Origin: Lachnospiraceae bacterium
GTDB lineage: Bacteria; Bacillota; Clostridia; Lachnospirales; Lachnospiraceae
DNA length: 64,000 bases
Assembly (NCBI GenBank): GCA_022799755.1
Contig: JAAWOU010000002.1
Location: forward strand, 43,454-107,453
Reading direction: 5' to 3'
The position numbers were made by a program, and so were the translations under genes. Numbering within the stretch: position 1 is the first letter of the stretch; every line of letters begins with the position of its first letter. Positions 1-64,000 of the stretch are shown one piece after another. The notes beneath the pieces were generated by a model that saw only the letters and a list, made by a program, of their open reading frames with translations, was not told the DNA's origin and ran no database searches.

Positions 1-1230
1 GCCCTTGATGTCCGGCAGCCTGGAGGCCATACGGGCGATGCGCCTGCGCAGAGACTTGGGGAGCTTCTGGTACAGATGCAGTGCCTGGGGCTCGCAGTAG
101 ATGCAGTAGCCGCCGAAGAGCTCGTCGGAACCCTCGCCGGAGACCACCACCCGCACGTACCGGGAGGCCTCTCTGGACAGGAAATACAAGGCCACGGCAG
201 AGGAATCCCCGGAGGGTTCGTCCATGTAGTAGAGCACTTCCGGCACAGCCTCCCAGAATTCTTTCTCGGAGATGCGCTTGGTGTGCTGTTCCAGATGAAG
301 CTCTCCGGCCAGCTCCCTGGCCAGAGGGATCTCGTTATAGTAGCCGTCTTCCTTGCCGTAGCCCACGGTAAAGGTTTTGTCCCCTGTGAATTTCGCGGCG
401 ATCAGGCTGGAGTCCACGCCGCCGGAGAGGAAAGTGCCCACCTCCACATCCGCCGTCATGTGGGCCGTCACCGAGTCCGAGACGGCTCTGTCCAGGTCAT
501 TGATCCACTCTTCCTCGGATTTCTCTTTCCTTTTACCTGACCGGGCCGGCGTCAGCATAGGGAGGAAATAACGCTTCGGATACAGGGAAGCGCTGCCTCT
601 TTGAAAGGTGAGGAAGTGGCCGGGCAGGAGCTGACTGATGCCCTGGAAGAAAGTCTTCTCCAGAACGGAATATTGAAAAGAGAGATACTGCTCCAGCGCT
701 TCCGTATTCAGACGCTTTTCGTAGGCAGGATGCTGCAGGATTCCCTTGATCTCCGATGCGAAGATGAAACTGCCTCCTGCCACCGTATAGTAGAAAGGTT
801 TTATCCCAAAGGGATCTCTGGCTGCGAAGAGGGTCTGGGCCTTTTTGTCCCAGATGGCGAAAGCGAACATTCCCCGCAGATGTTCCGGCAGGTTTTCACC
901 CCATTCCTCGTATCCGTGGAGCAGCACCTCGGAATCTCCCTGGGTGGAGAAGCGGTGTCCGGCCGAGAGCAGTTCCTGCCGCAGCGCCTGATAATTGTAG
1001 ATCTCCCCGTTGAACACCAGCACCTTGTCCCCGGTCTCGTTAGCCATGGGCTGGGTGCTGCCGCCCGGGTCAATGATGGCCAGGCGTCTGAAGCCCAGGG
1101 CCGCTGGGCCAGAGAGCCAGCTTTTGCCCTGATCGGGGCCCCTGTGGGCCAGAGAGCTCATCATCCGGTCCAGAATCTCTTCTCCGGCGGGAGTGTCGTT
1201 TTTTTCTATAAATCCGCATATTCCGCACAT
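1..1230 (-). CDS. asnB: Asparagine synthase (glutamine-hydrolysing), 3' end cut by window edge
   Basis: Reverse strand from ATG at 1230 reads MCGICGFIDKKNDTPAGEEILDRMMSSLAHRGPDQG...GEIYNYQALR...GTFLSGGVDSSLIAAKF...VSGEGSDELFGGY: class II Gln amidotransferase N-terminus plus the SGGVDSS PP-loop. Open through base 1, so it is missing from the ORF track. Confidence 0.95.
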   Translation of the reverse strand, partial: MCGICGFIEKNDTPAGEEILDRMMSSLAHRGPDQGKSWLSGPAALGFRRLAIIDPGGSTQPMANETGDKVLVFNGEIYNYQALRQELLSAGHRFSTQGDSEVLLHGYEEWGENLPEHLRGMFAFAIWDKKAQTLFAARDPFGIKPFYYTVAGGSFIFASEIKGILQHPAYEKRLNTEALEQYLSFQYSVLEKTFFQGISQLLPGHFLTFQRGSASLYPKRYFLPMLTPARSGKRKEKSEEEWINDLDRAVSDSVTAHMTADVEVGTFLSGGVDSSLIAAKFTGDKTFTVGYGKEDGYYNEIPLARELAGELHLEQHTKRISEKEFWEAVPEVLYYMDEPSGDSSAVALYFLSREASRYVRVVVSGEGSDELFGGYCIYCEPQALHLYQKLPKSLRRRIARMASRLPDIKG

Positions 1231-1365
1231 GATCCATACTCCTTTGTCATTGAGATGTCTTTTGTTGTATGGATAAAGCATAGAATACGACTGTTTCTTA
1301 TTCACGGCATTTATGTAACCAAGTTGTATCAGGTTGTAAATTCTTTCGCAGGGTCCGGCGGGCGC

Positions 1366-2814
1366 CTACAGCTCCAGCAAAATACAGCGCCGCCTGCTTC
1401 TGTCCTGATCCTCGTAAGTCTCCAGGAGAATCCGGCCAGTGTCCGGATCATACTCCATGCCGATGAGATTCTGGAGATTCTTATATAACAGCTGTCCCTC
1501 GCCGGAGCCTGCGGGATACAGATATAGATCCGCGGACAGTACGCCCCAGTACTCCTGCAGGGCAGAGGGCAGGCTGTTTTCCCGTCCGCAGGTCTGCGCA
1601 TTGGACTGGGTGGTCTCGGTGTAGTTGCCCATGGTCTCCTTAATCAGGGCGACCAGCATATCCCCGGAGGGCAGCGCCAGGAAATCCCAGACATAGTTGG
1701 GAAAATCCCGGACAGAGGGCGTCTGCTGCAGGTGCGTCATATCTATGGTCCAGAGCATAAGCGGGTTCGACATATAGTAGAACGTCTCTCCGCCCGGGGA
1801 ATACTGACAGACCGGGTAGGGCATCCCCTCGTTACCCATCAGGTCCTGCTCGGTATATTGGATGTCGGAGGGCATGGACGCTTCCTCTATCAGGGAGAGG
1901 GTGGGCGTTATGGCGGTGCCCGGCAGAAACGAAGCCTTTCTCACATAGAGGCCGGCGCTTTGGGTCTCCGCCACAAGGCTGAAGAGCCCTGGTTGGGAGT
2001 CTTCGTCATAGAGACCTGTACTCCAGAGCATATTCCCGTCGCCGTCTGGGCCACAAGGCGTATAGAGCACCTGGTCCGGCGCAAGGAGCCTTGAACTGCC
2101 GATGGACCAGTAGTCATTCTGCCTGTCGGATCCGCCGGCTCCTGCAGGGGAGGAACCTTGGGACAATGTCCGGCCGCAGTCGTATATGGGGATCAGGAGG
2201 GTGGGATCCGTGGAGATGCCGGAGGCGTCAAAGGTCACCCATCTGCCCTCCGGGGAAAAGCTTCCCAGGAAGTAGCCGAGATAATCCGAGGTATTCTCAT
2301 ACAGAAGCAATGGCTCCTGCTCTCCCAGCGTGCAGAGCAGGACAGCGTTCGCGTTGCGGTAAGCGGAGCGGAGATAGATTAACAGCTGCTTTCCGTCCGG
2401 GGAGGGCAGGAGCTGCTCCATGTACACGCTGTCCCCCATCTCTGCGCCCAGCGGACTGTTCCGGTTCTCCCAGGTCTTGAAAAAGCCCCCGGCCACGTCA
2501 TAGAAGCCATATCTATAGTCAACCTGCCGGTACTCCAGTATTGCTTCGTCATTGTCCCCGGCTGTGGAGAGGATATGGATTTCATTGTCGCCGCAGCCTG
2601 CCAGAAAGGCGCTTTTATTCAAATCATACAGGGTATCATAGGTGTAGGTATATATTTTTTTCACCGTGAAGTCCCTGTCCGCAGGGCTGTCCTGGCTCTC
2701 GCTCTCCGCGGAGGAGGCCTGGGGGAGCAGCATGGTCTTCTCCTCCGGCGTGCACGCGGTGAGGAGTGCCGTAAAAAGAAGCAGGGGGGGCATGTACTTT
2801 GCAGCGCTAGGCAT
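1366..2814 (-). CDS. Lipoprotein with WD40/TolB-like beta-propeller character
   Basis: ORF 1366..2904; likely start at Met31 (2814) gives MPSAAKYMPPLLLFTALLTAC lipobox; repeated DGKQLLIYL/SPEGRWVTF blade-like motifs; overlaps the upstream kinase stop. Confidence 0.7.
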   Translation of the reverse strand: MPSAAKYMPPLLLFTALLTACTPEEKTMLLPQASSAESESQDSPADRDFTVKKIYTYTYDTLYDLNKSAFLAGCGDNEIHILSTAGDNDEAILEYRQVDYRYGFYDVAGGFFKTWENRNSPLGAEMGDSVYMEQLLPSPDGKQLLIYLRSAYRNANAVLLCTLGEQEPLLLYENTSDYLGYFLGSFSPEGRWVTFDASGISTDPTLLIPIYDCGRTLSQGSSPAGAGGSDRQNDYWSIGSSRLLAPDQVLYTPCGPDGDGNMLWSTGLYDEDSQPGLFSLVAETQSAGLYVRKASFLPGTAITPTLSLIEEASMPSDIQYTEQDLMGNEGMPYPVCQYSPGGETFYYMSNPLMLWTIDMTHLQQTPSVRDFPNYVWDFLALPSGDMLVALIKETMGNYTETTQSNAQTCGRENSLPSALQEYWGVLSADLYLYPAGSGEGQLLYKNLQNLIGMEYDPDTGRILLETYEDQDRSRRRCILLEL

Positions 2815-4405
2815 GCCGCCCGGAGCTTTTCCTCGGAGCCGTCTGTCCTGCTTTTCGATTTGCCGGCGGGGATTTCTCCCGTGGAACTGCCTGCGGTATG
2901 TCATGTGCTGCCTCCTTTTCTTCTCTCAGGCGGATGTAAAATATGGTCTGGGCATTGGGGTTGCTTTTCACGCCGATGAGGCCGTCGTGCTCCTCCATGA
3001 TTTTTCGGCAGATGGAAAGGCCCAGTCCCGAGCTTCCCTGTTCTCTGGAATAGGACTTGTCCACCCGGTAAAAGGGTTCGAAGATCCGCTCCTGCTCTTC
3101 GGGGACAAGGCCCCGGCCCCGGTTTCGGACGAACAGCCATACGGAGCCGTTTCGCCTGGAACCGCTCAGGAGAATGGTGGAGTGGCTGTCACCGTATTTG
3201 ACGGCATTGTCTACCAGATTGACCAGAACTTGGCGCAGCCTTTCCTCCACACCGTTGGCCCAGAGGGGTTCCGGCAGATCCGTCTCGATCCGCATCTCAT
3301 AGCGCTCTGCCTTAATCCGCAGCGCCTCCGCCACGCTTTTGGCGATGAGGGTGAGATCCACGGGACGCATCTCCATATAGATGCCCTTGTCGGACATGTC
3401 CAGCAGCTGGAGCACCATCCGGTGCATTCGGGTGCTCTCCTGCAGGATCTGGCGCAGGCCCTGGCTGTTTAGCTGCCGGTCCGCCCCCCGGTCCGCCTCC
3501 AGGAGCTGGGCATAGCCCTGAATGGTGGTCAGGGGGGTCTTCAGCTCATGGGTCATGTTGTTGTAGAATTCCTGCCGGCTTCCCAGGAGGGAGACGATCC
3601 GCTCCTTATCCGCCTGCATCTTCTTAAACTGGGAACCGATGGTCTCAAGCATGACGCTGAAGTTCCGGGACAGCTCTCCCACCTCGTCCCTGCGCCCGGA
3701 GTCCGCCAGCTGGGCCAGCATCTGCATGTCCACCTGCTCCTTGGGGAGGTCCCGGACCACCTGGCGGGTGATCTCGGTCAGCTTCCCCACGGGCACCAGC
3801 AGCCGGTTGACGAAAAAGGCCAGCAGCAGGAAGATCAGAGCGTATACAACGGCAGTGATCTGATAGACCAGCTGTTCGTTCTGCCTGATCTGAACATAGA
3901 GTCCGGAGGTGTCCATGCGGTATCGGATGATGCCGATGGTGCGATTTTCGATGGTCACGGGCATGGAGAGATAGACCAGCATGGTGTCCGCGTCCGGATA
4001 GGTCATGGTAAAAGCCGCGTTTCCGCGGATGGCCTCCTGAAGATCCGTGCCGGTCTTTTCCTCCGGAATCTGTCTGTTTCCCTTCAGGAACTGTCCCTGG
4101 GTGTCCAATACGCTTAAGCCCTGACCGCCCAGAATGCGCAGCTCCCGGACAATGTCCTCCGCAATCTGCCGATACCCCTCCTCGTCGTTGTTGGCGCCCT
4201 TGAGCATAAGGAGCTGGCGGATGTAGATCAGGGTGTTCTCCTGACGGCTCTGGAGCTCGCGCACGATCTGCGCCTCCAGACCCTGCCAGAGCTTTGCGTG
4301 TATACCGCTGCTAAGGATTCCGCCCCCTGCCAGGAAGAGTCCCAGGATGATAAGCATCATCTGCCGCCGGATTCCCAGGCGGCACTTTTCCTTACTGCGG
4401 GACAT
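2807..4405 (-). CDS. Sensor histidine kinase (two TM, HAMP, HisKA, HATPase)
   Basis: NNMTHELKTPLTTIQGYAQLL H-box, LVDNAVKYGD N-box, GSSGLGLSICRKIMEEHDG G-box. Confidence 0.95.
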   Translation of the reverse strand: MSRSKEKCRLGIRRQMMLIILGLFLAGGGILSSGIHAKLWQGLEAQIVRELQSRQENTLIYIRQLLMLKGANNDEEGYRQIAEDIVRELRILGGQGLSVLDTQGQFLKGNRQIPEEKTGTDLQEAIRGNAAFTMTYPDADTMLVYLSMPVTIENRTIGIIRYRMDTSGLYVQIRQNEQLVYQITAVVYALIFLLLAFFVNRLLVPVGKLTEITRQVVRDLPKEQVDMQMLAQLADSGRRDEVGELSRNFSVMLETIGSQFKKMQADKERIVSLLGSRQEFYNNMTHELKTPLTTIQGYAQLLEADRGADRQLNSQGLRQILQESTRMHRMVLQLLDMSDKGIYMEMRPVDLTLIAKSVAEALRIKAERYEMRIETDLPEPLWANGVEERLRQVLVNLVDNAVKYGDSHSTILLSGSRRNGSVWLFVRNRGRGLVPEEQERIFEPFYRVDKSYSREQGSSGLGLSICRKIMEEHDGLIGVKSNPNAQTIFYIRLREEKEAAHDIPQAVPREKSPPANRKAGQTAPRKSSGRHA

Positions 4406-5072
4406 ACTTGTATCCCACGCCGAAGACCGTCACCAGCATGCCCTCCAGCCCGGCCTTTTTGCGGATACGCTGGACGTGGATATCCACGGTTCTGGTGTCT
4501 CCCAGGAAATCATAGCCCCATATCCGGTCCAGCAGGGCGGTTCTGGTGAATACCTGACGGGGATGCTTTAGGAAGCAGATCAGCAGTTCGTACTCCTTGG
4601 GAGTCAGATTCAGCAGTTCGTCATGTTTATAGACGCTGTGCTCCTGCTCCGCCACGGTGAGATGCCCGCAGACCAGGGGCGTATCCTCCGGGAGGCCCCG
4701 GGCTTTGTCGAACCGGCGCAGTATGGTGCGCACTCTGGCCACCACTTCGCGCAGGTCAAAGGGCTTTGTAATGTAATCGTCCGCCCCGGATTCCAGGCCG
4801 TAGAGCTTATCCTCCACGCTGCCCCTGGCGGTCAGCATGATAATCGGGATCCGGTACTGTTCGGCCAGCATCCGGCATACGTCCACGCCGTTTATGTCGG
4901 GCAGCATCCAGTCCAGGAGCACCAGGTTCGGGGGATTCTTGCCGGCCATGACAAAGCCCTCGCTGCCCGTATAGGCGCACTGTACCTGAAAGCCCTCCTT
5001 TTCAAAACCGTATTTTAAAATGTCCGCAATGGGTTTCTCGTCCTCAATGACCAAAATCTTCTTGTCTTCCAT
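4392..5072 (-). CDS. OmpR/PhoB-family response regulator
   Basis: KKILVIEDEKPIADILKYGFEKEGF...LVLLDWMLPDINGVDVC...KPFDLREVVARV plus winged-helix RTVDIHVQRIRKK. Start MEDKK at 5072 follows a good RBS. Confidence 0.95.
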   Translation of the reverse strand: MEDKKILVIEDEKPIADILKYGFEKEGFQVQCAYTGSEGFVMAGKNPPNLVLLDWMLPDINGVDVCRMLAEQYRIPIIMLTARGSVEDKLYGLESGADDYITKPFDLREVVARVRTILRRFDKARGLPEDTPLVCGHLTVAEQEHSVYKHDELLNLTPKEYELLICFLKHPRQVFTRTALLDRIWGYDFLGDTRTVDIHVQRIRKKAGLEGMLVTVFGVGYKYVPQ

Positions 5073-5179
5073 CGTATCCCCCTTGTGCGCTCCGGCGCGC
5101 ATGCCAATCCGCTTTTTTGGACAGACTTCTTATTTGTACTCGAATTGTATAACATAAGTATAACGCGGATGTCTCGGAA

Positions 5180-5196
5180 ATGTAAAGAAAATGTAA
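5180..5196 (-). promoter_or_regulatory. Direct-repeat response-regulator box upstream of the RR/HK operon
   Basis: Minus strand TTACAT-N5-TTACAT (period 11); the second copy acts as -35 followed by N17 and TATACT. Confidence 0.45.
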
Positions 5197-5197
5197 C

Positions 5198-5226
5198 TTG
5201 ACATTTATTTCCCATGGATTTATACT
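5198..5226 (+). promoter_or_regulatory. Sigma-A promoter TTGACA-N17-TATACT
   Basis: TTGACA 5198-5203, exactly 17 bp, TATACT 5221-5226. Confidence 0.8.
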
Positions 5227-5230
5227 GAAA

Positions 5231-5245
5231 TGAGAATGATTCTCA
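5231..5245 (+). promoter_or_regulatory. Fur-box-like 7-1-7 palindrome
   Basis: TGAGAATGATTCTCA is a perfect 7-1-7 dyad close to TGATAATnATTATCA, just downstream of the -10. Confidence 0.75.
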
Positions 5246-5271
5246 AATAAATCAGGCGGAGGAGAAGACAT

Positions 5272-5421
5272 ATGGCGGATGTGATCATTACAGGGGCCCT
5301 GGCGGTTATTGTATTCTTGATTGTCCGGGGGATGGTCCGGCGGCGCGGCCGGGGGGATTGCCCCGGGGGATGCAGCGGCTGCAGCGGGAGCGGCTGTCCG
5401 GGCTGCGGCGGGAGAAAATAA
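5272..5421 (+). CDS. FeoB-associated-like Cys-rich single-TM protein, 49 aa
   Basis: ATG after GGAGGAGAAG RBS: MADVIITGALAVIVFLIVRGMVRRRGRGDCPGGCSGCSGSGCPGCGGRK*. One TM then Gly/Cys-rich tail. Too short for the ORF track. Confidence 0.8.
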   Translation: MADVIITGALAVIVFLIVRGMVRRRGRGDCPGGCSGCSGSGCPGCGGRK

Positions 5422-5531
5422 TATTCTAAAATTATATTCTTTTGCTTCTTTTTTCATTTTTGTCTTTCCCTGAAAAGAGGAATATGTTATACTAAAATTT
5501 AAGAGTGCAGCAAATTGGACCAGGAGTGAAT

Positions 5532-6869
5532 ATGTCAGAGCGAAATATGCCAAAAGACCATATTTCGAAAGATAAAAGGACAGCGGGGAACAGACAGAGA
5601 GTTGACATATCAAAGGACAGAGCAACACAGGCCTCCGGAACCGAGAGAGCCGGAAAGTCCGGTGAGGCGGGCAGGGCCGGAAAGACAGGAAAGTCCGCTG
5701 AGGCGGGCAGAAGCGGAAAAGCCGGAAAGCCCGGTGAGACGGGCAGGGCCGGGAAGACAGGAAAGCCCGGTGAGTCAGGCAGAGCCGGAAAGACAGGAAA
5801 GCCCGCTGAGGCGGGCAGATTCGGAAAGTCGGTAAACCTTGGTAAGTCGGGCAGAGCCGGGGGAAAGAGAGAGGGACTTTCGGCCGGGAAAAGCGCCGGG
5901 AAGCATGGGCAGAGGATCTGGATCTGGGTGTGGATGCTGTTATGCGGGATCTTCCTGCTGCGCATCTGGGATCTGAACCACACCGTGGAGACCATGAAAG
6001 ACAAAATCAATCAGCTGACCCGGTTCGCCGCACAGCAGCAGGAGAGGCTGCAGTCGCTGACGGAGACCCTGGAGGAAGAGAGGGACCTGCAGAGCCGGGG
6101 AGACACCCGCGGGCAGGGAGCCGGTTTCACCGGGGACGGGACGGACGGGCAGGCCGGAGACAGGTTGGAGGGGGAAGCGTCCGAGGCCGCGGCGGTAAGC
6201 GGACAGGGAGTGGCCCACAAAGTCTACCTGACCTTTGACGACGGGCCCAGCGAGAAGACAGAGGAAATTCTGGAAATTTTGGACAGATACGATGTAAAAG
6301 CCACTTTTTTCGTGGTGGGCAAGGAGGGCGATCAGGCCCGGGAGACCATGCGCAGAATCGTGGAGGCAGGGCATACCCTGGGAATGCATTCCTACACCCA
6401 TAAATATGACGAAATATACGCGTCCGTGGAGAATTTTGCGGCGGATTTTGAAAAGCAGCAGGACTACCTTTATGAAGTCACCGGGGTGAAGAGTATGATA
6501 TACCGCTTTCCCGGGGGCAGCTCCAACACAGTCAGCAAGATTGACATGAGGCGGTTCGCGGAATACCTGGACAGCCAGGGCGTGCGTTTCTTTGACTGGA
6601 ACATCTCCTCCGGCGACGGGGGAAGCTTTCTGGTTCCCGTGGAGACGCTGATAGAGAACTGCACGGAGACCATCGGAAACCACGACACGTCCGTGGTGCT
6701 GATGCACGACGTGCCCGGAAAGACTACAACCAGAGAGGCACTGCCTGAGATCATCGAGAAGATCCAGGCTATGGAGGACACGGTGCTTCTGCCGATTACG
6801 GAGGATACGGCGCTGATTCAGCATATAGAGTGGCAGGATGAGGAGTCGAAAAAAGAAAGGATGTGGTGA
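5532..6869 (+). CDS. Membrane-anchored polysaccharide deacetylase (NodB homology) with N-terminal Gly-X-Y tract
   Basis: KVYLTFDDGPSEKTEEILEILDRYDVKATFFVVG and HSYTHKYDEIY NodB motifs; TM helix RIWIWVWMLLCGIFLLRIW; Gly-X-Y-like N-terminal region. Confidence 0.9.
   Translation: MSERNMPKDHISKDKRTAGNRQRVDISKDRATQASGTERAGKSGEAGRAGKTGKSAEAGRSGKAGKPGETGRAGKTGKPGESGRAGKTGKPAEAGRFGKSVNLGKSGRAGGKREGLSAGKSAGKHGQRIWIWVWMLLCGIFLLRIWDLNHTVETMKDKINQLTRFAAQQQERLQSLTETLEEERDLQSRGDTRGQGAGFTGDGTDGQAGDRLEGEASEAAAVSGQGVAHKVYLTFDDGPSEKTEEILEILDRYDVKATFFVVGKEGDQARETMRRIVEAGHTLGMHSYTHKYDEIYASVENFAADFEKQQDYLYEVTGVKSMIYRFPGGSSNTVSKIDMRRFAEYLDSQGVRFFDWNISSGDGGSFLVPVETLIENCTETIGNHDTSVVLMHDVPGKTTTREALPEIIEKIQAMEDTVLLPITEDTALIQHIEWQDEESKKERMW
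5648..5865 (+). repeat. Imperfect tandem repeat (about 36 nt / 12 aa) encoding collagen-like Gly-X-Y triplets
   Basis: GKSGEAGRAGKTGKSAEAGRSGKAGKPGETGRAGKTGKPGESGRAGKTGKPAEAGRF; recurring gggcagrgccgg-aagacaggaaagcccg-tgag units. Confidence 0.8.
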
Positions 6870-7567
6870 CAACGCAGAGGATATTATTGAAATTGAGCGG
6901 CGAAGCCCTTGCGGGCCAAAAGAAGACCGGGTTCGACGAGGAGACGGTGCGGAAAGTGGCCCTGCAGGTAAAGGAGCTTGTGGATCACGGCACCCAGGTG
7001 GGTATCGTCATAGGCGGCGGGAACTTCTGGAGAGGCAGGACCAGCGAAACCATCGACCGCACCAAGGCGGATCAGATCGGCATGTTGGCCACGGTGATGA
7101 ACTGCATATACGTATCGGAGATTTTCCGCTTTACAGGCATGCAGACCAGCATTCTGACGCCTTTTGAGTGCGGGTCTTTTACCACGCTTTTTTCCAAGGA
7201 CAGGGCGCTGCGGTATTTCTCCCAGGGGCAGGTGGTATTCTTTGCAGGCGGCACGGGACATCCGTATTTTTCCACGGATACAGGCGTGGTGCTGCGGGCC
7301 ATTGAGGTGGAGGCGGACGTGATTCTGCTGGCCAAGTCCATCGACGGCGTGTACGACGACGACCCGGCAGAAAACCCGAATGCCAGAAAGTACGACGAAG
7401 TCACCATCGACGAGGTGATTGAGAAGAATCTCCATGTGGTGGATATGACCGCCTCCATTCTGGCCAGGGAAAACAAGGTTCCCATGTGGGTGTTCGGGCT
7501 GGGGGAGGAGAACAGCATCGTCAACACTGTAAGAGGAAATTTCAACGGCACGAAAGTGCTGGTATAG
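6863..7567 (+). CDS. pyrH: UMP kinase
   Basis: GTG start overlapping the upstream stop; ILLKLSGEALAG...IVIGGGNFWRGR...GTGHPYFSTDTGVVLRAIE. Confidence 0.97.
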   Translation: MVTTQRILLKLSGEALAGQKKTGFDEETVRKVALQVKELVDHGTQVGIVIGGGNFWRGRTSETIDRTKADQIGMLATVMNCIYVSEIFRFTGMQTSILTPFECGSFTTLFSKDRALRYFSQGQVVFFAGGTGHPYFSTDTGVVLRAIEVEADVILLAKSIDGVYDDDPAENPNARKYDEVTIDEVIEKNLHVVDMTASILARENKVPMWVFGLGEENSIVNTVRGNFNGTKVLV

Positions 7568-7601
7568 GTATAGCAAATACGGAAAAGGAGAGGATAGAAC
7601 T

Positions 7602-8153
7602 ATGGACGCTAGATTGCAGCAATATGAAGACAAGATGAAAAAGGCCATCGAATTTCTGGAGGGGGATTACAACGGCATTCGCGCGGGACGAGCCAATCCC
7701 CATATCCTGGACAAGCTCCGCATTGACTACTACGGGACGCCCACGCCCATTCAGCAGGTGGGCAATGTGACGGTGCCGGAGGCGCGCATCATCCAGATCG
7801 CGCCGTGGGAGAAGTCCCTGATCAAGGCCATCGAGAAAGCGATACTGACCTCTGACATCGGCATCAATCCCTCCAATGACGGCAGCGTGATCAGGCTTGT
7901 GTTCCCGGAGCTCACGGAGGAGCGCAGAAAGGATCTGGTGAAAGATGTCAGGAAAAAGGCCGAGGAGGGCAAGGTAGCCATCCGCAATATCCGCAGGGAC
8001 GGCAACGATTTTCTGAAGAAGCTGGGCAAAGGGGAGGTATCCGAGGACGAGATCAAGCTGCTGGAGGATCAGCTCCAGAAGACCACGGACAAGTATATCA
8101 AAGAAGTGGATGTGCTGATGGAGAAGAAGTCCAAGGAGATCATGACGGTGTAA
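7602..8153 (+). CDS. frr: Ribosome recycling factor
   Basis: AGRANPHILDKLRIDYYGTPTPIQQVGNVTVPEAR; follows pyrH. Confidence 0.98.
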   Translation: MDARLQQYEDKMKKAIEFLEGDYNGIRAGRANPHILDKLRIDYYGTPTPIQQVGNVTVPEARIIQIAPWEKSLIKAIEKAILTSDIGINPSNDGSVIRLVFPELTEERRKDLVKDVRKKAEEGKVAIRNIRRDGNDFLKKLGKGEVSEDEIKLLEDQLQKTTDKYIKEVDVLMEKKSKEIMTV

Positions 8154-8331
8154 GGCATCGGAAAAACATTCAAAAGACAGCGCGAATATGTATGGGGGAG
8201 CGGAAGAGAATGTCTGTTCTCCCATATTTGCAGTAAACGATAACAGAACAAAAAACGTGCGGTTTAATGAATGCTTGTGCGGAGGAATGTCCCAAAGAGA
8301 GACATTCTTCATCCGGATTATGGAGGATGGA

Positions 8332-9051
8332 ATGGGCGAAGAATTAAATATGCCGCGGCATGTGGCGATTATATTGGACGGAAACGGCAGATGGGCCAAA
8401 GCCAAAGGGATGCCGCGCAACTACGGCCATGTGCAGGGGGCGAAGACCGTGGAGACCATCTGCGAGGACGCCTACCGGATGGGCATCCAATATCTGACGG
8501 TGTACGCGTTTTCCACGGAGAACTGGAATCGTCCCGATGACGAGGTGGACGCGCTGATGAAGCTGCTTCGGAATTATATGAAGACCTGCCTGAAGACCGC
8601 GGAGAAGAACCGCATGTGCGTCAGGGTGCTGGGAGAGAAATCCCGGCTGGACGAGGACATTCGAAAGAGGATTCTGGAGCTGGAGGAGGCCACGAAGTAC
8701 AACGACGGCCTGCATTTCCAGATAGCCATCAACTACGGGGGCAGGGACGAGATCGTGCGGGCCTCCAGGAAGATGGCGGCGGCCGTGGCGGAGGGAAAGC
8801 TTCTGCCGGAGGAGATCACGGAGGATACAGTGGGGCGCTATTTGGATACAGCGGGCATTCCGGAGCCGGATCTGCTGATCCGCACCTGCAACGAACAGCG
8901 GATCTCCAATTTCCTGCTGTGGCAGCTGGCTTACACGGAATTTTATTTTACGCCGGTACTGTGGCCGGATTTTACCAAAGAAGAATTGATAAAAGCTGTG
9001 GAAGCATATAATCATAGAGACAGAAAGTACGGCGGGCTGAAGCGGAGCTGA
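8332..9051 (+). CDS. uppS: Isoprenyl transferase (undecaprenyl diphosphate synthase)
   Basis: MPRHVAIILDGNGRWAKAKGMPRNYGHVQGAKTVE...LLIRTCNEQRISNFLLWQLAYTEFYF. Start trimmed from ORF 8188. Confidence 0.97.
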   Translation: MGEELNMPRHVAIILDGNGRWAKAKGMPRNYGHVQGAKTVETICEDAYRMGIQYLTVYAFSTENWNRPDDEVDALMKLLRNYMKTCLKTAEKNRMCVRVLGEKSRLDEDIRKRILELEEATKYNDGLHFQIAINYGGRDEIVRASRKMAAAVAEGKLLPEEITEDTVGRYLDTAGIPEPDLLIRTCNEQRISNFLLWQLAYTEFYFTPVLWPDFTKEELIKAVEAYNHRDRKYGGLKRS

Positions 9052-9134
9052 CAAAAAGGGCTCCGGGCGGAGTGCGGGCGCAGAAATGGGTTCCGAAAGA
9101 GTCGGGGCTGCCCGGACAGATAGGGGGATTGGTT

Positions 9135-9968
9135 ATGTTTTGGACCAGACTGGCAAGTGGTATAGTGTTGTTGATAATCGCTATAGGCTCCATAAGCTAT
9201 GGCAGAGCGCCGCTGGCAGCGCTTCTGTGCCTGGTCTCCCTGGCGGCCTTTCGGGAACTGACGAAAGCGCTGAAGTGCGCCGACGGGGAGAAATCCGGTA
9301 CCCGTATGCCGAACGGGCTGGAGTGGGCGGGTTTTTCGGGGATCGCGGCATATTATGCACTGCTGTATTTCGCGGGGGAGGACACGTTTCTGCTGATGTG
9401 CATTGTCGGGACATTCCTGGCGGTGATGTTCGTCTATGTGCTCGCCTTTCCGAAATACAGCGCGGATCAGGCAGTGGCGGCAGTGTTTTCCTTTCTGTAC
9501 GCGCCGGTGCTTCTGTCCTTTGTATACCGGACGAGGATGGCGCCTCAGGGCATCTATACTGTGTGGATGATCCTCATCAGCTCATGGGGCTGCGATACCT
9601 GCGCCTATGCGGTGGGGAAGCTGATAGGCAGGAAGAAGATTTTCCCGGCGCTGAGTCCCAAGAAATCCCTGGAGGGCTGTGTGGGCGGCGTGCTGGGGGC
9701 TGCTCTGCTGGGATGGCTGTACGGATTCTTCTTTGTGGAAAAGGCCTTTCCGGACCAGACAATCGCATGGATGATCGCGGTGATCTGCGCCGTAGGCGCG
9801 GTGATGAGCATGGCGGGCGATCTGGCGGCATCCGCCATCAAGCGGAATCACAATATCAAGGACTACGGAAAGCTGATACCGGGGCACGGCGGTATCATGG
9901 ACAGATTTGACAGTATGATCGTCACGGCGCCCATGACTTACTTTTTGACGCTGTTTATGCTGCTGTAA
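9135..9968 (+). CDS. cdsA: Phosphatidate cytidylyltransferase
   Basis: Multi-TM; SPKKSLEGCVGGVLGA and SMAGDLAASAIKRNHNIKDYGKLIPGHGGIMDRFDSM signature. Start MFWTRL at 9135. Confidence 0.96.
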   Translation: MFWTRLASGIVLLIIAIGSISYGRAPLAALLCLVSLAAFRELTKALKCADGEKSGTRMPNGLEWAGFSGIAAYYALLYFAGEDTFLLMCIVGTFLAVMFVYVLAFPKYSADQAVAAVFSFLYAPVLLSFVYRTRMAPQGIYTVWMILISSWGCDTCAYAVGKLIGRKKIFPALSPKKSLEGCVGGVLGAALLGWLYGFFFVEKAFPDQTIAWMIAVICAVGAVMSMAGDLAASAIKRNHNIKDYGKLIPGHGGIMDRFDSMIVTAPMTYFLTLFMLL

Positions 9969-9994
9969 CAGACTGGAAAGAGACAGGTATTCAT

Positions 9995-11200
9995 ATGAAA
10001 AACATAGCAATATTGGGATCCACCGGCTCCATCGGCACCCAGACGCTGGAAATCGTGAGAAATCATCCCGACCTGCGGGTGGTGGCGCTGGCTGCAGGCC
10101 GCAGCGTGGAGAAAATGGAGGAGCAGATCAGGGAATTTCATCCGCTGAAAGCGTGTATGTGGTCAGGGCAGGCTGCGGCGGATCTGCGGGCCCGTGTGGC
10201 GGATTTGGAGGTGGAGATTCTGGCGGGCATGGACGGCCTGCTGGAAATCGCGGTTTTGCCCCAGAGCCAGGTATTGGTGACGGCTATTGTGGGCATGATT
10301 GGTATCAGGCCCACCATCGCTGCCATTGAGGCCGGAAAAGATATCGCCCTGGCCAACAAGGAGACGCTGGTGACTGCCGGGCATATCATCATGCCCCTGG
10401 CTGAGAGACAGGGCGTGGAGATTCTGCCTGTGGACAGCGAACACAGCGCCATCTTCCAGTCACTGAACGGAGAGCTGGCAGGCAGAAGCGGGAGGCGAAG
10501 CGCCCTGTACCGGGAAATCGGCATCGAGAAGATTCTGCTGACCGCATCGGGAGGTCCCTTTCGGGGCAAGACCAAAAAAGAGCTTGAGAACATGTGCGCC
10601 CGGGACGCGCTAAAACATCCGAACTGGACCATGGGCCACAAGGTTACAATCGATTCCTCTACGCTGGTGAACAAGGGCCTGGAGGTCATGGAGGCGAAAT
10701 GGCTGTTCGGGGTGGAGCTGGACCGGATTCAGGTGGTGGTTCATCCCCAGAGCATCATTCACTCGGCGGTGCAGTACGAGGACGGCGCCATCATCGCGCA
10801 GATGGGCGTGCCGGACATGAAGCTTCCCATTCAGTACGCGCTTTTTTATCCAGGGAGACGGCCCATGGCGGGCAGGCGGGTGGATCTGTTTGAGCTGGGT
10901 CAGCTCACCTTTGAGAGGCCGGACACGGAGACTTTTCCCGGGCTGGCCCTGGCCTACCGGGCGGCGCAGGCAGGGGGCAGCATGCCCACTGTGTACAACG
11001 CGGCCAATGAAAAGGCGGTGGAGCTGTTTCTGAAAGGAGAGCTGTCCTACCCCGGAATCGCCCGGCTCATAGAGGAGGCCATGGAGCGGCATAAGGTCAT
11101 TGCAGACCCCACGGTGGCGGAGATCCTGGACACAGAGCAGGAGACCTACGGGTATCTCTCAGACAGACAGCCCGGCTCCGGCCGCAGGGGACGGATTTGA
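9995..11200 (+). CDS. dxr: 1-deoxy-D-xylulose 5-phosphate reductoisomerase
   Basis: MKNIAILGSTGSIGTQTLEIV...LANKETLVTAG...PVDSEHSAIFQ...TASGGPFRG. Confidence 0.98.
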   Translation: MKNIAILGSTGSIGTQTLEIVRNHPDLRVVALAAGRSVEKMEEQIREFHPLKACMWSGQAAADLRARVADLEVEILAGMDGLLEIAVLPQSQVLVTAIVGMIGIRPTIAAIEAGKDIALANKETLVTAGHIIMPLAERQGVEILPVDSEHSAIFQSLNGELAGRSGRRSALYREIGIEKILLTASGGPFRGKTKKELENMCARDALKHPNWTMGHKVTIDSSTLVNKGLEVMEAKWLFGVELDRIQVVVHPQSIIHSAVQYEDGAIIAQMGVPDMKLPIQYALFYPGRRPMAGRRVDLFELGQLTFERPDTETFPGLALAYRAAQAGGSMPTVYNAANEKAVELFLKGELSYPGIARLIEEAMERHKVIADPTVAEILDTEQETYGYLSDRQPGSGRRGRI

Positions 11201-11250
11201 AACCGAAGATCTTTGAAATGCAATATGGACTTGGGAGGATTGACAGATAA

Positions 11251-12318
11251 ATGATGACTTTTATTTTGTTCATTGTGATATTCGGGGTGGTGGTCATAGC
11301 CCATGAATTCGGACATTTCCTGCTGGCCAAGGCAAACGGCATCCATGTGGTGGAGTTTGCCGTGGGCATGGGCCCCACTCTTTGGTCCGTTCCGAAAAAT
11401 GGCACGAAGTATTCGCTGAAGCTGTTCCCCATTGGGGGCGCCTGCATGTTCGAGGGCGAGGACGGACTGCTGACCAAGGAGGGGGAGGAGAGCGAGGGAT
11501 CTTTTCTGAAAGCCAGCGTGTGGAGCAGGATTTCCACGGTTCTGGCAGGGCCGGTCTTCAATTTCATCCTCGCGTTCGCCATCGCGCTGATCATGGTGAA
11601 CATGACGGGCATCATAGCGATTCGCGACCCCGTTGCCTCCAAGGTGGCGGAGGGCGGAGGCGCCCAGGCGGCCGGACTTATGGATGGGGACCGGATCCTG
11701 TCCATCAACGGCGAGAAAGTGCGGCTGTTTAGTGAGATTCCCCTCTATATGCAGACATCCTACACAGGCGGCGATCTGGAAGTGGTCTATGAGCGGGACG
11801 GCAATGCGTATACGGCCGTGATAACGCCTCAGCAGGACGCCACAACCGGAATTTACCTGCTGGGGATATCCAATGACGCGTTTCTGCAGCCCAAAGGGGT
11901 GGAGACCTTTAAATACGCCTGGTATGAGATGCGCTATTCCGTAAAAGCCACCTATAAGAGCCTGGGAATGATATTCCGGGGCCGGGTCAGCCGCCAGGAT
12001 ATCGCCGGGCCTGTGGGCATTGCGGTGAATGTGGTGGGCAAGACCTACGATGAGGCCAAGGAGTACGGCTGGCAGAGCGTGCTGCTGAGCATGCTGAACA
12101 TCACCCTGATGCTGTCGGTGAACCTGGGAATCCTGAATCTACTGCCGGTGCCTGCGCTGGACGGGGGCAGGCTGGTATTTCTGCTGCTGGAGGTCATCCG
12201 GGGGAAGCCTGTGCCGCCGGAGAAAGAGGGCATGATTCACTTCGTGGGGCTTATGTTCTTTATGGTGCTGATGGTGGTGATTTTCTTCAATGATCTGTCC
12301 AATATTTTTATGAAATAA
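11251..12318 (+). CDS. rseP: RIP metalloprotease RseP (site-2 protease)
   Basis: VVIAHEFGHFLLAKANGIHVVEFAVGMGP (HExxH), PDZ region, LNLLPVPALDGGRL. Confidence 0.97.
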   Translation: MMTFILFIVIFGVVVIAHEFGHFLLAKANGIHVVEFAVGMGPTLWSVPKNGTKYSLKLFPIGGACMFEGEDGLLTKEGEESEGSFLKASVWSRISTVLAGPVFNFILAFAIALIMVNMTGIIAIRDPVASKVAEGGGAQAAGLMDGDRILSINGEKVRLFSEIPLYMQTSYTGGDLEVVYERDGNAYTAVITPQQDATTGIYLLGISNDAFLQPKGVETFKYAWYEMRYSVKATYKSLGMIFRGRVSRQDIAGPVGIAVNVVGKTYDEAKEYGWQSVLLSMLNITLMLSVNLGILNLLPVPALDGGRLVFLLLEVIRGKPVPPEKEGMIHFVGLMFFMVLMVVIFFNDLSNIFMK

Positions 12319-12550
12319 CAGGGCGGATTTCGCGTTCGGAGGAGGCGGGAAAGGCAGCGGCATATGCCATGGGAACCCTTTTCCGCCCGGGACCGAAAGC
12401 TTTTTTCTATCAATTTCAACTAAGGCTCTCTGTCGGGGAGGGCTGTCATGAATTCTGAGCTGTAATCGGATTTTTCACATTTTTCAGACAAGCAATTATG
12501 ACATGCATGTATCTGGGCATTTGTCTGCGCACTGAGATGGGGGCTTGCAT

Positions 12551-13435
12551 ATGAAATACGAGAGGCTGGACCGCAGAGGCAGGGAGCGGTATCTGGACAG
12601 GGTCGTGCTGGCCGGGCGGGGGTATGTGCGCCGCAGGCTTTTGGGACAGGGAGCGTTTTCGGACGTGTACTGCGTGGAGGAGGCGGAAAGCGGCAGGCGG
12701 TATGCCTGCAAGATCAGCGCCCGGGCAGGAATGCTGGAGCGGGAGGCGCGGACGCTGGCGGGACTGCGGCATCCCCTGTATCCGGAATTCGCGGCGTTCT
12801 GGAGAGAGGGGGAGCTGGGAATCCTGCTTCGGGAGTATGTGCAGGGGGACAGCCTGGAGGAAATGCTGAAACGGCGGCGCTTTTCCCCGGTTCAGACAGT
12901 GCGGACGGGTCTTTCGCTGGCTGAGGGACTTCTGTATCTACATGAGCTGCCGGAGAGACTGTTGTTTCGGGACGTGAAGCCTGCCAATGTGATCGTCACG
13001 GAGGACGGAGGGATCAAGCTTATCGATCTGGGCTGTGTCTGCTCCATGGCCGGGGAAGTTGCGTCCCGCGCCGGGTCCCCGGGCTTTGCCCCGCCGGAAC
13101 AGCTCAATGGCACGCGGCTTCTGACGCCGTCCTGCGACGTGTACGGATTGGGAAAGACGCTGGAGGCCATGCTGGGGCAGGAACGCCGGGGCCGGCGGCA
13201 CACCGGCGCCTGGCAGCAGGGAGGACAAAGGAGAATCGGAAGATCCTGCCCGGGACCGGGGAGGGTGATATGGCCGGGCGGCGGCCGGGGAATATCGGCG
13301 CACCCACGGGCAAGACAGCGGGCGCAGGCGCAAAAAAAGCTCCTCCGGATACTGAGGAACTGTACCCGGGAGGAGGCGGCAGAGCGCATGGCGGATATGA
13401 GGAGAGTCATGGAGGCATTTGCACGGATCCTGTAG
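12551..13435 (+). CDS. Hanks-type Ser/Thr protein kinase
   Basis: LLGQGAFSDVYCVEE...YACKISAR...LLFRDVKPANVIVTEDGGIKLIDLGC...GSPGFAPPEQ. Confidence 0.9.
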   Translation: MKYERLDRRGRERYLDRVVLAGRGYVRRRLLGQGAFSDVYCVEEAESGRRYACKISARAGMLEREARTLAGLRHPLYPEFAAFWREGELGILLREYVQGDSLEEMLKRRRFSPVQTVRTGLSLAEGLLYLHELPERLLFRDVKPANVIVTEDGGIKLIDLGCVCSMAGEVASRAGSPGFAPPEQLNGTRLLTPSCDVYGLGKTLEAMLGQERRGRRHTGAWQQGGQRRIGRSCPGPGRVIWPGGGRGISAHPRARQRAQAQKKLLRILRNCTREEAAERMADMRRVMEAFARIL

Positions 13436-13441
13436 GCTCTC

Positions 13442-14137
13442 TCAAAGCGCTTTCATCAGAAGCACTCCGTCCAGAGCGCCGTAAGTCTCTACGACCTGTA
13501 TGTAGTCGATGGCTTCGGGAAAGTGCATCACCATGGTGGCGGACACCGCGCAATCCTTATCCGCAGGATTGGAGCGGCTCATCTCCAGGTTCGTAATGGT
13601 GCAGCCTTTCTCCCCCGCCAGGGTCATGAACGCGCTCAGGGCGCTTAATTTGGTGAATTCCACATAGAGGGGAACGGTTTTGGCATGGGTCTGGAGTCTT
13701 CTGTCCACGAAGCGCAGAATCTGGATCGAGATCCAGAGAGCGGCGAAGCAGACCACGGCTCCCGAGTAAAAGCCTGCGCCCAGCGCCAGGCCGATGCAGG
13801 CCACGGCCCAGAGTCCGGCCGCAGTGGTCAGCCCCTTTACCTGATTCTGCCTGGTGACCAGTATGGTGCCTGCGCCCAGAAAACCGATGCCGCTGACCAC
13901 CTGGGCACCGATGCGGCTGGCATCGGAGGAGCCCGTGATATCCGTCACATAGATTCCCACCATCATGGCCAGGGCGGAGCCCAGACACACCACCATATAG
14001 GTGCGGAATCCCGCGGGCAGATGCTTTTTCTCGCGCCCATACCCCAGGACACCGCCGAACACCATGGCGAGAAACAAACGGACCAGAACGGAGAAAAAGT
14101 TGAGTTCATACAGTATCTGGCAGAGCATGTTTATCAT
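13442..14137 (-). CDS. MgtC/SapB-family membrane protein
   Basis: RLFLAMVFGGVLGYGREKKHLPAGFRTYMVVCLGSALAMMVG...DASRIGAQVVSGIGFLGAGTIL. Confidence 0.93.
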   Translation of the reverse strand: MINMLCQILYELNFFSVLVRLFLAMVFGGVLGYGREKKHLPAGFRTYMVVCLGSALAMMVGIYVTDITGSSDASRIGAQVVSGIGFLGAGTILVTRQNQVKGLTTAAGLWAVACIGLALGAGFYSGAVVCFAALWISIQILRFVDRRLQTHAKTVPLYVEFTKLSALSAFMTLAGEKGCTITNLEMSRSNPADKDCAVSATMVMHFPEAIDYIQVVETYGALDGVLLMKAL

Positions 14138-14266
14138 TTGTAACCCTTCCTTAAACTTTTATGATATTCCGATGACGCATGCGTCTTAATTTCCCGGCAT
14201 CCGGCGTTCGTATGCCGGTTCCTTTTGCTTTTCTTATTCTATTATGAGACCGGAGGCAAAGCAAGT

Positions 14267-15130
14267 CTAATGCAATTTATCGTCCGGTAAAAGCTTTGCC
14301 AAAAACTTCGCCGCCTCCGCATACAAAACCGGCGAGGTCTGCGGATATGTAAGCTCCTGGGGGAGCGTGTCAAACAGCCCGGTCTCTCTTATTTCGCTTT
14401 CGGGAAGCTCACCCGGTGAGCGGACCACCGCAAGGAAGACCATTCCGTTTGAGCAGTCCCGGGAGTTGAACCCCCAATAGTCGCACACGGGATAAATGCG
14501 GGCATCCCTGATACCGCTTTCCTCAAAAAGCTCACGCTTCGCGCATTCGAGAGGCGTTTCGCCCTCTTCGATGTGACCGCCCTGGGTTTCCCAAGTGCTG
14601 CGATCCCTGTGCCTTGAGAGGAGCCATTTGCCCTGATACCAGGTACAGACAACCGTGTACTTATATTGCGCAAGGGAGTCGAGCGGATAAACTCTGCATC
14701 GGAGGTCCCGGCGGAGAGGTTTGGGATCAACCGCCGAAGCATTGGGATCAATACCCAGCTCCCTGCATTTTTCCATGGCAAGGTCGTGACCCTGCAAGGC
14801 CGCCTTTCGATACCAAAAGACCGCCTGCTCCATATCCCGCTCCACGCCTGTGGCATCCTCGTAAAACCAGGCGAGATTATACTGGCCGTCACGATCTCCG
14901 TGGTGGGCGGCTCTGCGAGTCCAATAAACCGCTTTTTCAAGGTCTTTCTCTGTGCCCAGACCGTCGTAATAGAAATACCCGACCTGACACTCGGCCAGAG
15001 GATAACCCTGCCTGGCGAGAGCCAGATGTCCCTCAAAGCATTTTTGGTACTGCCGTGTTTGAAAATATTTTTTGATCAGCTCGTTGCAGATCTGGAGCTC
15101 TCTGCAGGGCTTGTAGTATTGTTCTGACAT
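14267..15130 (-). CDS. Sel1-like repeat protein fused to a Nudix hydrolase
   Basis: N-terminal Sel1-type repeats (AECQVGYFYYDGLGTEKDLEKAVYWTRRAAHHGDRDGQYNLAWFYEDATGVERDMEQAVFWYRKAALQGH); C-terminal Nudix box GGHIEEGETPLECAKRELFEESG. Start MSEQYYKP at 15130. Confidence 0.85.
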   Translation of the reverse strand: MSEQYYKPCRELQICNELIKKYFQTRQYQKCFEGHLALARQGYPLAECQVGYFYYDGLGTEKDLEKAVYWTRRAAHHGDRDGQYNLAWFYEDATGVERDMEQAVFWYRKAALQGHDLAMEKCRELGIDPNASAVDPKPLRRDLRCRVYPLDSLAQYKYTVVCTWYQGKWLLSRHRDRSTWETQGGHIEEGETPLECAKRELFEESGIRDARIYPVCDYWGFNSRDCSNGMVFLAVVRSPGELPESEIRETGLFDTLPQELTYPQTSPVLYAEAAKFLAKLLPDDKLH

Positions 15131-15374
15131 TACGTTCACCATGCTTTCATGCCTATTATAACATGAGTCCCCTCTTTCTGTCAGCCCTCTTTTTATGCCG
15201 TGATAACGGATGCCCGCTTTATTACTGTTTGCGGCTTCGCTGCTCACAGCAACGTGATACACACATACAAAAGAATGCAAAATGCGCAACGATGCGGTCC
15301 TGGAGCTTGAGGGATACGGACCGTGCCTGGAGGGAAGTTTGGGAACGAGTTTGGGAAAGAAACAGAATTTTGAG

Positions 15375-15403
15375 TTGACAAAGCAGAAATGGAAATGTAT
15401 AAT
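15375..15403 (+). promoter_or_regulatory. Consensus sigma-A promoter TTGACA-N17-TATAAT
   Basis: TTGACA 15375-15380; TATAAT 15398-15403. Confidence 0.85.
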
Positions 15404-15413
15404 TTAACTGTGT

Positions 15414-15423
15414 TACAAGTGTA
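15414..15423 (+). promoter_or_regulatory. BlaI/MecI-type operator
   Basis: TACAAGTGTA matches TACAnnTGTA, about 10 bp downstream of the -10 and upstream of the BlaI-like gene. Confidence 0.75.
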
Positions 15424-15447
15424 GAACGGAGAGGGGGAAAAGGAATC

Positions 15448-15831
15448 ATGAGGACAGTCAATTTTAAGATTTCCGACGCAGAACTTGAGGTAATGAGAAT
15501 TCTCTGGCGGGAGAAACAGGCGGTATCTTTCGGCGATATCCGCACAGAACTGAGCGAAAAAACAGGCTGGGAGAAATCCACCATTGCAACACTTATAAGA
15601 CGCCTGCAGAAAAAAGGCGCTGTTTCGGTTCGGGAGAAAGAGGTTCATTACTATATGCCGAATCTGACAAAAGAAGACTATATGATGCAAAAGAAGAGGA
15701 GCCTGATAGACAAGCTTTATGACGGCAGTACAAAGAATTTTGTTGCGGCCCTCTGCCAGAGCGGGGAACTTACGGAAGCGGATATCGATGAACTGAAAAT
15801 GTATTTCCAAATGGGGGGCGGGAATAAATGA
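15448..15831 (+). CDS. BlaI/MecI-family transcriptional repressor
   Basis: FKISDAELEVMRILWREKQAVSFGDIRTELSEKTGWEKSTIATLIRRLQKKGAVSV. Confidence 0.93.
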   Translation: MRTVNFKISDAELEVMRILWREKQAVSFGDIRTELSEKTGWEKSTIATLIRRLQKKGAVSVREKEVHYYMPNLTKEDYMMQKKRSLIDKLYDGSTKNFVAALCQSGELTEADIDELKMYFQMGGGNK

Positions 15832-17135
15832 CGGTTGGTGAAGCATATTGCGCAGAGATCATCAAGCTTCTTTTTTCTATGACATTTACAGGCAGCATCA
15901 TATCACTTGTTCTGTTTTTCCTAAAACCGGTTATGAAAGGTAAGCTGCCGCAATCGTTCCAATATTATATGTGGCTTTCGGCAGTGACAGCCTTGCTGCT
16001 GCCCCTGTCAAGAATCATTGTGATTCCAAAAACGGATGCTTCGGCAGTATCGCCGCCGCATGATATTGCGCGGCAGATTTCTGATGCGGTGTCTGAAAAG
16101 CTTGCAAATCCTGCATTCGTGATGCGGCCGACTTTTCTTCCGGGTACCGCGGTTATTTTATACGCGATCTGGCAGTCAGGAATGATTCTTGTCCTTGGAT
16201 TTCATATTTTATGCTATGTGTCTTATGTCCGAAAGCTAAGCAGGCATAATATCAGTGCCGACCAGAAGGAAAGGGGGCTGGCAGTTCGCCTGTCAGGAAA
16301 GAAAAAAGCGCTGCGGTTATATAAGAACGCAATGGTGAACACCCCCATTTTAATTGGGTTCTTCCGCCCTGCGGTTATCCTGCCTGACAGAAAATATGAA
16401 GATGTGAAGCTGCGGAATATTCTCCTGCATGAGATGACACACAAAAAAAGGCATGATATTTTCATTAAGTGGCTGTTGATTTTGGCCGGGGCAGTCCACT
16501 GGTTTAATCCGCTTGTCTATTTCATGCGGCGGGAGATGAATAAAGCATGTGAATTAGCCTGTGACGAATTTGTCATAAAGGGATTTGACAGGAATGAAAT
16601 GCAGCAGTATGGCGATACCTTGATCGCAGTCGCTGCCGATTCCGTCAGAAAGATACCCCTTTTAATCGCTATGTTTGAAGACAAAAAGAATCTGAAAGAG
16701 AGGTTAGGAGCCATTATGAAACATAAAAGATATTCCAAAAGAACAGTGATTGCAGCAAGTGTTATTTTAGCTACTGTTATGTGTGTTATTTTCGGAATTT
16801 GTGCATTATTCAGCGCACAAGACGGATATGCTTACATGGATAAGTATTCTCTCGAAGACAAAATGCAAATAAAAGAGAGTGAATTGGGAAGAGCTTTGTA
16901 TCATTATGATAAAGAGAATATTGATTCGGCAATTGTGCATTTACAGTATTCAGATGATGGCGAAATCACCAGGGTCTATACCTATATTACAGGCCGGGAA
17001 AAAAATCCTGATACTGAAATGCTGAGCGGAATCATAGCTTTCATATCTGAAGATCTTGGCTTGGACATCTCTAATATAAGCCTGGATTATATAGATGCCG
17101 AAACATTGACTCTGAGGGCAAGCGTAGGGGAATGA
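15828..17135 (+). CDS. BlaR1-like M56-family metallopeptidase/sensor
   Basis: ILLHEMTHKKRHDIFIKWLLILAGAVHWFNPLVYFMRREMNKACELACDE; four TM; overlaps the repressor stop. Confidence 0.9.
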   Translation: MTVGEAYCAEIIKLLFSMTFTGSIISLVLFFLKPVMKGKLPQSFQYYMWLSAVTALLLPLSRIIVIPKTDASAVSPPHDIARQISDAVSEKLANPAFVMRPTFLPGTAVILYAIWQSGMILVLGFHILCYVSYVRKLSRHNISADQKERGLAVRLSGKKKALRLYKNAMVNTPILIGFFRPAVILPDRKYEDVKLRNILLHEMTHKKRHDIFIKWLLILAGAVHWFNPLVYFMRREMNKACELACDEFVIKGFDRNEMQQYGDTLIAVAADSVRKIPLLIAMFEDKKNLKERLGAIMKHKRYSKRTVIAASVILATVMCVIFGICALFSAQDGYAYMDKYSLEDKMQIKESELGRALYHYDKENIDSAIVHLQYSDDGEITRVYTYITGREKNPDTEMLSGIIAFISEDLGLDISNISLDYIDAETLTLRASVGE

Positions 17136-17232
17136 GCCGAAAAATATTTGATTGGAGAGGGGGGAATGCCAACGAAAATGTGATTGTTGTAGATAGGTAG
17201 ATATTGGATTGTTATTTTGGAAAGGAGAGGAA

Positions 17233-17436
17233 ATGAAAAAATTATTACAAAGTGTTTCAACGTGATTGTGTGCAATATTTATTGTGGTATCGCCGATGGA
17301 GGTCAAAGCAGAAAGCCTTACTGAGCAAAGACCTGTATACTACGATACAGAACAAGGCAGATTCGTTAACAATCTTGAGGAGTACATGTCACAGTTAAAT
17401 GATGGGGTGATTCAATGTCAGTTAGTTAAGTATTAG
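17233..17436 (+). pseudogene. Small secreted protein with in-frame TGA in the signal peptide
   Basis: MKKLLQSVST*LCAIFIVVSPMEVKAESLTEQRPVYYDTEQGRFVNNLEEYMSQLNDGVIQCQLVKY*; good RBS GGAAAGGAGAGG; TGA at 17263-17265. Confidence 0.6.
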
Positions 17437-17509
17437 ATTCTGCTATAGGGGTCTAACCTAAATTTTTATGAAAAATCAAAAAATGGTTGACAAAAACGCT
17501 AAAATGTGC

Positions 17510-17554
17510 GGCCGCGCTCACTACTGATGAAATTTAGAGGTAGTGAGCGCGGCC
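17510..17554. repeat. 15-bp perfect inverted repeat
   Basis: GGCCGCGCTCACTAC (17510-17524) / GTAGTGAGCGCGGCC (17540-17554), 15-nt loop; adjacent second hairpin CCTTTGGT (17554-17561) / ACCAAAGG (17581-17588). Confidence 0.85.
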
Positions 17555-17896
17555 CTTTGGTCAGAGGATAAAACCATCTAACCAAAGGAGGCGGTAGTGT
17601 TTTTAATTTTGTGTCTTTGCCTTTCCACCTTATTCCAGAGGCCGGGTGTGGGCGGAGCCCACGAAGCCTTGTAAATGCTGGATTTCTTGGTATTTTAATG
17701 GACATAAATCCTCGTCAGAAAAAACACAAAGACACAAGATTATTTACACCCTCGCTTTCAGGGTTCCGGTCACTGTTGTTTTCTGCATAATATCGCACAT
17801 CCTCAGCATTTCTGCTTCTTAGATATAAAATCCCGAAATACCAATACTTTCTTCTAAATCAAGTCTGTCCCCTGAATGCTATATTGTCTGTAGATT

Positions 17897-18760
17897 TTAT
17901 TCTTTTTGAAGTTTTAATATCGTTTCTTTAGAAAGCCTTGAGTATTTAATGATTTTTTCTAGCGGCTCATTATTCAGCAACATCTCTTTAGCTGTCTCAA
18001 TCCTTTCGTCATGCCTTTCACTTTCCACATATGAACGCATGATTTCCTCCTCATCATACAATAACATCATGATATCCACTACCTCCTTCTCTTTGCTGCT
18101 CAAATACTCTTTCAGTACATTTCTGTCCTTACAGATACGAATCGCTTCCAAGACAGCCTCCTGTGTTCTCCCGTGAAGCGCCATCTGCTCGTTGCATACT
18201 TTTGTAAACATGACATACTGATTGGTAATATCCCCCTCTTCACCATCATATATCATCTTTACTTTTACATCAATACAGCTCTGTTTTCCATCGAAGAACT
18301 CCTGTGCCAGTGAAACCTCCGCAGGCCTCGTCGTTCTGTCACCGGTATAGATTACATAAATCTCAGGTACTGGTATTTTTACTTTTTTGCTCTTGTAGAG
18401 ATTTTGACTGGTTCGGCTAAAATAATCGTGGTAGGTCTGCACCATATACATCAATGCTCGGATAATGATATTCATCGTCCAGGTTGACTGTGCTTCCGCC
18501 AAGATTACCATTCTGTGTTCAACAATAAAACCCAAGTCATTATTATATATATTATCTGTCAGCACATTCTTGATGGTGATGTCTGTCAGCTTATCTTCTG
18601 TAGTATCAGTATCTTCTGGATGGAGCGCTTTATACAGCTGCAACAGGTACTTTTTATCCTGAAACAGGTTTGTGAAGACGCTGTCCTTGATTGTACGCTT
18701 CATCACATCCGCACGTTGCTGTTGTCCTTCTCCCAAAGATACAGCATTGTTATCCGCCAT
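17897..18760 (-). CDS. Rpn/PD-(D/E)XK nuclease family (transposase-like) protein
   Basis: VMKRTIKDSVFTNLFQDKKYLLQLYKALHPED...FIVEHRMVILAEAQSTWTMNIIIRALMYM resembles the PDDEXK_2 family. Confidence 0.8.
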   Translation of the reverse strand: MADNNAVSLGEGQQQRADVMKRTIKDSVFTNLFQDKKYLLQLYKALHPEDTDTTEDKLTDITIKNVLTDNIYNNDLGFIVEHRMVILAEAQSTWTMNIIIRALMYMVQTYHDYFSRTSQNLYKSKKVKIPVPEIYVIYTGDRTTRPAEVSLAQEFFDGKQSCIDVKVKMIYDGEEGDITNQYVMFTKVCNEQMALHGRTQEAVLEAIRICKDRNVLKEYLSSKEKEVVDIMMLLYDEEEIMRSYVESERHDERIETAKEMLLNNEPLEKIIKYSRLSKETILKLQKE

Positions 18761-18962
18761 CTGTCCACATCCTTTCCACCCTGATTGGTTACATAATCCT
18801 ACCTATGTATTAATAGTACCATAATCTCTGCCGTCTTTCAATGAAATTTACTATACATCATAAGCAGCATTACGATAAACGCATCAATTTTCCATCTTTA
18901 CCCTATTGACTTTTTTGTAAATTTCTGCATACCCCGTCCATTTCTGATACATTTATGGTATA

Positions 18963-19643
18963 ATGAATTACATATTATGTAATACCTTGGAGGCTATCAT
19001 GGCAAATTATCCAGACTGGGTTCTTGCGCATAAAAAGAAAGGCACCTATATCAATAAGGTCGGCGACAGGTACTACCTTTATGCCGCCCATTCCGAACGG
19101 GTACCCGGCACAAAAAAAGTAAGGCGCGTATGTGACGGGTACCTCGGCAGGATCACACAGGACCAGGGGCTGATTCCTCCCAGGGACAGGCCGGGGACCG
19201 TCTTCTGCTCCGTTGAATACGGCCTCTCCTCCCTGATCCTTTCCCTCTGTGGGAATATTCACAGCGGATTCCGCCGGACATTTGTGGTGAACGGGGATTT
19301 CATCATGGCCGCTTCCATACTGAATTATATATACGGGTGCTTCTCGCAGGAGCTCTTCCAGCATTCCTGGCTGTCCATGCACTTCCTCGGGCTTTCCTTC
19401 CCTGACCGGACAACCCCGCAGCAGGAAACCGGCATACAGCAGGGAACGCGCATGATAGCAGAGACCCTCTCCAGGACATTCGGGGACAGCCTTGCCTATG
19501 TAACGGCAGTATTCTCCCTTGTCACCCTGGTCTCTTCCGGAAAAGGGTTCCACTGTTCCAGACTGCCGGAATCTGTACCTGTTTTTGTAGAACGATACGC
19601 TTTATCCTGGAGGGCTGACCTATGGCAAAAATCAACCACGTAA
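18963..19643 (+). CDS. Uncharacterised transposon-associated protein, possibly truncated transposase N-terminus
   Basis: WVLAHKKKGTYINKVGDRYYLYAAHSERVPGTKKVRRVCDGYLGRI resembles N-termini of IS-encoded proteins; adjacent to a transposase fragment. Confidence 0.45.
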   Translation: MNYILCNTLEAIMANYPDWVLAHKKKGTYINKVGDRYYLYAAHSERVPGTKKVRRVCDGYLGRITQDQGLIPPRDRPGTVFCSVEYGLSSLILSLCGNIHSGFRRTFVVNGDFIMAASILNYIYGCFSQELFQHSWLSMHFLGLSFPDRTTPQQETGIQQGTRMIAETLSRTFGDSLAYVTAVFSLVTLVSSGKGFHCSRLPESVPVFVERYALSWRADLWQKSTT

Positions 19644-19652
19644 TCATGGAAT

Positions 19653-20144
19653 ATGCAGATATCCTTTCACAGCCAGGTCGAGACCAGACGGTTCTACCGT
19701 GTGCCGGCCAGCTGTGGGAAGGAAGAATGGGCCGGCATGAAAAGCTTCATCTGCTATGAAAAGCATATCTTCAATATCATAACAGGACAGGAACAGGCAG
19801 AATGCAGGTTCTATATCTCAAGCCTGCAGGATGTGGCTTTAATCGCCCAGGCTATCCGCGGGCACTGGGCAGTGGAAAACAATCTGCACTGGCACCTGGA
19901 CTATTCGTTTTCGGAAGACGGGCAGACCACTATGGATAAGCAGGCATTCCAGAACATGAGTCTGATCAATAAACTGGTGCTGTCACTCTGCAAGCTTGCC
20001 CAGCCTCTAATGAAGGACAGCATTCGGGCCATCCGGCTTCGCTTTTCCTGGAACTTCGAAGATAACCTGGCAATTCTACTGAATGTTTTTGATACTGATA
20101 CAATCAAAAAATGTTTAGAATCTGCAATCCCTGCCGGAAGATAA
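19653..20144 (+). pseudogene. ISAs1-family transposase C-terminal fragment
   Basis: FYISSLQDVALIAQAIRGHWAVENNLHWHLDYSFSEDGQTTMDKQAFQNMSLINKLVLSL is the ISAs1 DDE C-terminal pattern; N-terminal catalytic part absent. Confidence 0.75.
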
Positions 20145-20201
20145 GGGTTATTCAGGTATCCCTGTTTTTCAGATACTTTTTGTGAATAGAGAAAAAACGA
20201 A

Positions 20202-20248
20202 AGCCAGATACAGAAACAGTTAAATCCAGTTTCTATCTGGCTTTTTTT
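20202..20248 (+). terminator. Rho-independent terminator
   Basis: AGCCAGATAcaGAAAC ... GTTTCTATCTGGCT followed by T7. Confidence 0.85.
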
Positions 20249-20415
20249 ATATCCTACATTTAAAATGGTGCGTTTATCCTAAGATATCAATGGTGGAATC
20301 AATGGTGGAAACTACGGGGCCGGGTTTTGGAAAGGTGCAGGGAAATTTGGGAAAGAAACAATTAGGTGGAAAAAGAGAGGCGGATATGGTAAAATATCAT
20401 TGAACTCAAATATCT

Positions 20416-21684
20416 TTGGAAGGAGGAGTTGGCGTGGGCTTGTTTGACAAGTTTAAGAAAAATACGGTTCCGGAGCGGGTAAAAGGGGCGGGGATGCTCT
20501 TCTGCCCGATTCCGGACTGCAAAGAGGTTCTGGACCGAATAGAGGAGCTGTTTCAAATCCGGCATGTGGGCGACGGGAACAATATCACTTTGCGCCAGGG
20601 CGATATGGAAATCATTTTCCTGGCTGCCTCGCCGGAGGGGGAGGGAGAGGATGCCCGGTACGCCAAAGAGCAGCTTCAGGGGGTGGCGGGCTATGTCTAT
20701 CACAACGAGACGCCCCTGCTGGAGATAAAGCGCAACCTGTTCTACCACCTGCGCCAGTGCAAAAGCCTGGTTCAGATTATCTACTCCTTTGACAGCGCCG
20801 GCCCCAGGGAGACAAAGGAGAAAGAGGGGCAGATTATGTCACCCGTTCTGGCCGTCACGGAAAAGCTCCTGGGAGTGGTCACGTTCGGGGACGGTATGAC
20901 CCTGCAAAACGGCAAAGGCCAGGTGATCCTGGACAAGGCGGGCAAAAGCGAACTGGACTTTTATATGCCCGCCGAGCGCCCCGTGCCGGAGGACTGGGCC
21001 AAAGACGCGCCCCCGGAGAGCGTGGAGCGGAGAAACAGGTCCATGGAGCTGCTGCAAAAGAAGCATGTCTATGTGACGCCCTGGCTGCCTTTGCTGGCGG
21101 AGAGGGCGGAGGAGCCGGGCCGCACTGTGGAGGAGGTCTGCGGCCGGGCAGCGGCGCTATTGATCTTGTCGCTGTACTCCGAGTGCCGGGTGGGAGACCA
21201 TATGTCCTACCAAGAGGCCAGGGAGTTTGTGGCGCCCATCCTTGCGGGGTATGGGGCGGAAGCGTATTTCTCGCCGGCGGAAAAGAAGTACCTGGACAAT
21301 CCCGATTCCACGGAAAAGGAGCAGATTCAGTTTGCGTGGCAGTACGAGAATCTGTGGGTAATGGAATGGGCCCTGGGGCTTACCGATGATCTGTTCTGGC
21401 CCGACCGCATCTGCGATGTCCCCGGTTCGGTACGGCTGATGAAGCGCTGTCCCGACATGGAGTCCCTGCTGGCGGCGGCAAAGCTTCGTCCCCGGAAAGA
21501 GCTGCTGGAGCAGGCCGATCTGATTTACCGGCTTCACTGGGCCTGTGTGGACGCCCGGGTAATGGGGATGCCTGCGCCTCAGAAGCTGGAGGCGGGCGTG
21601 GTCATGGAGCGCCATCATTCCCTGTTCTGGCTGGCGGGCTGCGACAATATGTGCCCCTGGGATGAGGTGGATCTGTCCACCTGA
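20416..21684 (+). CDS. DUF4272-like protein
   Basis: GLFDKFKK N-terminus; ERRNRSMELLQKKHVYVTPWLPLLAE...VCGRAAALLILSLYSE pattern. Confidence 0.6.
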   Translation: MEGGVGVGLFDKFKKNTVPERVKGAGMLFCPIPDCKEVLDRIEELFQIRHVGDGNNITLRQGDMEIIFLAASPEGEGEDARYAKEQLQGVAGYVYHNETPLLEIKRNLFYHLRQCKSLVQIIYSFDSAGPRETKEKEGQIMSPVLAVTEKLLGVVTFGDGMTLQNGKGQVILDKAGKSELDFYMPAERPVPEDWAKDAPPESVERRNRSMELLQKKHVYVTPWLPLLAERAEEPGRTVEEVCGRAAALLILSLYSECRVGDHMSYQEAREFVAPILAGYGAEAYFSPAEKKYLDNPDSTEKEQIQFAWQYENLWVMEWALGLTDDLFWPDRICDVPGSVRLMKRCPDMESLLAAAKLRPRKELLEQADLIYRLHWACVDARVMGMPAPQKLEAGVVMERHHSLFWLAGCDNMCPWDEVDLST

Positions 21685-21777
21685 CAAAGCCTGCAGGAGG
21701 AGCCGGATAAAAGTATTTGTGTTTTGTACAACAATCCCAAAGAGGATAAAATCCTGGGATGGAAAGGAGAGTTCAGT

Positions 21778-22431
21778 ATGCGTTTTTTCATTGACACGGC
21801 AAAGGTGGAGGATATCAGAAAGGCAAATGACATGGGTGTCATCTGCGGCGTCACCACAAATCCCTCCCTGATCGCAAAGGAGGGCAGGGTATTCAGTGAG
21901 GTCATTGCGGAGATTGCATCCATTGTGGACGGGCCTATCAGCGGCGAGGTAAAGGCCACTACCGAGGACGCCCAGGGAATGATCCGGGAGGGCAGGGAGA
22001 TCGCTGCCATTCATCCCAATATGGTGGTAAAGATTCCCATGACCGTGGAGGGCTTAAAGGCCTGCAAGGCATTGTCCAACGAGGGCATCAAGGTAAATAT
22101 GACATTGATCTTCACGGCGAATCAGGCGCTTTTAGCCGCAAGGGCCGGAGCCGCTTTCGTCTCCCCTTTCCTGGGACGCCTGGACGACATCAGCCAGAGG
22201 GGCGTGGACCTGATCCGGGAGATCGCGGATATCTTTTCCGTCACCGACTTAGAGACCCAGATCATTGCCGCCAGCGTGCGCAACCCGGTTCATGTCACCG
22301 ACTGCGCTCTGGCCGGGGCGGATATCGCCACGGTGCCCTACGGCGTTATCGAGCAGATGGTGAAGCATCCGCTGACGGACGCAGGAATCGCCAAGTTTCA
22401 GGCGGATTACAGAGCTGTATTCGGAGAGTGA
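21778..22431 (+). CDS. fsa: Fructose-6-phosphate aldolase / transaldolase-like protein
   Basis: [37 protein letters not shown]...[17 protein letters not shown]...[32 protein letters not shown]. Confidence 0.95.
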
Positions 22432-22447
22432 GGAACACAAATAGAAA

Positions 22448-22484
22448 GCTGCCATGGCTTTGCGCTTTGCATTGCCATGGCAGC
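22448..22484. terminator. Hairpin between convergent genes (possible bidirectional terminator)
   Basis: GCTGCCATGGC (22448-22458) / GCCATGGCAGC (22474-22484); weak T-tract. Confidence 0.45.
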
Positions 22485-22519
22485 CTCTTGTCTCTAAGCG
22501 ATTATCGGCTCAGGGAACC

Positions 22520-22720
22520 TTATTTCATCTGCTCTTCCTGCTTCTTGATCATACGACGTACCATCTCGCCGCCGATAGAACCGGCCTCGCGGGAAGTCAG
22601 GTCGCCGTTGTAACCCTCTTTCAGGTTCACACCCAGCTCGCTGGCAACCTCAGTCTTGAAACGATCCATAGCTGCCTTAGCTTCGGGTACCTCTACTCTG
22701 TTTGTCTTAGATCCGGACAT
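22520..22720 (-). CDS. Alpha/beta-type small acid-soluble spore protein
   Basis: KTEVASELGVNLKEGYNGDLTSREAGSIGGEMVRRMIKKQEEQ; RBS TGGAGGTG before ATG at 22720. Confidence 0.95.
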   Translation of the reverse strand: MSGSKTNRVEVPEAKAAMDRFKTEVASELGVNLKEGYNGDLTSREAGSIGGEMVRRMIKKQEEQMK

Positions 22721-22759
22721 GTTTTTCACCTCCAATACTGTATCTTTTCTTTTATCTAT

Positions 22760-22794
22760 CTTCAAGATAAGTGCCGCCCGCACTTATCCTGAAG
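22760..22794. repeat. 15-bp inverted repeat upstream of the SASP gene
   Basis: CTTCAAGATAAGTGC / GCACTTATCCTGAAG, loop CGCCC, one mismatch. Confidence 0.8.
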
Positions 22795-23097
22795 TTCAGA
22801 AGTAAGTGTTTCGCTGCGACTTATCTTGGTCTTAGTATGACCTGGCGGAAAGAAAATATGTTGGAAAGATTTGGGGATAATGCGGCGGAAAGAACAAAGG
22901 CCCAAACAACGCGCAAAGATACCCGAATGGATTGCATTTACCTGAAAGATGTGTTAGAATCGAAATATTCGTACATGCTTATAACAGGCTTATAAAAAGC
23001 GGCGCCGGAAACGGGGCGCAGCGAATGACTTAAAATTGTTAAAGAACGAAAAGCGCCGTGCCGCCGGGGTGCGGGGATACGGCCGTATGGGGGTCAT

Positions 23098-24063
23098 ATG
23101 TTACACAATATTATTTCCGGAGGGCATACCTCTATGCTTGCCTTGTGCGGCATCTTGTTTGCATTTATCGTCACAGTGTTTGCCACAGCAAAGTTTTCCG
23201 GGTATCTGCCAAAGGACGCGGGCCGGGAATTTGCCGTTGACGGCAAGCTTTCGGCGGGAAAGCCCAGAGGGGCGGGAATCATCTTTGTCCTGGCCTTTGC
23301 GGCCGCGGCGCTTCTCTTTGTCCCTGTGAAAGCGGAGCTTGTCATATACCTGGTCCTGCTGGTCATCAGCATGCTCACGGGCTTTTTGGACGATGCGTCG
23401 GACAAGCCCTGGGGGGAGCTGAAAAAAGGCCTGCTGGATCTGTGCGTGTCCGTGCTGGTGGCCATGACGTTTCTTCATTATAATGACAATACCATCCGGC
23501 TGGCCCTGTTCCACCAGGAGCTGGTAATTCCAAAAGTTTTATTCGGCATTCTGATCGTGGTGCTGGTATGGACCTCCGTAAACGTGACCAACTGCGCTGA
23601 CGGTGTGGACGGGCTGTCGGGGACGCTGACCATTATTACCGTTATGAGCTTTTACCTGGTGGACCGGATTCTGGGGACGGGGGAGGACTTTTCTTTCCTG
23701 ATCCTTTTGTTCGCCGCATGCATATTGGGGTATCTGTGGTACAATGCCACGCCCAGCAGGCTTCTGATGGGGGATGCGGGTTCCAGGGCCATGGGCCTGT
23801 TTATCAGCATCGCCGCCCTGAAAAGCGGCAGTCCCGTGCTCTATATCCCGGTTGCCTTTGTCCTCATGCTGGACGGCGGGCTGGGACTTGTAAAGGTAGG
23901 CCTGATTCGGGTCTTTCACGTCCGTATCCTGAAAAAGGTGCGCACGCCCCTCCACGATCAGGTCCGCAAGGTGTGGGGCTGGTCCAACACCCAGACCGTA
24001 TTTCGCTTTGCCATCATCCAGATTATTCTGGCCGTGGCGGTGGTATACGGAATCGGACTGTAG
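23098..24063 (+). CDS. mraY: MraY/WecA-family phospho-sugar undecaprenyl transferase
   Basis: GKPRGAGIIFVLAFAA...NVTNCADGVDGLSGTLTI...MGDAGSRAMGLFI; multi-TM. Confidence 0.8.
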   Translation: MLHNIISGGHTSMLALCGILFAFIVTVFATAKFSGYLPKDAGREFAVDGKLSAGKPRGAGIIFVLAFAAAALLFVPVKAELVIYLVLLVISMLTGFLDDASDKPWGELKKGLLDLCVSVLVAMTFLHYNDNTIRLALFHQELVIPKVLFGILIVVLVWTSVNVTNCADGVDGLSGTLTIITVMSFYLVDRILGTGEDFSFLILLFAACILGYLWYNATPSRLLMGDAGSRAMGLFISIAALKSGSPVLYIPVAFVLMLDGGLGLVKVGLIRVFHVRILKKVRTPLHDQVRKVWGWSNTQTVFRFAIIQIILAVAVVYGIGL

Positions 24064-24236
24064 ATCCCAGCGGCATTGCGGAAAGGAAGCCAGGAAAAAC
24101 ATGAATGTGTGAATGTCCCTGTCAGCAGGCTGACCGGCTATGACTGAGAAAAGAGAAAGACATGGGATTGAAAGATAGGAAGTATAAGCACATTTCTGCG
24201 ATACAGATATAGAACCAAAATAGAGGTAAAATTATT

Positions 24237-24740
24237 ATGTACGACCAATTGACACCCAGCGATATCAAGAAAATGGAAGAGGAAATCGAGCACCGCAAGC
24301 TTGTGGTGCGGCCCAAGGCTTTGGAGGACGTAAAGGAGGCCAGAGCCCAGGGGGATTTAAGCGAGAACTTCGAGTACTACGCGGCAAAAAAGTACAAGAA
24401 CCAGAACGAGAGCCGCATCCGCTATCTGGAGCGCATGATCAAGACCGCCAGGGTCATCTCCGAGGATTCCGCCGAGGACGAGGTGGGCATTAACAATACG
24501 GTTACCGTGGAGTTCTTAGAGGACGGACTGGAAGAGACATTCAAGATCGTTACCACCGTCAGAGGGAATTCCCTGGAGAACCTGATCAGCAATGAAAGCC
24601 CCCTGGGCAAAGCGCTTCTGGGGAAAAAAGAGGGGGACACGGCCCATGTGCAGGTAAACGCTGCCACCGGCTATGATGTAAGAATTGTCAGTATCGAAAA
24701 AACCGTCGACGACGGCAGTGATAAGATTAGGAGCTTTTAA
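24237..24740 (+). CDS. greA: GreA/GreB-family transcription elongation factor
   Basis: LTPSDIKKMEEEIEHRK...KEARAQGDLSENFEYYAAKKYKNQNESRIRYLERMI...SPLGKALLGKKEGDTAHV. Confidence 0.93.
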   Translation: MYDQLTPSDIKKMEEEIEHRKLVVRPKALEDVKEARAQGDLSENFEYYAAKKYKNQNESRIRYLERMIKTARVISEDSAEDEVGINNTVTVEFLEDGLEETFKIVTTVRGNSLENLISNESPLGKALLGKKEGDTAHVQVNAATGYDVRIVSIEKTVDDGSDKIRSF

Positions 24741-26243
24741 ATGAATAAAAAATATCTCTTGTTTGACCTGGACGGAACCCTTACAGACCCTAAGATCGGT
24801 ATCTGCACCTGCGTTCAGTACGCGCTCTCTTCCTTTGGAATCGAAGAGCCTGACTTAGACAAGCTGGAACCCTTTATCGGGCCCCCCTTAAAGGACAGCT
24901 TCATGAAGTATTACAACTTTGACGATGCCCGGGCGGAGGAAGCCATTGAAAAGTACAGGGAGCGGTTCCGGGACATCGGCATTTTCGAGAACAAGCTTTA
25001 TGACGGCATCCCCCAGATGCTGAACGCCCTGAATTCCCAGGGAATGTACATGGCGGTGGCCTCCAGCAAGCCCACGGAATTCGTCCGGCGGATTCTGGAC
25101 CATTTCGGGATCGGGAAATATTTCAAGGTTGTAGTCGGAAGCGAGATGGACGGTACCAGGGTGAAAAAGGAAGAGGTCATCCAGGAGGCCCTGAAGCAAT
25201 TGTTCGGCAACTGGCCCGTGGAGAAGACGAAAGTTTACATGATCGGGGACCGCTGCTATGATGTGGAGGGCGCCCGAAAGGCGGGCGTGGAATGCGTGGG
25301 CGTTACATACGGCTACGGCGGCATGGAAGAGCTGCGGGAGGCGAAATGCGACTACATCGTCCGTTCCGTGGAGGAACTGCAGAAATTCCTGCTGCGGGGG
25401 ACGCAGAAGCCGGAGCGGACCACCATGTCCCAGCGGATCTGGCAGATGGTGCTTCCTTTTCTGATCTTCATTCTGGCCAGGAATATTGCCATGAACGTAG
25501 GCGCCATTCTGTTAGCCAACATAGGGAACACTCTGCCCAACAGTGACTTCCTCTTCGTGCGAAACGCCCAGGGAGAGCTGGTAAGTCTCACCGGAAACGG
25601 TGCTGTGCTGCTCACTGCCTTTTCCTTTTTGGTAGGAGGGTTCTCTGTCTGGAATATAGCGAAAAAGACCCTGGCCAAAACGGCGGAGGACATGAAGCTT
25701 CTGCACATTAAGGCGGAACCGCCCCGAAACTACGCTCTCCTGGCAGGCGCTACGGCAGGGCTTGCCCTGGGGCTGAACGTGCTGCTTTTGCTGGTCAGCG
25801 TCGTAGAGAATTCGGACAGCTATCAGCAGGTGGCCCAGGACCAGTATGCGGCGTGGTTCCCCTTAGGGCTGATCTGCTTCGGTCTCATTGCGCCCATTGC
25901 AGAGGAGCTGGTGTTTAGAGGCGTGGTCTTCGGCTGTGTCAGGCGCTATATGAAACTGTCCGCCGCCATGCTGGTCTCCGCAGTGCTGTTTGCCCTCTAC
26001 CACGGGAATTCCGTGCAGGGGCTCTATGGGGCTGTGATGGGCTTCCTGATGGCCTATGCATATGAATATTTCGGAGATTTCCGGATGGCTGTGGCAGTGC
26101 ATATCCTGGCCAATGTGCTGAGCTATGTGCTCAGCTTCATACCTGCGGTCTCCGGGCTGGTGAACTGGCCCGTATGCCTGGTGAGCCTTGCCATCGGGGG
26201 AGCATGCGCGTGGATGCTGCACAAGCAGAAGAAGATTTTCTGA
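24741..26243 (+). CDS. HAD-family hydrolase fused to CPBP intramembrane metalloprotease
   Basis: N: LLFDLDGTLTDPKIG...MIGDRCYDVEGARKAGVECVGVTYG; C: APIAEELVFRGVVFGCV...FALYHGNSVQGLYGAVMGFLMAYAYEYFGD...HILANV. Confidence 0.9.
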   Translation: MNKKYLLFDLDGTLTDPKIGICTCVQYALSSFGIEEPDLDKLEPFIGPPLKDSFMKYYNFDDARAEEAIEKYRERFRDIGIFENKLYDGIPQMLNALNSQGMYMAVASSKPTEFVRRILDHFGIGKYFKVVVGSEMDGTRVKKEEVIQEALKQLFGNWPVEKTKVYMIGDRCYDVEGARKAGVECVGVTYGYGGMEELREAKCDYIVRSVEELQKFLLRGTQKPERTTMSQRIWQMVLPFLIFILARNIAMNVGAILLANIGNTLPNSDFLFVRNAQGELVSLTGNGAVLLTAFSFLVGGFSVWNIAKKTLAKTAEDMKLLHIKAEPPRNYALLAGATAGLALGLNVLLLLVSVVENSDSYQQVAQDQYAAWFPLGLICFGLIAPIAEELVFRGVVFGCVRRYMKLSAAMLVSAVLFALYHGNSVQGLYGAVMGFLMAYAYEYFGDFRMAVAVHILANVLSYVLSFIPAVSGLVNWPVCLVSLAIGGACAWMLHKQKKIF

Positions 26244-26344
26244 ATAATGCGAGACAGATAGAAAACAGAATGCAAAAATGTCGGAAAATTTCGGGGAAAA
26301 TATAGAATAGACAAATTATCTGACAATTTGTGAAAAAGTCTATA

Positions 26345-26373
26345 TTTACAATTTGCGGAAAATATTGTATAGT
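26345..26373 (+). promoter_or_regulatory. Promoter for gltBD, TTTACA-N17-TATAGT
   Basis: TTTACA 26345-26350, TATAGT 26368-26373. Confidence 0.6.
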
Positions 26374-26382
26374 AAGAAAAAC

Positions 26383-26427
26383 AAAGACGCAATGGAGCGC
26401 GGAAACGGCTTCCTTGCGTCTTTTTCT
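26383..26427 (+). terminator. Leader terminator-like hairpin
   Basis: AAAGACGCAA (26383-26392) / TTGCGTCTTT (26414-26423) then TTC; extra inner pairing GGAGC/GCTTCC. Confidence 0.7.
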
Positions 26428-26471
26428 TGTTATTATGTTTTGAAAGAAACCATAGGGAAAGGAGCACCACT

Positions 26472-29400
26472 ATGTTTGATGTGAAGAGAGAAGTTCCACA
26501 GGCGCCCCTCTACAGAGAGACATTCGAGCACGACAACTGCGGCATCGGAGCCTGCGTCAACATCAAAGGGGAAAAAAGCCGAGCTATTGTGGAAAACGCG
26601 CTGAAGATCGTGGAGAATTTAGAGCACAGGGCAGGAAAGGACGCGGAGGGCAAGACCGGGGACGGCGTGGGCGTCCTCACCCAGATTCCCCATCCATTTT
26701 TCTCCAGAGTGATGAAAGTTTTGGGGGTGGACCTGGGAGGAGAGAGAGAGTACGGCATTGCCATGATCTTCTTCCCCCAGGAGGAACTGCGCCGGAACCA
26801 GGCCAAGAAAATGTTCGAGATCATCGTTCAAAAAGAGGGGCTGGAGTTTTTGGGCTGGCGGGAAGTGCCCACCTTTCCGGACGTCCTGGGACAAAAGGCA
26901 GTGGAGTGCATGCCCCGGGTTATGCAGGGCTTTGTGAAGAAGCCCGGAAACCTGGAAAAAGGGCTGGAGTTCGACCGAAAGCTTTACATCGCCAGGAGAC
27001 TGTTCGAGCAGTCTTCTGAAGATACCTATGTAGTATCCTTTTCCAGCCGGACCATTGTGTACAAGGGCATGTTTCTGGTAGGGCAGCTGCGGACCTTTTA
27101 CGCAGATCTCCAGAGCCCGGACTTTGTGTCTGCCATCGCCATGGTGCACTCCCGCTTCTCCACCAATACCAATCCCAGCTGGGAGCGTGCCCATCCCAAC
27201 CGCCTTATGGTGCACAACGGCGAGATCAACACCATTCGGGGCAATGCGGACAAGATGCTGGCCAGGGAGGAGAACATGGCCTCGGAGCATTTGAAAGGCC
27301 AGATGCACAAGGTATTGCCTGCCATCAACAAGACCGGTTCCGATTCCGCCATGTTGGACAATACATTGGAATTTTTGGTGATGAGCGGTATGGACCTGCC
27401 TCTGGCGGTGATGATCGCCATTCCGGAGCCCTGGGCCAACGACAGGGCCATGTCCCAGAACAAACGGGATTTCTACCAGTATTACGCCACCATGATGGAG
27501 CCCTGGGACGGTCCGGCTTCCATTCTGTTCTCCGACGGGGATATCATGGGGGCGGTGCTGGACCGCAACGGCCTGCGGCCCTCCCGGTACCTGATTACGG
27601 AGGATGATACATTGATTTTGTCCTCCGAGGTGGGGGTGCTGGACATAGACCCGGCGAAAATCTGCCGCAAGGAGAGGCTGCGTCCGGGCAAGATGCTGCT
27701 GGTGGATACGGTGCAGGGCAGGGTCATTGCCGACGAGGAGCTGAAAGAGAAGTACGCCTCCAGGCAGCCTTACGGCGAGTGGCTTGACAACAATCTCGTC
27801 TTCCTGAAAGACCTGACCATACCGAACCAGCGGGTGCCGGAATATGCCGGAGAGGAGCGCCAGCGGATGCAGAAAGCTTTCGGCTACACCTATGATGAGC
27901 TAAAGACCAGCATCCTGCCCATGGCAAAGAACGGGGCGGAGGCCATTGCGGCTATGGGTGTGGACACGCCGCTGCCGTGCTTAAGCAAGACCATCCATCC
28001 CCTGTTCCACTATTTTAAACAATTGTTCGCCCAGGTGACCAATCCCCCCATCGACGCCATCAGGGAAGAGATCGTCACCTCCACTACCGTATACATAGGC
28101 ACCGAGGGCAATATCCTAAAGGAGACACCAAAGAACTGCAATGTGCTTAGGGTGAACAATCCCATCCTGACCAACACGGATTTGCTCAAGATCAAGAATA
28201 TGAAAGCCGAGGGCTTTAAAGTAGAGGTGGTGCCCATCACCTATTATAAAAACACCAGTTTGGAGCGCGCCATTGACAGGCTCTTCGTGGAGGTGGACAG
28301 AGCCTACCGGGACGGGGTGAACATCCTGATCCTCTCGGACAGAGGCGTGGACGAGAACCATGTGCCCATGCCCTCCCTCTTAGCGGTGTCCGCCCTGAAT
28401 CAATACCTGGTAAGGACGAAAAAGCGCACGAGAGTGGCGCTGATCCTGGAATCCGGGGAGCCCAGGGAGGTGCACCATTTTGCCACCCTCTTAGGGTACG
28501 GCGCCTGCGCCATCAACCCCTACCTGGCCCAGGAGTCCATCCGGGAATTGATAGAGAACCATATGCTGGACAAGGACTACTACGCTGCTGTGGATGACTA
28601 CAATAACGCGGTGCTCCACGGCATTGTAAAAATCGCCTCCAAGATGGGCATCAGCACCATACAGTCCTATCAGGGCTCCCAGATTTTCGAGGCCATCGGC
28701 ATTGCGCCGGAGGTCATAAACCGGTATTTCAGCAATACGGTCTGCCGGGTGGGAGGCCTGACCCTAAAGGACATCGAGGCCCAGGTAGACGAACTCCACT
28801 CAAAAGCCTTTGACCCCCTGGGCCTTGGAAGCGACCTGACCCTGGACAGCCCGGGCCATCACAAGATGCGAAGCGGCGGGGACGAACATCTCTACAACCC
28901 GGCCACCATCCACATGCTCCAGGAGTCCGCCAGACGGGGGGACTATGAGATGTTTCGAAAGTACACCGCCATGGTAAACGCGGAAGAAGCGCATTCCGGC
29001 GAGACCTCCGTGAAAAACCTCAGAGGCCTTTTGGACTTCCGGTATCCGGAGAAAGCCCTGCCATTGGAGGAGGTAGAGCCGGTGGAGACTATCGTCACCC
29101 GGTTTAAGACAGGAGCCATGTCCTACGGCTCCATCTCCAAGGAGGCCCACGAGACCCTGGCCATTGCCATGAACCGCCTCCACGGCAAGAGCAATTCCGG
29201 CGAGGGCGGGGAGAACGCGGAGCGGCTGACCATAGGACCGGACGGCCTGGACAGGTGCTCCGCCATCAAGCAGGTGGCCAGCGGACGCTTCGGCGTCACC
29301 AGCCGCTACCTGGTCAGCGCAAAGGAGATCCAGATCAAGATGGCCCAGGGCGCGAAGCCCGGCGAGGGCGGCCATCTGCCCGGGGGAAAGGTATATCCCT

Positions 29401-31037
29401 GGATCGCCAAAACCAGGCATTCCACCCCGGGGGTGTCCCTGATCTCCCCGCCGCCCCACCATGACATTTATTCCATCGAGGATCTGGCTCAGTTGATCTA
29501 CGATTTGAAAAACGCCAATAAAGATGCACGGATTTCCGTAAAATTAGTGTCGGAGGCCGGCGTGGGAACCGTTGCGGCGGGTGTGGCAAAGGCAGGAGCC
29601 CAGGTGATCCTGGTCAGCGGCTATGACGGCGGCACCGGGGCTGCCCCCAGAAGCTCCATCCACAACGCAGGCCTCCCCTGGGAGCTGGGGCTGGCGGAGA
29701 CCCATCAGACCTTGATTCAAAACGGACTGCGGGGCAAGGTGCGCATCGAGACCGACGGCAAGCTCATGAGCGGCCGGGACGTGGCCATTGCGGCCATTTT
29801 GGGAGCCGAGGAGTTCGGATTCGCCACCGCGCCTCTGGTGACCATGGGCTGCGTCATGATGCGGGTGTGCAATCTGGACACCTGCCCGGTGGGCGTGGCC
29901 ACCCAGAATCCGGAACTGCGGAAGAATTTCAAGGGAAAGCCGGAGTATGTGGAGAATTTCATGCGGTTCATTGCCCGGGAGCTGCGGGAATACATGGCTG
30001 CTTTTGGCGTGCGCAGCGTGGATGAGCTGGTGGGACGCACGGACCTTTTGAAAGTCCGGGAGGGCTTAAACAGGAGGCAGTCCCAGATCGACCTGACCCA
30101 GATTTTGTCAAATCCCTATGAGGGCACAAAGCAGAGGGTGACCTTTGACCCCGGGCAGGTATACGACTTTGAGTTAGAGAAGACCATGGACGAGAGGGTG
30201 CTTCTAAAGCAGCTTAAGAAAGCCATTGACACAGGCCGGAAAAGGAGCCTGGAGGTGGACGTGTCCAACACGGACCGGACTTTCGGCACGATTCTGGGAA
30301 GCGAGATCACAAAGCGCCTGGGGGACGATCTGGAGGAGGATTCCTACCGGGTGCTGTGCAGAGGCGCAGGCGGGCAGTCCTTTGGAGCCTTTATTCCGAA
30401 AGGGCTGACGCTGGAGCTGGTGGGAGACAGCAACGACTACTTCGGCAAGGGCCTCTCCGGCGGGAAGCTCATCGTGTATCCGCCCAAGGCCAGCAAATTC
30501 AAAGCCTGCGAGAACATTATCATCGGGAACGTGGCTCTCTATGGGGCTACCAGCGGCAAGGCCTTTATAAACGGCGTGGCGGGAGAGCGGTTCTGCGTGC
30601 GCAATTCCGGCGCCACGGCGGTGGTGGAGGGCGTGGGTGACCATGGCTGTGAATACATGACCGGAGGGCGTGTGGTGGTGCTGGGAGGCACCGGCAAGAA
30701 CTTTGCCGCAGGCATGAGCGGCGGCATCGCATATGTGCTGGATGAGGGGAACGATTTGTATAAACGGCTGAACAAGGAGATGGTGTCCTCCGGGGAACTG
30801 ACCGGCAAGTATGACGTGCTGGAGCTGAAAGGCATGATACAGGAGCATGTGGCGGCTACCAACTCGGCCAGGGGCAAGGAGATACTGGAGCATTTTGAGG
30901 CGTATCTGCCGAAGTTTAAGAAGATCATTCCCCATGATTATGAGCGGGTGATGAAGACCATTGTGCAGATGGAGGAAAAGGGGCTGAGCGCGGAGCAGGC
31001 GCAGATCGAGGCTTTTTATGCGAATACCAAAAGGTGA
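26472..31037 (+). CDS. gltB: Glutamate synthase large subunit
   Basis: HDNCGIGACVNIKGEKSR...GEINTIRGN...KSNSGEGGENAERL...SGYDGGTGAAPRSSIHNAGLPWELGLAETHQTL; C-terminal GXGXG domain. Confidence 0.97.
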   Translation: MFDVKREVPQAPLYRETFEHDNCGIGACVNIKGEKSRAIVENALKIVENLEHRAGKDAEGKTGDGVGVLTQIPHPFFSRVMKVLGVDLGGEREYGIAMIFFPQEELRRNQAKKMFEIIVQKEGLEFLGWREVPTFPDVLGQKAVECMPRVMQGFVKKPGNLEKGLEFDRKLYIARRLFEQSSEDTYVVSFSSRTIVYKGMFLVGQLRTFYADLQSPDFVSAIAMVHSRFSTNTNPSWERAHPNRLMVHNGEINTIRGNADKMLAREENMASEHLKGQMHKVLPAINKTGSDSAMLDNTLEFLVMSGMDLPLAVMIAIPEPWANDRAMSQNKRDFYQYYATMMEPWDGPASILFSDGDIMGAVLDRNGLRPSRYLITEDDTLILSSEVGVLDIDPAKICRKERLRPGKMLLVDTVQGRVIADEELKEKYASRQPYGEWLDNNLVFLKDLTIPNQRVPEYAGEERQRMQKAFGYTYDELKTSILPMAKNGAEAIAAMGVDTPLPCLSKTIHPLFHYFKQLFAQVTNPPIDAIREEIVTSTTVYIGTEGNILKETPKNCNVLRVNNPILTNTDLLKIKNMKAEGFKVEVVPITYYKNTSLERAIDRLFVEVDRAYRDGVNILILSDRGVDENHVPMPSLLAVSALNQYLVRTKKRTRVALILESGEPREVHHFATLLGYGACAINPYLAQESIRELIENHMLDKDYYAAVDDYNNAVLHGIVKIASKMGISTIQSYQGSQIFEAIGIAPEVINRYFSNTVCRVGGLTLKDIEAQVDELHSKAFDPLGLGSDLTLDSPGHHKMRSGGDEHLYNPATIHMLQESARRGDYEMFRKYTAMVNAEEAHSGETSVKNLRGLLDFRYPEKALPLEEVEPVETIVTRFKTGAMSYGSISKEAHETLAIAMNRLHGKSNSGEGGENAERLTIGPDGLDRCSAIKQVASGRFGVTSRYLVSAKEIQIKMAQGAKPGEGGHLPGGKVYPWIAKTRHSTPGVSLISPPPHHDIYSIEDLAQLIYDLKNANKDARISVKLVSEAGVGTVAAGVAKAGAQVILVSGYDGGTGAAPRSSIHNAGLPWELGLAETHQTLIQNGLRGKVRIETDGKLMSGRDVAIAAILGAEEFGFATAPLVTMGCVMMRVCNLDTCPVGVATQNPELRKNFKGKPEYVENFMRFIARELREYMAAFGVRSVDELVGRTDLLKVREGLNRRQSQIDLTQILSNPYEGTKQRVTFDPGQVYDFELEKTMDERVLLKQLKKAIDTGRKRSLEVDVSNTDRTFGTILGSEITKRLGDDLEEDSYRVLCRGAGGQSFGAFIPKGLTLELVGDSNDYFGKGLSGGKLIVYPPKASKFKACENIIIGNVALYGATSGKAFINGVAGERFCVRNSGATAVVEGVGDHGCEYMTGGRVVVLGGTGKNFAAGMSGGIAYVLDEGNDLYKRLNKEMVSSGELTGKYDVLELKGMIQEHVAATNSARGKEILEHFEAYLPKFKKIIPHDYERVMKTIVQMEEKGLSAEQAQIEAFYANTKR

Positions 31038-31095
31038 AGGAACCACACCCTTTAGTGCTGTCGCGCAGCGACTTAAAATAGGAGGAACAAAAAGA

Positions 31096-32589
31096 ATGGG
31101 AAAGCCGACAGGGTTTATGGAATATAGCAGAGAAGTGAGTAAGGCCCGGGAGCCGTTGGAGCGGATAAAGCATTTCAATGAGTTCCGCGAGCATCTGCCA
31201 CAGGAGCGGCAGCAGCTCCAGGGGGCCAGGTGCATGGAGTGCGGGGTGCCGTTTTGCCAGGCGGGGATGATGATCTGCGGCATGGCCAGCGGGTGTCCGC
31301 TGCACAATCTGGTGCCGGAGTGGAACGATTTGGTGTATATGGGGAATTGGGAGCAGGCTTATAGGAGGCTTCAGAAAACCAATCCTTTTCCGGAGTTTAC
31401 CTCCAGGGTGTGCCCGGCGCTTTGCGAGGCGGCCTGTACCTGCGGGCTGATCGGGGAGCCGGTGGCCACCAGGGAGAACGAGTATGCCATTATTGAGCAT
31501 GCATATGAGCAGGGGTATGCGGCTCCCAGACCGGTTAAGGTGCGCACGGGGAAGAAAGTGGCCGTGGTGGGCAGCGGGCCCTCCGGCCTTGCGGCGGCAG
31601 ACCAGTTGAATAAGAGGGGACATTCCGTCACGGTGTATGAGCGGTCTGACCGCATCGGCGGGCTGTTGATGTACGGAATTCCGAATATGAAGCTGGAGAA
31701 GCGGATTGTGGACAGGAAGCGCAGGGTGATGGAGGAAGAGGGGGTTGCCTTTGTCACCGGCGTGGACGTGGGGAGGGATGTTAAGGCGGAACAGCTTTTG
31801 CGGGAGTTTGACAGGGTGATTCTAGCCTGCGGGGCGTCAAATCCCAGAGATATCCAGGCTCCCGGGAGGGATGCAAAGGGGATATATTTTGCGGTGGATT
31901 TTCTGAAAGCGAATACCAAAAGCCTGCTGGATTCGGAGTTTGCGGATAAGGCATATGTGGATACGAATGACAAGGATATAGTTATTATCGGAGGCGGCGA
32001 CACGGGCAATGACTGTGTGGGCACTGCCATCCGCCATGGGGCGAAGAGCGTCACCCAGATCGAGATGATGCCGAAAGCGCCGGATACCAGGGCCCAGGAC
32101 AATCCCTGGCCGGAATGGCCGAAAGTGTGCAAGACGGATTATGGCCAGCAGGAAGCCATTGCGGTGTACGGGCATGACCCCAGGATCTATGAGTCCACCG
32201 TGAAAGAATTCGTGAAAGACAAGGAGGGAAAGCTGGCGGCGGTGAAGACCGTGAAGCTTTCCTGGGAAAAGGATGAGGCTACAGGCCGGATGAACATGAA
32301 AGAGGTGCCGGGCAGCGAGGAGACGCTTCCTGCGGATATTGTGCTGATCGCGGCGGGCTTTCTGGGGGCCCAGAGCTATGTGGCGAAAGCTTTTGGAGTG
32401 GAGCTGAACCAGCGGACTAATGTAAAGACGGAAGCCGGGCAGTACCAGACCGACAGGGAGAAGGTGTTCGTTGCCGGGGACATGCACAGAGGGCAGTCTC
32501 TGGTGGTCTGGGCCATCAGGGAGGGGAGGGAAGCCGCGAAAGCCGTGGACGAGAGCCTGATGGGGTATTCGGGGCTGACGGTGCAGTGA
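31096..32589 (+). CDS. gltD: Glutamate synthase small subunit
   Basis: RCMECGVPFCQAGMMICGMASGCPLHNLVPEWNDLVY...CPALCEAACTCG...VAVVGSGPSGLAAADQLNKRGHSVTVYE. Start trimmed to MGKPTGF. Confidence 0.97.
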   Translation: MGKPTGFMEYSREVSKAREPLERIKHFNEFREHLPQERQQLQGARCMECGVPFCQAGMMICGMASGCPLHNLVPEWNDLVYMGNWEQAYRRLQKTNPFPEFTSRVCPALCEAACTCGLIGEPVATRENEYAIIEHAYEQGYAAPRPVKVRTGKKVAVVGSGPSGLAAADQLNKRGHSVTVYERSDRIGGLLMYGIPNMKLEKRIVDRKRRVMEEEGVAFVTGVDVGRDVKAEQLLREFDRVILACGASNPRDIQAPGRDAKGIYFAVDFLKANTKSLLDSEFADKAYVDTNDKDIVIIGGGDTGNDCVGTAIRHGAKSVTQIEMMPKAPDTRAQDNPWPEWPKVCKTDYGQQEAIAVYGHDPRIYESTVKEFVKDKEGKLAAVKTVKLSWEKDEATGRMNMKEVPGSEETLPADIVLIAAGFLGAQSYVAKAFGVELNQRTNVKTEAGQYQTDREKVFVAGDMHRGQSLVVWAIREGREAAKAVDESLMGYSGLTVQ

Positions 32590-32606
32590 GAATTTGGGGC
32601 CGTGAT

Positions 32607-32646
32607 ATGACAGGGGAGCCGTCTTGTTTCGTTCCCCTGTCATTTT
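32607..32646. terminator. Bidirectional terminator after gltD
   Basis: ATGACAGGGGA (32607-32617) / TCCCCTGTCAT (32633-32643) then T-run, between convergent genes. Confidence 0.8.
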
Positions 32647-32686
32647 GCACGATGAGATTTCAGGCTGAGACCTACCTGGCCAGGCA

Positions 32687-33619
32687 TCAGTCACGATAGA
32701 ATTCCATGAGAATATTTTGGGGATAATCCCCGAATTTCTCCCCGAAAAGGTTGAAGCCCCCGCAGAATTCCGCGTTCTCCTTTACCTCCAGCTTCAGCCG
32801 GATGTTTTCCGCCTGGAGCAGGCCCAGGGAGGACAGGTTCTCGCTGGAGGACAGGGTCTTGTCGATATAGCAGCCGTGGGAGGTGATCTCCACGGTGCGC
32901 AGCAGCCCGTACTGGGTGGAGGAGGGATTCCACCAGCCGGGATTGAGCTTGCCGGGCCGGTCTCCGTAATCTCCTGTAGAGTGCAGGATGCCGATTTCCC
33001 GGCCGTTGATGCTTACGGTAATGTCCGAGGGCCAGTTGTTATTGTAGCCTAAGGCTTCGGAGCAGATCTCAAAGGAGAACCGGATGCGGTTCACGGGATT
33101 TGCCGTCAGGAAGCTGTTGGAAAACCGGTATTCCAGGAAACCCATGCTGAGCCATATGAGCTGGGCCTTGAAGCGGTCCGGGCTGGTAAATACGCTCAGG
33201 GTATCCTCATATCCGATGTCCCCCTGCACGCTGGAGGCCATGCCGCAGGAGGGAATCGCCCTGTAGTCAAAATAGCATCCCACAGGCATGGACTCCCGGT
33301 AGAGGCATTCCGGCTTGTTGTCCGGGGCGAAAGGGAAGATTTGGACAGAGAGCATATCTGTCTGCAGCCCGCAGAGCCGCTGGGAGCCCTTGGAGTCGGG
33401 GATGGTCTGGGTGAAGATCAGCCCCGCAGCCTCCAGGTTCTTGATGTACAGGGCGGCGCTGGAAAGGGGGATGCCGAATTCTTCTGCCACATCCGTGATG
33501 ATGGCAGGTTTTTTTGCCAGAAAATTCAATACGTCTATGCGGATAGGCGAGGAGAGCGCTTTGCATATGTTGATGATCTTCTCCTTGTCGTCCAGTGTCA
33601 GTGCCAGATTCTGCTTCAT
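32687..33619 (-). CDS. ArsR-like winged-helix transcriptional regulator with C-terminal sensory domain
   Basis: DKEKIINICKALSSPIRIDVLNFLAKKPAIITDVAEEFGIPLSSAALYIKNLEAAGLI; divergent from the glycan operon. Confidence 0.8.
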   Translation of the reverse strand: MKQNLALTLDDKEKIINICKALSSPIRIDVLNFLAKKPAIITDVAEEFGIPLSSAALYIKNLEAAGLIFTQTIPDSKGSQRLCGLQTDMLSVQIFPFAPDNKPECLYRESMPVGCYFDYRAIPSCGMASSVQGDIGYEDTLSVFTSPDRFKAQLIWLSMGFLEYRFSNSFLTANPVNRIRFSFEICSEALGYNNNWPSDITVSINGREIGILHSTGDYGDRPGKLNPGWWNPSSTQYGLLRTVEITSHGCYIDKTLSSSENLSSLGLLQAENIRLKLEVKENAEFCGGFNLFGEKFGDYPQNILMEFYRD

Positions 33620-33649
33620 AGATAAATGCCTCTGTTTTTTTTCATATTT

Positions 33650-33669
33650 TATGTTTTTCTATAAACATA
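33650..33669. promoter_or_regulatory. Candidate operator in the divergent intergenic region
   Basis: TATGTTT-TTCTAT-AAACATA perfect 7-6-7 dyad; another AAACATA half-site at 33825. Confidence 0.5.
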
Positions 33670-34005
33670 CTGTAATTATATCTATTTTTCCAGTGTATTG
33701 CAATGGATTTTTTGTATTTCTACAAAATTTGTGTTTTAAAACTCTGTATTGGCCGGGATTCTCCTGGAAACAGGGCGGGGCTGCAAAGCCTATATTTATA
33801 AAAAATGCACATAAACCCCTTTTAAAACATAATATATATAGAAAAGAATCGCTATATTTTGTGAGAAATTGCCAAAATTTAAAATATACTCCGTTTTATA
33901 TTGACATTATGCCTTGATAGAGATAATATTAATACATAAATTGTGTATATAAAAATTAAATACATAAAATATAAAGATAAAAATCGCAGACAAAGGAGTG
34001 GCAAC

Positions 34006-35736
34006 ATGCAGAAAAATTATCCAAGGCCGCAGTTATGCAGGGAAAACTGGAAAGACTTAAACGGGAAGTGGCGTTTTCTCTTTGACGATGAGGACAGAGG
34101 CGAAAGCAGGTGCTGGTACAAGGACGTGTTTTCGGACTACAGGGAGATCATAGTCCCCTTTTCCTATGAGACCCGGGCCAGCGGAATCGGGGACGGCAGG
34201 CTGCACCGGATAGTCTGGTACCAGAGGGATGTGGAGTGGGAGCCCTCCGGAAAGCGGACATTATTGCATTTCGAGGGCGTGGACTATGTGGCAAAGGTCT
34301 GGGTCAACGGCAGATGCGCCGGCAGCCACACAGGGGGCTATGCCAGGTTTTCCATGGACATCACCCCGTATCTTACGCCTGGGACCAACACCCTTACGGT
34401 CCGGGCACAGGACAGTGACAGCTGCGTTCAGCCCAGGGGAAAGCAGAGATGGAAGCGGGAGAATTTCGGCTGCTGGTATGTCCAGACCACGGGAATCTGG
34501 AAGACGGTGTGGATGGAGGAGGTGCCGGAGCATTATATCCAAACCATCAAGGTCACGCCGGATATTGACAGGGCCAGAGCGGTATTTTCCCTGACCCTGA
34601 ACCAAAAGCCCGAAGAACCTCTGGAGCTGGAATGCAGGATCCTGTACCAGGGCAGCTGCGTTTCCAGACAGAGGATCTGCGCGGAAGGACAGTCTGTGGC
34701 CTTTGAGCAGCCGGTATGCAATCCGGAGGAGCCATGGCAGGTGGAGTATTGGAGCCCCGGCCATCCCGCCCTTTACGATGTGGAGCTGACTTTGGAGGAC
34801 GGCAGGCAGCAGGACCGTGCGGACAGCTACTTCGGCATGCGCAAGATCTCCGCGGAGGGCGGGAAAGTGCTCCTGAACAACCGTCCCTTTTACCAGAGGC
34901 TGATCCTGGATCAGGGCTACTGGAAAGAATCCGGACTGACGCCGCCCTCGGAGGAGGCCCTGATCAGGGATATTGACCTGATTCTGCAGGCAGGCTACAA
35001 CGGCCTGCGCAAGCATGAGAAGATAGAGGACGAGAGGTTCCTGTACTGGTGTGACGTAAAAGGGCTTGTGGTATGGTGCGAGATGCCTTCCCAGTATACA
35101 TTCCACGATCGGGCCATGGAGACCTATGCCGTGCAGTGGATGGAGATTGTGAGGCAGAATTACAGCCATCCCTGCATTATCACCTGGACGGCTTTCAACG
35201 AAAGCTGGGGGATTGAGCATGTGTATACGGATGAGGCCCAGCAGAAATTTACCGAGGCGGTGTACCATCTGACCAAGGCTTTTGACGCCATGAGACCCGT
35301 GATCGTAAACGACGGGTGGGAGCATACGGTGTCCGATATCCTGACCCTCCATGACTACGAGGAGGACGCCCGGGCATTCAGGGACCGGTACGGGGACATG
35401 CAGGCTCTGGTGGAGAACCGGATTCCTTTTAATAAAGAAAGATATGCGCTGGCAAGAGGCTTTGTCTACCGGGGCCAGCCCGTGCTCCTAAGCGAGTACG
35501 GCGGCATCGCTTTCTCCACAGAGGAGGGATGGGGCTATGGCAGGCAGGCGGATTCCGAGGAGGCTTTCCTGAAGCGCTTCGGGGAGATGATGGAGGCCAT
35601 CAGGGACACACCTTATCTCACCGGATTCTGCTACACCCAGCTGACGGATGTGGAACAGGAGGTCAACGGCCTGTGCACCATGGAGCGGGAGCCGAAAGTG
35701 GATATGGACGAAATTAAGAAGATCAATATGCTCTAG
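34006..35736 (+). CDS. Glycoside hydrolase family 2 enzyme, cytoplasmic
   Basis: YPRPQLCRENWKDLNGKWRFLFDD...GVDYVAKVWVNGRCAGSHTGGY...TAFNESWG (acid/base E) and LLSEYGGIAF; no signal peptide. Confidence 0.92.
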   Translation: MQKNYPRPQLCRENWKDLNGKWRFLFDDEDRGESRCWYKDVFSDYREIIVPFSYETRASGIGDGRLHRIVWYQRDVEWEPSGKRTLLHFEGVDYVAKVWVNGRCAGSHTGGYARFSMDITPYLTPGTNTLTVRAQDSDSCVQPRGKQRWKRENFGCWYVQTTGIWKTVWMEEVPEHYIQTIKVTPDIDRARAVFSLTLNQKPEEPLELECRILYQGSCVSRQRICAEGQSVAFEQPVCNPEEPWQVEYWSPGHPALYDVELTLEDGRQQDRADSYFGMRKISAEGGKVLLNNRPFYQRLILDQGYWKESGLTPPSEEALIRDIDLILQAGYNGLRKHEKIEDERFLYWCDVKGLVVWCEMPSQYTFHDRAMETYAVQWMEIVRQNYSHPCIITWTAFNESWGIEHVYTDEAQQKFTEAVYHLTKAFDAMRPVIVNDGWEHTVSDILTLHDYEEDARAFRDRYGDMQALVENRIPFNKERYALARGFVYRGQPVLLSEYGGIAFSTEEGWGYGRQADSEEAFLKRFGEMMEAIRDTPYLTGFCYTQLTDVEQEVNGLCTMEREPKVDMDEIKKINML

Positions 35737-35760
35737 CACATATGCGGGGAAGGAGATACC

Positions 35761-38637
35761 ATGAAGAGAGGAAGAAAATGGATTGTGCTGTGCTGCGCAT
35801 TTGTGTGCGGGGCTGTGGTTTTCTTCATTTCAGGCGTAAGGAAGGGCACACAGACAGCAGACCTGCAGCAGGCCATGGAGGCCATGGAAGAGCTTCTGTT
35901 TTCCCAGGACGGCATTGACACGGAGAATTACAAGAAATATATCGCCGGATACCAGTCGCAGGTCTACCAGGGAGAGGACATCCGTTTTGACTTAAGCGAA
36001 CTTCCTGAGGAGGAAAGGACGGCAGGCGCGAGAGAGGGGATGGACTTTCGGCTGGAGGTGGAGGAGGCCGGCCTGTATACGGTAGGCTTCCGCTACAAAT
36101 GCACCGGGGACAATATTCTCCAGACCAGTATGGCGCTTGCGTGCAACGGAGCCTATCCCTATGAGGAGCTGCAGCGCCTGTTCTTCCCGGATACCTGGGT
36201 CTCCGGAGAGAAGCAGTACGACCGGTATGGGAACGAATGCATCGCCATGCCCGGGAGGCAAAACGCCTGGAGCTTTACCTGGATGCGTGACATTTCCTTT
36301 TTGCAGAACGCGCCCCTTATGGTGTATTTAAATCAGGGGGAAAACGAATTTTCCCTGACGGCCAACGAGGGCAGCGTGGTCATCGAAGAAGTGGTGCTGG
36401 CGGCGCCTGTGAGCGTGGCCGGGGACGGGGAACAGACAGCCGCAGGCTCTGCCTGCATTGAGATTGAGGCAGAGGACTTTTGCTATCGGAACTCCCCCAA
36501 CATTCGCACAGAGAGCTCTTTCAATCCTGACGTCACTCCCTGCGACGGGACGCTGAAGCTTCAGAACGTGATCGAGGAGGCCTCCTTTCGGATCGGGGGC
36601 ACCAGCGTGTCCTATGAGGTGGAGGTGGATACGGAGGGGTACTATTATCTTGCCTTTGACTATCAGCAGAGCTCCAAATCCAATTTTACGGTGTACCGGA
36701 ATCTCTATATCGACGGTGCCATTCCCTCGGCTTCCTATGAGAACATAGGCTTTCCCTATACCAATGCCTATGAGCGCAAATGCCTGGAGGCGCCGGTGTA
36801 CCTGACGGCGGGAACCCACGAACTGACCCTTGAGGTGTCTCTGGCGCCCTATGGGGACGCGGTGGCCATACTGGACGCCATTGTAGCCAAGATCAATGAC
36901 ATGGCCCTGTCCGTGAACAAGATCACCGGAGGCAATACCAGCAAATACAGGGACTTTGACCTGGACGAGTATGACTTGGACATTGCGGGTAATCTAAGTG
37001 TCTGGGCGGACACCATAGAGCAGGTATACGGGATCCTGACCCGGGCGGACCAGTTCGGGGAGAAGAACGGGGAGATCAAGCTGCTGGACACTGCGGCGGT
37101 ATCCCTGCGGGAGCTGGCGGCAAAGCCCAATGAGCTGCCCCAGAATATCAACCGCTTCTCCTATGGGGACAGCTCGGTGCGCCAGTACCTGACCACAGTG
37201 TCGGAGAATCTCAGCATGGGAGACTGCTCTTTTGACAAAATCTATCTCTATCAGGAGGACGGGGCGCTTCCGGCCCGAAAAGGCTTTTTCGAAAAGCTTT
37301 CCCTGCGGGCGGAGCACTTCATCGCCTCCTTTACCCAGGATGACTATGCGCCCGGCTATGGGGACTCGGATACCCTGGAGATCTGGGTGAACCGGCCCAG
37401 GCAGTATCTGGAGATGATCCAGAGGATGGCGGATACGGACTTTACGGAGCGCACGGGCATCAAGGTGAACCTGTCTATTGTGCCGGACCAGCAGAAGCTG
37501 ATCCTGGCCAATGCCTCAGGGAAAGCTCCCGACGGCGCCATCGGCATCAGCGCAGGATATGTGTATGACCTGGCCGTGCGAAAGGCTTTGGCAGATTTGA
37601 GGCAGTTTGGGGATTTTAAGGAGGTGGGCAGGCGCTTCGCCCCGGGGATGCTGATTCCCGGCGTATGCGATGAGGGCGTCTACGCCATCCCGGAGACCTT
37701 TAACTTTTATGTCCTGTTCTACAGGACGGATATTTTTGAGAAATTAAATCTCCCTGTGCCGGACAATATGGATCAGGTCAGGGACCTGCTGCCGGAGTTA
37801 AACCGGATGGGGCTGGGCTTCAATACCCATGTGGCCAATCTGCCCACCAAGACCTTTGCCGCCACGGCGCCTTTCGTATTCCAGAGCGGCGGCAGTCTCT
37901 ACGAGGAGGGAGCCATGACCTGCAGGCTGGACTCGCCGGAGGTGATAGAGGGCTTTCGGTATCTCACGGAGAATTTCACGGTCTATGACATGGACTATGA
38001 GATTCTGAGCTTTTACCAGTCTTTCCGGGACGGCCGGACTCCCGTCGGCGTGTCCAACTACGGAACCTACAACCTGTTAACCAACGCTGCACCGGAGCTG
38101 AACGGCTGCTGGGACATTGCGCTGTATCCGGGGCTGGTGCAGGAGGACGGAACCGTAGACCGCTCCACCTCCGGGGCCGCGGAGAGCTGCGTGGTCTTCG
38201 AGGCCTCGGCGCAGAAGCAGGCTGCATGGGAATTCATCAGCTGGTGGATGTCCGATGAGGTACAGACGGAATTCTCCTTTATGCTCCAGGCTACCTTGGG
38301 CAATGAGTATATGTGGAACTCCGCCAACTTAAACGCCATTGCGGCAGCGCCCTGGAGCACCGACCACAAGAGGATCATCATGGAACAGCTTAGCTGGACC
38401 GACGAGATGCCTCCGGTGCCCGGAAACTATATCGTGGAGCGGGAAATGGGCAATGTGCTGGTGAATGTGGTGACATCCAATGTAAATCTGCGGACAGCCA
38501 TTGACGATGCCCAGAAGCGCATCAATGCGGAGCTTTTGCGCAAGCTGGAGGAATTCGGTTATATCGACGGCGGGGGGAACCGGAAGAAAGAGCTGGTCAT
38601 ACCGGACATAGAGACGATTGAGGGGTGGTTGGAATGA
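35761..38637 (+). CDS. Carbohydrate-binding-like domains fused to extracellular solute-binding protein (family 1), TM-anchored
   Basis: N-terminal TM ([20 protein letters not shown]); two jelly-roll-like regions (one IEIEAEDF...[26 protein letters not shown]); C-terminal SBP ([17 protein letters not shown]...[32 protein letters not shown]...[17 protein letters not shown]). Confidence 0.85.
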
Positions 38638-39524
38638 AGAAAAGGAGATTCAGGGTAAATGCTGCCGTATGGTTTCTGCTGCCGTATTTATTGATGTTCG
38701 TCACTTTCATCGTGATACCGGTGCTTGCGGCAATGGTTCTAAGCTTTACGAACTACGATGCGGTGCAGACGCCGAAGCCGGCGGGGTTCCTCAACTACAT
38801 CAATCTGCTGACCCAGGACGAGATCTTCATGCAGTATGTTCTGCCCAATACCTGTGTGTTCGCTTTCGTCGTGGGACCGGTGGGATATATGCTTTCCTTT
38901 CTGCTGGCATGGATGCTGGCCCAGATCAGCAAGGTGCCCCGGACCATCCTGGCCCTTTTGATCTACTCCCCCTCCATGACTTCAGGGGTGGCTATGGCGG
39001 TGGTCTGGAAAATCATCTTTGCGGGAGACCAGATGGGCTATGTGAATTCCCTGCTGATGAATTTAGGGATCACAAACCAGCCGATTCTCTTTACCTCCGA
39101 CGCGAGATTCCTGCTGCCCATTATGATCGTGGTATCTCTGTGGAGCAGTATGGGCGTGGGTTTTCTGGCCATCCTGGCGGGAATCCTGAATATCAATCCG
39201 GAGTACTATGAGGCGGCTGCCATAGACGGGATACGCAACAGATTCCAGGAGATTTTCTATATCACCATTCCCCAGATGAAGCCTCAGATGATGTTCGCGG
39301 CAGTGATGGCGGTGGTGAACACTTTTTCCGCCGGGGCCATAGGCGTGCAGCTAAGCGGCTCCAATCCCACGCCGGCCTACGCGGGACAGTTAATTGTGAA
39401 TCACATTGAGGACTACGGCTTTATCCGGTATGAGATGGGGTATGCGTCGGCGATTTCGGTGGTGCTGCTGGCAGGGGTCTACACCATTTCCAGGGTGGCC
39501 GGCAGAGTATTTCGAGAGGACTAA
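38634..39524 (+). CDS. Sugar ABC transporter permease (LplB/UgpA-like)
   Basis: Six [35 protein letters not shown] loop; ATG overlaps upstream TGA. Confidence 0.93.
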
Positions 39525-39538
39525 AGGAGGTGGGCTGT

Positions 39539-41578
39539 ATGAGGGTAAAAGGCAATCGAATCAGAAATGTCTTGCTGTGGGCGGTCTGCTTGTGCCTGTT
39601 AGGCTTCCCGATGGGGGTAAAGGCCCAGGGAGCCCCTTACACATCGCTCACCATAGACAAAGACGGCTACCCCGTGCGGACTGTGGACGGCTACATCCCG
39701 GGAGGACTCTGGGACAAGATCGGAGAGGAACAGCTTAAGAAGCCGTCGGATCTCTTTATCTCAAAAGAGGACGAAATGTACATAGCGGACACGGGAAACA
39801 GGCGGATTCTGGTATGCAGTCTGGAGGGGGAGTACCTAAGGGAGATCAGCCAGGGGCTGGAAGAGCCCGCGGGCGTATTCGTGACCGAAGAGGGTCTGGT
39901 CTATGTGGCGGATACAAAAGCCGGGAAAATCCTGGTGTTTGACAGGGAGGGCGCTTTGGTAAAGGAGTTCGGCACGCCGGTAAGCCCCCTGTTTGGCAAG
40001 TCGGCAAAGTACGCGCCCACCAAGCTGGTGGTAAACCGCTCCGGCACCATATACGCGCTGTCGGAGGGCAATGCGGAGGGAATACTGACCATTTCCGACT
40101 ATGGAGATTTCTACGGATATTTCGGCGCCAACGAGACTTATATGTCTTTGGCCAACCGCATCAGGCGGGCCCTGTTTACCGAGGAACAGTTAAAAAGCAT
40201 GCAGAAAAGCGTTCCTCCCTCCGCCTGCAATATCGACATGGACAGCACGGGCCTGATTTACACAGTGACCCAGGGGTCGGAGGGGGACGGCCTGAAGAAA
40301 TTCAATATGGCCGGAAACAACATGCTCGGCGATATTTTCGTGGATACTTTGGTGACGGATGTGGCGGTGGGAAGCATTGACAATATCTTCGCCGTATCCA
40401 AACAGGGATACATTTACGAGTACACCAGGGACGGAGAGCTGCTGTTCCATTTCGGCGGCACCGACGACGGCAACAATCGGATGGGCCTGTTCACCACGGC
40501 CCAGGCCATTGAGGCGGACTCCCGAAACCGTCTGTACGTGCTGGATTCCGGAAGAGGAGACATTACCGTCTTCCAACCGACGGAGTATGCGGACACGGTC
40601 CATCAGGCCCTGGCGCTGTACCAGGAGGGACTTTACACCGAGAGCAGGGAACCCTGGGAGAGGGTGCTAAGGCAAAACGGCCTGTTTGACTATGCCTACC
40701 GGGGCATTGCCCAGGCCCAGTACAAGCTGGAGGACTACGGAGGCGCCATGGAGGCGGCCAGGCTGGGCGGAGCGGGAGATACCTACTCCAGCGCATTCTG
40801 GCAGATCCGCAACCGGTGGCTGAGGGACCATATTGTGGCAGTGTTCTGGATCCTGCTTGGGCTTGTCTGTCTGGGAAAAATATGGCGCAGATGGGGAGAC
40901 CGGATTCCGGTTATCCGCAGGATTCGCGCAGGTCTGCGCTTTCTGGGCCGTACCAGAGGCGTAAGAGAACTTGGATTTCTGCGCTATGTGATCAAGAACC
41001 CGGCGGATGCTTTCTACGGCATCAAGCATGAGGGAAAGGTGTCCGTGGCCACGGCCACAGCGGTATATCTGCTGTTTTTCCTGCTGTTCGTGGCAGGCAA
41101 ATACGGCAGCGGCTTTCTCTTCAAGACAGTGCCGGACGGGCAGTATGACATCGGAGGGGACATGGTCCGCACCCTGGGGGTCATGATTTTGTTCGTGGTC
41201 TGCAGCCATATGATCTGTTCCATCCGGGACGGAGAGGCCACCCTGAAGCAGAATTACTGCGCTTTTATATACTGCTTCATGCCATATCTGTTCCTGAAGC
41301 CCGCGGCATTTGCGCTGAGCCATGTACTTACCTACAATGAAAGCTTCCTGATCGGCATGCTGAACTTTATCATGGTGGCGGGGACGGGGATTTTGATCTA
41401 TTTCTGTATCAAGGAGATACAATGCTATACCTACAGGGAGACCTTTATCAGCATCTTCCTGACATTGTTCACCATGTTGATCGTGGCGGCGGCAGGCTTT
41501 ATCCTGTTTGCGCTGATGCGGCAGGTATGGGATTTCGCCATAGGGATTTATAAGGAGGTGTACTACCGTGGCAGATAG
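39539..41578 (+). CDS. NHL-repeat beta-propeller + TPR-like + Yip1-like membrane domain protein
   Basis: Signal peptide; NHL repeats (KKPSDLFISKEDEMYIADTGNRRILVCSLEGEYLREI..., EEPAGVFVTEEGLVYVADTKAGKILVFDREG); helical repeat ALALYQEGLYTESREPWERVL; TM-rich C-terminus with NPADAFYGIKHEGKVS. Confidence 0.8.
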   Translation: MRVKGNRIRNVLLWAVCLCLLGFPMGVKAQGAPYTSLTIDKDGYPVRTVDGYIPGGLWDKIGEEQLKKPSDLFISKEDEMYIADTGNRRILVCSLEGEYLREISQGLEEPAGVFVTEEGLVYVADTKAGKILVFDREGALVKEFGTPVSPLFGKSAKYAPTKLVVNRSGTIYALSEGNAEGILTISDYGDFYGYFGANETYMSLANRIRRALFTEEQLKSMQKSVPPSACNIDMDSTGLIYTVTQGSEGDGLKKFNMAGNNMLGDIFVDTLVTDVAVGSIDNIFAVSKQGYIYEYTRDGELLFHFGGTDDGNNRMGLFTTAQAIEADSRNRLYVLDSGRGDITVFQPTEYADTVHQALALYQEGLYTESREPWERVLRQNGLFDYAYRGIAQAQYKLEDYGGAMEAARLGGAGDTYSSAFWQIRNRWLRDHIVAVFWILLGLVCLGKIWRRWGDRIPVIRRIRAGLRFLGRTRGVRELGFLRYVIKNPADAFYGIKHEGKVSVATATAVYLLFFLLFVAGKYGSGFLFKTVPDGQYDIGGDMVRTLGVMILFVVCSHMICSIRDGEATLKQNYCAFIYCFMPYLFLKPAAFALSHVLTYNESFLIGMLNFIMVAGTGILIYFCIKEIQCYTYRETFISIFLTLFTMLIVAAAGFILFALMRQVWDFAIGIYKEVYYRGR

Positions 41579-43736
41579 AAGATACAGGCTCCTGGGGGCA
41601 ATAACGGCGGCCGTGCTCTGCTTTTTTGCCGCACCCGTCCATGCGCGGGCCGGCGGGTCGGAAAGCGTACACCAAAACCTGCCCGGGGAGAAGCCGGACA
41701 TGGGAAACGAGAGATATCAGCTGCTTTTGGACGAAGAGACTCTGGGCATTACGGTTCTGGATAAGGCGTCCGGGGAGGACTGGAAAACCGTGCTGGACTA
41801 TACGGAGGGCAACGAGATCTGGAACGGCCTGTGCAATTCCGGAATCACTCTGGAATTCTACCAGGGAGGCTCTACGATTCCGGTATCCGTATCTGTGTAT
41901 AACGAAAAACCGGACTTGGAAATTTCTTATTATGAGGACGGCTTTGACGCCGATCTGCACTATGAGGCTTACGATTTCCGGATGCGGCTACAGGTTCGGA
42001 TAGAGGATGACGCTCTGAGCGTCTTCGTTCCGGGGGAATCCATAGAGGAGGGGGAGGAATATCTGCTGGGCGCAGTCTGGCTCTACCCTATGTTCGGTGC
42101 GAACGCTCCCGGGGAGGAAGAGGGATACATGGTCATCCCCGAGGGCGCGGGCGCCACCATTGACCTGGCGGATAATCACGGAAAATTCAAGACGCCTTAC
42201 ACCAAGCGGATTTACGGCAGCAATGTGGGCATAGATCCCATTGCCGCCAGCCGGTACAATGTGCCCGTGGTGACAGAGCCCCAGACCATATCCCTGCCCG
42301 TGTGGGGGATGGTGTACACAGGCAAAGAGAGGGGCTTTTTGGGAATCATTACGGACGGAGAGTATAACGCGCAGCTTCTGGCCTATCCAAACGGCGTGAC
42401 CACGCCCTACAACTGGGTCAGCGCCAAATTCCTGGTCCGGGAGATCTACACCCGCCAGACAGCCAAATCCAGCGGCGTCCCTGCCGTGGAGAGCAAAGGG
42501 GACATCCGGGATATGGGGGTGCGGTATCTGTTCGCGGACGGGGAGGAGGCAGACTACGCGGGGCTTGCAAAGGCCTATCAGACCTATCTGGCGGCACGGG
42601 GAATCCTTGGCAGACAGGAGGATGCTTTCCGGATCAAGCTGGATTTTCTGGGGGCGGACTCCAAAAAGTGGTTTCTTTTCAACCAATTGGTGCCAATGAC
42701 CACTTTGGAGGATATGGATGAGATTCTGGAGGAACTGGAGAGCCGGGGCGTCCGGGACGTGATGCCCGTATACTTTGGATGGCAGAGGGACGGAGCCACC
42801 AGATCCCTTGGAAGCGGGGATTTCCGGATCGCTCCCGGCCTGGGCTCCGCAGAGGAACTGGAGCGGCTGATGGAAAAATGGGACAGAAAAGGGAGCGGAC
42901 TTGTCTTACACCAGGATTTCCTGCTGGCCTGCACGGACAGGCTCTACAATACCTCCACGGATATCGTCAAGTCCGTGAGCCAGACGCTGGTAGAGATCCC
43001 CACCAACCAGAAGCTGTTCAAAACCATGTACTATATGACGCCGCTCAGAACGGCCCGGATGATGGAGCGCTTTACGAAACAGTATAGGGACACGGTTCTG
43101 TCCCATGTAAGCATAGAGGGTGTGACGGACAATCTGTATTCCTACTATTCCTCCGGCGTGACCTATACCAGGGAGGAATGCGCCAGGCAGCAGATGCAGG
43201 CCCTGGAGGAGCTTACCTTTGCCCGGATCGGAATGACCGCTCCCAATGTGTACCTGTGGGAGGATATGGCGGAGTATTACGATATGCCCATGACCACCTC
43301 CAAGTACAATATGATCGATAAGGAGATTCCTTTCCTGCCCATGGTGCTGCGGGGGTATGTGCCCTACTGGGCGTCCTATACCAACTTTGAAGCCAATGAA
43401 AAGGAGTTCTTCCTGAAGCTTTTGGAATACGGGGCCTATCCTGCATTCCTCCTGACCAAGGAACCGCCGGTGGAGCTGCGCAACACCAACTCCTCCTATA
43501 TCTACACTTCCGAGTTCTCCGTGCTGGAGGAAAAGATCCTGCGGTATGACAGAGAGATCGGGGAGGTCCTGCGGCAGGTGGAGGGAGCGGGCATCACAGC
43601 CCATGCGTATCTCACGGACCGGGTGGTCAGGGTGGAATATGAAAACGGAGTCAAGCTTGTGATCAATTATGGAGACGGGGATTATGCGTACCGGGGCGAG
43701 AGCATTCCCGCCTGCTCATATAGCCTGATTCAGTAG
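41568..43736 (+). CDS. DUF5696-like secreted protein
   Basis: Signal peptide; NERYQLLLDEETLGITVLDKASGEDWKTV...VIPEGAGATIDLADN...; glycosidase-like fold hints; sits between NHL-Yip1 and permease genes. Confidence 0.7.
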   Translation: MADRRYRLLGAITAAVLCFFAAPVHARAGGSESVHQNLPGEKPDMGNERYQLLLDEETLGITVLDKASGEDWKTVLDYTEGNEIWNGLCNSGITLEFYQGGSTIPVSVSVYNEKPDLEISYYEDGFDADLHYEAYDFRMRLQVRIEDDALSVFVPGESIEEGEEYLLGAVWLYPMFGANAPGEEEGYMVIPEGAGATIDLADNHGKFKTPYTKRIYGSNVGIDPIAASRYNVPVVTEPQTISLPVWGMVYTGKERGFLGIITDGEYNAQLLAYPNGVTTPYNWVSAKFLVREIYTRQTAKSSGVPAVESKGDIRDMGVRYLFADGEEADYAGLAKAYQTYLAARGILGRQEDAFRIKLDFLGADSKKWFLFNQLVPMTTLEDMDEILEELESRGVRDVMPVYFGWQRDGATRSLGSGDFRIAPGLGSAEELERLMEKWDRKGSGLVLHQDFLLACTDRLYNTSTDIVKSVSQTLVEIPTNQKLFKTMYYMTPLRTARMMERFTKQYRDTVLSHVSIEGVTDNLYSYYSSGVTYTREECARQQMQALEELTFARIGMTAPNVYLWEDMAEYYDMPMTTSKYNMIDKEIPFLPMVLRGYVPYWASYTNFEANEKEFFLKLLEYGAYPAFLLTKEPPVELRNTNSSYIYTSEFSVLEEKILRYDREIGEVLRQVEGAGITAHAYLTDRVVRVEYENGVKLVINYGDGDYAYRGESIPACSYSLIQ

Positions 43737-43748
43737 GGAGGTGGTCCA

Positions 43749-44699
43749 ATGAAAGGATTTCAAGGGAAGAAAAAAGTGCCTGCCGCGGCGGGCAAAGGAA
43801 GCGGGCGGCATCTGACCATGTCCCGGAAGAAGAGCCTGGTAGGGCTGCTGTTCGTGACGCCGTGGCTGGCGGGGTTTTTCGTCTTCTTTGCCTCTCCGCT
43901 GCTGCAGGCCGTAAACTATAGCCTGAACAAGGTGACTATCACGGCCACGGGCAGGAAGATGACCTATGTGGGGATTGGGAACTATCAGGATATTTTCCTA
44001 AAGGACGCCTATTTCGTGGACAGACTGCTGAATTTTTTAAAGGAGATTATCCTGCAGCTGCCGTTGATACTGGTATTCTCTCTGGTGATCGCCATTCTGC
44101 TCAATCAGTCCGTGAAAGGGAAAGGGATTTTCCGGACCCTGTTCTTTCTGCCCATCATCGTGGTCAGCGGACCCGTGATGCAGATGCTGATCAGCTCCGG
44201 CTCCACCACCATTCCGCTGATAGAGCAGTACGGGCTCTACGAGATGATAGAGGAGACGGTGCCGAAGTTTCTCAGAGAGCCTGTCACGGGACTGTTTGGC
44301 GAGCTGCTGCTGATCTTATGGTATTCCGGCGTGCCTACCCTGATCTTTCTGGCGGGGCTGCAGAAGATCGATACCACGCTGTACGAGGCGTCCTATATGG
44401 ACGGAGCTTCCTCCTGGGTGGCATTCTGGAAGATCGTGCTTCCCTCCATCCGGGGCATGATCCTGATCAACAGCATTTATGTGACGGTGTTCCTGGCCAC
44501 CTCGGAGCTGAACGAGGTCATTGACCTGATTCGCAGCAATATGCTAAACGCCAGCAAGGGATTCGGCATTGCCTCTGCCATGGCGTGGCTCTACACCATA
44601 TGCATCCTGGTCATCATCGGTCTGTGCTACGCGCTCTTCGGCCGGACCCGGGACGGGGAGAAGCCGAAAAAATCCGGCGGAAAGGGGCGGAAACCATGA
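43749..44699 (+). CDS. Sugar ABC transporter permease
   Basis: Six TM; TTLYEASYMDGASSWVAFWKIVLPSIRGMILIN EAA loop. Confidence 0.93.
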   Translation: MKGFQGKKKVPAAAGKGSGRHLTMSRKKSLVGLLFVTPWLAGFFVFFASPLLQAVNYSLNKVTITATGRKMTYVGIGNYQDIFLKDAYFVDRLLNFLKEIILQLPLILVFSLVIAILLNQSVKGKGIFRTLFFLPIIVVSGPVMQMLISSGSTTIPLIEQYGLYEMIEETVPKFLREPVTGLFGELLLILWYSGVPTLIFLAGLQKIDTTLYEASYMDGASSWVAFWKIVLPSIRGMILINSIYVTVFLATSELNEVIDLIRSNMLNASKGFGIASAMAWLYTICILVIIGLCYALFGRTRDGEKPKKSGGKGRKP

Positions 44700-45670
44700 A
44701 AAAGAAATTTGCGGGCCACTATGCTTCCCTGCGGGCAAGGCTTGTGGGGAGGCCCGGCCACAGAGGGTGGCTGTTCAAGGCAATGATCTATGTGCTGCTG
44801 GTGTCCATCGGATTCGTATATCTGTATCCGGTGCTGAGCATGTTCGTCACCAGCCTCATGGGGCTTCCGGATCTGCTGGACGCGGCGGTGAAATGGGTGC
44901 CCACGGCAGTGACCCTGGACAATTACAGAGAGGCGCTGGATGTGATGCGGGTGAAAGAGACCCTGATCAACTCCGTGGTGGGAGCCCTGCTGCCGGCCCT
45001 GGCCCAGACGGCGGTGTGCGCCCTGACGGGGTATGGTCTTGCCAGATACCAGGTGCCGCTGAAAAAGCTGATCATCGGACTGCTCATCGTCACATTCGTA
45101 GTGCCGCCCTATGTGCTGCTGGTGCCCAATTACGTCATGTTCTCCGATTACGGGCTGCTGGGGACTTTGAAGACGCTGATCTATCCGGCCATGCTGGGAC
45201 AGGGGATGAAAAGTGCGATCTTTGTGCTGATCTTCATGCAGTTCTTCCGCCAGACCCCGCTGTCTTTGGACGAGGCGGCCCGGGTGGACGGCGCGGGCGA
45301 GGCCAGGATCTTTTTCGGGATCGCGGTACCCCTGGCAGTGCCGGCGTTTATCATCAGCTTCCTGTTTTCCTTTGTGTGGTATTGGAACGAGACCTATTTC
45401 ACCGCCCTGTATTTAAACGGGAACAATATCGGGGATACCACAAAGGTCAGCACCATGCTGCTGGAACTGCAGAATTTCGACGCCATGTACAAGCAGCGGG
45501 TTCAGCAGGTGGCAAGCTGGGGTGCTTCCGTCATGGGGGAATCCGTGGCCAATGAGGCCGTTAAGATGGCGGCCACGGTGATCACCATTCTGCCTCTGCT
45601 GATTTTATACTTCTGTCTCCAGAAGTATTTCGTGGAGGGAATCGACAGAACCGGTATCACCGGCGAATAG
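44696..45670 (+). CDS. Carbohydrate ABC transporter permease (UgpE-like)
   Basis: LSLDEAARVDGAGEARIFFGIAVPLAVPAFI EAA loop; start overlaps the upstream stop (ATGA). Confidence 0.93.
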   Translation: MKKKFAGHYASLRARLVGRPGHRGWLFKAMIYVLLVSIGFVYLYPVLSMFVTSLMGLPDLLDAAVKWVPTAVTLDNYREALDVMRVKETLINSVVGALLPALAQTAVCALTGYGLARYQVPLKKLIIGLLIVTFVVPPYVLLVPNYVMFSDYGLLGTLKTLIYPAMLGQGMKSAIFVLIFMQFFRQTPLSLDEAARVDGAGEARIFFGIAVPLAVPAFIISFLFSFVWYWNETYFTALYLNGNNIGDTTKVSTMLLELQNFDAMYKQRVQQVASWGASVMGESVANEAVKMAATVITILPLLILYFCLQKYFVEGIDRTGITGE

Positions 45671-45735
45671 AAAACGAGCAAAAAGCGTTCACTCCGGCGC
45701 TGCCGGACGAATTGCAATGGAAAGTGCCTGAACGG

Positions 45736-45770
45736 CTTCCCTGCGGGAAGAAAGCTTCCCTGCAGGAAGC
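45736..45770. repeat. Two tandem hairpins before the SBP2 gene
   Basis: CTTCCCTGCGGGAAG (45736-45750) and GCTTCCCTGCAGGAAGC (45754-45770). Confidence 0.8.
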
Positions 45771-45818
45771 CTGACAGAATAGATGTGAAATCAAAAAAAT
45801 TTTTAAAGGAGGTTTTTT

Positions 45819-47306
45819 ATGAAAAGAACCAAGAAAGCAATTGCGTTGGCATTGGCAATGTCCCTGACGGCGGCCGCGGCAGGCTGCGGGAATTCCGACT
45901 CCGGAAGCGCTGCTTCGGATAGCCGGGAGAGCAAATCCCAGGAGAGCAAAGCGCCCGAGGGCGCAGAGGGCGGGGAAGAACAGAGCCCGGAGGCAGCCGC
46001 CCAGGGAGAGGACGGGGCAGAGAGCGTACAGGGCGAGAGCGGACTTCCGCCCATGACCGAGGAGGAGATCACCCTGACTTATGCCTGCTGGGGCCTTGCG
46101 GAAAAGGGAGAGATTGAGGCAAAGGATAAGCAGATCGAGGCTTTCGAGAAAGCCTATCCCAATATCCATGTGGAGTTCGTCACCATCGACCAGGCCACCT
46201 GGGACGACAGTCTGACCTCCATGGCTGCCACGGGAAGCCTGCCGGACGTGTTCTGGGTATTCAGCGCCACCAATGCCGTGGCCAATGAATGGGCCCTGGA
46301 TGTGACGGACTATTACGAGGCGGATCCGGACGCAAGGGAAGTATACCCGGAGATGGTGGAGAACGCCAAATTAAACGGCAGGCTCTACTGCATGCCCACG
46401 GTCATGTTCCCGTACCTGGTATTTTTGAACAAGACATACTTTGAGAAGTACAATGAGCCCCTGCCCTCCTATGACTGGACCATGGATGAGTTCAAGGAGA
46501 TCGCGGAGAGGATCACCCATCCGGAGGAGTTTTACTTCGGTACCTCCAATCCGAACTACATTGACTACTTCCCGGCGCTGTACGAGGGATATTCCAACAG
46601 AGGCTGGGACGGAGAGGAGTATCATTTTGACCAGGTATGGGTGGATGCCCTGAACCTGAAGTATGACTGGATCGACGACGACACTCTGGAGTGGGAGTCC
46701 GCGGAGGATAAGCTGCGTTACTTAGGCGATGAGGGCGCATGGCCTCCGGCATTCGGAAGAAGCGCCATGCACTTTGACTGGAGCTGGACCATTGCGGCCT
46801 TTGAGGATGCCTACACGGCCCAGTCCGGCTGCGAATTCCTGTATTACCCCCAGCCCGCCGGCCCCTCCGGGGCAGAGATGGCCGTGGTGGACTACGGCGT
46901 GATCTCCGCTGCCACAGAGCATCCCAGGGAGGCATGGGAACTGCAGAAATGGACCTCCTGGGGCAAGGAGGGCGTGCTGAACCGCTATGAGGGGTATAAG
47001 CAGGCAGGGCTCACCGCAATTTCCCGTATGCCGGTCACAAGCAACAGCGAAGCCTGGGCTGCGGTGAAAAGTTTTACGGACAGGGAGGACTTCTTAGCCC
47101 TCTACGATCATCTGGAGAAGACCAACATCGTCTCCAGCACCACCAGCGTAGCGCCGGGTTACAATGAGATGACTACCTGGATGGATGAGAACGGGATCTG
47201 GGGAAAACTGGACAGCCGGGAGGTCTCCCCTGCGGATGTGGCCGCGGAGCTTACCCAGAAAGCCAATGAATTAAAGGATGAATGGCTGGCGAATCATGTA
47301 AAGTAA
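45819..47306 (+). CDS. Extracellular sugar-binding lipoprotein (ABC SBP)
   Basis: Lipobox LTAAAAGCGN; KQIEAFEKAYPNIHVEFVTIDQATWDDSLTSMAATGSLPDVFWV; strong RBS AAAGGAGG. Confidence 0.95.
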   Translation: MKRTKKAIALALAMSLTAAAAGCGNSDSGSAASDSRESKSQESKAPEGAEGGEEQSPEAAAQGEDGAESVQGESGLPPMTEEEITLTYACWGLAEKGEIEAKDKQIEAFEKAYPNIHVEFVTIDQATWDDSLTSMAATGSLPDVFWVFSATNAVANEWALDVTDYYEADPDAREVYPEMVENAKLNGRLYCMPTVMFPYLVFLNKTYFEKYNEPLPSYDWTMDEFKEIAERITHPEEFYFGTSNPNYIDYFPALYEGYSNRGWDGEEYHFDQVWVDALNLKYDWIDDDTLEWESAEDKLRYLGDEGAWPPAFGRSAMHFDWSWTIAAFEDAYTAQSGCEFLYYPQPAGPSGAEMAVVDYGVISAATEHPREAWELQKWTSWGKEGVLNRYEGYKQAGLTAISRMPVTSNSEAWAAVKSFTDREDFLALYDHLEKTNIVSSTTSVAPGYNEMTTWMDENGIWGKLDSREVSPADVAAELTQKANELKDEWLANHVK

Positions 47307-47315
47307 ATCGGGTCA

Positions 47316-47345
47316 TGCCCTGCCGGTGGCTGTGCCGGCAGGGCA
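47316..47345. repeat. Strong intra-operon hairpin after the SBP2 gene
   Basis: TGCCCTGCCGG (47316-47326) / CCGGCAGGGCA (47335-47345), perfect 11 bp; no T-tract. Confidence 0.8.
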
Positions 47346-47362
47346 CAGAAAGGGAGGTTGTC

Positions 47363-48226
47363 ATGAAAGGTGTTACCATCAATCCGAAAGGCTTCCATAA
47401 GGGACAGATTAAATTCTACGTGGTGCTGATCCCCCTTGCGCTGTTCATGGCGCTGCCCATTGTCTATATTATCAGTCATGCCTTTAAGCCGCCAAGCGAG
47501 CTGTTCGCGTTTCCCCCCAGGTTCTTCGTAAAGTCTCCCACCGCGGACAATTTCCGGAATCTGGCCAAGGTATCCGGAGGCTCGGTGGTATCCGTGGGCA
47601 GATATGCCTTTAACAGCATTCTGGTGACGGTGTCGGTGGTGTGCGCCAACATGGTGGTGGGCTCCATGGCGGGTTTTGCCCTGTCCAAGCTGGACTTTAA
47701 GGGGAAGAAAGTTCTCTTTGAGATCAATACCCTGTCCATGATGTTCGTGCCGGCAGCGGTGCTGATTCCCAGATACCTGGTCATGGACAGAATCCATATC
47801 ATGGACACGTATTTCGCCCATATCCTGCCACTGCTTGCCATGCCCGTGGGAATGTTTCTGGTAAAGCAGTTTATCGACCAGGTGCCGGACGAGCTCATCG
47901 AGGCGGCGGTGGTGGACGGGGCGAATAAGTTCACCATATACAGAATCGTGATCCTGCCCCTGATCAAACCGGCCCTGGCCACGGTGTGCATCCTGTCTTT
48001 CCAGCAGGTCTGGGGGAATCTGGAGACCTCCAACATGTTCACCACCAAAGAGAGCATGCGGACGCTGGCGTTTTTCATGAATACGCTGATCAATGCCAAT
48101 GCCTCCGTGGCGGGACAGGGAATCTCCGCTGCCGCGGCGCTTATTATGTTTGTGCCGAATATCGTCCTGTTCATCATTCTCCAGAGCAATGTGATGAACA
48201 CTATGGCATATTCGGGAATCAAGTAA
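47363..48226 (+). CDS. Carbohydrate ABC transporter permease
   Basis: Six TM; DELIEAAVVDGANKFTIYRIVILPLIKPALATV EAA loop. Confidence 0.93.
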   Translation: MKGVTINPKGFHKGQIKFYVVLIPLALFMALPIVYIISHAFKPPSELFAFPPRFFVKSPTADNFRNLAKVSGGSVVSVGRYAFNSILVTVSVVCANMVVGSMAGFALSKLDFKGKKVLFEINTLSMMFVPAAVLIPRYLVMDRIHIMDTYFAHILPLLAMPVGMFLVKQFIDQVPDELIEAAVVDGANKFTIYRIVILPLIKPALATVCILSFQQVWGNLETSNMFTTKESMRTLAFFMNTLINANASVAGQGISAAAALIMFVPNIVLFIILQSNVMNTMAYSGIK

Positions 48227-48260
48227 GGAGGCTGCGGCATAACGCAGGTCAGGAGGGCGT

Positions 48261-50789
48261 ATGGGGAAGAGGAGAATGAAAGGCATGGGAGGGGCTGCCC
48301 TGGTTCTGGCCTGGACTCTGACGGCAGGTTTGTGCGCCTGCGGGGATGAGGATGCCGGGCAGCGAAATGATACGGCGCGAAACGGCGGGGCCCGGACAGA
48401 GACTTTAGCCACGGAATCGGAGGAGACAATGGAAAGGATAAGCTATCTGCAGAACCCCATTTCCGGCGTCAGGGAGGACACCTGGTATGACTACGGTACC
48501 GGGGATCCTTTTGTGATGCGGTACAATGGGGCGTATTATCTGTACATGAGTACAAGGGACACGGAGAGCGGGGTGAAATGCTTCCGCTCGCGGGATCTGG
48601 TAAACTGGAGCTATCAGGGGCTGTGCTGCACGGAGGAGATCACAAAGGGAGCCTACGCCCCGGAGGTGGTGTACTACAACGGCAGCTTCTACATGTACAC
48701 CTCCCCGGCAGGAAACGGGCATTATGTGTTAAAGAGCGACTCCCCCACGGGACCGTTTCTGAAAGATTCGGATAATTTCGGGCTGTCTATAGACGGCTCT
48801 GTCTTCATAGACGACGACGGAAAATGGTATTTTCTCCACGCCGGAGACAACTGCATCCTGGCAAACGAGATGACGGCGCCCAACGAGGTAAGCCCGGTGT
48901 CCAAATCCACCAACACCTCCATGGGAGGCTGGACGGAAGGGGCCATGACCGTCAAACATGACGGCCGTTACTATATGACTTATACGGGGAATCATGTGTT
49001 CAGCAAAGGATACCGCATCAACTACGCGGTGGGAGACAGCTTCGCAAATGTGGCTCCCTCGCCGGACAATCCGGCCCTGGTCCATACCCTGGGGGAGACT
49101 TACGGCATCGGACACAGCTCCACGGTAAAGGGCCCGGATCTGGACAGCTATTATATCGTATACCATACTTTGACGGGACGCGCCAGGGAGGGCATGCCCA
49201 AACGGGAGATGAATATAGACAGAATTGTCTTCAACGGGGACAGGATGGAGATCCTGGGACCTACGGTCACGGAGCAGCAATTCCCTGACTTTCCGGAGAT
49301 TTACGCCTGGTTTGAACAGGGGGAAGATCTGGCGGGCTGGGAGATACAGGGAGAGGGTGCGGTGACAGAAGACGCCGGGACCGGAGGAGCGCTGCATTTG
49401 ACAGCCGGGAGCCGGATCCTGAGCAAAGAGTCTCTGGGGGACGAATTCACGGCAGAGTACAATTTGCGCTCCCCGGACGGATGCGGCCGGATAGGAGGCT
49501 ATTTCCACTACATGGACGAGGACAATTACGGAGCCTTTGAGATCGACTTAGGCAGCGGAGAAGTCCGGGCCGTTACCGTGGAGGCAGGCAAGGCCGCAAG
49601 GCAGGAGATGACATTGCCGGAGAGCTTCGGGGAGCCTGCGGACTTCGGGGTGAACCAGACCTTTCAGGTGGAGAAGAAAAACGGCGTGTATACCCTGTAT
49701 TTTCAGGACAAAGCGCTGGGGACTTTCCGGTGCGGGCTGCAGGCGGGGGCGTTCGGGTACTTTGCGGAGGGCTGCGAGGCTGTCTTCGGGTACATCGGAG
49801 CCAGTGGCGCTGCGGGCGGAGACAGCGCCTGTACCTATGAGAAGCCTCTGCCCGGGAGGGTCCAGGGGATCCATACCTGCAATCTGTCCGGTCAGGCCCG
49901 GCCCGGGGAGGGGATCGAGGGAAGCCAAAGCCTGTTCCTCGGCGCTGAGGGCAGCTACGGGGAGTATCGGGTGAGAGTGGAGGAGGACGGACTTTACAAT
50001 TTCTCCGTGCTGTATGCGGCGGAGACGGACGCGGCGTACGATATTTACCTGGACGGGACGGCGCTTCTAAGCCAGGCGGCGCCGGCGCCCGGGACCCAGG
50101 GGGATTACCGCACCGCCTGTCTGCAGGCCCTGAAGCTGGAAAAAGGGACCCACACCCTGAGGCTGGAAGTGCGCCGGGGCGCCCTGGCCGTATCCTCGTT
50201 TACGGTCTCTCCCTATGAAGAGGTGGAGGAGCTTGTGGTGGAATATGAGGTCATGGCGGACGATGCGCTGCTCTATTCCGACGGCACATGGCGGATACAG
50301 GACGGGGTCTTAAAGCTGACGGATCCCTCCAGGCCTGTGGGAAAGCGCCTGTATGGAAGCGAAGCTTACGGGGATTACGCGGCGGAGGCGGATATTACGC
50401 CGCTGGACGAGGACATGGATATAGGCATTCTGTTCCGGGCGGGGAATCCCGCCAAGGGAGGCGCCGGGGACGACGCGGTCAAAGGGACTTATTTTGTCCA
50501 GGGATATTACGCGGGGATGACCCGAAACGGTCTCTGCCTGCTGAAGATAAACTACGGGCGGGAAGAGCTAGCAAAGGTACCCATGGAGTTTGCCGCAAAT
50601 GAGACATATCATATGAAAGTGGAGGCGGAGGGCTGCAGGATACGCGTCTACATCGGGGACAGACTCTGCCTGGAATATGAGGACCAAGAGAGGCCTTTCC
50701 TCTGGGGAAGCGCGGGAGTGAGGGGGTTTCTGTGCGAAGCACAGATCGACCGTTTCCGGATAGCGGGGCCAGACCGAAATCCCAAGTAA
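48261..50789 (+). CDS. Surface lipoprotein glycoside hydrolase family 43 with C-terminal sugar-binding/LamG-like domains
   Basis: Lipobox LTAGLCACGDE; YDYGTGDPFVMRYNGAYYLYMST, GAYAPEVVYYNGSFYMYTSP; CBM6-like EYRVRVEEDGLYNFSVLYAAE...KLEKGTHTLRLEVRRG. Confidence 0.88.
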   Translation: MGKRRMKGMGGAALVLAWTLTAGLCACGDEDAGQRNDTARNGGARTETLATESEETMERISYLQNPISGVREDTWYDYGTGDPFVMRYNGAYYLYMSTRDTESGVKCFRSRDLVNWSYQGLCCTEEITKGAYAPEVVYYNGSFYMYTSPAGNGHYVLKSDSPTGPFLKDSDNFGLSIDGSVFIDDDGKWYFLHAGDNCILANEMTAPNEVSPVSKSTNTSMGGWTEGAMTVKHDGRYYMTYTGNHVFSKGYRINYAVGDSFANVAPSPDNPALVHTLGETYGIGHSSTVKGPDLDSYYIVYHTLTGRAREGMPKREMNIDRIVFNGDRMEILGPTVTEQQFPDFPEIYAWFEQGEDLAGWEIQGEGAVTEDAGTGGALHLTAGSRILSKESLGDEFTAEYNLRSPDGCGRIGGYFHYMDEDNYGAFEIDLGSGEVRAVTVEAGKAARQEMTLPESFGEPADFGVNQTFQVEKKNGVYTLYFQDKALGTFRCGLQAGAFGYFAEGCEAVFGYIGASGAAGGDSACTYEKPLPGRVQGIHTCNLSGQARPGEGIEGSQSLFLGAEGSYGEYRVRVEEDGLYNFSVLYAAETDAAYDIYLDGTALLSQAAPAPGTQGDYRTACLQALKLEKGTHTLRLEVRRGALAVSSFTVSPYEEVEELVVEYEVMADDALLYSDGTWRIQDGVLKLTDPSRPVGKRLYGSEAYGDYAAEADITPLDEDMDIGILFRAGNPAKGGAGDDAVKGTYFVQGYYAGMTRNGLCLLKINYGREELAKVPMEFAANETYHMKVEAEGCRIRVYIGDRLCLEYEDQERPFLWGSAGVRGFLCEAQIDRFRIAGPDRNPK

Positions 50790-50828
50790 TCCTTACACTT
50801 CTGTCAGATTCCTTGGCATTGCCTGAGA

Positions 50829-50858
50829 GAATATGGTACAATGGACTGTACCATATTC
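50829..50858. promoter_or_regulatory. 12-bp perfect dyad overlapping the promoter of the TCS/ABC operon
   Basis: GAATATGGTACA-ATGGAC-TGTACCATATTC; contains putative -10 TACAAT with TTGGCA 18 bp upstream. Confidence 0.7.
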
Positions 50859-50876
50859 CCCGGAGGAGGCGATTGG

Positions 50877-51554
50877 ATGGACACTGTATTTTTGTTGGAG
50901 GACGATGAGGCCATGTGCCGGGGCATTGCTCTGGCCCTGGTCGGCCCGGAGCGGACCGTGGTCTGTGCCGAAACGCTGCAGAAAGGAAGAGAGATTCTCC
51001 GCACAGGAGAGTTTCAGCTGGCGATTCTGGACGTAAATCTCCCGGATGGCAGCGGCCTGGAGCTTTTAAAGGAAAGCAAGAGCCGGTATCCGGATCTCCC
51101 CGTGATCCTCCTCACCGCAAATGACGGGGAGATTGACCAGGTCACGGGCCTGGAGGCCGGGGCGGACGACTATATTACCAAGCCTTTTTCCCTGGCGATT
51201 CTGCGGGCAAGAGTGAATGCCCAGCTGCGCAGGAAAGGCACGGAAAGAAAGGCGATCTGGGAGATGGAGCCTTTTTTGTTTGACTTTGGACGAATGGATT
51301 ACCGGAGGGAGGGCAGACCCATCGACCTGAGCAAAACGGAACAGCGTCTCCTGCGGGTTCTGGTGGAGAATCAGGGGCATGTGGTTCCACGGGAGACCCT
51401 GCTGGACAGAGTCTGGACGGACGGAGCGGAATATGTGGACGAAAACGCCCTGTCGGTGACGGTGAAGCGGCTGCGGGGCAAGCTGGAAGAGAATCCGTCC
51501 CAGCCCAGATGGCTGCGGACAGTCTACGGAATCGGATATATCTGGGAGATATGA
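50877..51554 (+). CDS. OmpR-family response regulator
   Basis: VFLLEDDEAMCRGIALAL...LAILDVNLPDGSGLELLK...KPFSLAILRARVNAQLRRK; wHTH ENALSVTVKRLRGKLEE. Confidence 0.95.
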   Translation: MDTVFLLEDDEAMCRGIALALVGPERTVVCAETLQKGREILRTGEFQLAILDVNLPDGSGLELLKESKSRYPDLPVILLTANDGEIDQVTGLEAGADDYITKPFSLAILRARVNAQLRRKGTERKAIWEMEPFLFDFGRMDYRREGRPIDLSKTEQRLLRVLVENQGHVVPRETLLDRVWTDGAEYVDENALSVTVKRLRGKLEENPSQPRWLRTVYGIGYIWEI

Positions 51555-51582
51555 AAGCGAAGTAGGGAGGCGAGAAATCGAG

Positions 51583-52512
51583 ATGAATCTTTGGCTTGGC
51601 CTGATTGCCGTTATATGCAGCGCGGCGGGAGTCTTGGCGCTGCTCTGCGCCCGGTTATCTGTCCGCCGTTCTAATCTGCGGCTGGAAGAGATGCTGGAGG
51701 CGGCCATGGGGGGGACTTTCCGGGAAAAGAGCTTCAGCGAGGATGTACACTCTGTCACGGAGGCCCGCATGGCTCAGTATCTGGCCTCCAATCAACTTCA
51801 CATCCGGAGGCTGGAGGAGCAGTTGGCTCAGATCAGCGGCCTCCTTTCGGATATTTCCCACCAGGCCCGCACGCCCATGACCAATATCAGTCTCTATGCC
51901 CAGCTTCTGGAGGAGCAGGAGCTGTCCGGGGAGGGCCGGAACCTGGCGGCAGAGCTGGAACGGCAGACGAACAAATTACAGGGCCTGATTGAGGCATTGG
52001 TGCAGTCTTCCCGCCTGGAATCAGGCCTGCTGGTGCTCCATCCCGTCCACGGAGATCTCTCCGCCGCCGGAGCGCGGGCTGCAGAGCAGTACAGGAGCCG
52101 GGCGGAGGAGAAGAGGATTTCCATTGTCCTGGAACTGTGCACGGCTCCTGCCGTGTTTGACGAAAAGTGGACCGAGGAGGCTGTCTGCAATCTGCTGGAC
52201 AATGCCGTGAAGTATACGCCGGAAGGGGGATGTATTACGATTCGCAGTCAAAGCTACGAGCTGTTTTCCAGAATCGATATCGCCGACACAGGCCCCGGCA
52301 TTCCGGAGGAGGAGCAGGCGAAGATTTTCGGGCGGTTCTATCGAGCCTCGGGAGCCTGGAAGCAGGAGGGAATCGGGATCGGCCTCTATCTCACCCGCAA
52401 GATACTGGCCGGCCAGGGGGGCTATGTGAAAGTGAGCAGCGCCCCTGGCCGGGGGAGCACTTTCTCCGTGTTTCTGCCGAAACTTTCGGAGCATTCCGAG
52501 AGGCACACATGA
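51583..52512 (+). CDS. Sensor histidine kinase
   Basis: LLSDISHQARTPMTNISLYAQLLEE; LLDNAVKYTPEGG; DTGPGIPEEEQAKIFGRFYR. Confidence 0.95.
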   Translation: MNLWLGLIAVICSAAGVLALLCARLSVRRSNLRLEEMLEAAMGGTFREKSFSEDVHSVTEARMAQYLASNQLHIRRLEEQLAQISGLLSDISHQARTPMTNISLYAQLLEEQELSGEGRNLAAELERQTNKLQGLIEALVQSSRLESGLLVLHPVHGDLSAAGARAAEQYRSRAEEKRISIVLELCTAPAVFDEKWTEEAVCNLLDNAVKYTPEGGCITIRSQSYELFSRIDIADTGPGIPEEEQAKIFGRFYRASGAWKQEGIGIGLYLTRKILAGQGGYVKVSSAPGRGSTFSVFLPKLSEHSERHT

Positions 52513-52661
52513 GCGCCGAAGAACTGCAGGCCCTGAAGAGCATCCATGGCCGGGAAGCAGAGAGAGAACGGCGCCTGCAGCCGGCGGAAGCCCTGCAGAA
52601 ACGCAAGTTTGCTCCACAGGCTGTCCGAACAGTCACAATATGACAGTTCCGTTATATTTCA

Positions 52662-52707
52662 GAAAGATCCCGGAAAGATTTCTCTGCTATAGTAAGTATG
52701 TTATAAT
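52662..52707 (+). promoter_or_regulatory. Direct repeat and -10 upstream of the ABC gene (activated-promoter layout)
   Basis: GAAAGAT 52662-52668 and 52673-52679 (period 11); TATAAT 52702-52707 with poor -35. Confidence 0.5.
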
Positions 52708-52737
52708 GCAGATATTCGATTCGGAGGTATATGGAAA

Positions 52738-53490
52738 ATGACCGTATTGGAGACAAGAGGACTGAAAAAGTACTACGGAACAGGAGAAAACCAGGTGCGC
52801 GCCCTGGACGGGGTTGACCTGCGGATAGAGGCCGGGGAATTCCTTACGATCGTGGGCACGTCCGGCTCCGGGAAATCCACGCTGCTTCACATGCTGGGAG
52901 GACTGGACAGACCTACCGACGGTAAGGTGGAGGTGGAGGGCAAGGATATCTTTGCCATGAAAGACGAGGCTCTGACCATCTTCAGGCGGCGGAAGATCGG
53001 ATTTGTGTTCCAGGCCTATAACCTGGTGCCCGTCCTGTCGGCCTGGGAGAATATCATCCTGCCTGTCCAGCTGGACAGAGGGCGGGTAGATCAGGACTAT
53101 GTGCGGCAGATCGTCGAACTGCTGGGCCTGGAACAGAAGCTGCACAGTCTTCCAAGCCAGCTCTCCGGCGGCCAGCAGCAGAGGGTGGCGATTGCCCGTG
53201 CGCTGGCCGCGAAGCCCGCCATTCTCTTAGCGGACGAGCCTACCGGGAATCTGGATTCCCGGACCAGCCAGGATGTTTTAAGCCTGATGAAGGTCACATG
53301 CCGGACCTTTTCTCAGACCATGGTGGTAATCACCCACAACGAGGAGATTGCCCAGCTGGCCCACCGGATTGTCCGCATCGAGGACGGGCGGATTGCGGGA
53401 AGCTCGTACGGGAAAGGGCGGGAAGATAGTTCCCTCCCCACAGGCACGCCGCAGCGCGGGAGCGGTGACAAAACAGGAGGTGCGAGATGA
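52738..53490 (+). CDS. ABC transporter ATP-binding protein (MacB/BceA-like)
   Basis: [24 protein letters not shown] Walker [29 protein letters not shown]. Confidence 0.97.
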
Positions 53491-56159
53491 TTCGAGTACA
53501 GAACAGAAAGCCCCTGAATCTCATCTCCCGTAAGACATTGAGAGCTTTCGGCGGGCGCAATCTCATCGCCCTGACCGCCATCGCCCTGACATCTGTGCTG
53601 CTCACCGCCCTGTTTACCATCGGAGGCTCCATGCTGGAGACAGTGCAGCAAAGCGCATTCCGCCAGGTAGGCGGGGACTTTCACGGCGGCTTCAAGCGCC
53701 TTACCCTGGCACAGACGGAGGAACTGCGCTCGGACAGTCGGATTCGGGAAAGCGGCGCCCGGCTGGGGGTGGGCGTGCTGAGGAACGCGCCCTTTGACAA
53801 GCAGTACACTGAGGTGAGCTACATGGAGGAAGCGTACGCGGAACACGGCTTCTGCGTGACGACGGAAGGCAGACCGCCTGTCTCCGGAAAGGAAGTCGCC
53901 TGTGACACCCGTGTGCTGGAACTGCTGGGAATTGCGCCAAAAGCAGGGGCGGAGATTTCCCTGACCATTACCCTGGGCGCAGGAGCCGACATGTGGGAGA
54001 TCTCAGATACCTTTACGCTCACCGGCTGGTGGGCCTTTGACGAGGCGTCCGCGGCGGCCAATGTCCGCGTGACGAGAGACTATGCCGAAAGCATCTTCGA
54101 AGACTATGACGTACCGGGGAACAGCGAATTCTCCGGCAGCTGGTTTCTGAATGTGTTTTTATCCTCCTCATCCCATATCCAGGAGGAGCTGCAGAGTCTG
54201 GCTTCGGACCATGGATACCAGAACCGGTCCATGGGAGAGGACGGATACGTGGACATAGGTGTGAACTGGGGATATCTGAAAGAATATAACGACAATACTG
54301 CCGTCAATGATTTGCTGGTGCTGGGCTTCCTGCTTCTGATCGTGATGCTGGCAGGGTATCTGATCATCTACAATATTTTTCAGATTTCCGTCACCAATGA
54401 CATTCGTTTCTACGGCCTGTTGAAAGTCATTGGTACCACGCCGAGACAACTGCGGGGTATCATCAGGCGGCAGGCATTTATCCTCTCCCTGGCGGGCATC
54501 CCCGCGGGACTTATGCTGGGGTGGCTTTTGGGGGGCTGGATTGCTCCCATGATGCAGAATCTGGGGTATTACCGGATTTCCGGTGTCAGCACGGATTTTC
54601 GAATCTTTGTCTTCGCGTCCGCATTTTCCCTCCTTACCGTATTCCTCTCCTGCGCCAGACCGGGCCGGATGGCGGGGAAAGTATCGCCCATCGAGGCGGT
54701 CAGGTACACGGAAGCGGGCCAAGTGGCAGGCAAAAACGGAAAACGAGCTGCGGGCGCAGCTAAGGGCAGGAAGCGATCCAGGGAATACAGCGCCACGCCT
54801 CTTGGCATGGCTGCGGCAAATCTGAACCGAAACCGGAAAAAGACGCTGCTGGCGGTACTCTCCCTGTCTCTGGCGGCAGTGCTGTTTCAGACGGTTTATA
54901 TCCTGGGAAGCGGCTTCGACATGGACAAATTTCTGCAGAAATTTGTGATCACCGACTTTGTGGTGGGGGATGCAAGGTATTTCAGCCAAGACTACAGAGG
55001 CAGTTCCCTGACAGAAAAGGATGTGCAGGAAATCGCCGCCACCGGTTATGCGGCGGAGGGAGGCATTGTCTGGCAGGAGCTGCATGTATCCGCCTCGGTA
55101 TCGGCATCTTATTACCGGGATCAGTGGGGCAGATTCTATGACCCGCAGACACTGGACATGCGCATGGAGCGGCTCCTCCAGCCAGACGGCGGATACAGCC
55201 ACGAAATACAGCTCTATGGCCTGGAGGCCTTTCCCATGGAACAGCTGACTGTCCTGGAGGGGAGTCTGGAGAGCCTGACGGTTCCGTCCGAAAACGCCAT
55301 TGTGGCAATCTATCGGACAGACGATTACGGAACGGTCAGAGAAAGTAGCAATTACGTCTCAGTGGGCGATACGGTGACCGTCCGCTATGAGGAGGACTGG
55401 GTCGTGCGGGCATGGGAGGACGGCAGGGAGCTGACGGCCGAGGAGACCCAATCCACAAATCCGGAGGAATACTATGTTTCGGCCAGCCGATACAGGGAAG
55501 TGACCTATACCGTGGCGGCGCTGGCGACAATGCCGGAGGTTATGGGCAGTCGATATATCAGCGGCCCGGCATTTGTATTGGGGGCGGACGTTCTGCGGCG
55601 GGACAGCAGCGCCCCGGTATGCCTGAACTACCTCTGCAACGTGAAAGAGGGAAAGCTGGAGGACATGGGCAGGTTCCTGGACGGGTATACGAAGAATACG
55701 GCACCGAATCTGGATTACGAGAGCCGGGACAAGTACGATCAAATGTTCGCCGGCCTCAGGAATACGGTGCTGCTTATGGGAGGCATCCTCTCCGGGCTGT
55801 TGATGATCCTGGGGGTGCTGAACTTCCTGAACGGGGAGCTGACATCCATTTGGGCCAGGAAAAAGGAATTTGCCATGCTTCAGGCCGTGGGAATGACCGG
55901 GCGGCAGCTGAAGTGTATGCTGGCGGCGGAGGGAATTTTCCGCGCCCTGCTGGCAGGAGGGATTTCCCTGGTACTGGGGATTTTATCGGGACAAGTGCTG
56001 GCCGGCACGGTGAGCAGGCTGCTCTGGTTCTTCACGTTCCGGCCCAATTTCTGGCCTGTCCTGGGGTTGGAGCTTGTCTACCTGGCTTTGGGTGCGGTCA
56101 TTCCCCTGGCTGTCTATCATTTTGCTGCCAGGCAGACAGTGGTGGAGCGGCTGCGCTAG
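53487..56159 (+). CDS. FtsX-like ABC transporter permease
   Basis: Large protein with two FtsX-type modules (YLIIYNIFQISVTNDIRFYGLLKVIGTTPRQLRGIIRRQ; IWARKKEFAMLQAVGMTGRQLKCML); overlaps the ATPase gene. Confidence 0.93.
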   Translation: MIRVQNRKPLNLISRKTLRAFGGRNLIALTAIALTSVLLTALFTIGGSMLETVQQSAFRQVGGDFHGGFKRLTLAQTEELRSDSRIRESGARLGVGVLRNAPFDKQYTEVSYMEEAYAEHGFCVTTEGRPPVSGKEVACDTRVLELLGIAPKAGAEISLTITLGAGADMWEISDTFTLTGWWAFDEASAAANVRVTRDYAESIFEDYDVPGNSEFSGSWFLNVFLSSSSHIQEELQSLASDHGYQNRSMGEDGYVDIGVNWGYLKEYNDNTAVNDLLVLGFLLLIVMLAGYLIIYNIFQISVTNDIRFYGLLKVIGTTPRQLRGIIRRQAFILSLAGIPAGLMLGWLLGGWIAPMMQNLGYYRISGVSTDFRIFVFASAFSLLTVFLSCARPGRMAGKVSPIEAVRYTEAGQVAGKNGKRAAGAAKGRKRSREYSATPLGMAAANLNRNRKKTLLAVLSLSLAAVLFQTVYILGSGFDMDKFLQKFVITDFVVGDARYFSQDYRGSSLTEKDVQEIAATGYAAEGGIVWQELHVSASVSASYYRDQWGRFYDPQTLDMRMERLLQPDGGYSHEIQLYGLEAFPMEQLTVLEGSLESLTVPSENAIVAIYRTDDYGTVRESSNYVSVGDTVTVRYEEDWVVRAWEDGRELTAEETQSTNPEEYYVSASRYREVTYTVAALATMPEVMGSRYISGPAFVLGADVLRRDSSAPVCLNYLCNVKEGKLEDMGRFLDGYTKNTAPNLDYESRDKYDQMFAGLRNTVLLMGGILSGLLMILGVLNFLNGELTSIWARKKEFAMLQAVGMTGRQLKCMLAAEGIFRALLAGGISLVLGILSGQVLAGTVSRLLWFFTFRPNFWPVLGLELVYLALGAVIPLAVYHFAARQTVVERLR

Positions 56160-56280
56160 GGGTGACGGGCAGAGTTTGCGGGTAGTTCCGCGAGGTGTTT
56201 TCGTGTGTATCACGTTGCTGTGAGCGGGCAGAAAGAGAGAGGAGCTTCCTGCCCGGAATATAATGCCGTTTTACGGGGAA

Positions 56281-56349
56281 TTGCCCGGCAATTTGCCCGG
56301 CAATTTGCCATCCCCCCGGCTTGACACGCATTTTTTACCATGTTATGAT
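56281..56349 (+). promoter_or_regulatory. Tandem palindromes TTGCCCGGCAA upstream of TTGACA-N17-TATGAT
   Basis: TTGCCCGGCAA at 56281-56291 and 56293-56303 (period 12); TTGACA 56321-56326; TATGAT 56344-56349. Confidence 0.65.
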
Positions 56350-56407
56350 GAATGCAGTCAACAGGCGGTTGCGCCTATACAATTGCGAAAGGAACAGAAA
56401 GCGCGAA

Positions 56408-57037
56408 ATGACTACATTCCATAAGATTTTGTTTGTGTTAAAGGCATTCAGGACGATCCCGGCGTACATCATATGGAAAACGTCGAAGAACAAAAACATC
56501 ATTTACCAGGACATGTGTTTTTGGAAAGAAATCAAGCACATGAATATCGAAAATGAATTTGTGCTGTACAGCACCCTGCTGCTGGAGACGGAGGCCTTTC
56601 GGAATGTGGTGCATATGCGGCTGGGGCAGTGCGGCGGTATGGGCAGGATTTTCTTCAGGTATGTGTTTCCCCCTATGAAGACCCTTTCCATCGGCTGCGG
56701 GCATGTAGGGCCAGGGCTGTACATTCAGCATGGTTTTTCCACCATCATAGCCGCGAAATCCGTGGGCGAAAAGTGCTGGATCAACCAGCAGGTCACCATC
56801 GGATTCGAGCAGGACAGACAGCCGGTGATCGGGAATCATGTGCGGGTCTGCACCGGTGCCATTATCATAGGCGACGTTACGGTGGGGGACAATGCCATCG
56901 TCGCGGCGGGAGCGGTAGTGACCCACGATATTCCCGCCGGGGAGATCTGGGGGGGCGTGCCGGCCCGGTTTATCAAAAAGGTGAAAGGATCCTCCTTTGA
57001 CGACCAGAGCGGATCCCATGCGCCGGCACAGGAGTGA
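56408..57037 (+). CDS. Hexapeptide-repeat serine acetyltransferase-like protein
   Basis: GLYIQHGFSTIIAAKSVGEKCWINQQVTIGF...GAIIIGDVTVGDNAIVAAGAVVTHDIPAGEIWGGVPARFIKK. The listed TTG start at 56321 is the -35 box. Confidence 0.85.
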   Translation: MTTFHKILFVLKAFRTIPAYIIWKTSKNKNIIYQDMCFWKEIKHMNIENEFVLYSTLLLETEAFRNVVHMRLGQCGGMGRIFFRYVFPPMKTLSIGCGHVGPGLYIQHGFSTIIAAKSVGEKCWINQQVTIGFEQDRQPVIGNHVRVCTGAIIIGDVTVGDNAIVAAGAVVTHDIPAGEIWGGVPARFIKKVKGSSFDDQSGSHAPAQE

Positions 57038-57145
57038 GTGGAAATTTCGGAGGAATTCCCAAAAGTATTCCCGGTACTTTGGGGGATTCCTTTTTTCGTG
57101 ACAGAGGACAGGTTATTCTGCGGATTGCAGGCGAGGAGGAAGCCC

Positions 57146-57976
57146 ATGAAGATTTCCGTGATTACGGTATGTCTCAATGCCGGAGAGAAGCTCCGGGAGA
57201 CGCTGGAGAATATATTGGAACAAAGCTGCATGGATCTGGAAGTGATCGTAAAGGACGGGGGCAGCACGGACGGTTTTTTGGAAAGTTGGCAGCGGGAGAA
57301 TGCTGCCGGATCCGGGGCGGAAAGGGTCAGGGTCTTCGTGGAAAAGGACAGGGGCATTTACGATGCCATGAACCAGGCCGTGGCCCATGCCAGAGGGGAG
57401 TTTCTGCTGTTTTTAAACTGCGGGGATCTGCTTGATGACAGAGATGTCTTAGAACGGACCTGCAGAGCGCTGGAGGAAGAGGCGAAAGCGGGGACGGACA
57501 TGGACAGACTGATTCTGTACGGGGATACCAAAGGGGAGAAGAATGATGTGGCCATCGCCTCGGCCCCGCAGATTACCGGCTTTACCTGCTACCGGAACAT
57601 CCCCTGCCACCAGTCCTGCTTCTACAGCGCGGCTCTGTGCAGGGAGAGGCCCTATGACTTACGGTACAAAATCCGGGCGGATTACGACCATTTCCTCTGG
57701 TGCTTCTACCGGGCGGGGGCGAAGATGCGCCATATGGACTTCCCGGTGGCAGTCTATGAGGGCGGCGGCTTTTCGGAGCAGCGGGAGAATAGGGCCCTGG
57801 ACAGACAGGAGCACAGGGAGATCACGGCGAAGTATATGGGCAGGTGGGAACTGCTTGGGTACCGGGCCATTATGGCCTGCAGCCTTGCGCCCCTGCGGAC
57901 GGCACTGGCAGAGAGCAGGATGTTCTCCGGATTTTATCACCGGCTGAAAGAGAGGATCTACAGGAGGAAATCTTAA
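57146..57976 (+). CDS. Glycosyltransferase family 2
   Basis: MKISVITVCLNAGEKLRETLENILEQSCMDLEVIVKDGGSTDGFLE...DRGIYDAMNQAVAHARGEFLLFLNCGD. Confidence 0.95.
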   Translation: MKISVITVCLNAGEKLRETLENILEQSCMDLEVIVKDGGSTDGFLESWQRENAAGSGAERVRVFVEKDRGIYDAMNQAVAHARGEFLLFLNCGDLLDDRDVLERTCRALEEEAKAGTDMDRLILYGDTKGEKNDVAIASAPQITGFTCYRNIPCHQSCFYSAALCRERPYDLRYKIRADYDHFLWCFYRAGAKMRHMDFPVAVYEGGGFSEQRENRALDRQEHREITAKYMGRWELLGYRAIMACSLAPLRTALAESRMFSGFYHRLKERIYRRKS

Positions 57977-58002
57977 TTGTCCTGCCATGGGACTTTCGGG
58001 AG

Positions 58003-58458
58003 ATGCATGAAATGATGAAATTAGTGAAATTGAATGTGACAGACAAAAACCAAGTAAAAAGCTTTTTTAGAGAAGTATTTACACAAGAGCCCTGGAATGA
58101 TGATTGGAGTAATGAGAAACAGCTGGATAACTATATGGTTGATCTAATCGGAAATGGTAATTCATTGACATTGGCCTATTTTGATGGGGATGAGCTAGTG
58201 GCTCTTGCAATGGGACATATAAAGCATTGGTATTCGGCAACAGAATATTATGTGGATGAATTATGTGTCAAAACCCGGCGACAGGGGCAGGGCATAGGCG
58301 GAAAATTTATCAGCGCAATTGAACAATATCTTGTAAAGCATGATATAAAAGCAATATTTCTATTGACCGAAAGGGATGTGCCGGCATATGGCTTTTATAA
58401 AAAATGCGGTTTTGAGGAACAGGAAAACAATGTAGCGTTTGCGAAATGGCTGTCTTGA
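58003..58458 (+). CDS. GNAT-family N-acetyltransferase
   Basis: EYYVDELCVKTRRQGQGIGGKFISAIEQYLVKHDIKAIFLLTERDVPAYGFYKKCGFEEQ. Start approximate. Confidence 0.9.
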   Translation: MHEMMKLVKLNVTDKNQVKSFFREVFTQEPWNDDWSNEKQLDNYMVDLIGNGNSLTLAYFDGDELVALAMGHIKHWYSATEYYVDELCVKTRRQGQGIGGKFISAIEQYLVKHDIKAIFLLTERDVPAYGFYKKCGFEEQENNVAFAKWLS

Positions 58459-58470
58459 CTTCTGCAATGA

Positions 58471-58596
58471 TATAGCCCCCTTAAGTGTGCATCTGGAATC
58501 CGCATCCTGCCCGGACGGGATTTCACCGTAGGCGAGGATGCCGCGGCGGTTTCGGGCGCTTACCGGGCCAGAAGCGTGTACGAAATCTCAGACTGA
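58471..58596 (+). pseudogene. Possible truncated C-terminal gene fragment
   Basis: Open frame without a start: SGIRILPGRDFTVGEDAAAVSGAYRARSVYEISD*, between GNAT and AraC genes. Confidence 0.3.
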
Positions 58597-58658
58597 CGGC
58601 TTTTATTGCGCAAAAGCTTTGCAGGACAGCAACCGCTTATTCACGCGTTCATGTTTTG

Positions 58659-59489
58659 CTATTTTTCCGCCGAGAAGTCGGTGACTTTCTCCCGCTCTCT
58701 GTATTTCCCGGGGGAAAGACCTGTGTACTCCCGAAAGACTGCGCCGAAATAGCTTTGGGAATGGAAGCAGAGGTACTGGGCGATGGCGCTGATATCGGCA
58801 TCGGAATATTTCAGCATGTTCCGGGCGGCCTGGATGCGGCTGCGCCTGGTGTATTCCGCGATTCCCATGGACTCATACTCCTTGAATTTTCGGGAGAGAT
58901 AGGAGGGGCTGATGCCGATTTCATCTGCCATGTCTTTTAAGGCGAACTCCCGGTTCAGATGGGTGGCGATGTAATTTTTGGCCTGCTCCAGATAGGATAT
59001 CCTGGTCTTTTCCTGGCGGGCGCCACGGACGGCCCTGGCGAAGCCGAACTTGGCTTCCTCCAGGAGGCTCAGGATCTGGCCGGCGGTCTGGCATTTCGCC
59101 AGGCGCTGCAGATAGACATCAGATATGGAATAGGCGGTGTCTGCGTTCAGTCCGCCCTCTACCGCGGCCCGGGTGGCCAGAGTGACAAAGGAGCAGCAGG
59201 CATATTCCAGCTGCTTTAAAGGGGAGTCGGACATCCGGCCCAGGCGATGCAGGTCGTCCGGGCTGCCTTTGGCGCTGGACTCCTGCAGCGCCTCCAGATT
59301 GCCGGTTCGGATCTGGTTCAGCAGAATCTGCTCTTCCTGATAGGAGACATGGGCGTCTTGGTTTTCGCTGCGCTCCATCATATATTTCTGTATCCGGCTG
59401 CTGTGGGCGGGATTGTCCGTGGCAAAGGAATTGTCAGGCCTGCGGATGAGCTGTCGGATCAATCGGTTCAGGTCGTTTTCTTTTGGCAT
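58659..59489 (-). CDS. AraC-family transcriptional regulator
   Basis: AKNYIATHLNREFALKDMADEIGISPSYLSRKFKEYESMGIAEYTRRSRIQAARNMLKYSDADISAIAQYLCFHSQSYFGAVFREYTGLSPGKYR. Confidence 0.95.
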   Translation of the reverse strand: MPKENDLNRLIRQLIRRPDNSFATDNPAHSSRIQKYMMERSENQDAHVSYQEEQILLNQIRTGNLEALQESSAKGSPDDLHRLGRMSDSPLKQLEYACCSFVTLATRAAVEGGLNADTAYSISDVYLQRLAKCQTAGQILSLLEEAKFGFARAVRGARQEKTRISYLEQAKNYIATHLNREFALKDMADEIGISPSYLSRKFKEYESMGIAEYTRRSRIQAARNMLKYSDADISAIAQYLCFHSQSYFGAVFREYTGLSPGKYREREKVTDFSAEK

Positions 59490-59674
59490 AAGTATTCCCC
59501 TTGGTCGAATGCGTTTCTTTCATGGTTGTCTGCCGTATATTATACAGGATTTTTTCAAAAAACAAAATATATTTACAAAAAAGTAAAAAAAACAATAGAA
59601 TGGGCATGAGAATCAGGGTATCATGAAAACAGAAGCCACGGTGCGGTGGAGAATAGATACCAGGAGGTATGGAG

Positions 59675-61924
59675 ATGGACATCAGGAAATGGATTGCGGA
59701 AATGACATTGGAGGAGAAAGCAAGCCTGTGCTCCGGGCGGGATTTTTGGCACAGCCAGAATGTGGACAGGGTGGGCATTCCCTCGGCGATGATGTGCGAT
59801 GGGCCTCACGGCCTGCGCAAGCAGAAAGGGGAGGGAGACCATCTGGGCATCAACGTGAGCATCGAGACAGTGTGCTATCCCACGGCCTCTGCCCTGGCGG
59901 CTTCCTTTGACAGGGATCTGCTGCGCGACCTTGGAGCGACTCTGGGGGAGGAGTGCCAGGCGGAGGATGTGGCCATGCTGCTGGGGCCTGGCCTGAACAT
60001 GAAGCGCAGCCCCCTGTGCGGACGGAATTTCGAATATTTTTCCGAAGACCCTTATCTGGCGGGAGAGCTGGGTGCTTCCTATATCCGGGGGCTGCAGGGC
60101 AAGGGGGTCGCTGCCTGCGTGAAGCATTTCGCAGCCAACAACCAGGAGACCCGCCGGATGTCCGGTTCCTCCAATCTGGACGAGAGGACGCTGCACGAGA
60201 TCTATCTGCCCGCCTTTGAGGCTGCGGTGAAGAAAGGGAAGACCCGGAGCATCATGTGCGCCTACAATGGCATTAACGGCACTTTCTGCGCGGAGGATAA
60301 GATGCTGCTCACCGATATCCTGCGGGAGAAGTGGGGATATGACGGATTTGTAGTTACTGACTGGGGCGCGGTGAAAGACAGGGTGAAAGGCATTGTGGCA
60401 GGACTTGACCTGGAGATGCCGGGAGGCCTGGGCGTGCAGGACGGGGATATCGTAAAAGCAGTTCAGGAGGGGCGGCTGGAGGAGGCGAAGCTGGACCAAA
60501 CCGTGGAGAGGATTCTGGTATTTCTGCGGGATTACCTGGATGCCAGGAAGCCGGAGACCGTAGCTGACAGAAAGGAAATGTCAGAAAAAAGCGGCGCTTT
60601 CGCGGCTCAGTGCGCGGTGCTTTTAAAGAATGAGGGCGTTCTTCCCATTGACAGGACAAAGAAAATCGCGTTTATCGGCGAGTTCGCGGACAGACCCAGA
60701 TATCAGGGGGCAGGTTCCAGCCATATCAATGTGCCCCATGCCATAAGCGCCCTGGAGACGGCATCAGGGCTGGATGTCACCTACGCTCAGGGCTTTGACG
60801 TGCACAGGGAGGAACGAAACGACGCGCTTTTGCAGGAGGCCCTGGAGGCGGCTTGGGCGGCGGATGTGGCAGTGATTTTCGCAGGGCTTCCCGATGCATA
60901 TGAGACGGAGGGCGCGGACAGGGACGACATGGGGATGCCGCAGGCCCAGAACCGCCTGATTGCGGAGGTGGCAAAGGTGCAGAAGAATGTGGCGGTGGTG
61001 CTCCACGGCGGTGCGCCCATGGAGCTGCCCTGGGCAGATCAGGTGGGAGCCATCCTGTGCATGTACTTAGGCGGCGAGCGTGTGGGAGAAGCGGCAGTAA
61101 AGCTCCTCACCGGGGAGGAGAACCCCTGCGGCAAGCTGGCGGAGACATGGCCTCTGAGGCTGGAGGACAATCCCTCTTACCTGAACTTTCCAGGTGTGGA
61201 CGGACAGGTGGACTACCGGGAGGGCATTTACATTGGCTATCGCTATTATGATAAAAAGAAAATGGAGACGCTGTTCCCCTTTGGGCATGGGCTCTCCTAC
61301 ACGGAGTTCGCCTACAGCGATTTGCGGCTGGATAAGGCTGCCATACCGGATACGGAGGCCCTGACTGTGACCTGCAAGGTGAAGAATGTGGGCAGCATGG
61401 CCGGGAAAGAGGCGGTGCAGCTGTATGTGCGGGAGGAGAATCCCCATGCAGCCCGTCCGGTGAGGGAACTGAAAGGGTTCGAAAAGGTAAGCCTCAGGCC
61501 CGGCGAGGAAAAGGAAGTGCGCTTCGTGCTGGACAAGAGGAGCTTCGCCTACTATGAGGAGAAGATTCATGACTGGTATGTGGAGAGCGGGGCGTATGCG
61601 GTGGAAATCGGCGCTTCCAGCAGGGACATCCGCCTGGAGGGCAGCGTGCAGGTACAGGGCACGGTGGAGATTCCCATGACATTCACTTATGAGTCCGCCG
61701 TAGGGGATTTGCGAAAGACAGCCAAGGGCAGGGTTTTCCTGGAACAGATGACGGCCCAGAGCAGCCGGGCGTCTATTCAGGAAGACACGGAAGCCATGGG
61801 AGAGGGCAGTTCCAAGATGGACGAGAGGATGATGTTCGAGATGCCTCTGCGCTCCATTGTGTCCTTTGGACGGATGACCATGGATCAGCTGGACGGGCTG
61901 CTGGCTGTATTGAACGCAGAGTAG
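59675..61924 (+). CDS. Glycoside hydrolase family 3 (beta-glucosidase-like), cytoplasmic
   Basis: GPGLNMKRSPLCGRNFEYFSEDPYLAGELGASYIRGLQGKGV...GFVVTDWGAVKDR (nucleophile D); C-terminal FnIII-like VKNVGSMAGKEAVQLYV. Confidence 0.95.
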   Translation: MDIRKWIAEMTLEEKASLCSGRDFWHSQNVDRVGIPSAMMCDGPHGLRKQKGEGDHLGINVSIETVCYPTASALAASFDRDLLRDLGATLGEECQAEDVAMLLGPGLNMKRSPLCGRNFEYFSEDPYLAGELGASYIRGLQGKGVAACVKHFAANNQETRRMSGSSNLDERTLHEIYLPAFEAAVKKGKTRSIMCAYNGINGTFCAEDKMLLTDILREKWGYDGFVVTDWGAVKDRVKGIVAGLDLEMPGGLGVQDGDIVKAVQEGRLEEAKLDQTVERILVFLRDYLDARKPETVADRKEMSEKSGAFAAQCAVLLKNEGVLPIDRTKKIAFIGEFADRPRYQGAGSSHINVPHAISALETASGLDVTYAQGFDVHREERNDALLQEALEAAWAADVAVIFAGLPDAYETEGADRDDMGMPQAQNRLIAEVAKVQKNVAVVLHGGAPMELPWADQVGAILCMYLGGERVGEAAVKLLTGEENPCGKLAETWPLRLEDNPSYLNFPGVDGQVDYREGIYIGYRYYDKKKMETLFPFGHGLSYTEFAYSDLRLDKAAIPDTEALTVTCKVKNVGSMAGKEAVQLYVREENPHAARPVRELKGFEKVSLRPGEEKEVRFVLDKRSFAYYEEKIHDWYVESGAYAVEIGASSRDIRLEGSVQVQGTVEIPMTFTYESAVGDLRKTAKGRVFLEQMTAQSSRASIQEDTEAMGEGSSKMDERMMFEMPLRSIVSFGRMTMDQLDGLLAVLNAE

Positions 61925-61980
61925 TTAAGGACTGAAAGCCGGCAAGGCCGCTCGCATCATGGAATGATTGCCAATGCTGC

Positions 61981-62142
61981 GGGCGGGTGTGGGGCAACGG
62001 TGTCTGTCCGTCAAAACGGAACTCGGACAGGGCGGTAAGCGAGACCACATGGGCTGCATTTGTAGAGGAGATGAACTCCCTGGGCGTGGAGGAGTGCACC
62101 CGGATTCAGCAGGAGATATATGACAGATATATAAGCAAGTAA
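61981..62142 (+). pseudogene. C-terminal remnant of an extracellular solute-binding protein
   Basis: Frame ...SDRAVSETTWAAFVEEMNSLGVEECTRIQQEIYDRYISK* resembles SBP C-termini; no start or N-terminal part. Confidence 0.5.
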
Positions 62143-62286
62143 ACGTAAAATAGTTTTCGGAGAGGGCTGCTGCATGGGACGGTTTTGAACTGCATGGGGC
62201 AGCCCTTTCAAGTGCGAAAAATGGCTGCCAGCTTAACAAAATATCCTGTTTTCCCTTTAAGGAATCTATGCTAAACTATACTCAAT

Positions 62287-64000
62287 GATGTAAGGGTCAA
62301 AAGAGTTGGCAAACAACTCCATAACCCTCCATATAGTACCTTGAAAATTTCACACAACCGTTTTAAAGCCGCTTGCTTTGTATCCTGCCACGCAATAATC
62401 CCCTGACCGGCATCGTGTCTGCACGGTACAGCCGTCTGAGCATGGATGGTATTGTCTCCACGCCATTGCGTATCCTGAAAAGGCTGCGGAACTCCTCAGT
62501 CCCCATGAACCTCTGCTGCTTTGCCCGTTCATGGGCCTTTATGGATACGGTCACTGAACTGACGCGCTTGTGGAGCTTCGCCCTGCACCGGTCTTTGTTC
62601 GGGCATCCCGCACACTGCTCCCGGGTGAAGGACACATGGAGCTGCTGGGACTTCCCTCCTGTATATCCGCAGGATTTCGGTTCATGTCCGGCAGGGCATC
62701 TGAGCACCTTTGTCCCGGATTCGTTGAACTCGAAATCGGCGAGGATGTCGTCCACTGCCTTGCCGGACAGGTCTGTATTGACAAGACGGATGTTCTTTTC
62801 AGAGGCAAGGTCATGGTTCTCTTTTCCGGAATAAGCCCCGTCTGCCACAAGGGTCACCGTCTCTTCCTGCGGTGGCGTGCGCTCCAGGCTGTCCTTCAGG
62901 AACTGGCTGTCGCTGTAGTTGTTCTGTTCATACTGGTAGTCCGTGACCACAGACCCTCCGCTCCCGACGGTTTCCTCCAGGTTGGCCACATACCCCTGGT
63001 ATTCCTTCCCGGCCTTTGTCCGGTAGGTCGCGTCCGGATCCGATGGGCTCTGGAGCATGCCGGAATGCAGGCCGCCGTCTTCTTTCGTGCGCAGGCGCCG
63101 GACAGCCCCCTCCACTACCGTCTGTTCTGAAAGGCAGCGTACCAGGAGCTGGTATTCCGTCACTTCGTCATAATCCGACCCGCAGATGGACAGCAGCCTG
63201 TCCGCGTCCTCAAGGATGGTCTTCAGCTGCTCTTCCGTACTGGAGCTGGGATTATGATAGAAAGTCTTATTGTAGTCATTTGGGTCGCAGTAATGTTCAA
63301 GCCCCTTGATGGATTCGTCCTGCCCGTTTTTGTGGAAGTGGATGGCCAGCTTCGCCACACAGGTATAGAGCAGCTCCACCCGGCTGAGCTTACGGATGTT
63401 CGCCGCGATCATCATGGAATCCATACGTTTTATGCGGGGGCTGATGTCCATCATCTTTGCAATCTTGCCGCCAAGGTCAGTCATGCAGCCATGGAGCAGG
63501 TCCACACCGTAGGCGGACTCATAATCATAACAGCGTTTCCGGAAACGGGAGAGCGTCTTGTCGCTCAAGGGCTGTTCCTCAAAGCTTGTCGTATGGAGCG
63601 CATACTGGTAGCGTGGGTCCAGCATCAGGTTCTCTACCACCTCATCGTCGGAGAGGCTGAAGAGCTCCTTGATGATCAGGGCACCGATGCATATGTTCAC
63701 AGGGGTGTTCGGCCTGGAAGCGCTGCCCGAATACAGCGCACGGAAAGGCTCCTTATTTATGGAAGGAAAGATGTCTTCAGCAAATGTCCTTGCCCAGGAG
63801 TTTTCCAGGGCTTTCTGCTCCCGGGAAGTAAGTCCGTTAAAACTGTCGGTGAAAGATATCTGTTGGCTGGAATTTGTTCTAAATGACATATTTATCAACC
63901 GCCTTTGTTTGATAGATATAGTATACCACATTTGGCGGTTGATGGGAATCTGTGTGAAGTTTTCAAGGTGCTATATTAGGGGACTTTTGACCCTTACATC
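62287..64000 (-). mobile_element. IS1182-family insertion sequence with perfect 17-bp TIRs
   Basis: GATGTAAGGGTCAAAAG (62287-62303) / CTTTTGACCCTTACATC (63984-64000); subterminal ACCTTGAAAATTTCACACA / TGTGTGAAGTTTTCAAGGT (18/19). Confidence 0.92.
62363..63889 (-). CDS. IS1182-family transposase
   Basis: MSFRTNSSQQISFTDSFNGL...RPNTPVNICIGALIIKELFSLSDDEVVENLMLDPRYQYALH...CPAGHEPKSC...FTREQCAGCPNKDRCR. Confidence 0.95.
   Translation of the reverse strand: MSFRTNSSQQISFTDSFNGLTSREQKALENSWARTFAEDIFPSINKEPFRALYSGSASRPNTPVNICIGALIIKELFSLSDDEVVENLMLDPRYQYALHTTSFEEQPLSDKTLSRFRKRCYDYESAYGVDLLHGCMTDLGGKIAKMMDISPRIKRMDSMMIAANIRKLSRVELLYTCVAKLAIHFHKNGQDESIKGLEHYCDPNDYNKTFYHNPSSSTEEQLKTILEDADRLLSICGSDYDEVTEYQLLVRCLSEQTVVEGAVRRLRTKEDGGLHSGMLQSPSDPDATYRTKAGKEYQGYVANLEETVGSGGSVVTDYQYEQNNYSDSQFLKDSLERTPPQEETVTLVADGAYSGKENHDLASEKNIRLVNTDLSGKAVDDILADFEFNESGTKVLRCPAGHEPKSCGYTGGKSQQLHVSFTREQCAGCPNKDRCRAKLHKRVSSVTVSIKAHERAKQQRFMGTEEFRSLFRIRNGVETIPSMLRRLYRADTMPVRGLLRGRIQSKRL

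Follow-up and report, generated by a model that had tools for sequence, protein, structure and literature searches.

A gene cassette in the DNA analysed here (a window of 64,000 nts, positions 43,454 to 107,453 of contig JAAWOU010000002.1 from a Lachnospiraceae bacterium) probably encodes a single surface glycan-import system, with a rough probability of 55%, in which two permease pairs would sit on an NHL-Yip1 scaffold and a large solute-binding protein (SBPbig) together with DUF5696 would form the capture layer. The basis for this reading is gene order, co-occurrence, co-divergence, gene fusions, protein folds, intact EAA loops, an unconserved catalytic pair and a mannan context. The features of the locus are as follows.

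33943..35736, + strand: GH2-family glycosidase, cytoplasmic-looking, at the cassette flank (Pfam Glyco_hydro_2_N E 7e-20, Glyco_hydro_2_C E 5e-13)
35761..38637, + strand: SBPbig, 958-aa solute-binding protein, N-terminally anchored (SBP_bac_8 E 2e-19; cassette HMM 1124 bits)
38625..39524, + strand: MalF1, CUT1-type permease (BPD_transp_1; MalF1 cassette HMM 444 bits vs MalF2 60; EAAAIDG)
39530..41578, + strand: NHL-Yip1 (Pfam NHL, SGL and Yip1; cassette HMMs NHL 532 and Yip1 259 bits)
41568..43736, + strand: DUF5696, secreted protein with a predicted GH129 fold (PF18952 E 5e-164)
43749..44699, + strand: MalF2, CUT1-type permease of the second pair (BPD_transp_1; MalF2 cassette HMM 376 bits; EASYMDG)
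44696..45670 (the start is the likely ATG), + strand: MalG1, CUT1-type permease of the second pair (BPD_transp_1 E 1e-17; MalG1 cassette HMM 389 bits; EAARVDG)
45819..47306, + strand: small SBP, lipoprotein (SBP_bac_1 E 1e-19; SBPsm cassette HMM 50 bits; lipobox AAAGC, from sequence)
47282..48226, + strand: MalG2, partner of MalF1 (MalG2 cassette HMM 417 bits vs MalG1 96)
48261..50789, + strand: flanking GH43 enzyme with CBM6 and a concanavalin-like C-terminal domain (Pfam GH43 E 7e-41, CBM_6 E 6.5e-7, 3keto-disac_hyd E 3.5e-9)

The coordinates bear out an earlier note on this DNA, which had placed NHL-Yip1 and DUF5696 between permease genes with tight or overlapping spacing: the two genes overlap by 11 bp (a Shine-Dalgarno sequence favours the ATG at 39539 as the start of NHL-Yip1). 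The unit it had delimited (38634-45670) is real, but too narrow, as SBPbig, the small SBP and MalG2 also belong to it; likewise, both proteins do go with an importer as it had supposed, although what they accompany is two permease pairs and two SBPs rather than one importer. The cassette order is SBPbig–MalF1–MalG2–NHL–Yip1–DUF5696–MalF2–MalG1, eight genes, usually accompanied by a small SBP. The window copy is rearranged, with MalG2 behind the second SBP, whereas in relatives MalG2 usually lies between MalF1 and NHL. A two-component system is encoded 3' of the locus.

The permeases form the pairs MalF1/MalG2 and MalF2/MalG1. All four in the window have a BPD_transp_1 domain and the EAA loop that contacts the ATPase, and the MalF2 relatives retain a variant EAA loop. 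No MalK/MsmK ATPase is encoded within the window locus, and two MalK-like proteins are encoded on other contigs of the same genome. The cassette is best read as a CUT1-type ABC importer variant with a scaffold, which would capture oligosaccharides at the surface and has no ATPase of its own. Both window SBPs are of the family-1 or family-8 type. In SBPbig, two CBM35-like regions on the N-terminal side are followed by a helical linker and, C-terminally, by the SBP domain; the family profile of SBPbig matches the CBM35 region of CITase 5x7g (E 2.5e-9) and SBPs such as 5ysb (E 9e-36). The CBM35 matches of its first domain are weak, and its relatives match CBM_35/Golvesin_C/GH115_C.

The protein that the earlier note had called DUF5696-like matches PF18952 over its full length (547.6 bits against a curated cut-off of 25.6; positions 5-612 of 612). 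Comparison of its AlphaFold2 model (pLDDT 83.1, pTM 0.88) with glycoside hydrolase folds, a check which that note had suggested, identified a GH129 fold: the best Foldseek match is ZgGH129 5opq (E 3e-33, TM 0.64/0.69), and 5wzr gives TM 0.64/0.73. According to the model, a confident one, DUF5696 is no new fold, but a remote GH129-type glycosidase fold. The remote homology to GH129 was also recovered by searching the PDB with the family profile, which was required, as a search with one DUF5696 sequence yielded nothing but chance EF-hand matches. Two weak DUF5696 matches in other genomes (L073 and L074) were set aside as true GH129 enzymes outside the cassette, with a mutual identity of 63% and an end-to-end alignment with NagBb.

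We take the GH129 nucleophile and acid/base to be D435 and E478 in NagBb numbering; this pair is not conserved in DUF5696. Around the acid/base (columns 553-563), acidic residues occur in at most 16 of 57 sequences, and no clade conserves the acid/base. The nucleophile position (ZgGH129 D486) holds D in most members of the large sister clade, termed canonical here (D518 at or beside it in 41 of 51), and the window protein has only a shifted, adjoining E517. Opposite the O4-binding D330 of GH129, DUF5696 has Y or T, and opposite the metal ligands H320/D322 it has R/Q or V/F. Canonical members mostly conserve the acids 359, 448, 518, 526, 584 and 620 as well as H412; in the window clade, 448, 518, 526 and 412 are gone too. 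DUF5696 of the window clade is thus most likely a glycan-binding pseudo-enzyme. In the canonical clade it may still be an enzyme, judging from the acids kept near 448, 518, 526, 584 and 620, and the window clade's E517, beside the nucleophile position, likewise counts against the binding-only reading. The role of a glycan-handling enzyme, considered in the earlier note, fits the fold, but with the catalytic pair unconserved, glycan binding is likelier in the window clade.

These residues bear directly on an alternative in which DUF5696 would be catalytically active on the membrane side, as a glycosidase or transglycosylase from a new family related to GH129, and would trim captured oligosaccharides immediately before import, with NHL-Yip1 as its scaffold. 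The complete fold, the residues kept in canonical members and the abundance of exo-acting enzymes in the loci speak for it, but the acid/base region, the replaced O4-binding and metal-binding residues and the further losses in the window clade make it unlikely.

NHL-Yip1 has the architecture that had been proposed for it from the sequence: a signal peptide, a six-bladed NHL propeller (~40-350), TPR-like helices (352-413, seen in the AlphaFold2 model, pLDDT 81.9, with a weak TPR_16 match), a TM segment and a five-TM Yip1 domain (~487-681). Pfam assigns both Yip1 (PF04893; E 6e-10, 39.7 bits against a cut-off of 28.6) and NHL (E 1e-8, 35.2 bits against 20). The propeller matches NHL domain 6d69 in Foldseek (E 2e-14, TM 0.76 on the target), hydrophobic segments and the model support the five TM helices, and nine of ten standalone Yip1 relatives also belong to PF04893. 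The fusion seen in the window stands, but it is not the canonical form, as most relatives encode NHL and Yip1 in separate genes that overlap. About six switches between fused and split map to the DUF5696 tree, which argues for a physical partnership of the two.

An extracellular propeller joined to a multi-TM domain is receptor-like, and NHL-Yip1 and DUF5696 might then be a glycan sensor or regulator beside two ordinary importers; the two-component system 3' of the window locus and the LacI regulators flanking canonical loci fit this reading. However, no cytoplasmic signalling domain is recognisable in NHL-Yip1 by Pfam or in its model, the regulators vary from locus to locus whereas NHL, Yip1 and DUF5696 are constant, and the genes of these three lie inside, and overlap, the permease genes; a sensor is therefore quite improbable.

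The cassette is present across Bacillota, from Paenibacillus to gut Lachnospiraceae, and the genome of the window's bacterium carries several copies. DUF5696 and NHL occur in the identical 16 of 200 genomes drawn evenly from the phylum (chance 6e-24, assuming independent genomes). An ABC permease lies within 1.5 kb of DUF5696 in 114 of 116 loci, the figure for Yip1 is likewise 114 of 116, and the four misses comprise three at contig ends and one genuine split locus. This linkage is far above chance, and homologues did not lie mostly outside sugar ABC loci, the outcome that the earlier note had named as refuting its view. The complete order is kept in 90 of 118 loci, the remainder being mostly cut by contig ends, and the median spacing between cassette genes is -4 to +15 bp. 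In several loci, MalG2 seemed to be missing under ORF-based annotation, an artefact of ORF choice that disappeared in a six-frame search. The eight components all show correlated pairwise distances (0.90-0.97 over 88 loci), a co-divergence that largely tracks shared descent. Many cassettes of families f67 and f82 have no SBPbig-MalF1-MalG2 in cis, which means that one locus does not always code for the whole complex. Two independent importers sharing an operon, with NHL, Yip1 and DUF5696 as unrelated passengers, would fit the separate SBP and intact EAA loops of each pair and one genome whose operon is split (SBPbig-MalF1-MalG2-NHL-Yip1 and DUF5696-MalF2-MalG1-SBPsm; L064/L063), but that genome retains both halves, the order is fixed over many families, and we reject this very unlikely reading because of the co-occurrence and the repeated fusion.

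Canonical loci contain GH26, GH130, GH2 (mannosidase) and GH113 and are beta-mannan loci; mannan enzymes lie within 10 kb of the cassette in 50 of 80 loci, a sample from a genome contig scan that is biased towards this clade, as its profile was a five-sequence canonical subset. In Lachnoclostridium phytofermentans, the cassette stands next to a GH26-CBM35 gene. The window copy is not such a locus: its neighbours are the GH43 enzyme and the GH2 protein, whose top NCBIfam match, under the cut-off, is beta-glucuronidase. Its substrate is probably a glycan other than beta-mannan. Arabinan, xylan and host glycans, named in the earlier note, were guesses, and the sister-clade context is beta-mannan.

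In the single import system that we favour, each permease pair would work with its own SBP, and both pairs would draw their energy from the same MsmK/MalK-type ATPase, its gene lying elsewhere. The scaffold would hold the pairs together, with Yip1 in the membrane and the propeller outside. In the outer layer, SBPbig would grip chains via its CBM35-like modules, and DUF5696 would bind chain ends in its GH129-derived pocket, non-hydrolysing at least in the window's clade, and hand oligosaccharides to the SBPs. Paralogous cassettes would serve different glycans, and the canonical clade beta-mannan. The two pairs and two SBPs could also be two co-regulated importers. More tentatively, the cassette might be a dedicated Gram-positive capture complex, its permease pairs physically joined by NHL-Yip1 and fed by a repurposed, non-cutting GH129 barrel. 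This would be a Bacillota counterpart of SusCD-type capture that handles beta-mannan in plant-degrading bacteria and in those of the gut, with duplicates for other glycans.

How Gram-positive fibre degraders, without an outer membrane or SusCD, capture long glycans at their surface is largely an open problem. The cassette offers a well-delimited group of partners (NHL, Yip1, DUF5696, a CBM-bearing SBP and two permease pairs). For DUF5696, a family without a known function, it provides both a predicted fold and a context, and its canonical copies predict a substrate, beta-mannan. As the earlier note had supposed, it is apparently undescribed; no description was found in the open-access literature.

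SusC/SusD of Bacteroidota likewise couple surface glycan capture to import, as proposed here, but are unrelated, TonB-dependent proteins of the outer membrane. The beta-mannan loci of the Gram-positive Roseburia intestinalis share GH26, GH130 and an ABC importer with the cassette; according to its description, that transporter consists of a single SBP plus two permeases, and the locus text does not mention an NHL or Yip1 protein (PMC6385246). In Bacillus, the Yip1-family protein YknW is also encoded with an ABC transporter and modulates assembly of the exporter YknXYZ (PMC4887032). YknXYZ, which exports a peptide toxin, is of the MacB type and includes a membrane fusion protein; it lacks an NHL propeller, DUF5696 and an SBP, and the cassette has no gene for a MacB-like permease or membrane fusion protein. 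With the cassette, the link of the Yip1 family with ABC transporters extends from exporters to importers. GH129 (NagBb 5wzn, ZgGH129 5opq) and GH101 share the whole predicted fold of DUF5696 (AlphaFold2, Foldseek) with remote sequence homology (~12-14% identity), whereas DUF5696 does not conserve their acid/base, O4-binding Asp and metal ligands and is membrane- or lipid-anchored or secreted, beside ABC permeases. CUT1 importers with a shared ATPase (MalFG/UgpAE/MsmK type) have the permease fold, EAA loops, SBPs and absence of the ATPase from the locus in common with the cassette, which differs from them in having two permease pairs, two SBPs, one of ~1000 aa with CBM35-like modules, and three added subunits, NHL, Yip1 and DUF5696.

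In the window, NHL-Yip1 and DUF5696 genes lie between sugar ABC permease genes on the forward strand, and the coordinates confirm the tight or overlapping spacing described in the earlier note. NHL-Yip1 and DUF5696 share 11 bp, and a solute-binding protein (SBP) gene and a permease gene share 13 bp.

33943-35736, +, GH2 enzyme (Pfam)
35761-38637, +, large SBP (SBPbig), 958 aa
38625-39524, +, permease MalF1
39530-41578, +, NHL-Yip1 (Shine-Dalgarno position favours ATG 39539)
41568-43736, +, DUF5696
43749-44699, +, permease MalF2
ending at 45670, +, permease MalG1 (Shine-Dalgarno position favours ATG 44696)
45819-47306, +, small SBP (SBPsm)
47282-48226, +, permease MalG2
48261-50789, +, GH43-CBM6

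The EAA loop is intact in all four window permeases, with variants in MalF2 relatives. Unlike the usual order, MalG2 sits here behind the second SBP (417 bits with the MalG2 HMM vs 96 with MalG1). The glycan locus adjoins a response regulator, histidine kinase, ABC ATPase and FtsX-type permease (50841-56159, from sequence), which look like a separate peptide-sensing/resistance unit. In addition, what looks from sequence like a member of the Rpn-type (PD-(D/E)XK) transposase/nuclease family lies amid housekeeping genes (17897-18760, minus strand).

Five DUF5696 genes were found in the window's own genome, each with an NHL-Yip1 homologue directly upstream, and a sixth NHL/Yip1 pair lies at a contig end. 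A 925-aa protein immediately upstream of another cassette copy in the same genome (L055:182-2959) had no Pfam family match. Neighbourhoods were then surveyed by profile-HMM annotation in relatives in the order, 80 named loci picked by DUF5696 similarity alone and an evenly drawn phylum sample, and a six-frame search cleared ORF-choice artefacts. The full order SBPbig-MalF1-MalG2-NHL-Yip1-DUF5696-MalF2-MalG1 was present in 90 of 118 loci (named, 68/80; order, 13/18; phylum, 9/20), and most of the remainder were truncated at contig ends. SBPsm usually follows MalG1 or, in Paenibacillaceae, precedes SBPbig.

The link to sugar ABC genes noted in the window extends to its homologues: a permease lies within 1.5 kb of DUF5696 in 114 of 116 loci, as does Yip1 (114/116), and the four misses comprise three contig ends and one split locus. 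Median gene spacings are -4 to +15 bp. Moreover, DUF5696 and NHL searches match the identical 16 of 200 phylum genomes, for which the chance under random placement is 6e-24, with the qualification that related genomes are not independent. Inter-locus distances correlate at 0.90-0.97 for every pair among eight components (88 loci). Much of this correlation is due to shared ancestry, but it does show that each paralogous cassette is passed on as a whole. The strongest likeness is within SBPbig/MalF1/MalG2 and within NHL/DUF5696/MalF2/MalG1. Conservation between copies is highest for MalF1 and MalG2, whereas DUF5696 and Yip1 rank among the most variable components, as would be expected if these two adapt to substrate.

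Several loci are genuine and informative exceptions to this order. Genome G040 carries the operon as two loci (L064 and L063), broken exactly between Yip1 and DUF5696, a natural experiment on sub-module independence, and one locus (L200) has both halves in reversed order. In the paralogue-rich families f67 and f82, 8 or 9 loci hold only NHL-Yip1-DUF5696-MalF2-MalG1-SBPsm in cis, with SBPbig elsewhere in their genomes. Loci L185-L193 and L198 come from 2.1-3.0 Mb genomes of two families (G095, G117, G137, G156, G191 and G220), which carry several to many such modules without SBPbig-MalF1-MalG2 in cis, suggesting that this first half is common to many modules.

Most relatives encode NHL and Yip1 as separate genes that overlap by 4 bp; the fused form occurs in the window clade and in several further clades. 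On the DUF5696 tree (FastTree, with some composition and long-branch warnings), there are about six switches between the two forms, at least five of them on well-supported branches. When neighbouring genes fuse repeatedly, their products usually interact. For the window protein, the AlphaFold2 model (pLDDT 81.9, pTM 0.68) contains a signal helix, a propeller of six blades, TPR-like helices, a single TM helix and a Yip1 bundle; the NHL propeller, helical-repeat segment and Yip1-like TM domain first recognized from sequence are all visible. Foldseek matched it to NHL domains (6d69, E 2e-14). With this TM layout, the propeller would face outwards and Yip1 would begin on the inner side of the membrane, giving split and fused forms the same topology. 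YknW, of the Yip1 family, modulates how the ABC exporter YknXYZ assembles (PMC4887032), and by analogy offers a precedent for a possible assembly role of Yip1.

For DUF5696, the family profile matched GH129 in the PDB (ZgGH129, E 8e-12; NagBb, E 1e-7). AlphaFold2 modelled the window protein with confidence (pLDDT 83.1, pTM 0.88), and in a Foldseek comparison with this model GH129 came out best (ZgGH129, 5opq, E 3e-33; NagBb, E 3e-27), followed by GH101, GH31 and GH36. Catalytic columns were mapped by profile-profile comparison via true GH129 proteins that align with NagBb end to end. These NagBb-like enzymes (L073:8914-10797 and L074:9371-11287) lie beside sulfatase-like genes in related genomes. 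In NagBb, we take D435 to be the nucleophile and E478 the acid/base; a PDB entry whose title names a Michaelis complex of ZgGH129 D486N is consistent with a catalytic Asp in the nucleophile strand. In the acid/base region (553-563 of the window protein), any one column holds an acidic residue in at most 16 of 57 sequences (13 in the best-aligned column). The nucleophile column is R in members of the canonical clade, the large sister clade, and 41 of 51 have an adjacent D. In the window clade, an E or D precedes this column by one residue and is followed by G or A. Neither GH129 D330 nor the metal ligands are conserved. Canonical members keep pocket-like residues H412, D448, D526, D584 and E620, most of which are gone in the window clade. 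We conclude that the fold is GH129-like and that DUF5696 is not a standard GH129 enzyme. Judging from these residues, the window-clade protein is probably a binding protein, and the canonical one may be an unusual enzyme.

In SBPbig, two CBM35-like regions precede the SBP domain; the second matched the CITase CBM35 at E 2.5e-9, the first region reached only E 0.004, and there were scattered matches to CBM_35, Golvesin_C and GH115_C. The order of the genes, their distribution and fusions, the folds and the loss of residues are observed; the most likely mechanism is that the CBM-like modules and GH129-like barrel would catch glycan at the surface and pass it to the SBPs, for import via two permease pairs (MalF1/MalG2 and MalF2/MalG1) presumably held by an NHL-Yip1 scaffold. 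There is no ATPase gene within the cassette, and two MalK-like proteins are encoded on other contigs of the window's genome. In C. phytofermentans, most transporters come without an ATPase gene and are thought to rely on a common MsmX-like ATPase (PMC4452783).

In the flanks of canonical cassettes (85 genes), the families seen most often are GH26 (15), CBM35 (12), GH130 (10) and CBM65 (9), followed by LacI (8-9), GDSL esterases (6), GH2 mannosidase (5), DUF624 (5) and GH113 (2). The L. phytofermentans cassette neighbours GH26-CBM35, DUF624, a CBM65 protein, GH130 and an esterase. GH26, GH130 or GH2 mannosidase lies within 10 kb in 50 of the 80 loci, which were selected by similarity to one canonical DUF5696, and the mannan link describes that clade. 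Because its flanks are rich in GH26, GH130 and GH2 mannosidase, we strongly infer that the canonical clade serves beta-mannan. Lachnospiraceae mannan loci also encode secreted proteins of ~640 aa with repeated CBM65 domains between MalG1 and SBPsm (L090:14620-16548 and equivalents). This type, matched by 9 of the 85 flanking proteins, likely provides the mannan version with a further protein that binds glycan at the surface. Window-clade neighbours differ (GH2 and GH43 in the window; GH35, GH88 and a glycoamylase-like protein at locus L056), and the window copy probably serves another plant-type glycan.

In the open-access literature searched, there was no mention of DUF5696 and no YIP1, NHL, sugar ABC or mannan gene-cluster description of the cassette, which is undescribed in that sense. 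The R. intestinalis mannan transporter is described as having one SBP and two permeases (PMC6385246), whereas the cassette has two permease pairs. We classify the cassette as an importer of the CUT1 type whose obligate partners are new.
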